Positions 1 through 42,192 of a DNA stretch of 42,192 nucleotides are shown piece by piece (positions within the stretch are counted from its first letter, which is position 1; each line of letters starts with the position of its first letter). Made by a program: the position numbers and the translations under genes. Source of the DNA: an uncultured Acidimicrobiaceae bacterium (GTDB taxonomy: Bacteria; Actinomycetota; Acidimicrobiia; Acidimicrobiales; Ilumatobacteraceae); NCBI GenBank assembly GCA_903919455.1, contig CAIXIJ010000004.1, positions 1 to 42,192 on the forward strand. Reading direction: 5' to 3'. The notes below the pieces were generated by a model. That model was given only the letters and a program-made list of their open reading frames with translations. It was not told the origin of the DNA and made no database searches.

Positions 1-1
1 C

Positions 2-112
2 GACGTCGCCGCCGGCCGCACCAACGGCATCGCCGCCGGATGGGGATACCTCGTCGGCATCGTCGGGATCGCCGCTTCGATCGTCGCGGTCGTCCTCGCG
101 TTGTCCCGCTAG
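2..112 (+). CDS. C-terminal end of a membrane protein (partial)
   Basis: Only the last 36 codons are in the window, read from position 2 to the TAG at 110-112. The peptide starts in a Gly/Ala-rich stretch and ends in a hydrophobic segment of about 20 residues (LVGIVGIAASIVAVVLAL) followed by SR and the stop, so the protein ends in a C-terminal transmembrane helix with almost no tail after it. A strong terminator begins 21 bases downstream, consistent with a real gene end. The family cannot be recognised from so little sequence. It probably belongs to the integrated element that ends near position 883. Confidence 0.55.
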   Translation, partial: DVAAGRTNGIAAGWGYLVGIVGIAASIVAVVLALSR

Positions 113-133
113 ATCGAATACCCGACAAACGTC

Positions 134-171
134 AAAGGCGCCCGGACCCCGCGAGGGTTCGGGCGCCTTTT
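134..171. terminator. Bidirectional intrinsic terminator
   Basis: The stem pairs 134-149 with 155-170 (11 perfect outer pairs, then one G-U and four more pairs) around the 5-base loop 150-154, with AAA before and TTTT after the stem. It lies between the stop of the plus-strand gene at 112 and the stop of the minus-strand regulator at 211, so it can end transcripts from both sides. Confidence 0.85.
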
Positions 172-210
172 GCGCGTTCTCCCGCCGAACGCTTCACGAA
201 CTCTAGACGT

Positions 211-564
211 TCACACCTTCGCCCGGTTCGCCTTGCGCGCTACCAACTCGGTCAACTTTTCGACCTGGCGTGTCAGTTCCTGCACTTCGGCGCGAAGGTC
301 CGCGATCTGCTCGTCGGTCGATGGGGCCCGCCACATGCGCGCCCGGTAGGTCGCCGGGTAGAACGCCAACACGTCGTCGGGTTCGACCTCTAGAAACGCG
401 GCGACACGGTCAACGTTTTCTAACGCCGGCAAGGTGCCCTTCGCGGACACCCAATACGAAAACACCGACCGGCTCACACCGCACCGTTCGGCCGCTTCGG
501 TTTGGTTGACCGCTAGGTCGGCCATGCGTTCGCGCAGTCGGGTTCCAAGCTGGGTGGCTGTCAC
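211..564 (-). CDS. XRE-family transcriptional regulator with C-terminal leucine zipper
   Basis: A 117-residue DNA-binding protein. Residues about 5-60 form a Cro/C1-type helix-turn-helix (the recognition region includes NQTEAAERCGVSRSVFSYW). The C-terminal 30 residues carry heptad-spaced Leu/Val (DLRAEVQELTRQVEKLTELV), a short coiled coil for dimerisation. The GTG at 564 is chosen because homology begins there and a TACAGT hexamer (576-571) ends six bases upstream, the leaderless spacing seen elsewhere in the window. A longer frame up to 711 only adds Arg/Pro-rich residues from GC-rich non-coding DNA. It sits just inside the inferred end of an integrated element and may be its repressor or excision regulator; that role is inference. 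Confidence 0.8.
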   Translation of the reverse strand: MTATQLGTRLRERMADLAVNQTEAAERCGVSRSVFSYWVSAKGTLPALENVDRVAAFLEVEPDDVLAFYPATYRARMWRAPSTDEQIADLRAEVQELTRQVEKLTELVARKANRAKV

Positions 565-570
565 GCTCCG

Positions 571-576
571 ACTGTA
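571..576 (-). promoter_or_regulatory. -10 hexamer of the XRE regulator gene
   Basis: TACAGT on the minus strand, followed by six bases and then the GTG start at 564. The spacing predicts a leaderless mRNA. The hexamer lies in a small dyad (TGT-AG-ACA on the plus strand, 573-580), which could be a self-binding site, but the dyad is short. Confidence 0.5.
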
Positions 577-837
577 GACACGTCCGGGCCCGGTGGTGGT
601 GGTTTCGCTTCGCCGGCGCCGACGGGCTGGTGGTGCCCGACGGCGTGGTGGTGCCCGCCGGCGGTTGGAAGGACCACGAATCCTTCCACCCTGGTCGTCG
701 CCGTTGGTCACAGAATGGTCACGGACGCAGTAAAACTAGGCGATATCGGGCGTCATCGACTTCGCTCCGATCGGGTCGTAAGCCCTGCTCAACGGGCACA
801 AGGCAACACTCGCCAACACCGCCCAACCCCCCCGTAT
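577..837. other. Non-coding stretch upstream of the tRNA-Cys fragment
   Basis: I see no credible gene here. The part from about 590 to 690 is a G/T-rich run with repeated GGTGGTG words. The part from about 800 to 830 carries short direct repeats of the type CCAACACCGCCC / CAACACTCGCC on the element side of the tRNA fragment, which could be integrase arm sites, but they are too short to call. Confidence 0.4.
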
Positions 838-883
838 ACGGACTGCAAATCCTTCCACCCGGGTTCGATCCCCGGCGTCGCCT
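838..883 (+). repeat. 3' half of tRNA-Cys (GCA), probable attR site
   Basis: The block reads as the 3' half of a tRNA-Cys: anticodon loop CTGCAAA at 843-849 (anticodon GCA), 3' anticodon strand TCCTT, a 4-base variable loop, a perfect T-arm (CCGGG 859-863, loop TTCGATC, CCCGG 871-875), acceptor strand CGTCGCC 876-882 and discriminator T883, the discriminator expected for tRNA-Cys. No partner GGCGACG acceptor strand and no D-arm exist upstream. The 5' anticodon strand has one mismatch (C839 opposite T853), so true tRNA identity probably starts about position 840. CCA is not encoded. Confidence 0.8.
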
Positions 884-891
884 CAAAATGG

Positions 892-922
892 AACGAGGGG
901 CCCGGCGACGGGCCCCTCGTTT
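892..922. terminator. Bidirectional terminator after the tRNA fragment and the cupredoxin gene
   Basis: A perfect 13-bp stem pairs 892-904 with 909-921 around a GCGA loop. It follows the tRNA-Cys 3' end by nine bases, so it was probably the original tRNA terminator. On the minus strand it lies downstream of the cupredoxin stop at 960, with a T-rich tail. Confidence 0.8.
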
Positions 923-959
923 CGCGTTTGTGGTCGGTCGCCCTTCGAGCGACGCTCGC

Positions 960-1355
960 TCACTTGACGGTGAGCGAGGCGTTCATGTTGTTGTGACCGG
1001 GCACCTTGCACACGATTTGGTAGGTACCGGGCGCCAACGGCAGCACTCGGGTGTCGTGCGAGCCCTTGGTGGAAAGCTCGACGTAGGTGCCCTGCACCTT
1101 GTCGTTCGCATCGAGCACGTACATGTTGTGGGCGATGCTGGAGTCGTTCTCGACGTAGATGGTGACCTTGCCGTCGGTGGCGGTGGCTTCGTAGCTCTTC
1201 TGGTCCCAGGCCACGCCGTCGATGGCTTTCACGACCACGTCGGCATCGGCAGGCACGGTGCCTCCCGTGGTGGCGCCGCCGCCGCAGGCGGCTAGGCCGG
1301 TGAGACCGACGGCGATAAGCAGGGTGGCGAACGGTGTGGCGAGGCGGGTCGTCAT
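960..1355 (-). CDS. Cupredoxin-domain lipoprotein (type 1 copper)
   Basis: A 131-residue secreted lipoprotein. The N-terminus is a signal peptide ending in a lipobox (GLAAC), so the protein is probably anchored to the outer face of the membrane. The rest is a single cupredoxin fold. The copper ligands are visible: His in SIAHNMYV, then Cys, His and Met in the C-terminal loop VCKVPGHNNM, spaced C-x4-H-x2-M. It probably carries one electron between membrane redox partners. The ATG at 1355 is chosen over in-frame upstream ATGs because a perfect TATAAT ends seven bases before it. It is transcribed divergently from kgd. The exact redox partner cannot be told from the window. Confidence 0.85.
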   Translation of the reverse strand: MTTRLATPFATLLIAVGLTGLAACGGGATTGGTVPADADVVVKAIDGVAWDQKSYEATATDGKVTIYVENDSSIAHNMYVLDANDKVQGTYVELSTKGSHDTRVLPLAPGTYQIVCKVPGHNNMNASLTVK

Positions 1356-1362
1356 GAACAGC

Positions 1363-1392
1363 ATTATAAAAGTCCGCGCTTCGGAAATGCAA
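1363..1392 (-). promoter_or_regulatory. Strong sigma-70-type promoter of the cupredoxin gene
   Basis: On the minus strand, TTGCAT (1392-1387) is followed by an 18-base spacer and a perfect TATAAT (1368-1363). The ATG begins at 1355, seven bases after the -10 box, so the transcript should be leaderless. Confidence 0.8.
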
Positions 1393-1463
1393 CCATCGGT
1401 GGTGGAGACGGGTGCTGATACCAACATCTCCAGCGCGCGCTCGCAGGGGTACCATCACCTGCG

Positions 1464-5071
<3,608 letters not shown>

Positions 5072-5075
<4 letters not shown>

Positions 5076-5722
5076 AGCTGCAACAGTCGGGTGAGGTCGG
5101 CAATGGCCTGATCCGCATTGAGCACCTTGATGGTGCTCATGCCCATCGCGGCGGCGGGCTTCAGGTTGATGCCAAGGTCGTCGAGGAACACGCACTGGCT
5201 GGGTGCCACGCCGAGCAGTTCGCAGGCAATCTCGTAGAAGCGCGGCTCGGGCTTTCGCACGCCCACCTTGCTGCTCTCCACCACCGCATCGAAGCGCATC
5301 ATGATGGCGCCGATGGACGCGGCACGCTCGGCGTCGGGGTGGTCGCCGAGCACGTTGTTCGTGAGGCATGCGGTGAGGTAGCCCGCATCTTTCACCTGAT
5401 CCAGCAGCGCAACCATCTCAGGCCGCACATCGCCCGACAGCAAGGCCAGCACGTTCCTCCCGGGCACCCGATGGCCCAGTGCGTGGCTCTCCGTCGCGAA
5501 GAGTTCGTCGAACTCTCGCCCGCCGATGTCGCTGCGCTCGAGCTTCGCCCAGGCGTTGTCGTGCGGGTTGGTGGCGTTCACCGTCCGGATGAAGTCGGTG
5601 GGCAGACCCTGCTCGTGTTCGTAGCGATTGAAGGCTTCGAAGGGGCTGCTGAGGATCACGCCGCCGAAGTCCCAGAGGACGGCGGTGAATGGCGGCGGGG
5701 GTGAGAGGGGAGCAGTGGACAC
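5072..5722 (-). CDS. HAD-superfamily hydrolase
   Basis: A 216-residue haloacid-dehalogenase-type phosphatase, subfamily IA. Motif I is LWDFGGVI with the nucleophile Asp at residue 18. Motif II is TNN near residue 120, the conserved Lys lies in GVRKPEPRFYE, and motif III is FLDDLGINLKPA. The residue two after the nucleophile is Gly, not the Asp usual in phosphatases. This variant is common in the YihX and epoxide-hydrolase-N-terminal group, so the substrate is uncertain. Start GTG 5722 is chosen because family homology begins just after it and the divergent nuclease gene starts 25 bases away. The gene ends overlapping the kgd stop codon by two bases. Confidence 0.88.
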
Positions 5723-5747
5723 CCGGGCATCGTAGGCTGGAACCGTT

Positions 5748-7214
5748 ATGCCACAGCATGTAGTCGTCGATGGTTCGAACATTGCCACTGAGGGTCGTTC
5801 GCAACCCAGCTTGAAACAGCTCAATGAGGCCGTGATGGCCTTCATGGAGGAGCAACCGAACGCGCTCATCACGGTGGTGGTGGACGCCACGTTCGGGCAC
5901 CGGATCGATCCCAAGGAGTCCAACGAGTTCGACGAGGCTGTCGCCAACAACGAACTCGTGGCACCACCGGCGGGCGCCATCGGCCGCGGCGACGCGTTCG
6001 TATTGAGCATTGCCAACAAGGTGAACGCCGTCATCCTTACCAACGACAGCTTCCAGGAGTTCCACGGCCAGTACGAGTGGCTCTTCGAAGAGGGTCGCCT
6101 CATCGGTGGCAAGCCGGTACCGCACATTGGCTGGGTGTTCGTGCCCCGTCTGCCCGTGCGTGGTCCGCTGAGTCGGAAGGTCACCGCGGAGGCCAAGCGC
6201 CGCGGCGGTCGCGACCGGAAGGCCGATGCGCCGATGGCTGACGCCGGCACGGTGCGTGTTGGCAGCCCTGAGGCGAGCAAGCCGATGCCGGTGCCGAAGG
6301 CCCCGCCGCCGCGTGCCACTGCGGCGCCCAGTCGTGGTCCGGCTCCCGCTTCGGTGCCTGCTGCTTCGGCGGCCCCGGCCGCCACGCCAGCCGCTGCTGG
6401 CAAGCGCAGTCCGGTGAACGACCTGCTGACGTTCCTCACGTTTGTGGAACGGCACCCTGTTGGGTCCAGCGTGAATGCCATCGTCGACCACTACTCATCG
6501 CATGGTGCCTACGTGCAGGTGGGCGACGTGATTGGCTACGTACCCCTTCGGCTGATGTCGGATCCTGCTCCTCGGAGTGCCCGCGAGTTCGTGAAGCTCG
6601 GAGAGGCCATCACGTTGGTGGTGGACAAGTTTGTGCCCGAAAAGCGTTCGGTCGACCTCGCGGTGCCGGGCATGGGCAGCGCGCCGCTCGTGGAGGCCAA
6701 GCCAGCCAAGCCAGCCCGCGGTCGCAAGAAGGCTGCAGACATCACCGAGCCGGTACCCGCCGCCGCAGCAATCGGCGAGGTCGAGGCTCCGTTGCCTGCA
6801 CCGGAGACTGCCCCGGCCAAGCCGAAGCGTGCCGCCAAGAAGGCCGCCGCAGTCGAGGCGCCAATTGCGCCTGTTGCGGCACCGGCCAAGCAGCCCGCAA
6901 AGCGTGTCGCGAAGAAGGCTGCGGCCCACCCCGCACCTGTTGAGGTGGCGCCCGACACGAAGGTGCCAGCCAAGAAGGCCGTCGTCGATAAGGCCGTCGC
7001 TGAGAAGGGCGTCGTCGAGAAGGGCGTCGTCGAGAAGGCCGTTGTCGAGAAGGCCGTTGTCGAGAAGGGCGCGGCGAAGAAGGCTGCGCCAGCGGCCGAC
7101 GCACCGTCGAAGAGGGCTGCGCCCGCCAAGAAGGCTGCGCCCGCCAAGAAGGCAGCGCCCGCCAAGAAGGCGGCGCCCGCTAAGAAGGCGAGCTCGAAGA
7201 AGGCTGCGGGCTGA
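5748..7214 (+). CDS. NYN (Zc3h12a-like) ribonuclease with S1-like domain and Lys/Ala histone-like tail
   Basis: A 488-residue modular protein. Residues 1-145 are a PIN-fold NYN nuclease domain with the acidic site visible: VDGSN (Asp8), VVDAT (about 45), GRGDAF (about 81) and TNDSF (about 100), as in Zc3h12a-type RNases. A Pro/Ala linker follows. Residues about 222-305 (DLLTFL...YVQVGDVIGYVPLRL...EKRSVDLAVPG) resemble an S1/OB nucleic-acid-binding module. The last 170 residues are Lys/Ala-rich with two repeat types: six [AG]VV[DE]K-type pentapeptides (6978-7067) and four AAPAKK hexapeptides (7116-7187), like mycobacterial HupB or histone H1 tails. The parts suggest a nucleic-acid-bound RNase; the target is unknown. 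xthA starts five bases after its stop. Confidence 0.8.
   Translation: MPQHVVVDGSNIATEGRSQPSLKQLNEAVMAFMEEQPNALITVVVDATFGHRIDPKESNEFDEAVANNELVAPPAGAIGRGDAFVLSIANKVNAVILTNDSFQEFHGQYEWLFEEGRLIGGKPVPHIGWVFVPRLPVRGPLSRKVTAEAKRRGGRDRKADAPMADAGTVRVGSPEASKPMPVPKAPPPRATAAPSRGPAPASVPAASAAPAATPAAAGKRSPVNDLLTFLTFVERHPVGSSVNAIVDHYSSHGAYVQVGDVIGYVPLRLMSDPAPRSAREFVKLGEAITLVVDKFVPEKRSVDLAVPGMGSAPLVEAKPAKPARGRKKAADITEPVPAAAAIGEVEAPLPAPETAPAKPKRAAKKAAAVEAPIAPVAAPAKQPAKRVAKKAAAHPAPVEVAPDTKVPAKKAVVDKAVAEKGVVEKGVVEKAVVEKAVVEKGAAKKAAPAADAPSKRAAPAKKAAPAKKAAPAKKAAPAKKASSKKAAG
6978..7187 (+). repeat. In-frame tandem repeats in the nuclease tail
   Basis: Six 15-base units (6978-7067) encode five-residue steps of Ala/Gly-Val-Val/Ala-Asp/Glu-Lys. 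After a short non-repeat segment, four 18-base units (7116-7187) encode Ala-Ala-Pro-Ala-Lys-Lys. Both sets keep the frame and end units on Lys, so copy number can change by slippage without breaking the gene. Confidence 0.85.
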
Positions 7215-7219
7215 CCACC

Positions 7220-7990
7220 ATGCGCATTGCCACCTGGAACGTGAACTCGCTGAAAGCCCGCCTGCCTCGCGTCGAGGAGTGGTTGGCCGACGTGCAGCCC
7301 GATGTGCTGTGCATGCAGGAGACCAAGCTCGCCGACGATGCGTTCCCTGCACTCACCTTCGCCTCGCTGGGCTACGAGAGCGCGCACCACGGTCAGGGGC
7401 AATGGAACGGTGTCGCCATTCTCTCCAGGGTGGGCCTCGCCGAGGTGGTGCCGAACTTTGCCGATGGCGGCCCAGCCGACCCCGAGGCCCGCATCATCAC
7501 AGCGCTGTGCGGTGGCGTGCGGGTGTCGAGCGTCTATGTGCCGAACGGGCGCTCGCTCGACCACGAGCACTATCAGTACAAGTTGCGCTGGATGGCGCAA
7601 CTGCGGCGCCATGTGGCGGCGCTCAGTTCGCCCGAGGACCAGGTAGTGGTGACGGGCGACTTCAACATCGCCCCTACCGACATCGACGTACACGACCCGA
7701 AGAAACTGATCGGCGCCACCCATGTCAGCGACCCCGAGCGCGCCGAACTGGCTGCGCTGTGCGACTGGGGCCTGGTCGATCTGTTCCGCCAACACCACGT
7801 CGACGACAAGCTCTACAGCTGGTGGGACTACCGCGCCGGCGACTTCCATCAGGGTCGGGGCATGCGCATCGACCTGGTGCTCGGCACCAAGAGCGTGGCC
7901 GAGCGGTGCACCTTCAGCGTGGTGGATCGCAACGCGCGCAAGGGGCAGTCGCCCAGCGACCATGCTCCTGTCATCGCGGACCTGTCGTGA
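7220..7990 (+). CDS. xthA: Exodeoxyribonuclease III
   Basis: A 256-residue apurinic/apyrimidinic endonuclease and 3'-exonuclease for base-excision repair, of endonuclease/exonuclease/phosphatase fold and full family length. Visible signatures are TWNVNSLKAR at the N-terminus, CMQETKLAD (metal-binding Glu), VTGDFNIAPTDID (catalytic Asp and Asn) and the C-terminal QSPSDHAPVI with the catalytic Asp-His pair. It follows the NYN nuclease by five bases and its TGA overlaps the GTG of the next gene (GTGA), so the three genes are probably one transcript. Confidence 0.96.
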   Translation: MRIATWNVNSLKARLPRVEEWLADVQPDVLCMQETKLADDAFPALTFASLGYESAHHGQGQWNGVAILSRVGLAEVVPNFADGGPADPEARIITALCGGVRVSSVYVPNGRSLDHEHYQYKLRWMAQLRRHVAALSSPEDQVVVTGDFNIAPTDIDVHDPKKLIGATHVSDPERAELAALCDWGLVDLFRQHHVDDKLYSWWDYRAGDFHQGRGMRIDLVLGTKSVAERCTFSVVDRNARKGQSPSDHAPVIADLS

Positions 7991-8667
7991 GCCACGACAG
8001 CTTCGCTGCAGGCATGCAGGACAACCACGACGAGCGTCTGGCTGGCGACGCACGTCTGCCGCTCGCGTCCGCGTGTCGAGCCGTCATTGCTGAGTTGGCG
8101 TCGTCCACCGCCGACTCGGAGGCCTTCGCGGCAGCCCGCGATCTCCTTGAACAGGCCGTTGCGCTGCTCGCCGACAAGACGCATGGACGGCCCTATGAAG
8201 GGGCTGAGGCCTCGTTGGCCGACTACCAGGAGCATCTCTTCATCGACCACAGCCCGCTCGTCGGAATGCTCAACCCGTTGGCTCCGCCCATCGTGATGAG
8301 CGCCGATGGCACCCAGGTGACGGGCCGCGTCACCTTCGGCGACCCCTACGAGGGGCCGCCCGGATGTGTACACGGCGGTTTCATCGCTGCATCCTTCGAC
8401 GAGATCCTCGGGTTCGCCCAGGGCTTGTCGGGTGCGCCGGGCATGACCGCCTATCTGAAGGTCGACTATCGATCGCCCACGCCGCTGCATCAACCGCTCT
8501 GCTTTCGTGGCGACATCGAGCGCATCGAGGGTCGGAAGATCTTCGTGAAGGCGCAGTTGCGAGTTGAAGCCGATGATCGTCTGTGCGCAGAAGCCGAGGG
8601 CTTGTTCCTGTCGATGAAGCCGGAGACCTTCGACCGGCTGATGCGCACGCGCACCGACCAGGCCTGA
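7987..8667 (+). CDS. Hotdog-fold thioesterase (PaaI/THEM4-like)
   Basis: A 226-residue protein whose C-terminal half is a hotdog domain with the motif CVHGGFIAASFDEILG near residue 128. The His-Gly-Gly and the following Asp are the usual catalytic features of PaaI-type acyl-CoA thioesterases. The N-terminal 90 residues are mostly helical, as in THEM4-like family members. Start GTG 7987 overlaps the xthA stop by four bases. It likely cleaves a medium or long acyl-CoA in the cytoplasm; the specific substrate is not visible. Confidence 0.85.
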   Translation: MSHDSFAAGMQDNHDERLAGDARLPLASACRAVIAELASSTADSEAFAAARDLLEQAVALLADKTHGRPYEGAEASLADYQEHLFIDHSPLVGMLNPLAPPIVMSADGTQVTGRVTFGDPYEGPPGCVHGGFIAASFDEILGFAQGLSGAPGMTAYLKVDYRSPTPLHQPLCFRGDIERIEGRKIFVKAQLRVEADDRLCAEAEGLFLSMKPETFDRLMRTRTDQA

Positions 8668-8676
8668 ATCGGTTGG

Positions 8677-10527
8677 TCAGGTGCCGGATGGCAGCGGCCG
8701 CAGGCGGGCCGCCGCGGTCTCAGTGATACCGAGTCGGCGGGCCAGATCCTTGGTATCGGCCGGCGGAGAATCCAGCAGCGACTGCAGCACGCGGTCGTTG
8801 CAGACCGCCTTGTCGGGTTGACCCGACACGCGCGCAATGGCGGCGCGCCACTGCTTCAATGGCCCCAGCGGGTCGGCTGGAGCACGACCCCAGGACGGCG
8901 ATGCCGGTGGCGGCACTGGCCGTTCGTCGCCGATCGTGGCGGCCACGGCGGGTAACCAACGGCTGGGCACTGCGGAACGCTGCCCGCGACTGGTGCTGTG
9001 CGACACCACCAGCTGGTGTTCGGCCCGAGTGAGCGCCACGTAGAACAGCCGGGCCTCTTCTGCCAGTTGCTCGTCGCTGGAGGCCGAAGAGTGCGGCACC
9101 AGGCCTTCGTTTGCTCCGACCACGAAGACACCCCACCACTCGCGACCCTTGGCTGCGTGGAACGTGAGTAGTGCCACAGCGTCGGTGGGTGAGCTGCCAT
9201 CGTCATCGTCGAACGGGTTACGCACATCGAGCCATGCTCGGAAGGTGCCGGGCTCTTGCGAGGTGAGGAAACGGTCGGCCTCCTCCGCCACTCGCTGACG
9301 GATGGGGTCGCCCTCGTCGAAGGCAGCATCCACCCACTTGGCCAACTGATCGCGGTTCATGCACCGACAGGCATCGGCAACGGCCAGCTCGATGGGGGCG
9401 CGTCCAGCGGATCGCTCGGTGTCGATGCCGTGCTCGGTGAACACCCGCTGGACCACGGAAATCTGGTCGTTCGTTCGTGCCAACACAGCCAACTGTCGGC
9501 CGGATCGCTGGTGCAGTAGCGTGCGCACCTGGCGGGCAATAGCTTCTGCCTCGGCCAATTCATCGAGGTGTTCCTCGACACGCACACCGGGCCCGTCGGC
9601 GAGTGAACTCTGCGAATCGTCGCGCTGCCCGGCGGCGGTGAGAGCCGCAGCGGCGGCACGCACCACCTGTGGCGAACACCGATGGTTTGCGGTGAGCGGT
9701 ACCACGGTGATGCCGGGATAGCGGTGCTCCACCTCCGAGAGGGTGGTGTGGTCGGCGCCGTTCCAGCCGTAGATGGCCTGGCGCGGATCGCCGACCAGGC
9801 AGAGGTCGGCTCGCCGGTCGCGTACGGCCTCGAGCAGAGCGTGTTGCAAAGGGTTGAGGTCTTGCGCTTCGTCGACGAACAGGTGGCGGTACCGCCAGCG
9901 AACTCCGTCGGCGAATCCGCTGTCGGTTCGCAACGCGGTGAGAGTGTGCAGCAACAGGTCGTCGAAGTCGAGCACTCCTCGCCGCCGCTTCAATTGCTCG
10001 TAGGCCTCCGCGAAATCGACCATTCGCGACGCCGGCATGCCGCTGCGGCGCCGTTCCGCACGGCAGGCGGCTTCGTAACGGTTCGGCTCGATCATGCGAG
10101 CTCGCGCCCAGTCGAGATCGGTCATGGCTTGGTAGGCATCTACCCGCAGCGAGAGTTGCGTGACGCATTCTCGGACCAGCCGAAGTCGATCGTTGGCCAC
10201 ATGCGGAGGTGCTTCATTTCGGGCCAGCGCCCGATCGCGCAACAGGCGCAACGCCACGCTGTGGAACGTGCCGGCCTCGATGGGCTCGCGCATGTCGAGT
10301 CGGCGCAGACGACGTTTCATTTCGGCCGCCGCGTCGCGGGTGAAGGTGAGCGCCAGAACGTGCTGGGGGAGTGCCGTTCCTTCTCGCACCCGATAGGCAA
10401 TGCGGCGAGTGAGCACTGTGGTCTTGCCGGATCCTGCTGCTGCGATCACGGCGAGCGGTGCAGCCAGGGTGGTGACAGCTTCGGTCTGGGCCGCCGAGAG
10501 GCCCGAGAGAAGCGCGTCGCTGTTCAC
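8677..10527 (-). CDS. uvrD2: SF1 DNA helicase, UvrD2-like
   Basis: A 616-residue ATP-dependent 3'-5' helicase. The motifs run in order: Walker A AAGSGKTTV near residue 33, LTFTRDAAAEM (Ia), VDEAQDLNPLQ (II), VGDPRQAIYGWNGA (III), LTANHRCSP (IV), TFHAAKGREWWGVFVVG (V) and FYVALTRAEHQL (VI). The last 60 residues (from LKQWRAAIARVSG) look like a degenerate HRDC domain, the feature that separates mycobacterial UvrD2 from UvrD1. It is shorter than the mycobacterial protein (about 700). Start GTG 10527 is chosen because helicase homology begins within about ten residues; the frame continues upstream only as noise. It is divergent from the PH-domain gene. Confidence 0.87.
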   Translation of the reverse strand: MNSDALLSGLSAAQTEAVTTLAAPLAVIAAAGSGKTTVLTRRIAYRVREGTALPQHVLALTFTRDAAAEMKRRLRRLDMREPIEAGTFHSVALRLLRDRALARNEAPPHVANDRLRLVRECVTQLSLRVDAYQAMTDLDWARARMIEPNRYEAACRAERRRSGMPASRMVDFAEAYEQLKRRRGVLDFDDLLLHTLTALRTDSGFADGVRWRYRHLFVDEAQDLNPLQHALLEAVRDRRADLCLVGDPRQAIYGWNGADHTTLSEVEHRYPGITVVPLTANHRCSPQVVRAAAAALTAAGQRDDSQSSLADGPGVRVEEHLDELAEAEAIARQVRTLLHQRSGRQLAVLARTNDQISVVQRVFTEHGIDTERSAGRAPIELAVADACRCMNRDQLAKWVDAAFDEGDPIRQRVAEEADRFLTSQEPGTFRAWLDVRNPFDDDDGSSPTDAVALLTFHAAKGREWWGVFVVGANEGLVPHSSASSDEQLAEEARLFYVALTRAEHQLVVSHSTSRGQRSAVPSRWLPAVAATIGDERPVPPPASPSWGRAPADPLGPLKQWRAAIARVSGQPDKAVCNDRVLQSLLDSPPADTKDLARRLGITETAAARLRPLPSGT

Positions 10528-10586
10528 GGCGGCCACGATAGAGGGTAGGTGTCGCACCGTCGCCCAGCAGCGGTGATGCTGGCGAC

Positions 10587-10592
10587 TACAGT
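10587..10592 (+). promoter_or_regulatory. -10 hexamer of the PH/SHOCT gene
   Basis: TACAGT ends seven bases before the ATG at 10600, predicting a leaderless mRNA. The same hexamer with near-identical spacing precedes the XRE gene at 564. Confidence 0.5.
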
Positions 10593-10599
10593 CCGCATC

Positions 10600-11220
10600 A
10601 TGACGTTCGCGAAGAAGAACTTGAACGAAGGCGAAACCATTGCGCTGGATATGCATCCGCACTGGTGGTACTTCGCCGAGCCGGCGTTCTCTGTCGTCGG
10701 TGCCATCGTGCTCGGTATCTGGGTGGCGACCCTCGATGCGGGCACCTGGAAGGATCTGCTTCGTTGGGTGATGCTGCCGCTGCTGGTGGGCACCTGCCTG
10801 TGGCTGCTGTACCGAGCCGCCACGTGGCGCACCACGAACTTCGTCATCACGTCGCAGCGCATCATCTTCCGCCAGGGCCTCATTGCCAAGCGCGGCATGG
10901 AGATTCCGCTCGATCGCCTGAACAACGTGAACTTCAACCAGGGCGTCTTCGAGCGCATGCTCGGCGCCGGCGATCTGCTCATCGAGTCGGGCGGTGAGGA
11001 TGGTCAGCAGCGCTTCACCGACATCAAGGATCCGGCCGGCGTGCAGAACCTGTTGCACAGCGAGATGGAGAAGCTGCGGAACCGCAAGGGTGGTGGCTTC
11101 GCCGCTCCTGCCGCCGCAATGTCGGTGCCCGAACAACTCGAGCGACTCGAGGGTCTGCTGGAGCGCGGTTCGATCACTCAGGAAGAGTTCGACTCGCAGA
11201 AGGCCAAGCTGCTCGGCTGA
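10600..11220 (+). CDS. PH-domain (bPH2/YdbS-like) membrane protein with SHOCT tail
   Basis: A 206-residue membrane protein. After a cytoplasmic N-terminus (LNEGETIALDMHPHWWYF), two hydrophobic segments cross the membrane at about 25-45 and 50-70. A bacterial PH domain follows (TNFVITSQRIIFRQGLIAKRG, then IPLDRLNNVNFNQ and GAGDLLIES). After a short linker, the last 30 residues (PEQLERLEGLLERGSITQEEFDSQKAKLL) are a SHOCT motif, a short C-terminal oligomerisation element. Start ATG 10600 fits the -10 hexamer seven bases upstream; an upstream in-frame start lacks support. The function of this family is unknown. It is convergent with the SMP-30 gene. Confidence 0.85.
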   Translation: MTFAKKNLNEGETIALDMHPHWWYFAEPAFSVVGAIVLGIWVATLDAGTWKDLLRWVMLPLLVGTCLWLLYRAATWRTTNFVITSQRIIFRQGLIAKRGMEIPLDRLNNVNFNQGVFERMLGAGDLLIESGGEDGQQRFTDIKDPAGVQNLLHSEMEKLRNRKGGGFAAPAAAMSVPEQLERLEGLLERGSITQEEFDSQKAKLLG

Positions 11221-11232
11221 CAGCGAGCCCGC

Positions 11233-12099
11233 TCAGGGCAGACCTGCCCGTGGCACACCCACCAATGCCATCTCGATGCACGCAGTGCGCTGCTGGCTGG
11301 CGCGCTCTGCCACGGATTCGCTTGCCGTGGTCATGAACAACGTTCGACCGTCGGGGCCGCCGAGCATGCACGCGAAAGCTCGGCGACTGGTGGCGACCTC
11401 ATCGAGTACCGCACCACCTTCGCTCACTCGCACGCATCGCGCCCGTGCGGCATCGGCGAACCACACCGCACCGTCCGCGTCGAGACAGATGCCGTCGGGG
11501 AACCCATCCACGTCGGCCCAGACGCGTCGGTTGGTGAGGCTGCCGTCGACGCCTACATCGAATGCGGACAGCCGACGTGCCATGGTCTCGGCGACGACGA
11601 GGGTGCGGCCATCAGGAGTGAGCACCATGCCATTGGGGAACATCAACCCGGTGGCCACGGTGCTCGTCGCGCCGCTCGGCTCCACGAGGGCGAGCGCCGC
11701 ACCCTGGTGCGTGGCCAGCACCTCGGGCAGCGTGCCGGAGAGTTCCGCAGCATCCAGGTCGAACCCAAAGTTGCCCACGTAGGCGCGGCCGAGTGTGTCC
11801 ACCACCATGTCGTTGCAGTGGAACGTGGCGATGTGCGACAGGTCGGCGTGCACCACCAGGGCATCGGGCTCCAGACGAAGCACGGCTCGCTGGCGCATGG
11901 CCACGATCAGCAGCCGCCCATCTGGCAGCCAGCCAAGTCCGCTCGGTTGGTCATCGAGCTTCACCTTGGTCGCCACGTGTCCATCGAGGTCCACCGTCTT
12001 CACGGCATGGTCGTAGAAGTCGCTGAACCACAGCGTTCCCTGGTGCCAGCGAGGCGCCTCGGCAAAGTACAACCCGTCGGCAAGCACCTGAGATGTCAT
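11233..12099 (-). CDS. SMP-30/gluconolactonase-family protein
   Basis: A 288-residue six-bladed beta-propeller of the SMP-30/gluconolaconase/LRE family, which opens sugar lactones with a bound divalent metal. Candidate metal ligands sit in the usual places: Glu in FAEAPRWH near the N-terminus, Asn in MFPNGMVLTPDG and Asp in GFPDGICLDADG. Repeated blade strands such as GLGWLPDGRLLIV and PDGRTLVVAE support the fold. The ATG at 12099 has an AGGGG ribosome-binding site about seven bases upstream. It lies 45 bases after galK on the same strand, so a sugar-acid or lactone step linked to galactose use is plausible, but this is inferred only from context. Confidence 0.88.
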   Translation of the reverse strand: MTSQVLADGLYFAEAPRWHQGTLWFSDFYDHAVKTVDLDGHVATKVKLDDQPSGLGWLPDGRLLIVAMRQRAVLRLEPDALVVHADLSHIATFHCNDMVVDTLGRAYVGNFGFDLDAAELSGTLPEVLATHQGAALALVEPSGATSTVATGLMFPNGMVLTPDGRTLVVAETMARRLSAFDVGVDGSLTNRRVWADVDGFPDGICLDADGAVWFADAARARCVRVSEGGAVLDEVATSRRAFACMLGGPDGRTLFMTTASESVAERASQQRTACIEMALVGVPRAGLP

Positions 12100-12144
12100 G
12101 GGAGCCCCTTTCGCTGCCGGAGCGACCCTACAACGCGGCAGGCT

Positions 12145-13140
12145 TCAGGCTTCGACGACGTGGGCGCCGTCGACGGCCTGCACCACCCAGCCATGCGACA
12201 GCGTGCCAGGCTCGGTCAAGGCCACAACGCAGCCGCCGAACCCTCCGCCGGTCATGCGAGCGCCGTAGACGCCCGGTGTGGCGCACAGCCGTTGCACGAC
12301 GTCGTCCATCACCGGTGTCGACGTCTCGTAGAGCAGGCGAAGACTGTCGTGGCCCTCGGTGACCAGACGGCCCGCATCCACGAGGTCGCCGCTACGCAAT
12401 GCCTCGGCGAAGGCTCGAACGCGCTGGTTCTCCGCGGTCACGTGAAGTGCCCGCATTCGCAGCACGGGGTCGGTGATGGAGCGAGCATCGCTCTCGGTGG
12501 CTTCGCGCAGTGGACCGATGATCGCCTCTACTGCGCGGCACTCCGCCACTCGGTCGGCGTACTCGCTGCCCACCAGGGTGCGGTGCGCGATGAACTGCAC
12601 CACTACCTCCAGGTCGTCGGGCACCGGGATGGGCTCTACCGAGAGCGCATCGCAGTCGATGAGCAGAGCGTGTCCGCGTACTCCCGACGCGATCGCCAGT
12701 TGGTCCATGATGCCGGTGGGGACGCCGGAGGCCCGATTCTCCGCTCGCTGCGTGAGCCGAGCGAGTTCGATGATGGATCCGCGGTATCCGAGGGCCAGTG
12801 CCACACCTACCTGGAGCGCATGGCTGCTGGAGAGCCCGGCTCCGATGGGTATGTCGGTGCTGATGCGCCCGACGAAACCCTCTTCGGGGCGCATTTCCGC
12901 CACCACGCCTGCCACGTACCTGGCCCACGCTGGCTCGGCGAGTTCGGGGTGGTCGATGTGTAACGGAAGGTCCAACGGATCGGGTTCGTCGAACGATCGC
13001 AGTTGGACCCGGTCGCCGCCTCGGTCGCCCTTGAACTCCGTGTAGCGATCGATGGCCATCGGCATCACCAGACCACCCGTGTAGTCGGTGTGCTCGCCGA
13101 TGAGGTTCACGCGTCCGGGAGCGACGACACGCACGCTCAT
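12145..13140 (-). CDS. galK: Galactokinase
   Basis: A 331-residue GHMP-family kinase making galactose-1-phosphate from galactose and ATP (Leloir pathway). Motif 1 is APGRVNLIGEHTDYTGG at the extreme N-terminus, the GHMP ATP loop is PIGAGLSSSHALQVG, with His in place of the more usual Ala, and motif 3 is ARMTGGGFGGCVVAL. At 331 residues it is shorter than typical GalK (about 380), mainly because the N-terminus starts almost at motif 1. Start ATG 13140 overlaps the stop of the upstream oxidoreductase gene (ATGA), so translation is probably coupled. galT and galE are not in the window. Another sugar kinase of the same family remains possible. Confidence 0.88.
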   Translation of the reverse strand: MSVRVVAPGRVNLIGEHTDYTGGLVMPMAIDRYTEFKGDRGGDRVQLRSFDEPDPLDLPLHIDHPELAEPAWARYVAGVVAEMRPEEGFVGRISTDIPIGAGLSSSHALQVGVALALGYRGSIIELARLTQRAENRASGVPTGIMDQLAIASGVRGHALLIDCDALSVEPIPVPDDLEVVVQFIAHRTLVGSEYADRVAECRAVEAIIGPLREATESDARSITDPVLRMRALHVTAENQRVRAFAEALRSGDLVDAGRLVTEGHDSLRLLYETSTPVMDDVVQRLCATPGVYGARMTGGGFGGCVVALTEPGTLSHGWVVQAVDGAHVVEA

Positions 13141-14036
13141 GTGAGGTGCAACGCTGCCGAGAAGTGTTCGAGGGAATCGAGGTCGAACGGCGCCCGCAGC
13201 GCAAGGTTCACCTGGTCGGCGCCGGCCTCCACGTACTGGCCGATGCGGTCGAGGATCTCTTCGTTGCTCCCCGTGAGCACACCGGGTCGGACGCGGTTGG
13301 CGATGGCTCCGAACTGGTGCACGAGGCTGTCCTCGGTGTAGGCGAGGCCCACGTTCACGGCACGCTTGATGTCCTTGGGGTCTCGGCCCACGGTGTCGCA
13401 GTGCTGGTCCAGCACGGCGCTCTTGTGAGCGAACATTTCGGGAGCGATGAACGGCACGTTCCATCCGTCGGCGTACTTCGCAACGATGTTCAGCGTTCGC
13501 TTCTCGCCGCCGCCTCCCACCCAGATCGGAAGTTTGGTCTGCACCGGTCGCGGTTCGTTGCGCGCTTGGGTGAGGGAGAACCACTTGCCATCGAAGTCGG
13601 TGGTCTCCTCGTGGAGCAGACCGCGCAGGCACTGAATACCCTCTTCGAGTTGGTCCATGCGGGTGCCGAGCGAGGGGAACGGAATGCCGTAGGCCTGATA
13701 CTCGACTTCGGCCCACCCCGCACCGATACCCATGTCGGCACGGCCGCCGCTGAGTTGATCGATGGCGGTGATGGCCTTGGCCAACACGGCGGGGTGGCGG
13801 TAGCCCACGCTGTACACCAGCGAGCCGCAGCGCACCTTTGAGGTGCTGCACGCCAACGCGGCATGCATGGCCACGGCCTCCAGGCAGGCGGCATCGTCGG
13901 GCTTGCCCGTTGCGCCGTAGAAGTGATCCCACACGCTGATCCAACCGAAGCCGAGCGCTTCGATGCGTTGCCACACCGAGATCAACTCGGGAGCGGTGGT
14001 GTGCTGCAGACCGACATGAACTCCAAAGACCGTCAC
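13137..14036 (-). CDS. LLM-class (F420-type) oxidoreductase
   Basis: A 299-residue luciferase-like TIM-barrel flavin or F420 enzyme. Typical features are FGVHVGLQHT at the N-terminus, ISVWDHFYG, the segment ADMGIGAGWAEVEYQAYGIPFPS near residue 105, and LPIWVGGGGEKRTLNIVAKYADGWN near 170, the last two being cofactor-pocket signatures of F420-dependent LLM proteins. GTG 14036 is preferred to GTG 14045 because TACCGT (14049-14044) ends seven bases before it. The gene starts the minus-strand operon with galK and the SMP-30 gene and shares a divergent promoter region with the alpha/beta hydrolase. The substrate is unknown. Confidence 0.88.
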   Translation of the reverse strand: MTVFGVHVGLQHTTAPELISVWQRIEALGFGWISVWDHFYGATGKPDDAACLEAVAMHAALACSTSKVRCGSLVYSVGYRHPAVLAKAITAIDQLSGGRADMGIGAGWAEVEYQAYGIPFPSLGTRMDQLEEGIQCLRGLLHEETTDFDGKWFSLTQARNEPRPVQTKLPIWVGGGGEKRTLNIVAKYADGWNVPFIAPEMFAHKSAVLDQHCDTVGRDPKDIKRAVNVGLAYTEDSLVHQFGAIANRVRPGVLTGSNEEILDRIGQYVEAGADQVNLALRAPFDLDSLEHFSAALHLT

Positions 14037-14043
14037 GCCTCGC

Positions 14044-14053
14044 ACGGTAGTCT
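14044..14053. promoter_or_regulatory. Overlapping divergent -10 boxes
   Basis: On the minus strand TACCGT (14049-14044) precedes GTG 14036 by seven bases. On the plus strand TAGTCT (14048-14053) precedes ATG 14060 by six bases. The two hexamers overlap, so polymerase should not sit on both at once. Both transcripts would be leaderless. Confidence 0.5.
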
Positions 14054-14059
14054 CCCGGC

Positions 14060-14941
14060 ATGCCCCGCGCTCTTGTCAACACCGGTATCGAAATCGAATA
14101 CGACACCATCGGTTCGCCTTCCGACCCGACACTTCTGCTCATCATGGGTTTCACGGCACAGCTCACTGCGTGGGACGACGCGTTCTGCCGGATGCTCGCC
14201 GACGGTGGCCTGCACGTGATTCGCTTCGACAATCGCGACTGCGGGCTGTCGACGAAGCTCGATGGCCAGGAGGCCGATGTGCCAGCCGTGATGGCCGCTG
14301 CGTTCGCCGATACGCCGCCGCCTCCGGTGCCGTACACGCTCAGCGACATGGCAGCCGATGCGATGGGCCTGCTCGACCACTTGGGCATCGAGCGCGCCCA
14401 CGTGATGGGCGCTTCGATGGGTGGCATGATCGCCCAGACCGTCGCCATCGAGCACTCGCATCGGGTGCGCAGCCTCATCTCGGTGATGAGTCAGCCGGGA
14501 GAAGTGGAGGTCGGTCAACCCAGCCCGGCCGCCGCTGAGGCGATCTTCGCTCCGCCGCCCACCACTCGACAGGAGTACATCGACAGCGCGCCCATCTGGA
14601 TGGTGTGGCAGTCGAAGAAGTACCGCGACGAGGCCAGGGTGAAGCAGAACGCCGCCCGCGACTTCGACCGGTCGTTCTACCCGGAGGGCTCCACCCGTCA
14701 GCTGGCGGCCATCTACGCCAGCGGACGTCGTACTGCGGGCCTCCAGCAGCTCGACCTGCCGACGCTGGTGATCCATGGTCGCGACGACGAACTCATCAGC
14801 CCCGATGGTGGCTTCCGTACCGCCGAGCTCATTCCCGGGGCGCACCTGCTGTTCGTGTCCGATATGGGCCACGACATGCCCGAGCCGCTGTGGCCGATGC
14901 TGGTGGATGCCGTCCACAGCCACGTCCGCCACGCCGGGTGA
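14060..14941 (+). CDS. Alpha/beta hydrolase
   Basis: A 293-residue serine hydrolase. The N-terminal strand LLLIMGFTAQLTAWD holds the oxyanion region, FDNRDCGLS follows, and the nucleophile elbow is GASMGG near residue 118. The acid lies in VIHGRDDELIS and the catalytic His in MGHDMPE near the C-terminus, so the triad Ser-Asp-His is complete. This pattern is typical of the aclacinomycin-methylesterase-like and epoxide-hydrolase-like group; substrate is not predictable. It is followed after 35 bases by the racemase gene, which has its own probable -10 box, so the two may be co-regulated rather than strictly one operon. Confidence 0.88.
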   Translation: MPRALVNTGIEIEYDTIGSPSDPTLLLIMGFTAQLTAWDDAFCRMLADGGLHVIRFDNRDCGLSTKLDGQEADVPAVMAAAFADTPPPPVPYTLSDMAADAMGLLDHLGIERAHVMGASMGGMIAQTVAIEHSHRVRSLISVMSQPGEVEVGQPSPAAAEAIFAPPPTTRQEYIDSAPIWMVWQSKKYRDEARVKQNAARDFDRSFYPEGSTRQLAAIYASGRRTAGLQQLDLPTLVIHGRDDELISPDGGFRTAELIPGAHLLFVSDMGHDMPEPLWPMLVDAVHSHVRHAG

Positions 14942-14976
14942 CGACCTGACCGGGTCCGTCCACTAAAACGACGGTC

Positions 14977-16149
14977 ATGTCAGGACCCCTTTCCGGTTAC
15001 CGCATCATCGAGATCGCCGGCATCGGCCCCGGCCCGTTCGCAGCAATGCTGCTGTCGGACATGGGCGCCGAGGTCATCCGCGTAGAGCGCGCCCAGAGCG
15101 TGCGAGGCCCCGCGCCGGAGACACCGCACTACGACGTGATGTTGCGCAATCGTCGCAACGTCGCGCTGGATCTGAAGCATCCCGACGGCGTGGCCACGTT
15201 GCTGGACCTTGTGGAAGGCGCCGATGCCCTCATCGAGGGTTTCCGTCCCGGCGTGATGGAGCGCCTCGGCATCGGGCCCGAGCAGTGCCATGCTCGCAAC
15301 CCGAAGCTCGTGTTCGGCCGAATGACTGGCTGGGGCCAGGAGGGTCCGTACGCGCAGGCTGCGGGTCACGACATCAACTACATCTCGCTTGCCGGCGCGC
15401 TGGCGCACTTCCGTCGTGCAGGCGAAGCGCCGTTGCCGCCGCTGAACATGGTGGGCGACTTCGGCGGCGGCGGGATGTTCCTCGCCTACGGCGTGGTGTG
15501 TGCGTTGCTGGAGGCCCAGCGCAGCGGCAAGGGCCAGGTGGTCGACACCGCAATGGTCGATGGTGCCGCCGTGCTGATGAGCATGTTCTGGGCGTTCCGC
15601 ACCATCGGCATGTTCGACGAGAACGCACCGGGTACGAACCTTCTCGACACCGGCGCTCACTTCTACGACGTGTTCGAGTGCGCCGACGGCACCTATGTGT
15701 CGCTCGGTTCCATCGAGCCGCAGTTCTACGCCGAACTCATGCGCCTCACCGGCCTGGAGGGCGACCCCGAGTTCGCTCAGCAGATGAACAGGGCTCAGTG
15801 GCCGCATCTGAAGGAGCGACTGGCTGGCGTCATGCTCACCAAGACCCGCGACGAATGGTGCGCCATCATGGAACATACCGATGTGTGCTTCGCTCCGGTA
15901 CTCACCATGGGCGAAGCCGCTGAGCACCCGCACAACGTGGAGCGCGGCACGTTCATCGACGTCGCCGGCGTCACCCAACCGCGTCCGGCGCCGCGGTTCT
16001 CGCGCACCGTGCCTGAGGTGACGTCGGCCCCCGCTCACCCGGGTCAGCACTCTCGCGCCATCCTCGCCGACTGGGGTCTGTCGGCCGAGCGCATCGAGGC
16101 GTTGGTCGCCAATGGCGCCGTTGCCGACGCAAGCGGCGCTACCGCCTGA
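14977..16149 (+). CDS. mcr: Alpha-methylacyl-CoA racemase (family III CoA-transferase fold)
   Basis: A 390-residue CaiB/BaiF-fold protein. The N-terminal GYRIIEIAGIGPGPFAAMLL and MGAEVIRVER are family hallmarks. Residues matching the racemase catalytic pair are present: His in GHDINYISLAG near 131 and Asp in MVGDFGGGGMF near 160, which favours alpha-methylacyl-CoA racemase over a plain CoA-transferase. Such enzymes convert (2R)- to (2S)-methylacyl-CoA before beta-oxidation of branched fatty acids or sterol side chains. A TAAAAC hexamer (14964-14969) ends seven bases before the ATG, again fitting leaderless expression. Confidence 0.9.
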   Translation: MSGPLSGYRIIEIAGIGPGPFAAMLLSDMGAEVIRVERAQSVRGPAPETPHYDVMLRNRRNVALDLKHPDGVATLLDLVEGADALIEGFRPGVMERLGIGPEQCHARNPKLVFGRMTGWGQEGPYAQAAGHDINYISLAGALAHFRRAGEAPLPPLNMVGDFGGGGMFLAYGVVCALLEAQRSGKGQVVDTAMVDGAAVLMSMFWAFRTIGMFDENAPGTNLLDTGAHFYDVFECADGTYVSLGSIEPQFYAELMRLTGLEGDPEFAQQMNRAQWPHLKERLAGVMLTKTRDEWCAIMEHTDVCFAPVLTMGEAAEHPHNVERGTFIDVAGVTQPRPAPRFSRTVPEVTSAPAHPGQHSRAILADWGLSAERIEALVANGAVADASGATA

Positions 16150-16164
16150 TAGACACGGTGCTCC

Positions 16165-16968
16165 ATGGGAACACTCGTCTGCTTTCACGCACACCCTGAC
16201 GACGAGAGCATCTCCACCGGTGGAACCATCGCGCGCGCCGTCGCCGAGGGCCACCGAGTGGTGCTCGTCGTGGCCACATACGGCGACCATGGCGAAGTGC
16301 CCGACGACCTTGGGGATGGCGAGACGCTGGTCGACCGCCGGATGCAGGAGACCGCGGCGTCGTGCGAGGTGCTCGGCGTGCATCGTCTCGACTGGCTCGG
16401 GTACGCCGACAGCGGCATGACCGGTTGGCCGCAGAACGAGGAACCGAACTCGTTCTTCCAGGCACCGCTGGAGGAAGCCGCCGAACGCCTGGCCGCAATC
16501 CTGCTCTCCGAGTCGGCCGACGTGCTCACCACGTACGACTGGCACGGGAACTACGGCCACCCCGACCACATCAAGGTGCACCAGGTGGGCCATCGCGCCG
16601 CCGCACTCGCCGGCACGGCCGCGGTGTTCGAGGCCACCATGAACCGCACCGAGATGACCCGCTTCTTCGAGATGGCCAAGGCGGCCGGCGACAACGGCGG
16701 CCCCGAGGGTGAAGACTGGGATCCCAATGGCCCGGCCGACGACGGCAACCCGATGGGAACACCCGAGGATGAGATCACGCACCGCATCGACGTGATGCCC
16801 TACGTGGTGCAGAAGCGGGCGTCCATCCGCTGTCACAAAAGCCAGATCACCGACGCCGGTTTCTTCAGCCAGATGCCCGACGAGCAGTTCGCGTTCGCCT
16901 TCGGCCACGAGTGGTTCATCAAGGCTGGCTCCACCGAACCGTTGCGCGACGGTTGGCTCTTCGAATGA
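16165..16968 (+). CDS. PIG-L/LmbE-family deacetylase
   Basis: A 267-residue zinc-dependent N-acetyl deacetylase related to MshB and Mca of mycothiol metabolism. The zinc site is plain: CFHAHPDDE at residues 6-14, with His10, Asp12 and Asp13, and the distal HPDHIKVH near residue 131. The catalytic Asp belongs to the HPDD stretch. Length fits MshB and Mca (about 290), but no other mycothiol gene is nearby, so the choice among MshB, Mca (mycothiol S-conjugate amidase) and other LmbE enzymes is open. Its stop overlaps the start of the phosphatase gene (ATGA). Confidence 0.87.
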   Translation: MGTLVCFHAHPDDESISTGGTIARAVAEGHRVVLVVATYGDHGEVPDDLGDGETLVDRRMQETAASCEVLGVHRLDWLGYADSGMTGWPQNEEPNSFFQAPLEEAAERLAAILLSESADVLTTYDWHGNYGHPDHIKVHQVGHRAAALAGTAAVFEATMNRTEMTRFFEMAKAAGDNGGPEGEDWDPNGPADDGNPMGTPEDEITHRIDVMPYVVQKRASIRCHKSQITDAGFFSQMPDEQFAFAFGHEWFIKAGSTEPLRDGWLFE

Positions 16969-17516
16969 CCCGTGTGTACCTGGTGCGCCACGGGCGTGCC
17001 GCTGCCGGGTGGGACTCCGACCCCGACCCAGGCCTCGACGACCTCGGCCGTTCACAGTCGCTGGCCGTAGCCCGTCGACTGGTTCCGCTCGGCTCGTTGG
17101 CCGTGGTGAGCAGTCCGCTGCTGCGCTGCCAGCAGACGGCGTTCCCGGTGGCGTCGGCCTGGGGTGCCACGGTGAGGATCGATCCCGATGTGGCCGAGAT
17201 CCCGTCGCCCGACGGTGTGGTCATGGAGGATCGAGTGGAGTGGCTACGCGCCAGCATGGCGGGCACCTGGGCCGACCTAGGCCCCCGCTACACGGCGTTC
17301 CGCGACGGTGTGGTGGCCGCTGTCACCTCGCTCGCTACCGACACAGTGGTGTTCAGCCACTTCATCGCCATCAACGCGGTCATCGGTGTCGCTCTCGGCG
17401 ACGACCGACTGGTGATCCGCAGCCTCGACAACTGCTCGGTCACCGTGATCGACGTGGTGGACGGGCTCCCGGTGCTGGTCGAGGGCGGCCACGAGGCCGA
17501 CACACTCATCCGCTGA
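16965..17516 (+). CDS. Histidine phosphatase (phosphoglycerate mutase-like)
   Basis: A 183-residue protein of the histidine phosphatase superfamily. The phosphorylated His is His9 in LVRHGRA, the Arg of the same motif binds phosphate, SSPLLRCQQTA is the usual second motif, and the second catalytic His is in VVFSHFIAI near residue 131. Start ATG 16965 overlaps the stop of the deacetylase gene. Length and pattern fit CobC/PhoE/SixA-like small phosphatases; substrate cannot be told. Confidence 0.88.
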   Translation: MTRVYLVRHGRAAAGWDSDPDPGLDDLGRSQSLAVARRLVPLGSLAVVSSPLLRCQQTAFPVASAWGATVRIDPDVAEIPSPDGVVMEDRVEWLRASMAGTWADLGPRYTAFRDGVVAAVTSLATDTVVFSHFIAINAVIGVALGDDRLVIRSLDNCSVTVIDVVDGLPVLVEGGHEADTLIR

Positions 17517-17557
17517 CCTGCACGTTCAATCTCGGCTCTGGCTGGCAGACTGGAGCC

Positions 17558-18280
17558 ATGACTTCCCGTCGAGTCCTGGCCTGTCTCACTGTTGGTGCGC
17601 TTGCGTTCACGGCCGGTGCGTGCTCCGACGAGCAGAGCAGCGCCGACAGCACGTCGTCCACGACGTCATCGACCAGCACCACCACCACCGAGGCCACCAC
17701 CACCACGGTTGCGCCCACCACGTCGTCATCCACGAGCACCAGCACGTCGTCGACGGCGCTGCCCACCACGTCGTCCGCCGCACCGGTGAAGGGCCTCGAG
17801 ATCTCGGGTGACGGTCTCGGGGGCGCATTGTTCGGCGCCGAAGCCGATGGCGTGGTCGCGTACGTATCGAGCATTCTCGGCGACCCCACCAACGACAGTG
17901 GTTGGGAAGACCCCCTCGCCATCGGCGCCGCCTGCACCGGCACGACGGTGCGGTTCGTGGACTGGAACGATCTGCAGTTGTTCTTCACCGATGATTCCCC
18001 GGCAGCGCAAGGCCTTCGCCACTTCGCCGCGTTCAACTACGGTCCGGCCGTTGACGGCGCAGTGCTGAACCCGAACGGTTTGGTCACCGACAACGGCGTC
18101 GGCGTCGGCACCACGGTGGAGTTCCTCCGAGCCTCGTACCCCAAGGTGCAGATCAGCCCCGGCGACGACATCGGTGGCCCATCGTTTTTCATCTCCGAAG
18201 GCCTCAGCGGCTTCCTCAGTGGCACCTCGAACTCGGATGTCATCATCTCGTTCGTGGGTGGTTACGGGTGCGGCGAGTAG
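17558..18280 (+). CDS. Lipoprotein with Ser/Thr-rich linker, unknown function
   Basis: A 240-residue secreted lipoprotein. The signal peptide ends at a lipobox (TAGAC) with the lipid-bearing Cys at residue 22. Residues about 28-75 are a low-complexity Ser/Thr linker that would hold the domain off the membrane through the peptidoglycan. The C-terminal domain (from KGLEISGDGLGGALFG to SFVGGYGCGE) contains the pattern VVAYVSSILGDPTNDSGW, seen in actinobacterial secreted proteins of unknown role, and two Cys that could form a disulfide. I do not recognise a function. Start ATG 17558 is set by the signal peptide. Confidence 0.8.
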   Translation: MTSRRVLACLTVGALAFTAGACSDEQSSADSTSSTTSSTSTTTTEATTTTVAPTTSSSTSTSTSSTALPTTSSAAPVKGLEISGDGLGGALFGAEADGVVAYVSSILGDPTNDSGWEDPLAIGAACTGTTVRFVDWNDLQLFFTDDSPAAQGLRHFAAFNYGPAVDGAVLNPNGLVTDNGVGVGTTVEFLRASYPKVQISPGDDIGGPSFFISEGLSGFLSGTSNSDVIISFVGGYGCGE

Positions 18281-18283
18281 CCT
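18278..18283 (+). promoter_or_regulatory. -10 hexamer overlapping the stop codon of the upstream gene
   Basis: TAGCCT begins with the TAG stop of the lipoprotein gene (18278-18280) and ends seven bases before the ATG at 18291. The same bases may serve as stop codon and promoter element. Confidence 0.45.
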
Positions 18284-18290
18284 CCATCTG

Positions 18291-18677
18291 ATGCTCGGAT
18301 CAGGCCTGCAGACCGTCAAGGACATCCATCAAGGATGGGCCTGGGTGGTCATCATCGGCAACGGACTGGCCGGCCTGTGGGCGCTCAGCGCCAACTGGCT
18401 GCCGCAGTTGCGCACCCGGGCGTTGTGGTGGTTCATCGGCATCGCCGAGGCCACGGTGTTCGTCCAGGTGGTCCTCGGAGCCACGATGGTGGGCAAGTAC
18501 AAGGTGCCGCTACCGCAGTTCCACGCGTTCTACGGGTTCGTGGCCATCATCGCGATCGCCATCATCTACAGCTACCGCTTCCAGATGCAGCACCGCCTGT
18601 ACTTCCTCTATGGCTTCGGCAGCCTGTTCGTGATGGGCCTCGGTATCCGCGCCATGCTCATCGCCGCCAAAGCCTGA
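18291..18677 (+). CDS. Small four-helix membrane protein, unknown function
   Basis: A 128-residue integral membrane protein with four hydrophobic segments (about residues 15-35, 45-65, 75-95 and 100-122). Short loops carry few charges apart from GKYKVP and RFQMQHR. No enzyme motif is visible and I cannot name the family. The start ATG 18291 fits the hexamer TAGCCT seven bases upstream; the frame extends further 5' only into the preceding gene. It is convergent with pckG, separated by the 40-bp-period repeat module. Confidence 0.75.
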   Translation: MLGSGLQTVKDIHQGWAWVVIIGNGLAGLWALSANWLPQLRTRALWWFIGIAEATVFVQVVLGATMVGKYKVPLPQFHAFYGFVAIIAIAIIYSYRFQMQHRLYFLYGFGSLFVMGLGIRAMLIAAKA

Positions 18678-18715
18678 TCCGCCGGCGCCAGGCCTCGCCG
18701 CGCTGACCCCGGGTT

Positions 18716-18812
18716 GGGCGCGAAAACTGCCATCCGCGGCTCACCACGCACCCACGGGCGTGAAGAGTGCCAAAAATGGCATGTTCCGCGCCCGTGGGCG
18801 CGGAACATGCCA
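18716..18812. repeat. Intergenic palindromic repeat module with 40-bp period
   Basis: Three copies of a 17-base motif (GGGCGnGnanannTGCCA) start at 18716, 18756 and 18796, exactly 40 bases apart. The third copy faces a perfect inverted copy, giving a 16-bp hairpin (18778-18793 with 18796-18811, 2-base GT loop). The second copy has an imperfect facing arm (CACGCACCC), and TGCCA-AAAA-TGGCA (18768-18781) forms a further small dyad. The module fills the gap between convergent genes and resembles REP/BIME-type extragenic elements; it may also end or stabilise transcripts. Confidence 0.8.
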
Positions 18813-18823
18813 AGCGGAATCGG

Positions 18824-20611
18824 TCAGAGCGAGGCGGCGAGCTGCTGCAGCTGAGCGTGCAGTTCAGCAGGCAGCGTCTCGCCGAACTTGGCGAAGTGCT
18901 CCTCGATCTGCGGGATGGCACTCTTCCAACCGTCGGCGTCCACCTCGAGCAGCGTGGCGAGATCATCGTCGCTCACGTCGAGCCCGGTGAGGTCGAGATC
19001 GCCCGCCAGCGGTAGGTCGCCGATGGCGGTGCGGGTGGCGGCGGCCGTGCCGGCCACACGCTCGAACACCCACTTCAGCACGCGGCTGTTCTCGCCGTAG
19101 CCGGGCCACAGGAAGCGGCCGTCCTCGTCGCGGCGGAACCAGTTCACGAAGAAGATCTTCGGCAGGTTCTCTTCCGTGCTGGCCTTGCCCACCTTCAGCC
19201 AGTGGGCGAAGTAGTCGGCCATGTTGTAGCCGCAGAACGGCAGCATGGCCATCGGGTCGAAGCGCAGCACACCGGCGGCGCCCTGCTGGGCAGCCGTGGT
19301 CTCGCTGGCCATGATGCTGCCGAGGAACGTGCCGTGCTCCCAGTCGAACGCCTGGGTGACGAGCGGCACCGTGGTGCGGCGACGGCCACCGAACAGGATG
19401 GCGCTGATGGGCACACCGGCGGGGTCTTCCCACTCGGCGGCGATGGCCGGGCACTGGTTGGCGGGTGCCGTGAAGCGGGCGTTGGGGTGCGCGGCCGGGG
19501 TATCGGTCTCGGGCGTCCAGGCGTTGCCCTTCCAGTCGGTGGCACGAGCGGGCTTGTCGTCGCTCATGCCTTCCCACCACACATCGCCCTCGCTGGTGAG
19601 CGCGGTGTTCGTGAAGATGCTGTTACCCCACAGGCTGTGCATCGCGTTCGCGTTGGTGTCCCAGCCGGTGCCGGGGGCCACGCCGAAGAAACCGGCTTCA
19701 GGGTTGATGGCGTACAAGCGGCCGTCGTCGCCGAACTTCATCCAGCAGATGTCGTCGCCGATGGTCTCGGCCTTCCAGCCCGGGATGGTGGGCACGAGCA
19801 TCGCGAGGTTGGTCTTGCCACACGCGCTGGGGAAGGCAGCGGCGATGTACTTGCTCTCGCCCTGCGGGTTGGTGAGCTTGAGGATGAGCATGTGCTCGGC
19901 CAGCCAGCCGTCGTCGCGGGCCATCACCGAGGCGATGCGCAGCGCGAAGCACTTCTTGCCGAGCAGTGCGTTGCCGCCGTAGCCGGAGCCGAAGCTCCAG
20001 ATCTCGCGGGTCTCGGGGAAGTGGACGATGAACTTGTTGTCGGGGTTGCACGGCCATGCCGAGTCGGGCTGACCTGGCTGCAGCGGGGCGCCCACCGAGT
20101 GCAGGCACGGCACCCACTGGTTGTCGCCGAGGACGTCGAGCGCGCCCTGGCCCATGCGGGTCATGATCCGCATGTTGGTGGCCACGTAGGCGGAGTCGGT
20201 GAGCTGCACGCCGATGTGGGCAATGGGTGAGCCGAGCGGGCCCATGCTGAAGGGCACCACGTACATGGTGCGACCCTGCATGCAGCCGGCGTAGAGCGAG
20301 GTCATCTCGGCACGCATCTCCGACGGCAGGCGCCAGTTGTTGTTCGGGCCGGCGTCCTCAGGGCGCTCAGAGCAGATGAACGTGCGGTCTTCCACGCGTG
20401 CCACGTCGCCCGGGTCGCTGTGGGCCCAGTAACTGTTGGGGCGCTTTGCCTCGTCGAGCTTGGTGAACACGCCGGCATCGACCAGTACGTTGCACAGGCG
20501 GTCGTACTCCTCGGCCGAACCGTCGCACCAGTAGATGTCGTCGGGCTGCATGATGGATGCCCATTCGGCGACCCACTGCTGGAGGCGCTGGTTGGTGGTG
20601 GTTCCGCTCAT
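18824..20611 (-). CDS. pckG: Phosphoenolpyruvate carboxykinase (GTP)
   Basis: A 595-residue gluconeogenic enzyme that converts oxaloacetate and GTP to PEP, GDP and CO2. GTP-class hallmarks are present: [19 protein letters not shown] for substrate binding, the P-loop [13 protein letters not shown] with the reactive Cys, [30 protein letters not shown] for Mg/Mn and GTP, and the later [11 protein letters not shown]. Length is normal. The ATG at 20611 has AAGGAG nine bases upstream (20626-20621), a proper ribosome-binding site, unlike many leaderless neighbours. With kgd it places the PEP/oxaloacetate and 2-oxoglutarate nodes in one neighbourhood. Confidence 0.97.
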
Positions 20612-20682
20612 GACGGGACTCTCCTTCGGGGGAAAGCGGGCACTCCGTTGTGCACTGGCGTCATTGTGGCAAACACTGAGTG

Positions 20683-20715
20683 AAAAACAGAAACGCCCGG
20701 CCATTCTGGCCGGGC
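20683..20715 (-). terminator. Intrinsic terminator of the rpmB-cold-shock unit
   Basis: A perfect 9-bp stem (20707-20715 with 20695-20703, 3-base loop) is followed on the minus strand by a T-rich tail (GTTTCTGTTTTT). It lies 58 bases after the stop of the cold-shock-like gene and upstream of pckG. Confidence 0.85.
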
Positions 20716-20773
20716 AGTTTCCATCGATTGTTCCGATCGCACTGATCGGCTCCCGTGATAGGGGCGAGCGGCA

Positions 20774-20998
20774 TCAGGCTCCGGGGGTCTCCATGTCGAC
20801 CTCGCTGCCGAGGCGCAGCCGGGTGGCGCGGCCCTCGTCGTCGAGGTCGAAGACGACCCGCTGACCCTGACGCAGGGTACGAAAGATGGACCCCTCGAGC
20901 GCATCGCTCGAGAGATCGAATTCGGGGAGATCGCCGGTGTCGGCGACGACGGTGCCGTCGCCCGACGTCGGGTCGTAGCTCTTGACGACGCCCTGCAC
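20774..20998 (-). CDS. Small cold-shock-like (OB-fold) protein
   Basis: A 74-residue protein. The sequence VQGVVKSYDPTSGDGTVVAD matches the first two strands of a cold-shock/OB domain (GxVKxYdxxxGxGfi), and RQGQRVVFDLDDEGRATRLRLG matches the later strands. The classic RNP aromatic residues are only partly kept (the FGFI and VFVH blocks are not standard), so it may bind nucleic acid weakly or differently from CspA. Start GTG 20998 lies eight bases after the rpmB stop, so it is probably co-transcribed with rpmB and ends at the terminator 20683-20715. Confidence 0.78.
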   Translation of the reverse strand: MQGVVKSYDPTSGDGTVVADTGDLPEFDLSSDALEGSIFRTLRQGQRVVFDLDDEGRATRLRLGSEVDMETPGA

Positions 20999-21006
20999 GG
21001 CGGGCC

Positions 21007-21198
21007 TCAGCCGGCCTTGACGATCTTGCCGCTCTTGATGCAGCCCGTGCATACGTAGAGGCGCTTGGGCGAGCCACTCACGAGGGCGCGGACGCGTTGG
21101 ATGTTCGGGTTCCAGCGTCGCTTGGTACGACGGTGGGAGTGCGACACGTTCATGCCCCAGCTCGGGCCCTTGCCACAGACTTCACACACTGCTGCCAT
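21007..21198 (-). CDS. rpmB: 50S ribosomal protein L28
   Basis: A 63-residue ribosomal protein. The N-terminus MAAVCEVCGKGPSWGMNVSH and the core RRTKRRWNPNIQ are typical of L28. Two Cys pairs (CEVC and CTGC) make this the zinc-binding version. Start ATG 21198 matches the family start and follows a weak AG-rich site. It is divergent from the fakA-like gene, the usual arrangement upstream of recG in many Gram-positive genomes. Confidence 0.97.
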   Translation of the reverse strand: MAAVCEVCGKGPSWGMNVSHSHRRTKRRWNPNIQRVRALVSGSPKRLYVCTGCIKSGKIVKAG

Positions 21199-21276
21199 CA
21201 GACTTCTTCTTCCGTACAGATCGATTCGAGCGGAAGGAGGGTACCAGCAGGACTGCCCGGAACACCACGTCGCCAG

Positions 21277-21282
21277 TAGAGT
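21277..21282 (+). promoter_or_regulatory. -10 hexamer of the fakA-like gene
   Basis: TAGAGT ends seven bases before GTG 21290. It supports GTG 21290 as the start instead of longer frames that run back through rpmB. Confidence 0.5.
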
Positions 21283-21289
21283 CGCGGCT

Positions 21290-22972
21290 GTGCCCACCCT
21301 CGAACGTTTCAGCCATGAGGCGCTACGCCACACTGTCGTCGCGTTCCGCGACACGATGAAGGCCCACGCTCCCGGCATCAACAAGCTGAACGTGTACCCG
21401 GTGCCCGATGGCGATACCGGCACGAACATGGCTCGCACCCTGGATGCGGTGGTCGCCGAGCTCGACGGTGCGCCAGCAGGTATGGACCCCACGTGCGACG
21501 CCATTTCTCACGGCAGCCTCATGGGCGCCCGCGGCAATAGTGGTGTCATCCTCAGCCAGATCCTGCGTGGTTTGGCTTCCACCCTGAAGGGCGGGGCGGA
21601 GGCCACGGGCGCGAAAGTGGCTGAAGCACTGAAGGCCGCCAGCGCATCCGCCTATCAGGCGGTGCTGAAACCGATCGAAGGCACCATCCTCACGGTGGTA
21701 CGCGAGTCCGCCGATGGGGCACACGCTGCTGCGGAGCGGGGCGAGTCGCTTGCCGGCGTTCTGCACGCCGCCCGCGCCTCGGGTAAGGCGGCACTCGACC
21801 GCACGCCCGAGATGCTGCCCGTGTTGAAGGACGCCGGAGTGGTGGATGCCGGCGGAGCCGGGTTCATGCTGCTGCTCGATGCCGCACTGCACGTGGTCGA
21901 CGGCGTGCCGCTGCCCGAGCCGGAAGACTTCGACGGTCCGTCCGCCGAGCAACTCGATGCCGTGGCCCATCGCCACACCGACGGCGAGGTCGATGTCAGC
22001 GAGCTTCGCTACGAGGTGATGTACTTCCTCGACCTGGCCGACGAGCACATCCAAGCCTTCAAGGAGGGCTGGGGTGAGATCGGCGGCTCCATCGTCGTGG
22101 TGGGTGGCGATGGCATCTGGAACTGCCACGTGCATACCAACGACATCGGTGCCGCCGTCGAGGTGGCGCTGGATCTCGGCGGCCGCCCGAAGCAGATCCG
22201 CGTCACCGACCTGTTCGAGGAGGTCGCCGAAGAGCATGCCCTTCGCGAGCAGCAGCTCGGGGTGCATCACCCTCGGGCGGGTGCAGGTCTACCGCCGGTC
22301 ACGTGCGCCGTGGTCGCGGTGTCCAGCGGCGACGGGCTGTCGGAGTTGTTCGGCCAGCTCGGAGTGCAGGGCGTCATCACGGGCGGACAGACGCTGAATC
22401 CGTCCACGGCAGAGCTGTTGGCCGCAGTGGAAGCCGTGAACGCCCAGCAGGTGATCGTGCTGCCGAACAACAAGAACATCATCCCCGTTGCCGAGCAACT
22501 GGCGGCGCTCACCTCCAAGCAGGTGGTGGTGGTGCCCACGCGCTCCATGCCCGAGGCGCTGGCAGCGCTGGTGGTGTACGACCCCGAGGCTGATGCCGAC
22601 GAGAACCGTGCCGAGATGGCCGATGCCGCGGAGTCCGTGGTCACCGGTGAGGTCACCCAGGCCGTGCGATCCACGAACAGCGATGCCGGCGCGATCGGCG
22701 AAGGCGACTGGATCGGCATCGCCGCCGGCGCCAACTCCGCCGTGAAGGGCATCGTCGCCGTCAGCGGCACCCTCGACGGCGCCACGGTTGCACTGCTCGA
22801 GCAACTCGTGCAGCCCGGCGCCGAGATCGTCACCGTGGTGGAGGGCGCCGATGCCACGCCCGGCCACACCGACGTCATTCATGCCTGGCTCGACGAGCAC
22901 CGCCCCGGTGTGCAGGTGGAGGTGCATCGCGGCGCCCAGCCGCTGTACCCATACCTGTTCGGCGTGGAGTGA
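21290..22972 (+). CDS. fakA: DAK2/DegV-type kinase (YloV/FakA family)
   Basis: A 560-residue protein. The N-terminal DhaL-like ATP-binding domain has LNVYPVPDGDTGTNMARTLD with the Mg-binding Asp residues and SLMGARGNSGVILSQILRG. The C-terminal half has VVAVSSGDGLSELFGQLGVQGVITGGQTLNPST and VIVLPNNKNIIPVAEQ, the FakA/YloV signature. In Gram-positive bacteria FakA phosphorylates fatty acids held by a DegV-type FakB to acyl-phosphate for phospholipid synthesis; whether this actinobacterial homologue does so is unproven. It precedes recG with a four-base overlap, a conserved pairing. PlsX, another source of acyl-phosphate, lies 6 kb downstream. Confidence 0.9.
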   Translation: MPTLERFSHEALRHTVVAFRDTMKAHAPGINKLNVYPVPDGDTGTNMARTLDAVVAELDGAPAGMDPTCDAISHGSLMGARGNSGVILSQILRGLASTLKGGAEATGAKVAEALKAASASAYQAVLKPIEGTILTVVRESADGAHAAAERGESLAGVLHAARASGKAALDRTPEMLPVLKDAGVVDAGGAGFMLLLDAALHVVDGVPLPEPEDFDGPSAEQLDAVAHRHTDGEVDVSELRYEVMYFLDLADEHIQAFKEGWGEIGGSIVVVGGDGIWNCHVHTNDIGAAVEVALDLGGRPKQIRVTDLFEEVAEEHALREQQLGVHHPRAGAGLPPVTCAVVAVSSGDGLSELFGQLGVQGVITGGQTLNPSTAELLAAVEAVNAQQVIVLPNNKNIIPVAEQLAALTSKQVVVVPTRSMPEALAALVVYDPEADADENRAEMADAAESVVTGEVTQAVRSTNSDAGAIGEGDWIGIAAGANSAVKGIVAVSGTLDGATVALLEQLVQPGAEIVTVVEGADATPGHTDVIHAWLDEHRPGVQVEVHRGAQPLYPYLFGVE

Positions 22973-25113
22973 CGGACGGCGTGAGCGACCAATCGCCGCT
23001 CACCCTGCGCGACCTGTCGCAGATCGGCGTCGATCGCCTGAAGGGGGTTGGCGAACGCAAGCTCGCATCGCTGCGTGATGTGGGCGTGGAGACCGTACTC
23101 GACCTGCTCACCACCTATCCGCGCCGCTGGGTAGACCGCACGAACGAGTGCCGGGTCAGCGATCTGGCGCCTGGGCAGGAAGCGCTGGTGCTGGTCACCG
23201 TGCGCAGCGTCAGCAAGCGACCCACCAAGAATCGGCGCACCATCGTGGAGGCCGTGGTCGGCGACGGCAGTGGCCGGTTCCACATCGTGTTCTTCAACCA
23301 ACCCTGGCGCGAGAAGCAACTTCGTGAAGGGCTGCAGGTGGCGTTGTTCGGCAAGCCGGAGGTGAAGTACGGCGGGCTGCAGATGGCGAACCCCATCGTC
23401 GACCTCATCGGCGACCGCACGGGCAAGATCGTGCCGATCTATCCGCAGAGCGAGAAGGCCGCCCTCACCACCTGGGAGATCGCCGGGTGGGTGGAGGACG
23501 CACTGAAGCGCTGCGAACCTCGCGGTATCGCCGACCCGGTGCCGGCTGCGGTGGTGCGTCGCCTGGGCATGGTGGCGAGGCATCAGGCACTCGCGAGCAT
23601 CCATCTGCCCGAGACCTACGCCGAGAAGGAAGTGGCCCGCCGCCGACTGGCGTTCGACGAACTGCTGCGGGTGCAAACCGTGCTCGTCATGCGCAAACGC
23701 GCCCTCGAACGCGAGAGCAAAGGCATCCGCCACACCATCGACGGCGAGCTCACCGGGCGGCTGCGTGCTGCGCTGCCGTACGAGCTCACCGGAGCGCAGC
23801 AACGAGCCATCGGCGAGATCGAAGTCGACCTCGCCGGCCCGCATCCGATGCACCGGCTGCTGCAGGGCGACGTCGGCGCAGGTAAGACGCTCGTCGCGGT
23901 CAGTGCCATGCTCACTGCGGTGCAGGGCGGGCATCAGGCAGCGTTGATGGCGCCCACCGAAGTGCTGGCCGAGCAACACGCTGCCGGAGTCCGGCGGTTG
24001 CTACAGGGTGTCACCGTGCCCGACCCGGGCAATCTGTTCGGCGACCGCGCCCTGCGGGTGGAACTGCTCACCAACCGCATCACCGGTGCTGATCGCAAAG
24101 CCGTGATGGCCGGGCTCGCGGATGGCACGGTCGACATCGCCATCGGTACGCACGCCCTCATCCAAGACGCCGTGCAGTTCCACAGTCTGGGCGTGGTGGT
24201 GGTCGACGAACAGCACCGCTTCGGCGTAGAGCAGCGTGCGGCATTGCGCGACAAGGGCGACGGCGAACTGGTGCCCGATGTGTTGGTGATGACCGCCACA
24301 CCCATTCCGCGCACCGCAGCCATGACGGTGTACGGCGACCTCGACGTGAGCGTGCTCGACGAGCTGCCGCCGGGCCGTACACCAATCCGCACGAAGTGGG
24401 CGAACGGGGCGCTGATGGAGCAGGGCGCGTGGGCCACCGTGCGTGAGCAGGTGGCCGAGGGTCGTCAGGCGTACGTCGTGTGCCCGCTCATCGAGGAGAG
24501 CGAAAAGCTCGAGGTGGCCAGCGCCGAGGAAACGTTCGAGCGTCTGGTGCATCAGGAATTGCAGGGGCTCCGCATCGCGCTGCTGCACGGCCGCATGCCG
24601 TCGGCCGAGAAGGAAGCCGTGATGGACGCGTTCCGTCGCGGCGAGTTCGACGTGCTCGTGGCCACCACGGTGATCGAGGTAGGGGTCGACGTGCCCAACG
24701 CCACCGTGATGGTGATTCTCGATGCCGATCGGTTCGGCATCGCGCAGTTGCACCAGTTGCGCGGTCGCGTCGGTCGTGGCGCGCACGAGAGTACGTGCTG
24801 GCTGGTCACCCAGGAGGTGGAGGACCACAACCCGCGCGTGCAGGCTTTGGTCGACAGCACCGATGGCTTCGTGCTGGCCGAGGCCGACCTGGAACTGCGC
24901 GGCGAAGGCACGTTGATGAACACCGCGCAGAAGGGCCGCAGCGACCTGAAGATCGCCTCGTTGCGCAAGGATCGCGAACTGGTCGAGCTCGCCAGGGGAG
25001 TGGCTTTCGAGATCGTCGATGCCGATCCGTTGCTGGAACGCCACCCGCTGATGCTCGACGATGTGCGCCTGCTGTTCACCGACGACGACGAGGCGTTCCT
25101 CTTCAAGAACTGA
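22969..25113 (+). CDS. recG: ATP-dependent DNA helicase RecG
   Basis: A 714-residue helicase that remodels stalled forks and Holliday junctions. The N-terminal wedge domain (OB-like, residues about 1-170) is followed by SF2 motifs: LLQGDVGAGKT (Walker A), MAPTEVLAEQHA, VVVDEQHRFGVEQR (Walker B, DEQH), MTATPIPRT (III), then ATTVIEVGVDVPNA and QLRGRVGRG (V and VI). The C-terminal part with LKIASLRKDRELVELAR is as in the family. Start GTG 22969 overlaps the previous stop (GTGA); GTG 22981 is an alternative. Confidence 0.97.
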   Translation: MTDGVSDQSPLTLRDLSQIGVDRLKGVGERKLASLRDVGVETVLDLLTTYPRRWVDRTNECRVSDLAPGQEALVLVTVRSVSKRPTKNRRTIVEAVVGDGSGRFHIVFFNQPWREKQLREGLQVALFGKPEVKYGGLQMANPIVDLIGDRTGKIVPIYPQSEKAALTTWEIAGWVEDALKRCEPRGIADPVPAAVVRRLGMVARHQALASIHLPETYAEKEVARRRLAFDELLRVQTVLVMRKRALERESKGIRHTIDGELTGRLRAALPYELTGAQQRAIGEIEVDLAGPHPMHRLLQGDVGAGKTLVAVSAMLTAVQGGHQAALMAPTEVLAEQHAAGVRRLLQGVTVPDPGNLFGDRALRVELLTNRITGADRKAVMAGLADGTVDIAIGTHALIQDAVQFHSLGVVVVDEQHRFGVEQRAALRDKGDGELVPDVLVMTATPIPRTAAMTVYGDLDVSVLDELPPGRTPIRTKWANGALMEQGAWATVREQVAEGRQAYVVCPLIEESEKLEVASAEETFERLVHQELQGLRIALLHGRMPSAEKEAVMDAFRRGEFDVLVATTVIEVGVDVPNATVMVILDADRFGIAQLHQLRGRVGRGAHESTCWLVTQEVEDHNPRVQALVDSTDGFVLAEADLELRGEGTLMNTAQKGRSDLKIASLRKDRELVELARGVAFEIVDADPLLERHPLMLDDVRLLFTDDDEAFLFKN

Positions 25114-25139
25114 ACTCGTGTGGGGTGAGCGCGAAATTG

Positions 25140-25157
25140 GTCAGATCTGACTAGATT
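25140..25157 (+). promoter_or_regulatory. Palindromic operator and -10 box of the toxin-antitoxin pair
   Basis: A perfect 12-base palindrome GTCAGATCTGAC (25140-25151) abuts a TAGATT hexamer (25152-25157), which ends six bases before the antitoxin ATG at 25164. A Phd-type antitoxin dimer bound there would block the promoter, the usual autoregulation of these modules. Confidence 0.65.
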
Positions 25158-25163
25158 CCCCTC

Positions 25164-25406
25164 ATGAGCGCTGTCAGCATCTACGAGGCCAAGTCGCATC
25201 TGTCGCAACTGATTGCGCAGGTGGAGCGCACCGGCGAGGAGGTAGTCATCCGTCGTCACAACGTGCCGGTGGCCAAGCTCGTGCCGTTCCGGCCTGTCAT
25301 CCAGCAGCGCCAACTCGGTGGGTGGGAGGGCGAAGTGGAGTTCGCATCCGACTTCGACGTACTGCCTGTCGAACTCGGCGCGGCATTTGCGGGCGAGCAT
25401 CCGTGA
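25164..25406 (+). CDS. Type II antitoxin, Phd/YefM family
   Basis: An 80-residue antitoxin. The N-terminus (SVSIYEAKSHLSQLIAQV-like, then GEEVVIRRHNVPVAKLVPF) is the Phd/YefM DNA-binding fold. The C-terminal 30 residues (WEGEVEFASDFDVLP) are acidic, as expected of the toxin-neutralising part. It overlaps the toxin gene by four bases (GTGA). The promoter has a palindrome suited to self-binding. The module sits between recG and the DUF3105 gene, inside an otherwise conserved housekeeping order, so it was probably inserted there. Confidence 0.92.
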   Translation: MSAVSIYEAKSHLSQLIAQVERTGEEVVIRRHNVPVAKLVPFRPVIQQRQLGGWEGEVEFASDFDVLPVELGAAFAGEHP

Positions 25407-25786
25407 GCGCCTTGCTGCTCGACACCCATGTCGTGCTGTGGGCGTTCGCTACTCCTGAACGACTGCGGCCAGCGGTGCGTCGCGAGATCGTCGATCCGCG
25501 CAACGCAGTGTTCGTATCGGCTGCGTCGGTGTGGGAGGTGGAGATCAAGCGGGCGATCGGGAAACTGCGAGCGCCGGAAGGGTTCGGCGAACTGTGTCGC
25601 CAGCGCGGGTTCGATGCGCTCGACATCACCTTCGAGCATGCGGTGGCGGCCGGTGCCCTGCCGGCGCACCACGCGGATCCGTTCGATCGGATGCTCATCG
25701 GTCAGGCGCAGGTGGAGCACGTCACCGTGGTCACGGCCGACGAAGCCTTCCGGAGCTACGACGTAGCGGTGATGTTCGCTGGCTGA
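25403..25786 (+). CDS. vapC: PIN-domain toxin (VapC-like RNase)
   Basis: A 127-residue PIN-domain ribonuclease, partner of the Phd-type antitoxin just upstream. The acidic residues of the active site are visible: Asp in LLLDTHVVLW, Glu in ASVWEVEIKRAIGKL, Asp in HHADPFDRMLIGQA and Asp in VVTADEAF. This variant (DTHVVLWA...DPFDRML) is the group usually paired with Phd-like antitoxins. Start GTG 25403 overlaps the antitoxin stop. The likely target is a tRNA or rRNA, as for other VapC toxins, but the sequence does not say which. Confidence 0.92.
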   Translation: MSALLLDTHVVLWAFATPERLRPAVRREIVDPRNAVFVSAASVWEVEIKRAIGKLRAPEGFGELCRQRGFDALDITFEHAVAAGALPAHHADPFDRMLIGQAQVEHVTVVTADEAFRSYDVAVMFAG

Positions 25787-25811
25787 CGCGTCGTTGCTGG
25801 CGCCCATCGGC

Positions 25812-25817
25812 CAGAAT
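25812..25817 (+). promoter_or_regulatory. -10 hexamer of the DUF3105 gene
   Basis: CAGAAT ends six bases before the ATG at 25824. It selects this ATG over an upstream in-frame start at 25794 and predicts a leaderless mRNA. Confidence 0.4.
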
Positions 25818-25823
25818 GGTCGT

Positions 25824-26411
25824 ATGCGCCGAATCGCCGCCGTACTGCTCGTTGGTCTCACCTTGCTCGCCGCGTGCTCCAGCGATGGGGGCGGGGTGGT
25901 CGCCACCGACGACGCCACGACACCCACCGAGAAGCCCGGCGCCATCATCCCGCCGCCGTCCCAGGTGGTCGAGCCCGAAGGCGTGCAGACCTTCACGGGG
26001 CTCGAGCAGACCCACGTCGACACGCCGGTGGACTATCCGCAGAACCCACCCGTCGGTGGCCCGCACAACCCGCAATGGCAGACGTGCGCGTTCTACGACA
26101 AGCCGATCATGAAAGAACGCGGCGTGCACTCGATGGAGCACGGTGCGGTCTGGATCACCTACACGCCCGGCCTTCCCGCCGCTCAGCTCGACATCCTCAA
26201 GGAACTCCAGGCGGCTGGCAAAGAAGTGCTCGTCACTCCGTACGAAGGTTTGCCTTCGCCCTTGGTGGCGACGGCATGGGGCAAGCAACTCACGCTGCAG
26301 ACCGCCGATGATCCCAAGCTCGTGCAGTTCGTGCAGTACTTCGACGACGGCCCGCAGACCCCGGAAACGAATACCCCCTGCGCGCAGGGTGTGACCGAGA
26401 CGGTCGGCTGA
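25824..26411 (+). CDS. DUF3105 lipoprotein
   Basis: A 195-residue exported lipoprotein with a signal peptide and lipobox (LLAAC, Cys18). After an acidic, Thr-rich linker the domain carries the DUF3105 pattern: PPVGGPHNPQWQTCAFYDKP followed by HSMEHGAVWITY, with conserved His residues that could bind metal. The domain ends near the C-terminus. Function of the family is unknown. Start ATG 25824 fits the signal peptide and the hexamer just upstream. Confidence 0.88.
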   Translation: MRRIAAVLLVGLTLLAACSSDGGGVVATDDATTPTEKPGAIIPPPSQVVEPEGVQTFTGLEQTHVDTPVDYPQNPPVGGPHNPQWQTCAFYDKPIMKERGVHSMEHGAVWITYTPGLPAAQLDILKELQAAGKEVLVTPYEGLPSPLVATAWGKQLTLQTADDPKLVQFVQYFDDGPQTPETNTPCAQGVTETVG

Positions 26412-26606
26412 TCAGTAGGTGGGGTCGGGCGCTCCCGGCTCGTCCTCGTCGTCGGGCATCACGAGATCCCAGCGATCGCGGCAGTCCTCGCAGCGGTAGG
26501 CCACGATGTCGCCCGGCAGCCACACACCGTCTTCGCGTGGCATCGAGAGCAGGTGGCAGCGACCGCCGCAATCGATACAGATGATGGTGGGTTCGGGCGT
26601 GAGCAC
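26412..26606 (-). CDS. Small zinc-ribbon protein, unknown function
   Basis: A 64-residue protein with two Cys pairs (ICIDCGG and YRCEDCRD) separated by about 28 residues, which would form one zinc ribbon. The C-terminal tail is acidic (MPDDEDEPGAPDP). Start GTG 26606 has CAGACT (26618-26613) six bases upstream, so it is probably leaderless. It is divergent from rsmD and convergent, with adjacent stops, to the DUF3105 gene. The compact ribbon, codon structure and promoter support a real gene; a transcription or RNA-related role is only a guess. Confidence 0.7.
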   Translation of the reverse strand: MLTPEPTIICIDCGGRCHLLSMPREDGVWLPGDIVAYRCEDCRDRWDLVMPDDEDEPGAPDPTY

Positions 26607-26611
26607 GCCCC

Positions 26612-26618
26612 TAGTCTG
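26612..26618. promoter_or_regulatory. Overlapping divergent -10 boxes for the zinc-ribbon gene and rsmD
   Basis: CAGACT on the minus strand (26618-26613) serves GTG 26606. TAGTCT on the plus strand (26612-26617) is seven bases before ATG 26625, the start of a tiny open frame, and 24 bases before the rsmD start. Confidence 0.45.
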
Positions 26619-26624
26619 GCCGCA

Positions 26625-26651
26625 ATGCGAAGGATGTGGGCATGCGCGTGA
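26625..26651 (+). CDS. Possible leaderless 8-residue upstream ORF of rsmD
   Basis: ATG 26625 lies at leaderless distance from TAGTCT and reads MRRMWACA before TGA 26649-26651. This frame runs across the rsmD ribosome-binding site and past its ATG at 26642, so translating it could affect rsmD initiation. It contains a Cys codon, as do some actinobacterial cysteine-sensing leader peptides. Short ORFs of this size occur by chance, so the call is tentative. Confidence 0.25.
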   Translation: MRRMWACA

Positions 26652-27160
26652 TTTCTGGTGAACTCGGTGGGCGCAAGCTCGTGGCTCCTGCTGGCGATAC
26701 GACGCGTCCCACCACCGACAAGGTGCGCCAGGCGGTGTTCAACTCGCTGGGCAGCATGGGTGTCATCGAGGGTGCTGTGGTGGCCGACCTCTATGCAGGG
26801 TCGGGAGCGCTGGGTATCGAAGCCCTGTCGCGAGGTGCCGAACGCTGCATCTTCGTAGAACGCGATCGCGCTGCCCTGCACGCACTACGTGAGAACATTT
26901 CGGCACTGGGCCTCGGCGAGCGGGCTTCCGTGCATGCCACCGACGTGATGGCGTGGGTGCCGGCCATGCGCAACGTCGACATCGCATTCATCGACCCTCC
27001 CTACGCGTTCGACGCGTGGGCGAATCTTCTGCCGTTGGTCGACGTCGGCATGGTGGTGGCGGAAGCCGATGATCCGGTAGAGGCCCCCGAGGGCTGGGAG
27101 GTCGCCCGATCGAAACGGTACGGGCGCACCTGGGTGACCGTGCTCGAACGGCTAGCCTGA
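26642..27160 (+). CDS. rsmD: 16S rRNA (guanine966-N2)-methyltransferase RsmD
   Basis: A 172-residue SAM-dependent methyltransferase for G966 of 16S rRNA. The start MRVISGELGGRKL is typical. The SAM motif VADLYAGSGALGIEALSRGA and the catalytic IDPPYAF near residue 118 are clear. ATG 26642 is chosen over GTG 26636 because AAGGA (26630-26634) lies seven bases upstream and the family begins M-R-[VI]-I. It precedes coaD by eight bases, the widespread rsmD-coaD pairing. Confidence 0.95.
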   Translation: MRVISGELGGRKLVAPAGDTTRPTTDKVRQAVFNSLGSMGVIEGAVVADLYAGSGALGIEALSRGAERCIFVERDRAALHALRENISALGLGERASVHATDVMAWVPAMRNVDIAFIDPPYAFDAWANLLPLVDVGMVVAEADDPVEAPEGWEVARSKRYGRTWVTVLERLA

Positions 27161-27168
27161 CCCGTCAC

Positions 27169-27660
27169 ATGGCGACCGTTCTGTACCCCGGCAGTTTCGA
27201 CCCTCTGCACCTCGGCCACATCGATGTCATCGAGCAATCGGTGGCGTTGTTCGGCAAGGTCATCGTGGGTGTGATGCACAACCCCACCAAGCCCAGTGGC
27301 ATGTTCACGCTCGAACAGCGCGTCAGCATGATCAAGGAGAGCATCTCCTACATGCCGTCGGTGAAGGTCGTGGCGTTCGAGGGTCTTGCCGTCGATGCGG
27401 TGAAGCAGGTGAAGGCCGCCTTCATCGTGAAGGGCCTCCGCACTGGCGGCGACTTCGAGGTGGAGCAGCAGATGGCCCACACCAATCACGCCGTCAGTGG
27501 TGTGCGCACGGTCTATTTGCCCTGCAAACCCGCACTCGTCTCGATCAGTAGCCGGTTCATCCGGGAGATCGCGCAGTACGGTGGCGATGTCACTTCGTTG
27601 GTGCCCGCTCCGGTCGCCTCCGGATTGGCCACACAGTTCCCCCGCAAGGGCACCTCCTGA
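27169..27660 (+). CDS. coaD: Phosphopantetheine adenylyltransferase
   Basis: A 163-residue nucleotidyltransferase of coenzyme A synthesis, making dephospho-CoA from 4'-phosphopantetheine and ATP. The ATP-binding (T/H)xGH motif appears in YPGSFDPLHLGHIDVI, the pantetheine pocket in AAFIVKGLRTGGDFEVEQQMAHTN, and SISSRFIREIAQYGGDVTSLVP is the conserved C-terminal signature with the ISSR(F/T) motif. Full length. It follows rsmD directly and precedes sepIVA by 14 bases. Confidence 0.97.
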   Translation: MATVLYPGSFDPLHLGHIDVIEQSVALFGKVIVGVMHNPTKPSGMFTLEQRVSMIKESISYMPSVKVVAFEGLAVDAVKQVKAAFIVKGLRTGGDFEVEQQMAHTNHAVSGVRTVYLPCKPALVSISSRFIREIAQYGGDVTSLVPAPVASGLATQFPRKGTS

Positions 27661-27674
27661 ACGAGGCAGATGCG

Positions 27675-28268
27675 ATGAGCCACGACGACCAGTACGACGA
27701 CTTCGACCCAGAGATCGACGATTCCGACGCGTACGTACGCACCACCAATGGGTACGTGGGCGACGCCGAAACGATGCTGCAGCGAGTCATCGACATCATT
27801 GCCAACGCCCCGAAGATGCCGCTGTCGTCGTCGCCGCGCATCGATGGCGACGAGATCATCGAGTTGCTCGACGAGGCACTTCGTCGCCTTCCCGAGGAAA
27901 TGCGTCACGCTCGCTGGATGGTCAAGGAACGCCAGGACTTCGTGTCGAAGACCCGGCGCGAGGCCGATGAGTTGCTCGAAGCCGCCCGCGTGCAGGCCGA
28001 GCGGATGGTGCAGCGTACGGAGGTGGTTCGGGCCGCCGAGGCTCGCGCTCGCCAGATTTCCGAGGCAGCGGATGCCGATGCTCGCCGTTTGCGTCACGAG
28101 ACCGAGGACTTCCTCGACCAGCGCCTCGCAAGCTTCGAAATCCTGCTCGACAAGCTGAACAAGACCGTGCATGCGGGCCGCAGCCGTCTGAACATCGGGT
28201 CTCACCGCGAGTTGGTCGAAGAGGAAGAAGAAGACCCCACGAAGGGCTTCTTCGACCAGGATCGCTGA
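27675..28268 (+). CDS. sepIVA: DivIVA-like coiled-coil protein, SepIVA homologue
   Basis: A 197-residue, mostly helical, charged protein. After an acidic N-terminus, residues about 60-165 carry long heptad helices (for example READELLEAARVQAERMVQ and AADADARRLRHETEDFLDQRL) and the tail is again acidic (EEEEEDP). Position and character match Rv2927c/MSMEG_2416 (SepIVA), an essential septation and cell-elongation factor of mycobacteria that lies immediately before the DUF177 gene, rnc, mutM, smc and ftsY. Low-complexity coiled coils limit certainty; synteny carries much of the call. Confidence 0.75.
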   Translation: MSHDDQYDDFDPEIDDSDAYVRTTNGYVGDAETMLQRVIDIIANAPKMPLSSSPRIDGDEIIELLDEALRRLPEEMRHARWMVKERQDFVSKTRREADELLEAARVQAERMVQRTEVVRAAEARARQISEAADADARRLRHETEDFLDQRLASFEILLDKLNKTVHAGRSRLNIGSHRELVEEEEEDPTKGFFDQDR

Positions 28269-28278
28269 GGTCGACGAG

Positions 28279-28806
28279 ATGGCACACCTGCTGCTGGTGA
28301 ATGCAGCCGAACTGCTGCGACGCGCTGGTACCCAGAAGACGATCTCGGTCGACGTGCCATTGGTCGATCTGGATGTCGTCGACGACCCCCGGTTCCCCGA
28401 TGGGGCCGAGGTGGCCGTGCAACTCGAACTCGAGTCACTCAACGACGGCATCGTGGTGAACGGCACCGTCAGCGTGCCCTGGCACGGCACGTGTCGCCGC
28501 TGCCTGGAACCCACCGGTGGCGTGTCGGTGAGCGACATTGATGAGCTCTACCAGCGGGTGCTCACCGACCCCGACGCATTCGAGATCGTGGGCGACCAAC
28601 TCGACATGCGCTCCATCGCCCGCGAAGTGGTGCTGCTCGACACGCCATCCACGCCGCTGTGCCGGCCACACTGTGCCGGGTTGTGTCCCACCTGCGGCAC
28701 GAACCTCAACGACGCCACCTGTGCGTGTGCAGGGCCCCCCGTCGACCCTCGTTGGTCGGCGCTTGACGGCCTGAAGGGTCTCGGCGATCTGGGCGGGGAC
28801 GCCTGA
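28279..28806 (+). CDS. YceD (DUF177) protein
   Basis: A 175-residue YceD-family protein, usually encoded just before rpmF and linked in bacteria and plants to 23S rRNA accumulation. The core strand VPWHGTCRRCLEPTGGVSVSDIDELYQ holds the conserved C-x2-C. The C-terminal segment DTPSTPLCRPHCAGLCPTCG matches the family's P-LC-P-C-GLCP-CG signature with four Cys, likely a zinc site. Eleven bases separate it from sepIVA. rpmF follows after 99 bases, with a -10-like TAACCT (28848-28853) between. Confidence 0.92.
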   Translation: MAHLLLVNAAELLRRAGTQKTISVDVPLVDLDVVDDPRFPDGAEVAVQLELESLNDGIVVNGTVSVPWHGTCRRCLEPTGGVSVSDIDELYQRVLTDPDAFEIVGDQLDMRSIAREVVLLDTPSTPLCRPHCAGLCPTCGTNLNDATCACAGPPVDPRWSALDGLKGLGDLGGDA

Positions 28807-28847
28807 TTCCACTCCGCGGCAGGTAGCAACCGGGCCGCATCCACCGC

Positions 28848-28905
28848 TAACCTCTCGTGGTTCGTATGCCGAGGGAACCTGCCCTCGCCGGTGCCGGGAG
28901 TCAAC
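28848..28905 (+). promoter_or_regulatory. rpmF: rpmF promoter and hairpin leader
   Basis: A -10-like TAACCT (28848-28853) is followed by a small hairpin in the leader (CGAGGG 28870-28875 with CCCTCG 28882-28887) and a GGGAG ribosome-binding site five bases before ATG 28906. The leader is about 45 bases, unlike the leaderless neighbours, which leaves room for control by RNA structure. Confidence 0.4.
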
Positions 28906-29085
28906 ATGGCTGTTCCCAAGAAGAAGAAGTCGAAGATGAAGACGCACAGCCGCAAGTCGGCCAACATGCGTCTCGCCGTTCCTTCGCGCAGCATCTGCCC
29001 GCGTTGCGCCGCCGCCAAGTTGCCGCACACCGTGTGCCCGGCCTGCGGTTGGTACAAGGACCGCGTCGCCATCGAAGTCGGCTGA
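28906..29085 (+). CDS. rpmF: 50S ribosomal protein L32
   Basis: A 59-residue ribosomal protein. MAVPKKKKSKMKTHSRKS is the standard L32 start, and two Cys pairs (CPRC and CPAC) with GWYKDR make it the zinc-binding form. ATG 28906 has a GGGAG site five bases upstream. The order yceD-rpmF-plsX is conserved across many bacteria. Confidence 0.97.
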   Translation: MAVPKKKKSKMKTHSRKSANMRLAVPSRSICPRCAAAKLPHTVCPACGWYKDRVAIEVG

Positions 29086-29099
29086 GGCTGCCGCTTCAC

Positions 29100-30077
29100 A
29101 TGCTGCCGATCGCTGTCGACGCGATGGGCGGCGACAAAGCGCCGGGCGACATTCTCGCTGGAGCGCATGCCGCCGCAGCCCTGGGTATCCCTGTTGTGCT
29201 CGTCGGTCCTGAGGGGCTCGACGGCATTGGCGACCTTCCCCTCATCCACGCTTCGGAAGTCATCGCCATGGATGACGACCCAGCGGCTGGGGTGCGCCGT
29301 AAGAAGGACTCCACGCTCGTCCGTGCTGCCGAGGCGGTGCGCGATGGCAAGGCCAGCGCCATGGTCTCTGCAGGGAACACCGGCGCCACGATGGCGTCGG
29401 CGCTGCTGCGCATGGGCCGCGTGAAGGGCGTCAATCGCCCGGCCATTGCCACACCAATTCCGGTGCCCGGCTTCCTGCCCAACATTCTGCTCGACGCCGG
29501 CGCCAACGCCGAGGTGTCGGCGGAGTGGTTGGTGCAGTTCGCTCAGATGGGTTCCATCTACGCTCGCCTCCGGTTCGGTATCGAGGAGCCCAAAGTGGGC
29601 CTGTTGTCCATCGGCGAAGAGCCGGGCAAGGGCGACACGCTGCGCAAGGAAGCGTTCGAGTTGTTGTCGGCGGCTCCGGGGATCCACTTCATCGGTAACG
29701 TCGAAGGTCGCGACCTGATGAACAAGACGGCCGACGTCATCGTCACCGACGGGTTCACCGGCAACGTGGCGCTCAAGACGCTCGAGGGTGGCCTCAAGAC
29801 GCTGTTCGCCGCGCTGCTGAACGCGTTCGCCGCCAAGCCGGAATACAAGGAACACGCCGACGCGTTGTTCCCCGCCATTCTGCCGCTCTACGAGCAGATG
29901 AGCCCCGACACGTACGGCGGCGCGGTGCTGCTCGGCGTGGATGGCATCTGCATCATCAGCCACGGCTCCTCGGGCGAGAAGGCCATGCTCAACGCCATCA
30001 AGGTGGCGGAGGAGCTGGCCAACAGCGGCATGGTGGCAGAGATCGCTGCTGCATTCGCCGCACCTGCAGTCGGCTGA
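29100..30077 (+). CDS. plsX: Phosphate acyltransferase PlsX
   Basis: A 325-residue enzyme converting acyl-ACP and phosphate to acyl-phosphate, the first acyl donor of the PlsX/PlsY phospholipid pathway. Signatures are LPIAVDAMGGDKAPGDILAG at the start, SAGNTGATMASALLRMGRVKGVNRPAIATPIP and VTDGFTGNVALKTLEGG. Full length. It follows rpmF by 14 bases. In many genomes fab genes and acpP come next; here the inverted SDR gene stands between plsX and acpP. Confidence 0.96.
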   Translation: MLPIAVDAMGGDKAPGDILAGAHAAAALGIPVVLVGPEGLDGIGDLPLIHASEVIAMDDDPAAGVRRKKDSTLVRAAEAVRDGKASAMVSAGNTGATMASALLRMGRVKGVNRPAIATPIPVPGFLPNILLDAGANAEVSAEWLVQFAQMGSIYARLRFGIEEPKVGLLSIGEEPGKGDTLRKEAFELLSAAPGIHFIGNVEGRDLMNKTADVIVTDGFTGNVALKTLEGGLKTLFAALLNAFAAKPEYKEHADALFPAILPLYEQMSPDTYGGAVLLGVDGICIISHGSSGEKAMLNAIKVAEELANSGMVAEIAAAFAAPAVG

Positions 30078-30083
30078 ATGCCG

Positions 30084-31634
30084 TCACCAGTCGGTGACGC
30101 GGTAGTCCTTCAGGAACTGGCCCCACACGTGTTCGCCCGTGAGCATCCCACTGATGATCGGGTCCACGATGCGAGCCGCGCCATCAACGATGTCGAGCGG
30201 CGGGTGGAAGTGATGATCGGTGGTCTTTCGGTCGGCGATGTGTGCGGGGTCTTCATCGCTCACCCAGCCGGTGTCGACGCTGTTCATGTGGATGCCATCG
30301 GCGTGGTAGTCGGCCGCCGACGTGCGGGTCATCATGTTGAGCGCCGCCTTGGCCATGTTGGTGTGCGGGTGTCGGGTGGTCTTGAACCGACGGTAGAACT
30401 GCCCCTCCACTGCTGAGACGTTCACGATGTGCTTGTCGTTACCGGAGGTGCGCATCATCAACGGCTTGAGGCGAGCGTTCAGGATGAAGGGCGCAACGGC
30501 GTTCACCAACTGGGTTTCGAGCAATTCAACCGACGACACCTCGGCAAGCGTGAGACGCCACGAGTTTCGTTCGCGAAGGTCGATCTGCTGAAGGTCCTGA
30601 TCGAGGCGGCCTTCTGGAAACAGGTCGGCGCCAGCCACATGGTCGTCGGGCAGCAGTTCGGCCTGCGACAGTGCGGCGGCTCGCGACACGCCGATCGGTA
30701 GCGGCGACGCAGGTTGCGTCGCGGCATCGATGCCCGACGTGAGCATGTCGGGGCCGCGCAGGCCTTCGTAGGCCCCGAGCAGTCGAGCGGCGTCGGGCGG
30801 AAGGTCGGCCAGGGCACCCAGTTCGGCATCCATCATGTGCCGATAGAACGCCGGTGGGCGTCGCACGGTCTGGCAGGCGTTGTTGACGATGAAGTCGAGT
30901 CGATCCTCGGTCTGCAGGAGGTGATGGCAGAAGGCCTCCACGCTCGGCGTGTGGCGCAGATCGAGACCGAAGATCTCCAAGCGGTGGCTCCACTCGGAGT
31001 AGTCCGGTTCCTGCGAGTAGCGCAGCGCCGAATCGCGAGGAAACCGGGTGGTGACGATGAGCTTGGCCCCAGCTCGCAGCAACTTGATGCCGGCCTGGTA
31101 ACCGATCTTCACCCGGCCCCCGGTGAGCAACGCCACACGACCGTGAAGGTCGGCAGTTTCGCCTCGCTTCGCAAAGTTGAAGTCGCCGCACTCGGGGCAC
31201 ATCTGGTCGTAGAACGAGTGGATCTGGGTGTACTTCTGCTTGCAGACGTAACAGTGCATCGGCAGCAGCGATTCGCGTTCGGCGGCAGCGTCGTCGCTGT
31301 CGTCGATGTCGTCGGCCTCATGGCTGCCGACCGCGGGCGGCAGCGCCACGTTGGGCGTGGTGAACACCGGCTTGGCGCGCAGGCTGCGAATGCCGGTTTC
31401 GTTCAGTGCCTCCTGGTCGCGATTCGCCTTCGCCTGCTTTTGCTGACGCCGCTCGGCCTTGATCTGGCGACGTCGCGCCACCACATCCGGTTCGTACACA
31501 TCGCCCGCCGCGTTGAGCAACCGGGTGCGTTCCTCCAGCGACAGGTCGGCCAGCAACGACCGGTTGGCCACGATGGCCTCCAGCAGTGCGGTGGCAGCAC
31601 GCAACTGCTCGGCGAGGTCGGGCGCGTCTGGCAC
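30084..31634 (-). CDS. Atypical SDR oxidoreductase with N-terminal zinc ribbon
   Basis: A 516-residue protein, twice the length of a normal SDR. The N-terminal 100 residues are helical and charged. A zinc ribbon follows at about 127-151 (CYVCKQKYTQ, then MCPECGDF). The Rossmann domain begins near 165 with VALLTGGRVKIGYQAGIKLL (a TGGxxxIG nucleotide loop), and IVNNACQTVRR matches the NNAG motif. The serine of NVSAVEGQF is kept, but the YxxxK site reads TNMAK: Lys is there, Tyr is replaced by Thr. It may be a non-classical or non-catalytic SDR. Start GTG 31634 is set by the reading frame and lack of a better start. It is convergent with plsX, six bases apart. Confidence 0.8.
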   Translation of the reverse strand: MPDAPDLAEQLRAATALLEAIVANRSLLADLSLEERTRLLNAAGDVYEPDVVARRRQIKAERRQQKQAKANRDQEALNETGIRSLRAKPVFTTPNVALPPAVGSHEADDIDDSDDAAAERESLLPMHCYVCKQKYTQIHSFYDQMCPECGDFNFAKRGETADLHGRVALLTGGRVKIGYQAGIKLLRAGAKLIVTTRFPRDSALRYSQEPDYSEWSHRLEIFGLDLRHTPSVEAFCHHLLQTEDRLDFIVNNACQTVRRPPAFYRHMMDAELGALADLPPDAARLLGAYEGLRGPDMLTSGIDAATQPASPLPIGVSRAAALSQAELLPDDHVAGADLFPEGRLDQDLQQIDLRERNSWRLTLAEVSSVELLETQLVNAVAPFILNARLKPLMMRTSGNDKHIVNVSAVEGQFYRRFKTTRHPHTNMAKAALNMMTRTSAADYHADGIHMNSVDTGWVSDEDPAHIADRKTTDHHFHPPLDIVDGAARIVDPIISGMLTGEHVWGQFLKDYRVTDW

Positions 31635-31853
31635 GGACGCTGAGGGTACCCATCTTCCGGTCCTGTCGTCGTTCTTGTCGCGGGCGTACCACCAACGCTG
31701 GTGCTCCGACCGCGACCGGTTCGGGCTGCATCAGCCGCGGAGCAGGTCCTTCGCGCCGAGTGATCCGAAACACCCCATCATCCGCGCGGGCTGAGCCGCT
31801 GCGACGGGGCTAGTCTCGGTGGCCGCCGACCCGCAATTGTCAGGAGAAGTCCG
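31635..31853. other. Intergenic region between the SDR gene and acpP
   Basis: No gene is visible on either strand that is not an antisense shadow. It carries a small hairpin (CACCA 31690-31694 with TGGTG 31699-31703), a -10-like TAGTCT at 31811-31816 and the acpP ribosome-binding site AGGAGA at 31842-31847. Confidence 0.5.
31811..31847 (+). promoter_or_regulatory. acpP: acpP promoter and ribosome-binding site
   Basis: TAGTCT (31811-31816) gives a leader of about 30 bases, and AGGAGA (31842-31847) lies six bases before GTG 31854, so acpP is a leadered gene with a strong site. Confidence 0.5.
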
Positions 31854-32150
31854 GTGCCCGCAGAAACCCATGTCGAACAAGGTCCCCTCGATCGGAACGG
31901 TGTCTTCGAGATCGTGCGCGCGAACCTCGCCGACATCCTCGAGATCGACCCGGCCTCCATCAGCGAAGGTCAGTCCTTCACCGACGACCTCGACGCCGAT
32001 TCGTTGGCGTTGATCGAACTCGTCGAAGCGCTCGAGGAGGAACTGGGCGAGCGCTCGGTCGGCTTCCGCATCGAAGACGAGGATCTCGTGGATCTCAAGA
32101 CTGTCCGCGACGCGGTCGACTACGTGTTCGCCAAAGTCCAGGAAGCCTGA
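31854..32150 (+). CDS. acpP: Acyl carrier protein
   Basis: A 98-residue acyl carrier protein. The phosphopantetheine serine is Ser50 in DLDADSLALIELVEALEEE, close to the classic DSL motif. A conserved ISEGQSFTDDLDADS segment precedes it. The N-terminus is about 15 residues longer than E. coli AcpP. GTG 31854 is supported by the ribosome-binding site six bases upstream. The gene directly precedes rnc, the common acpP-rnc pairing, and the rnc coding signal begins at its stop. Confidence 0.93.
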   Translation: MPAETHVEQGPLDRNGVFEIVRANLADILEIDPASISEGQSFTDDLDADSLALIELVEALEEELGERSVGFRIEDEDLVDLKTVRDAVDYVFAKVQEA

Positions 32151-32151
32151 G

Positions 32152-32859
32152 ATCACCCTTCTGCCCGAGCCCGACCTCACCGAGCTCTCCCAGCGGCTCG
32201 GCCACGAGTTTCACGACCTTGGCATCTTGAGCCGCGCTCTGTCGCACCGCAGTTGGTGCGCCGAGGTGGGCGGCCAGCCGAGCAACGAACGGCTGGAGTT
32301 TCTGGGCGACGCCGTGCTGGGCATGGTGGTGGCCGATCTGGCCTACCGGCATCACGGCGAACTCGCCGAGGGGAAGCTCACGGACCTTCGCAAGAGTGTG
32401 GTGAACGCGTCGGCGCTGGCTGAGGTGGCGCTGGAGATCGGCCTCGGCGCGTACCTTCGCCTCGGGAAGGGCGAAGACGCTGCGGGTGGGCGGTCCAAGC
32501 CGTCGATCCTCAGTGATGCATTCGAGGCGGTGCTGGGAGCCGTGTATCTGGATGGCGGCACCGACCAGGCGTTCGCGTTGATCGAGCGACTGTTCGCCGA
32601 ACGCATGGCGGTGGCGGCACAGCGGCTCGACCGTCTCGACTACAAGACGGTGCTCCAAGAACTCACGGCCCGCCAGCACGACACCGCACCGGTGTACGTG
32701 ATCTCCGAGACCGGTCCCGACCACGACAAACGCTTCTTCGCCACGGTCATCGTGAAGGGTGTGGCCGTGGGGACAGGCGAAGGCCGGTCGAAGAAGACGG
32801 CCGAACAGGCTGCGGCAGAGCAGGCCTGGCTCACGCTCGACGCCCAGTCGGTGGGGTAG
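32152..32859 (+). CDS. rnc: Ribonuclease III (start codon uncertain, possibly non-AUG)
   Basis: RNase III, the endonuclease for double-stranded RNA in rRNA and mRNA maturation. The catalytic domain has NERLEFLGDAVLGMVVAD and DAFEAVLGAVYLDGG; the C-terminal double-stranded-RNA-binding domain runs from YKTVLQELTAR to the end. The first helix, LSQRLGHEFHDLGILSRALSHRS, matches the family but lies upstream of the only usual start in frame (TTG 32227). Between 32149 and 32227 there is no ATG, GTG or TTG. I place the start at ATC 32152, eight bases after AGGA in the acpP end; CTG 32161 is an alternative. TTG 32227 would give 210 residues and cut the first helix. Product certain, start not. Confidence 0.85.
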   Translation: MTLLPEPDLTELSQRLGHEFHDLGILSRALSHRSWCAEVGGQPSNERLEFLGDAVLGMVVADLAYRHHGELAEGKLTDLRKSVVNASALAEVALEIGLGAYLRLGKGEDAAGGRSKPSILSDAFEAVLGAVYLDGGTDQAFALIERLFAERMAVAAQRLDRLDYKTVLQELTARQHDTAPVYVISETGPDHDKRFFATVIVKGVAVGTGEGRSKKTAEQAAAEQAWLTLDAQSVG

Positions 32860-32861
32860 CG

Positions 32862-33704
32862 GTGCCCGAACTCCCCGAGGTGGAAACCGTCCGCCGCGGC
32901 ATCGAGGTGCAGGTGGTGGGGCGACGAGTACGACGCGTGCACGTGGGTCGAGAGCGAACGGTGCGGCGAACGTCGCGTCAGGCGCTGATCGACGGTCTCA
33001 CCGACGCCACGATCACAGCTGCCAATCGGCGCGGCAAGTATCTGCTCTGCCCCCTCGACACGGGCGATGAACTGATGGTGCACCTGCGAATGAGCGGCCG
33101 CCTTCTGGTGGCCGACGCCGGTACGGAACCTCCGCCCCACACCCATGTGCGGCTGGAGTTCTTTGGCGAACCAGCGCAGGAACTGTGGTTCGTCGACCCG
33201 CGCACGTTCGGCGAAATGGTGGTCTTCGACCCTGGCAACATCGCCGTGGAGATGCCCGAACTCGCCAAGCTCGGCGTGGACCCCATTACCGATGGGATGT
33301 CGCGTGGCCAACTGTCGCGCCTGCTGATGGACCGACGTCGACAGCTGAAGGCGCTGCTGCTGGATCAGCATGTGGTGGCGGGCATCGGCAACATCTACTG
33401 CGACGAGAGTCTGCACCGGGCCAAGATCCGTCCCGACCGCATCAGCGACACCCTCACGGCCCGCGAGGTGGGCCGCCTGCACGAGGCGATCATCGACACG
33501 CTCACCGCAGCAATCGAAGCTGGCGGCAGCACGCTCGCGGATACCCAGTACGTGGACATCGAAGGTCAGGGCGGTTGGTTCCAGGTGCACCACCGGGTGT
33601 ACGACCGTGCCGGTCAGCGGTGCATCACCTGCGGCAAGGCCGACATCGTTCGCATCGTGTCGGCTGGCCGCTCCACGTGTTTCTGCCCGCGCTGCCAGCG
33701 GTAA
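32862..33704 (+). CDS. mutM: Formamidopyrimidine-DNA glycosylase
   Basis: A 280-residue DNA glycosylase/AP lyase removing 8-oxoguanine and related lesions. After Met, PELPEVETVRRG gives the catalytic Pro and Glu. RRGKYLLC supplies the conserved Lys, and VVAGIGNIYCDESL is the helix-two-turns-helix. The C-terminal zinc finger (CITCGKADI, then CFCPRCQ) has four Cys. Start GTG 32862 is two bases after the rnc stop. Position between rnc and smc matches the mycobacterial order. Confidence 0.96.
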   Translation: MPELPEVETVRRGIEVQVVGRRVRRVHVGRERTVRRTSRQALIDGLTDATITAANRRGKYLLCPLDTGDELMVHLRMSGRLLVADAGTEPPPHTHVRLEFFGEPAQELWFVDPRTFGEMVVFDPGNIAVEMPELAKLGVDPITDGMSRGQLSRLLMDRRRQLKALLLDQHVVAGIGNIYCDESLHRAKIRPDRISDTLTAREVGRLHEAIIDTLTAAIEAGGSTLADTQYVDIEGQGGWFQVHHRVYDRAGQRCITCGKADIVRIVSAGRSTCFCPRCQR

Positions 33705-33764
33705 TGGCCTCGAAGGCCTCGCTGTTGGGGCGGTGTCGGCGCATCCGTTAGGGTCTCGAACGCC

Positions 33765-36700
33765 GTGTTCCTGAAATCGCTCACCCTCAAAGGCTTCAAG
33801 TCGTTCGCCGACTCCACCGTGCTCCAACTCGAGCCAGGAGTCACCGTCGTGGTCGGTCCGAACGGGTCGGGCAAGTCGAACGTGGTGGATGCCATCGCAT
33901 GGGTGCTCGGTGCGCAGGCGCCCAGCGCCGTGCGGAGCCAGAAGATGGACGACGTCATCTTCGCCGGTACGGCGAAGCGGCCAGCCCTCGGCCGAGCCGA
34001 AGTGACGCTCACCATCGACAACTCGGCAGGGCTACTGCCCATCGAGTTCACCGAGGTCACGGTGTCGCGCATTCTGTTTCGCACGGGCGAGAGCGAGTAC
34101 GCCATCAATGGCGTGTCATGTCGCCTGCTCGATGTGCAGGAACTGCTCAGCGACGCTGGTGTAGGCCGGCAACAGCACGTGATCGTCAGCCAGGGCCAGA
34201 TCGACGCCGTGCTGAACGCTCGCCCGGAAGATCGTCGCGGCATCATCGAAGAAGCCGCTGGCGTGCTGAAGTACCGCAAGCGCAAGGAGAAGGCCGAGCG
34301 TCGTCTCGATGCCACCGAGGCCAGCCTGCTGCGCGTGCAAGACCTGTTGCGAGAGGTTCGTCGCCAACTGCGACCGCTCGAGCGCCAAGCCGATGCTGCT
34401 CGTCGCCACGGCGATCTCGTGGCCGAACTCAGCGCGCTGCAGGTGTTCCTGGCCGGTCGTGAGATCGCGTCGCAGCGTGCACGTCTCACGGCGCTCGCCG
34501 GCGAGAAGATCACCTTCGGCGAAGCCGAGCAGACCCTGCGAACCGAGCTGGCGTCCCTCGACACCGACGTGATGGCTGCCGAAGCCGAACTCACCGCTCG
34601 TGGCGACACCGACCTCGGCGACGAGATGGTGCGGGTGGAGCAACTGCGCGAACGGGCCCGAGGTAGCGCGGCCGTGCTGGTGGAGCGCCGCCGATCCATG
34701 GAACGCGATCGTGGCCAACTCATGGATTCCGGTGTCGTCGCGAACCTCGAGGCTGAGGCCGGTCGTCTGCGCGATGAACTCGCCACCGTGGAGACCGATC
34801 TTGCTGGTCTGGGTCCCGACACCGAGACGCTCGAGGCCGAAGAGCAGCAGTTCGCCCGCGAACGCCGAGAGACGCTTGCTGCCATCGATCAACTCGGTGG
34901 CAGCACGTCGGCCGCTTCAGCCGCAGCCGAGGTCCGTGGCGAACTGCGTTCCATGCGGTCGGGCGTCGAGCGTGCGGATGCCGATCTGCGCCGCCAGCGC
35001 ACTCGGCTGGAGTCGCTCCAGCAGCGCTCCACTCGGCTCGATGCCGAGTGCGAGCGTTTGAAGAACGAGATCGAGTCGGCGCAGACCATCGAGGCCGAAC
35101 TCGTTGCCGGTGTGGAGGCTGCCGAGGCCCGGCGCATCGCGGCCGACGCGGCGCACGACACCGTGGTCGGCTCGCGGCAGGGTGCAGCAGAAGAGTTCAG
35201 TCGTTGGCGGGCACGAGCCGAGGCCCTGCATCTCGCTTTGGAGAGCGCTCGCGCTCGTGCCGGAGCCGAACATCTCGCCGGTGTGGATGGTGTGCTCGGA
35301 ACCCTGCTCGATCTCATCGAGATCGACGCCGGTTGGGAAAGCGCCGTGGAAGCTGCGCTGGGCGAGGCGCTCCAAGCAGTCGTGGTGGCGTCGCCCGCCA
35401 CGGGTCGCTCTGCGTTGCAGTCGCTGCAGTCGAACAACGTGGCGGGTGCCGTGTTGGCGCTCGGAGCGCGTGGCACCACCGCTGCGTCTTCGGTCGGTGG
35501 TGGGGAAGCGGTGCGGCCGCATGTCCGCAGCCGTCACGAAGGCGTGCCCGAACTGCTCGACGCTGTGCTCGGTGGCGCCGTTCGCGTTGCGAATTGGAAT
35601 GCTGCCGTCGACCTTGCCATCGGTAACCCCACTGCGGTGGTGGTCACCGCCGACGGCGATCGGTTTGGCCCGACTGGTTGGCGTATCGGTGCCGCCGGAG
35701 GTGGAGCCACGGCGGCAGCGCTGGAGGAAGCTCAGGAACGGCAGGGCACCGCCCAGGCCGAACTGTCCCGCCTCGAGGCAGCGCTCGCCGGTGCCAAGGC
35801 CGAACTGCAGGCCGCTCGCCAGCAGGAGAACGAACTCAGCCGAAAGCTCGACGCCCACGATGCAGGCTTCTCGGCGAACAGCGAGGCGCTCGCCCGCAGC
35901 CAGTCCGAACGCCGCGATGCTCAGTCGGAGATGGAGACGCTCGAGCGTGGGCTCACCGATGCCGATGAGCGCACTGAACGCGAACGTGTTCGTATCTCCG
36001 AACTCGAAGCGCTGGTTCCTGCACTCGAAGCCGATGAGGCAGCCGAGGCTGAAGCAGCCAAGGCCCGTGGTGAAGCTCGCGCTCGACTCGATGCGCAGAC
36101 TGCTCGCCTGTCTAGCCGCCGCCAGGATCTGGAGGTCCGCAACGCCGGCTTGCACGAGCGCCAGGCCTTTCTCGAGCGTCGCCTCGCGGAGACCGAGCGC
36201 CGCCTCGAAGCAGACACCGTTGCTCGCACCGAGGCCGCGCATCGTCGCGAAGCGGTCGAGCGCAGCCTTTCGGCAGTCGAGCGCTTGGCTGGCCTGGTGG
36301 AGGCCCATCGCCACGTCATCGAAGTTCGCCACAACGAACTGCTCGAAATCCGCCGCCGCCAGAGCGACGAGGTGCGGGGGATCGCGCAGCGGCTCGACGG
36401 ATTGCGTCGCCGCCGGTCGGCAGCCGAGAAGGAACTCGAAGAATCGCGCGAGCGCATGCGCCGCGTGGAGATCGATGAGGCCGAGGTGCGCATGCGACTC
36501 GAAGGGGCCGTGGAGGCGCTGCGTCGCGACCACGACCTCGAGCCCGCAGCCGCCGAGGCCGCGGAGATGCCGCCGCTACCCGAGGGCATCAGTGCTGCAG
36601 CACGAGTGCGCGACCTAGAGCGAGAACTGCGTCTGATGGGCCCCATCAACCCATTGGCGCTGGAGGAGTTCAACGAACTGCAGGAGCGCCACCGGTTCTT

Positions 36701-37238
36701 GGAAGAGCAACTCGACGACGTGCGCAACACGCGCCGCGACCTGATGCGCGTGATCAAGGCCGTCGACCTCGAGATCCAGACTGTCTTCTCGGCTGCGTTC
36801 GCCGACGTGAGCACGCACTTCAATCAGCTGTTCTCGAACCTGTTCCCCGGTGGCGCCGGCAAGCTGGTGCTCACCACTCCCGACGACCTGCTGAACACCG
36901 GCATCGAGGTGGAGGCCAAGCCCAGTGGCAAGAACGTGAAGAAGCTCTCGTTGCTGTCGGGTGGCGAGCGAAGCCTCACGGCCCTGGCGTTCCTCTTCGC
37001 GGTGTTCCGCAGCCGCCCTTCGCCGTTCTATGTGATGGACGAAGTGGAAGCCGCGCTCGACGATGTGAACCTGCATCGCTTCCTCGGCTTGATCGCCGAG
37101 TTCCGCCAAGAGGCGCAGCTGCTGATCGTCAGCCACCAGAAGCGCACCATGGAGGCCGGCGACAGCCTGCTCGGCGTCAGCATGCAGCCGGGCGGTTCGT
37201 CGAAGGTCATCGTGGAGAAGGTCTCGACCTCCGCTTGA
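33765..37238 (+). CDS. smc: Chromosome segregation protein SMC
   Basis: A 1157-residue SMC ATPase that compacts and segregates the chromosome with ScpA and ScpB. The N-terminal head has Walker A (VVVGPNGSGKSNVVDAIAWVLG). The first coiled coil runs to about 490, the hinge lies at about 500-640, and the second coiled coil is at about 650-950. The C-terminal head has the ABC signature LLSGGERSLTALAFLFA and Walker B PFYVMDEVEAALDD. Full length. Start GTG 33765, with a -10-like TAGGGT (33749-33754) before it. Like the mycobacterial locus, it lies between mutM and ftsY, but a damaged pot operon is interposed. Confidence 0.97.
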   Translation: MFLKSLTLKGFKSFADSTVLQLEPGVTVVVGPNGSGKSNVVDAIAWVLGAQAPSAVRSQKMDDVIFAGTAKRPALGRAEVTLTIDNSAGLLPIEFTEVTVSRILFRTGESEYAINGVSCRLLDVQELLSDAGVGRQQHVIVSQGQIDAVLNARPEDRRGIIEEAAGVLKYRKRKEKAERRLDATEASLLRVQDLLREVRRQLRPLERQADAARRHGDLVAELSALQVFLAGREIASQRARLTALAGEKITFGEAEQTLRTELASLDTDVMAAEAELTARGDTDLGDEMVRVEQLRERARGSAAVLVERRRSMERDRGQLMDSGVVANLEAEAGRLRDELATVETDLAGLGPDTETLEAEEQQFARERRETLAAIDQLGGSTSAASAAAEVRGELRSMRSGVERADADLRRQRTRLESLQQRSTRLDAECERLKNEIESAQTIEAELVAGVEAAEARRIAADAAHDTVVGSRQGAAEEFSRWRARAEALHLALESARARAGAEHLAGVDGVLGTLLDLIEIDAGWESAVEAALGEALQAVVVASPATGRSALQSLQSNNVAGAVLALGARGTTAASSVGGGEAVRPHVRSRHEGVPELLDAVLGGAVRVANWNAAVDLAIGNPTAVVVTADGDRFGPTGWRIGAAGGGATAAALEEAQERQGTAQAELSRLEAALAGAKAELQAARQQENELSRKLDAHDAGFSANSEALARSQSERRDAQSEMETLERGLTDADERTERERVRISELEALVPALEADEAAEAEAAKARGEARARLDAQTARLSSRRQDLEVRNAGLHERQAFLERRLAETERRLEADTVARTEAAHRREAVERSLSAVERLAGLVEAHRHVIEVRHNELLEIRRRQSDEVRGIAQRLDGLRRRRSAAEKELEESRERMRRVEIDEAEVRMRLEGAVEALRRDHDLEPAAAEAAEMPPLPEGISAAARVRDLERELRLMGPINPLALEEFNELQERHRFLEEQLDDVRNTRRDLMRVIKAVDLEIQTVFSAAFADVSTHFNQLFSNLFPGGAGKLVLTTPDDLLNTGIEVEAKPSGKNVKKLSLLSGGERSLTALAFLFAVFRSRPSPFYVMDEVEAALDDVNLHRFLGLIAEFRQEAQLLIVSHQKRTMEAGDSLLGVSMQPGGSSKVIVEKVSTSA

Positions 37239-37246
37239 GCCACGTT

Positions 37247-37255
37247 TGCTAGCAT
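37247..37255 (+). promoter_or_regulatory. potA: Extended -10 promoter of the pot operon
   Basis: TGCTAGCAT is an extended -10 (TG-N-TAnnnT) 60 bases upstream of the potA GTG at 37316. A GGGGAG run about 13 bases before the GTG may be its ribosome-binding site. Confidence 0.4.
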
Positions 37256-37315
37256 CGTCCAACGCTTGCGAGCCCGTATCGCAACCTCGAAATCCACGGG
37301 GAGAAGCAGCGCATC

Positions 37316-37785
37316 GTGAGTGATCCCGCTGCACTGACAGCACGACACGACGATGCTCGCACCGCTCCTGCCATTCAGTTGGTGGGGCTGCGGAAGCAGT
37401 TCGGCGCGGGCGATCTCGCCGTGCACGCGGTGGATGGCGTCGACCTCGAGATTCGCGAGGGCGAGTTCTTCTCCCTGCTCGGCCCGAGTGGCAGCGGCAA
37501 GACCACGGTGTTGCGCATGATCGCCGGTTTCGAGACACCCACGGCGGGCGCCATTCTGCTGCAGGGAACCGATGTCACCCATCGGCCGCCCTACGACCGC
37601 GACGTGAACACGGTGTTCCAGGACTACGCACTGTTCCCGCACATGACCGTGCAGGAGAACGTGGAGTATGGCCTTCGAGTGAAGAAGGTCGGTAAGGCCG
37701 ACCGGCGCGCCCGAGCGGGCGAGATGCTCGACGCGGTGCGTCTCGGCAACTACGGCGCGCGCAAGCCCGACCAACTCAGCGGAGG
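37316..37785 (+). pseudogene. potA: Truncated potA: spermidine/putrescine ABC transporter ATPase fragment
   Basis: The first 157 codons are a clean PotA-type ATPase. They include [11 protein letters not shown], the Walker [19 protein letters not shown], the Q-loop [17 protein letters not shown] and the signature start PDQLSGG. Directly after LSGG the frame loses all similarity (LRLASDGG instead of QQQRVALARA), and PotB coding sequence begins in another frame near 37786. The Walker B, H-loop and regulatory domain (about 200 residues) are absent, so it cannot be a working ATPase. The frame runs out of phase to a stop at 37967-37969. The cause is a deletion joining potA and potB, real or from assembly. 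Confidence 0.85.
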
Positions 37786-38249
37786 CCTTCGCCTGGCGAG
37801 CGATGGTGGCATCACCGGGCGGTGTGCTCGACACCACGTTCGGTTTCAGCCCGGGCTATGGCGTCACCGCGCTGATCGTGGTGCTGGCGTACCTGTGGCT
37901 GCCGTTCATGGTGGTGCCCGTGTACGCCGGCCTCGAACGGCTACCGAACTCGCTGCTCGAAGCGAGTAGCGATCTCGGTGCCACCTTTGCCCACACGTTT
38001 CGGCGCGTGGTGCTGCCGGTCATCGTGCCCTCGCTGGTGGCCGGCTCGGTGTTCACCTTTTCGCTCACGCTCGGCGACTACATCGCGGTGTCGCTAGTGG
38101 GCGGTAGCACCCAGATGATCGGTTCGATCGTGTACCAGAACCATGCGTCGAACCTGCCGCTCGCTGCGGCGTATGCGTTGGTGCCGGTGGTGGTGATGGT
38201 GCTGTATCTGTTGGGCATCCGTCGAACCGGTGCCCTGGAGCAACTGTGA
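37786..38249 (+). pseudogene. potB: 5'-truncated potB: polyamine ABC permease fragment
   Basis: From about 37786, in a frame different from potA, the sequence reads [15 protein letters not shown] and continues as the C-terminal half of a PotB permease. It includes [20 protein letters not shown], the EAA-type loop [20 protein letters not shown] that docks the ATPase, and the last membrane spans. About the first 140-150 residues are missing. Its TGA overlaps the potC GTG (GTGA), so potB and potC were translationally coupled. An internal ATG at 37803 exists, but a half permease is unlikely to work. Confidence 0.85.
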
Positions 38250-39055
38250 ACGCCACCCGCGCCGTCCGTTGGTTCTTCCGCAGTACCAGTGCAGTGGTGT
38301 TGGCGTTCATGTATGCGCCGCTGTTCGTCGTGATCGCCTTGTCGTTCAACGGTAGTTCGGCACTCACCTGGCCGCCGCGCGACCTCACCTTGAAGTGGTG
38401 GGGCAAGGCCATCCACAACGAGGGTGCTCGCGACGCCCTGATGAACAGCCTCAAGGTGGCTGCCGGCGCCACGGTGGTGGCCCTGGTGCTGGGCAGCATG
38501 GCCTCGATGGCGGTGCATCGCTTCAAATTCTTCGGGCGCGACACGGTGAGCCTGCTCATCGTGTTGCCCATTGCGTTGCCGGGCATCGTCACCGGTATCG
38601 CGCTCAACGCCGCGTTCACATCGGCGGGTATCGAGTTCGGTCTCCTCACGCTGATCATCGCTCACGCCACGTTCTGCATCGTGGTGATGTACAACAACAC
38701 GCTCGCTCGTTTGCGGCGTCTGTCGCCGAACTTGGAAGAAGCCAGCGCCGATCTGGGCGGCGACGCGTTCCAGACATTCCGCTATGTCACGTTCCCGCTC
38801 ATGCGGTCTGCGCTGCTGGCGGGCGGACTGCTGGCCTTCGGTCTCAGCTTCGACGAGATCGTGGTCACCACGTTCACTGCGTCTCCCGGCCTCGAAACAC
38901 TGCCGCTCTGGATTTTCAACAACCTCAGCCGCGGCGACCAGCAGCCCATCGTGACGGTGGTGGCATCCACCGTGATGTTGCTGTCCATCGTGCCCGTCTG
39001 GTTGGCGCAGCGCCTCACTGGCGAGCCCGGGGCAGTCACCGGCGGCACTCGCTAG
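38246..39055 (+). CDS. potC: Spermidine/putrescine ABC transporter permease PotC
   Basis: A 269-residue inner-membrane permease with six hydrophobic spans. ALSFNGSSALTWPPRDLTLKWW is the PotC N-terminal periplasmic pattern. The EAA-type loop LEEASADLGGDAFQTFRYVTFPLM contacts the ATPase, and LAFGLSFDEIVVTTFTA is a further family signature. It is full length and starts at GTG 38246, overlapping the end of potB. The downstream gene is ftsY; no potD (binding protein) is in the window. With potA and potB damaged, this permease has no obvious local partner. Confidence 0.92.
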   Translation: MNATRAVRWFFRSTSAVVLAFMYAPLFVVIALSFNGSSALTWPPRDLTLKWWGKAIHNEGARDALMNSLKVAAGATVVALVLGSMASMAVHRFKFFGRDTVSLLIVLPIALPGIVTGIALNAAFTSAGIEFGLLTLIIAHATFCIVVMYNNTLARLRRLSPNLEEASADLGGDAFQTFRYVTFPLMRSALLAGGLLAFGLSFDEIVVTTFTASPGLETLPLWIFNNLSRGDQQPIVTVVASTVMLLSIVPVWLAQRLTGEPGAVTGGTR

Positions 39056-39081
39056 GCCCTCGCCGATAGCCTTCGGACACC

Positions 39082-40239
39082 ATGTCGTCCACGATCTATC
39101 TCGTTCTCATTGCCGTTGCCGTGGTGTTCGGCATCGGCGCCGTGCTCGTCAACCGCAGCCGGAGCGCCAAGGTGAAGCCAGCCGCGCCGGCCCCTTCGCG
39201 TCCGGCGCCCACAAAGCCTGCGAAGCCGGCACCTGCGCCGGCCGCCGTGGTCACGCCGCCGCCAGCCACCGATGCGGAAGCCGAGCCCGAGCTGGAGCCC
39301 GAACCCGAGCCGGAGCCGGAGATCGAACGCGCCAGCTTCCGCACGCGCATGTCGAAGGCACGCGGAGCGCTCACGGGAGCGTTCCTCGGTATCCGCTCCC
39401 GCGGAGGCATCACCAACGAGACGTGGGACGACCTCGAGGAAGCACTGCTGCGTGCCGACGTGGGGGTGCGCGTCACCGACGAGTTGCTCGAGGGGCTGAA
39501 GGGGCGCGTGAAGAGCAAGGAGATCGCCGACCCGGATGCACTGCTGGCCGCGCTCCAGGCCGAGATGCGCTCGCGTCTCGAAGGCACCGACCGTGGCCTC
39601 ACCTTCGAGCCCGGCGCGCCGGGTAGTCCCAACGTGTGGCTCTTCGTAGGGGTGAACGGCGTGGGCAAGACCACCACCATCGGCAAGCTCGCCAATCAGC
39701 AGATCGCCGATGGTCGCACGGTACTGATGGCTGCGGGCGACACGTTCCGTGCGGCGGCGGCCGAGCAGCTCACCACCTGGGCCGAGCGCAGCGGTGCCGA
39801 GATCGTGCGCGGCAATGAGGGAGGCGACCCCAGCGCGGTCATCTTCGACGCCATCGAGCGTGCCAGTGCTCGCAACATCGACCTGGTGCTGGCCGATACG
39901 GCCGGTCGTCTGCACACCAAGACCAACCTGATGGACGAATTGCGCAAGGTGCGCCGCGTGGCGGCGAAAGGTGATGGCCGTGTCACCGAGGTGCTGCTCG
40001 TCATCGACGCCACCACCGGCCAGAACGGTCTCACCCAGGCTCGCGAGTTCGGCGATGCCACGGAGGTGACCGGGGTGGTGCTCACCAAGCTCGACGGCTC
40101 GGCAAAGGGCGGCATCGTGTTCGCCATCGAGACCGAACTCGGGTTGCCGGTGAAGCTGGTGGGCCTGGGGGAGACCATCCACGACATGGTGCCCTTCGAC
40201 CCCGCCGATTTCATCGACGCCCTTTTCCAAGAATCCTGA
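39082..40239 (+). CDS. ftsY: Signal recognition particle receptor FtsY
   Basis: A 385-residue SRP receptor GTPase. A single N-terminal hydrophobic segment (IYLVLIAVAVVFGIGAVLV) anchors it to the membrane. A Pro/Ala and Glu-rich linker (PELEPEPEPEPE-like) follows. The NG domain has the G1 loop GVNGVGKTTTIGKLAN, DTFRAAAAEQL, DTAGRLHTKTNLM (G3) and TKLDGSAKGG (G4). The N-terminal anchor is typical of actinobacterial FtsY. ffh begins 1.8 kb downstream. A TAGCCT (39067-39072) nine bases before ATG 39082 may be its -10. Confidence 0.96.
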   Translation: MSSTIYLVLIAVAVVFGIGAVLVNRSRSAKVKPAAPAPSRPAPTKPAKPAPAPAAVVTPPPATDAEAEPELEPEPEPEPEIERASFRTRMSKARGALTGAFLGIRSRGGITNETWDDLEEALLRADVGVRVTDELLEGLKGRVKSKEIADPDALLAALQAEMRSRLEGTDRGLTFEPGAPGSPNVWLFVGVNGVGKTTTIGKLANQQIADGRTVLMAAGDTFRAAAAEQLTTWAERSGAEIVRGNEGGDPSAVIFDAIERASARNIDLVLADTAGRLHTKTNLMDELRKVRRVAAKGDGRVTEVLLVIDATTGQNGLTQAREFGDATEVTGVVLTKLDGSAKGGIVFAIETELGLPVKLVGLGETIHDMVPFDPADFIDALFQES

Positions 40240-40247
40240 ACCAATCG

Positions 40248-40274
40248 GGAACCACCCCGATGGTGTCGGTCGTC
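40248..40274 (+). promoter_or_regulatory. ECF-sigma-type promoter
   Basis: GGAACC (40248-40253), a 17-base spacer and CGTC (40271-40274) match the general ECF sigma consensus (GGAAC-N16/17-CGTC), unlike the TAnnnT boxes of the other genes here. The predicted transcript starts near 40281 and leaves a leader of about 44 bases with AGGAAGG before ATG 40325. Confidence 0.65.
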
Positions 40275-40324
40275 ACATGAGTGCACGATCACTTCCCCTT
40301 GGGGACCAAGGAAGGAACACCGCC

Positions 40325-41956
40325 ATGTTGCGCTCTCGTCGAATTGCTTTCGCTGCTGCCGCCATCGTCCTCGGGCTGAGTGCCTGCGGCGACGCCGGTT
40401 CCACCATCTCGTCGGGCAAGGCGCCCGCCGTCATCCACCTCGGCGCAGCCGGTGGGGCGAACAAACTCGCTGCCCCCACTGCAGGCGGCGAGGTTGCCGA
40501 CTCCATGATGCGGCCGTACGGCGGGATCAACTACGTGTACGACGGCAGCTACCCCGACCTCGGTGCCAGCGGCCCGGCGTTCCAGATTCCCGCCGGCACC
40601 ACGATTGATACAGCGATGGTGGCGAGGTTGGCCGCTGCGCTCGGAGTGCAGGGCGAGCCTCGCCAGTTGCCGGCCGACCAGGGCGGCGGTTGGATGGTGG
40701 GCGCGGCCGATTACAGCTCGGCGAACGTCACCGTTGCGGCCGATGGTCTGGCGAGCTGGTGGTTCAACCCCACTCCGGCCGCCACGTCGAGTTCGGGCTG
40801 CGTGGGTATCGCCAAGCCGGTTCAGATGCCCGCTGAGGGCGCCACCGACCCGGGTAGCGGCTCCTCGGGCGGCAGCGCAGGTACCACCGAAGCGGTGCCA
40901 CCTCCCGACGCCATCGCTGTCGATCCGGGTGTGAACTGTGAAGCGCCGCCGGCTCCGGTGAACGTGCCCACCAAGGCCCAGGCCGAGGAGAAGGCTCGCC
41001 AACTCATGGCCACCATTGGCCTCGACGCAGCGCAGTACGAGTTCACCTCGTACGCCGACGAGTACAGCGCCAACGCCACGGCATGGCTGATGCTGGGCGG
41101 TCACCGCAGCCCCATTCAGTTCAATGTCGGTTTCGGCGGTGAGGGTGCGCTGATGTGGGCGTCGGGCTCGCTGGCAGTGCCCGCTCCTGCAGCCGATTAT
41201 CCCGTGGTCACTCCGCAGGATGCCCTCGCTCGGCTCTCCGATCCGTCGGGTCGATGGATGAACTTCGGTGCCCCGTTCGGCGTGGGCATGCGCGGCGGCG
41301 TGGCGATGGCCGATGCTGTGGCATCCGTGGGCGGCGACGTCGCTAGCGGTGGCGCCGCTGGCGCCCCGGTCGAACCCAGCCCGACACCCGCCGTGGGTGC
41401 ACCCGAGCCTGCGCCGGTGTGCGACCCGGCCGCCGACTGCGGGGTGTTGCCCATGCCCACCCCGGATCCCATCACCATTCATCTGAACGGTGTGCGGCTC
41501 GATGTCACCATGGTGTGGGACGCCGACGGCAGCATCTGGCTGCTGCCGGCCTATACCTTCACCAGCGCCGATGGCGGAGAGTTCACGGTGGTCGCGGTCG
41601 ACGACAGCCTGCTCGACCTGCCCGAGCCCGCACCGGTCGACACCACCCCTGCACCGGTTCCGGTGCCGACCGACACGGCTGTCGTGCCCGTCGACACTGT
41701 CGTCGTTGGCCCCACCGACACCGTGGCACCCGACTTCAGCATCCCGCCGGCAGGCGACCCCACCATGGAGTCCGCAGCGGTACTGGTAGGTCTCACATCC
41801 TTGGCTGCCACTGAGGTGGCCGACGCCAACGGTTGGGTGCTTCGGATTTCCACCCTCGACGGCATGGGCCTCATCCTCACCGCCGACTTCGTCACCAATC
41901 GCGTCGACGTGGCCATCGAGGCCGGTGTGGTCACCGGCATCGACAACATCGGCTGA
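40325..41956 (+). CDS. Large lipoprotein of unknown function
   Basis: A 543-residue exported lipoprotein (signal peptide, lipobox LGLSAC with Cys21). Most of it is extracellular beta-rich sequence with two Pro/Ala/Gly-rich linkers, around residues 185-215 and 345-375. A segment QAEEKARQLMATIGLDAAQYEFTSY resembles the helix-strand unit of PepSY-like domains but is not certain. A Val/Pro/Thr-rich stretch (VPVPTDTAVVPVDTVVVGPTDT) precedes the last 70 residues. ATG 40325 is preferred to ATG 40277 because the signal peptide begins there and AAGGAAGG lies upstream. The ECF-type promoter suggests envelope-stress or signal-dependent expression. Confidence 0.8.
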   Translation: MLRSRRIAFAAAAIVLGLSACGDAGSTISSGKAPAVIHLGAAGGANKLAAPTAGGEVADSMMRPYGGINYVYDGSYPDLGASGPAFQIPAGTTIDTAMVARLAAALGVQGEPRQLPADQGGGWMVGAADYSSANVTVAADGLASWWFNPTPAATSSSGCVGIAKPVQMPAEGATDPGSGSSGGSAGTTEAVPPPDAIAVDPGVNCEAPPAPVNVPTKAQAEEKARQLMATIGLDAAQYEFTSYADEYSANATAWLMLGGHRSPIQFNVGFGGEGALMWASGSLAVPAPAADYPVVTPQDALARLSDPSGRWMNFGAPFGVGMRGGVAMADAVASVGGDVASGGAAGAPVEPSPTPAVGAPEPAPVCDPAADCGVLPMPTPDPITIHLNGVRLDVTMVWDADGSIWLLPAYTFTSADGGEFTVVAVDDSLLDLPEPAPVDTTPAPVPVPTDTAVVPVDTVVVGPTDTVAPDFSIPPAGDPTMESAAVLVGLTSLAATEVADANGWVLRISTLDGMGLILTADFVTNRVDVAIEAGVVTGIDNIG

Positions 41957-41996
41957 CGGCATCGGCTGACAACATCGGCTGACGGCGTCGCTCAAC
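41945..41996 (+). repeat. 13-bp tandem repeat across the lipoprotein stop codon
   Basis: Four adjacent 13-base units: AACATCGGCTGAC, GGCATCGGCTGAC, AACATCGGCTGAC and the diverged GGCGTCGCTCAAC (41945-41957, 41958-41970, 41971-41983, 41984-41996). The stop TGA (41954-41956) lies in unit 1, and units 2 and 3 repeat it in the other frames. Confidence 0.85.
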
Positions 41997-42013
41997 GGCA
42001 CCAGGTTTGCGAG

Positions 42014-42040
42014 CCGGGTCGACCCCGTGGGTCGGCCCGG
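42014..42040 (+). terminator. Hairpin between the lipoprotein gene and ffh
   Basis: A 12-bp stem with one G-T wobble (42014-42025 with 42029-42040, 3-base loop) lies 57 bases after the lipoprotein stop. There is no T run, so it may be a weak terminator or only an RNA structure. Confidence 0.45.
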
Positions 42041-42085
42041 TGACGCATTCGCTGGCCGCAACAGCCGGGTAGCGTGAGGCCTCGC

Positions 42086-42192
42086 ATGTTCGATTCCCTG
42101 TCATCCCGCCTCGAAGGCATCGTCAAACGGCTGCGCGGCAAGGGCCGCCTCACCGAGGCCGATGTCGATGAGATGCTGAAAGAGATCCGTAC
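42086..42192 (+). CDS. ffh: Signal recognition particle protein Ffh (5' part only)
   Basis: The first 35 codons of Ffh, cut by the window edge. MFDSLSSRLEGIVKRLRGKGRLTEADVDEMLKEIR matches the N domain of the SRP GTPase, with the usual start MF-SL. Ffh binds 4.5S RNA and signal peptides and docks on FtsY, encoded 1.8 kb upstream. ATG 42086 is the family start; a TAGCGT ten bases before it may be the -10. Confidence 0.92.
   Translation, partial: MFDSLSSRLEGIVKRLRGKGRLTEADVDEMLKEIR

Follow-up and report, generated by a model that had tools for sequence, protein, structure and literature searches.

A YdcTSUV-type importer operon between smc and ftsY, most likely broken by a recent deletion, in an uncultured Acidimicrobiaceae bacterium

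The stretch of DNA analysed here (the window) comprises bases 1-42192, 42,192 nucleotides in all, of contig C4 in a draft genome (G000) of 150 contigs, which is estimated to be 97.18% complete and 2.07% contaminated. Towards its end the window carries the parts of a broken ABC importer operon, flanked by two genes that we take to be smc and ftsY:

33765..37238, plus strand: smc, upstream neighbour, 1157 aa, intact (ORF; full-length relative on contig C79 of genome G007)
37316..37786, plus strand: ydcT/potA-like ATPase gene, 5' remnant of 157 codons (ORF and profile matches)
37316..37969, plus strand: 217-aa ORF created by the junction, consisting of the ATPase remnant and an out-of-frame tail (ORF)
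37783..37787, no strand: proposed deletion junction, AGGCC, with 0-5 bp of possible microhomology (comparison with relatives)
37788..38249, plus strand: ydcU/potB-like permease gene, 3' remnant of 154 codons (ORF, profile matches and comparison with G007)
38246..39055, plus strand: ydcV/potC-like permease gene, intact ORF (ORF, profile matches and comparison with G007)
39082..40239, plus strand: ftsY, downstream neighbour (ORF and comparison with relatives)

The ATPase remnant keeps everything from Walker A through LSGG; Walker B, the H-loop and the TOBE domain of an intact relative are gone. A sequence-only reading of this DNA had noted that PotA similarity stops after LSGG and that PotB similarity resumes at once in another frame, and both observations hold. 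ATPase homology runs from 37316 to LSGG (37786), with Pfam ABC_tran matched only at profile positions 2-113 of 137, while the permease begins again, its frame shifted by one base, with FAWR at 37788-37799 and continues to 38249, covering positions 48-171 of 184 in BPD_transp_1. Inside this second remnant lies an ATG-led ORF of 148 aa that starts at 37803. The potC-like gene is intact, as had also been stated, and overlaps the ydcU remnant through GTGA at 38246-38249. Neither the sequence nor the ORF list contains a gene for a binding protein between the parts of the operon in the window, so that the window copy does not amount to a complete ABC importer of one ATPase, two permeases and a binding protein. 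As assembled, with half an ATPase, half a permease and no binding protein, the transporter cannot work.

The extent of the missing segment was measured against G007, the closest relative found. Window bases 37300-39060 match a single G007 contig in two pieces (query 122-486 at 92% and 484-1754 at 95% identity) that lie 2,234 bp apart, and the extra DNA in G007 between the junction bases comes to 2,237 bp. In the G007 operon the ATPase gene is cut off by the end of the contig, leaving 330 aa; a 388-aa binding protein follows, and then permeases of 297 aa (from the ATG chosen) and 269 aa. Relative to this arrangement, the window has lost about 208 residues of the ATPase and some 143-149 of the permease, in good agreement with the 200 and 140-150 proposed earlier, together with the entire binding-protein gene. 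The accompanying estimate of a 1.0-1.2 kb loss was too low because in the relatives a complete binding-protein gene sits between the ATPase and the permease, a middle gene that could not be known from the window alone. Comparison of the operon among relatives, which the sequence-only reading had proposed as a check, gives a syntenic gene order of T-S-U-V with the binding-protein gene in the middle, several of the loci being cut by contig ends. Elsewhere the window is closely collinear with G007. Left of 37300, four aligned blocks (840-6675, 10894-19498, 19503-25810 and 25453-37300) together span about 32.2 kb, and in none of them does the net length difference exceed 7 bp; for the aligned stretch 37783-42192 it is 14 bp. 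Bases 1-839 and 6676-10893 have no match among those listed in G007. Within the compared part of the window, the missing segment is the only large net indel.

The nature of the lost gene bears on what the operon should be called. The best NCBIfam match of the G007 binding protein is NF041888 (YdcS), at 361.6 bits over residues 16-387, against 46.2 bits for PotF and 45.2 bits for PotD. This score does not reach the YdcS equivalog cut-off of 725 bits, which is passed in 0 of 61 genomes and in 1 of 14 control genomes, and the best PDB match (6nlp_A, E = 1.2e-92) is titled merely a bacterial extracellular solute-binding family protein. The ATPase and permeases of the operon match the PotA, PotB and PotC families best, mostly under the curated cut-offs; the only one of these matches above its cut-off is that to TIGR01187 (potA) in G007, with 362.6 bits against a cut-off of 355.6. 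Because the binding protein is nearest to YdcS, we call the operon YdcTSUV type. The genes named potA and potB earlier are better termed ydcT-like and ydcU-like. Although its ATPase and permeases resemble those of the PotABCD and PotFGHI polyamine importers, the operon differs from both in a binding protein that is weakly PotD/PotF-like (45-46 bits). E. coli YdcSTUV, with the gene order S-T-U-V that its operon name implies, likewise comprises an ATPase, a binding protein and two permeases, and the relative's binding protein matches YdcS over nearly its full length. The differences are that the YdcS score lies below the cut-off, that the order in the relatives is T-S-U-V and that the window keeps only V intact. 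By its family names the operon is a putative polyamine importer. One source counts E. coli YdcSTUV, a putative putrescine ABC importer, among the putrescine transporters (PMC8674398), and another describes E. coli ydcS and ydcV as involved in DNA internalisation (PMC7494812).

The junction itself contains no N. Since the ancestral ends have been lost, the homology across it, 0-5 bp, is inferred through relatives: judged in this way, the maximum shared with the lost left side is the 5-bp AGGCC, and with G007 as a stand-in for both sides no bases are shared at the exact break. The search for short direct repeats at the ends of the missing piece therefore yields at most these 5 bp and possibly 0, and recombination between long direct repeats at the breakpoints was rejected on the same grounds. 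Ku-dependent (classical) end joining is unsupported as a mechanism, given that Ku (PF02735) had no match in this 97.18% complete draft; the G007 assembly likewise lacks it, and 10 of the 15 genus genomes, among them G011, have a match. A DNA search with bases 37660-37910 over the 15 genus genomes gave matches in five others and, at the sensitivity of the search, none in nine. None of the five carries the junction, and one match passes it by 6 bases, on a G008 contig (C194) that differs from the contig holding the G008 operon (C164).

The potC gene had been described as free of decay, and comparison with G007 shows no decay in any of the remaining pieces. Over 148 codons the YdcU remnant differs at 15 nucleotides, all of them silent, and at 0 amino acids; YdcV has 52 nucleotide and 4 amino-acid differences in 269 codons, the YdcT remnant 31 and 5 in 121 codons. 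The dN/dS values of the neighbouring genes against G007 are low (0.033 for smc, 0.098 for ftsY). When changes in the three pieces are polarised with G005 alone, which leaves 27 of them unassigned, the G000 branch receives 7 nonsynonymous and 30 synonymous changes and the G007 branch 6 and 28. The G000 branch thus has no excess of amino-acid changes, and the remnants were under purifying selection until recently. On a fully neutral branch, roughly two to three nonsynonymous changes are expected per synonymous one; by a rough estimate, unconstrained evolution can fill just a small final part of the G000 branch, of the order of a tenth. The absence of decay therefore means that the deletion is recent or that it is not real, which supports the earlier proposal of either a recent event or an assembly collapse.

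With 2,230 bp of G007 sequence as the query for the missing DNA, a search of the G000 contigs returned no close copy. Its matches at E < 1e-5 are 70-83% identical, extend over at most 287 bp and lie in the ATPase part; the best two are paralogous ATPase regions (74% over 287 bp and 77% over 191 bp), and a further match reaches 83% over 63 bp. The best other permease matches in the genome are 34-38% identical. No YdcS-like protein was found in G000, where the best match to the G007 protein is 27% identical, accompanied by two short N-terminal matches, and no protein scores higher than 30.8 bits with the YdcS model. These DNA and protein searches rule out the notion, raised by the sequence-only reading, that the fragment is a remnant beside a full-length potA/potB duplicate elsewhere in the genome.

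Two other Pot-like sets are nevertheless encoded by G000. The set on contig C128 combines a PotA-like ATPase, a PotD-like protein and a fused PotB-PotC permease and adjoins a flavin amine oxidase, while the set on C1 is PotD-B-C-like, with a PotA-like ATPase about 22 kb away. At the former locus (L140, G000:C128:23500-31000), PotB and PotC form one 674-aa ORF, directly followed by the flavin amine oxidase gene. At the latter (L139, G000:C1:112500-119620, and L138), the set lies close to a contig end and has no adjacent ATPase match; the neighbours of the distant ATPase are, by their sequence features, aminotransferase-like and Rieske-type ORFs. Contigs C124 and C282 of G007 match the C128 and C1 sets and look like their counterparts, and the two diverged sets probably predate the deletion and are not compensation for it. 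As both sets remain, the loss of polyamine uptake suggested earlier does not follow, and the alternative then offered, dependence on another ATPase, would not suffice because the binding-protein gene is gone as well.

Of the 14 other genomes of the genus, 10 have YdcS-like matches at E < 1e-80 and G005 has a gapped copy; matches are weak in G003 (25.9 bits) and G010 (56.5 bits), and the search with the YdcS model gave none in G011. The last of these genomes has a lesion of its own between smc and ftsY, in which ydcT through YALFPHM is joined, with no N, to ydcV from about codon 208. The G011 break is found at about 4180-4570 of L143 (G011:C223:10700-16500), reverse complement. It is like that of the window in affecting the same operon at the same locus and in fusing the 5' part of ydcT to a later permease gene without N, but its breakpoints are different and remove S, U and most of V. 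With relatives as stand-ins, the G011 break shows no homology, and one base is explained by neither side. Over 72 codons, the dN/dS of its ydcT remnant is 0.06-0.09 when G014 and G006 are the partners and 0.13-0.24 with the other five genomes in the comparison, values that intact pairs also span. A motif search had located the ATPase fragment in 8 of 10 genomes for this purpose; G004 and G012, where it had no match, were left out. By these values the G011 remnant is likewise undecayed. In G003 (L144) and G010 (L145), ftsY directly follows smc across short, nearly identical spacers, with no YdcTSUV operon; the two may share one loss, or the operon may never have been present there. In G005 (L037, G005:C213:2500-6500), short N-runs (14 N) break up the same operon, which lacks pieces of ydcS and ydcU; these interruptions are probably assembly gaps, not deletions. 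The genus assemblies hold at least two different breaks of the YdcTSUV-type operon, and the fresh look of both may be due to luck, to recent selection or to an assembly problem that the two have in common.

We consider it probable that one genuine and recent event deleted about 2.24 kb from within this ydcT-ydcS-ydcU-ydcV-type operon, which lies between smc and ftsY. Such a deletion would have fused the first 157 ATPase codons to the final 154 of permease U in a shifted frame and, in the same step, eliminated the binding-protein gene entirely, leaving the transporter dead and ydcV stranded, not yet decayed. The likely mechanism would be illegitimate recombination, or slippage, across a microhomology of 0-5 bp. 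Its persistence would likely reflect weak selection for the importer, as two Pot-like sets remain and other members of the genus lack it.

A possible though unlikely alternative is that the population carries the intact operon and that the assembler, or a chimeric molecule, joined reads from ydcT and ydcU. The 150-contig state of the draft is compatible with such an artefact, as is the undecayed condition of all remnants, which would also result from an assembly collapse or a minority-strain path, and the N-filled gaps of G005 indicate that the locus can assemble badly. However, the overlap at the junction is at most 5 bp, the join has no N and the missing 2.2 kb has no close copy on any other G000 contig. 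Usual assembly k-mers far exceed 5 bp; a homology of 0-5 bp appears too short for a k-mer misjoin, and a real deletion is therefore favoured over an artefact. The equally fresh G011 remnant could still point to an artefact mode common in drafts of this kind. Somewhat more doubtful is a strain polymorphism, with the deletion present in part of the population, both alleles coexisting and the assembly having kept the deleted one. This explanation overlaps with that of a real deletion, so that the probabilities we attach to the readings do not sum to one. The very recent age of the lesion suits it, but the intact allele is absent as a separate contig of the assembly, an argument softened by the fact that short contigs often go unbinned. 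It is scarcely credible that the fused ORF and YdcV retain a function, for example within another transporter: YdcV is intact and conserved and G000 has other Pot-like ATPases and permeases, but the fused ORF breaks off before the second half of the ATPase and runs into an out-of-frame tail, the searches of G000 yielded no YdcS-like protein, and recency explains the conservation of YdcV.

The most likely account, then, is a recently broken YdcTSUV-type importer with a real deletion, a gene loss of the ordinary kind whose recurrence in sister genomes is of mild interest. New here are the different internal deletion of G011 (ydcT to ydcV) and the absence of the operon between smc and ftsY in G003 and G010. 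One set of 80 loci contributed a single locus (L058) to the comparisons. We regard it as improbable that the genus is losing its smc-ftsY-linked importer repeatedly and very recently, through separate illegitimate deletions seen before any decay has set in (T to U in G000, T to V in G011) or clean absence (G003, G010); if true, repeated loss would point to present-day selection against the importer, for example as a way in for phage, DNA or a toxic substrate, and not to a mere lack of need. The locus also serves as a test case for the trust to be placed in sharp deletions of draft genomes. The differing lesions in sister genomes provide a small natural series for the loss of a transporter operon, and the metabolic inference for G000 is corrected: this genome should be neither credited with the importer nor described as incapable of polyamine uptake.
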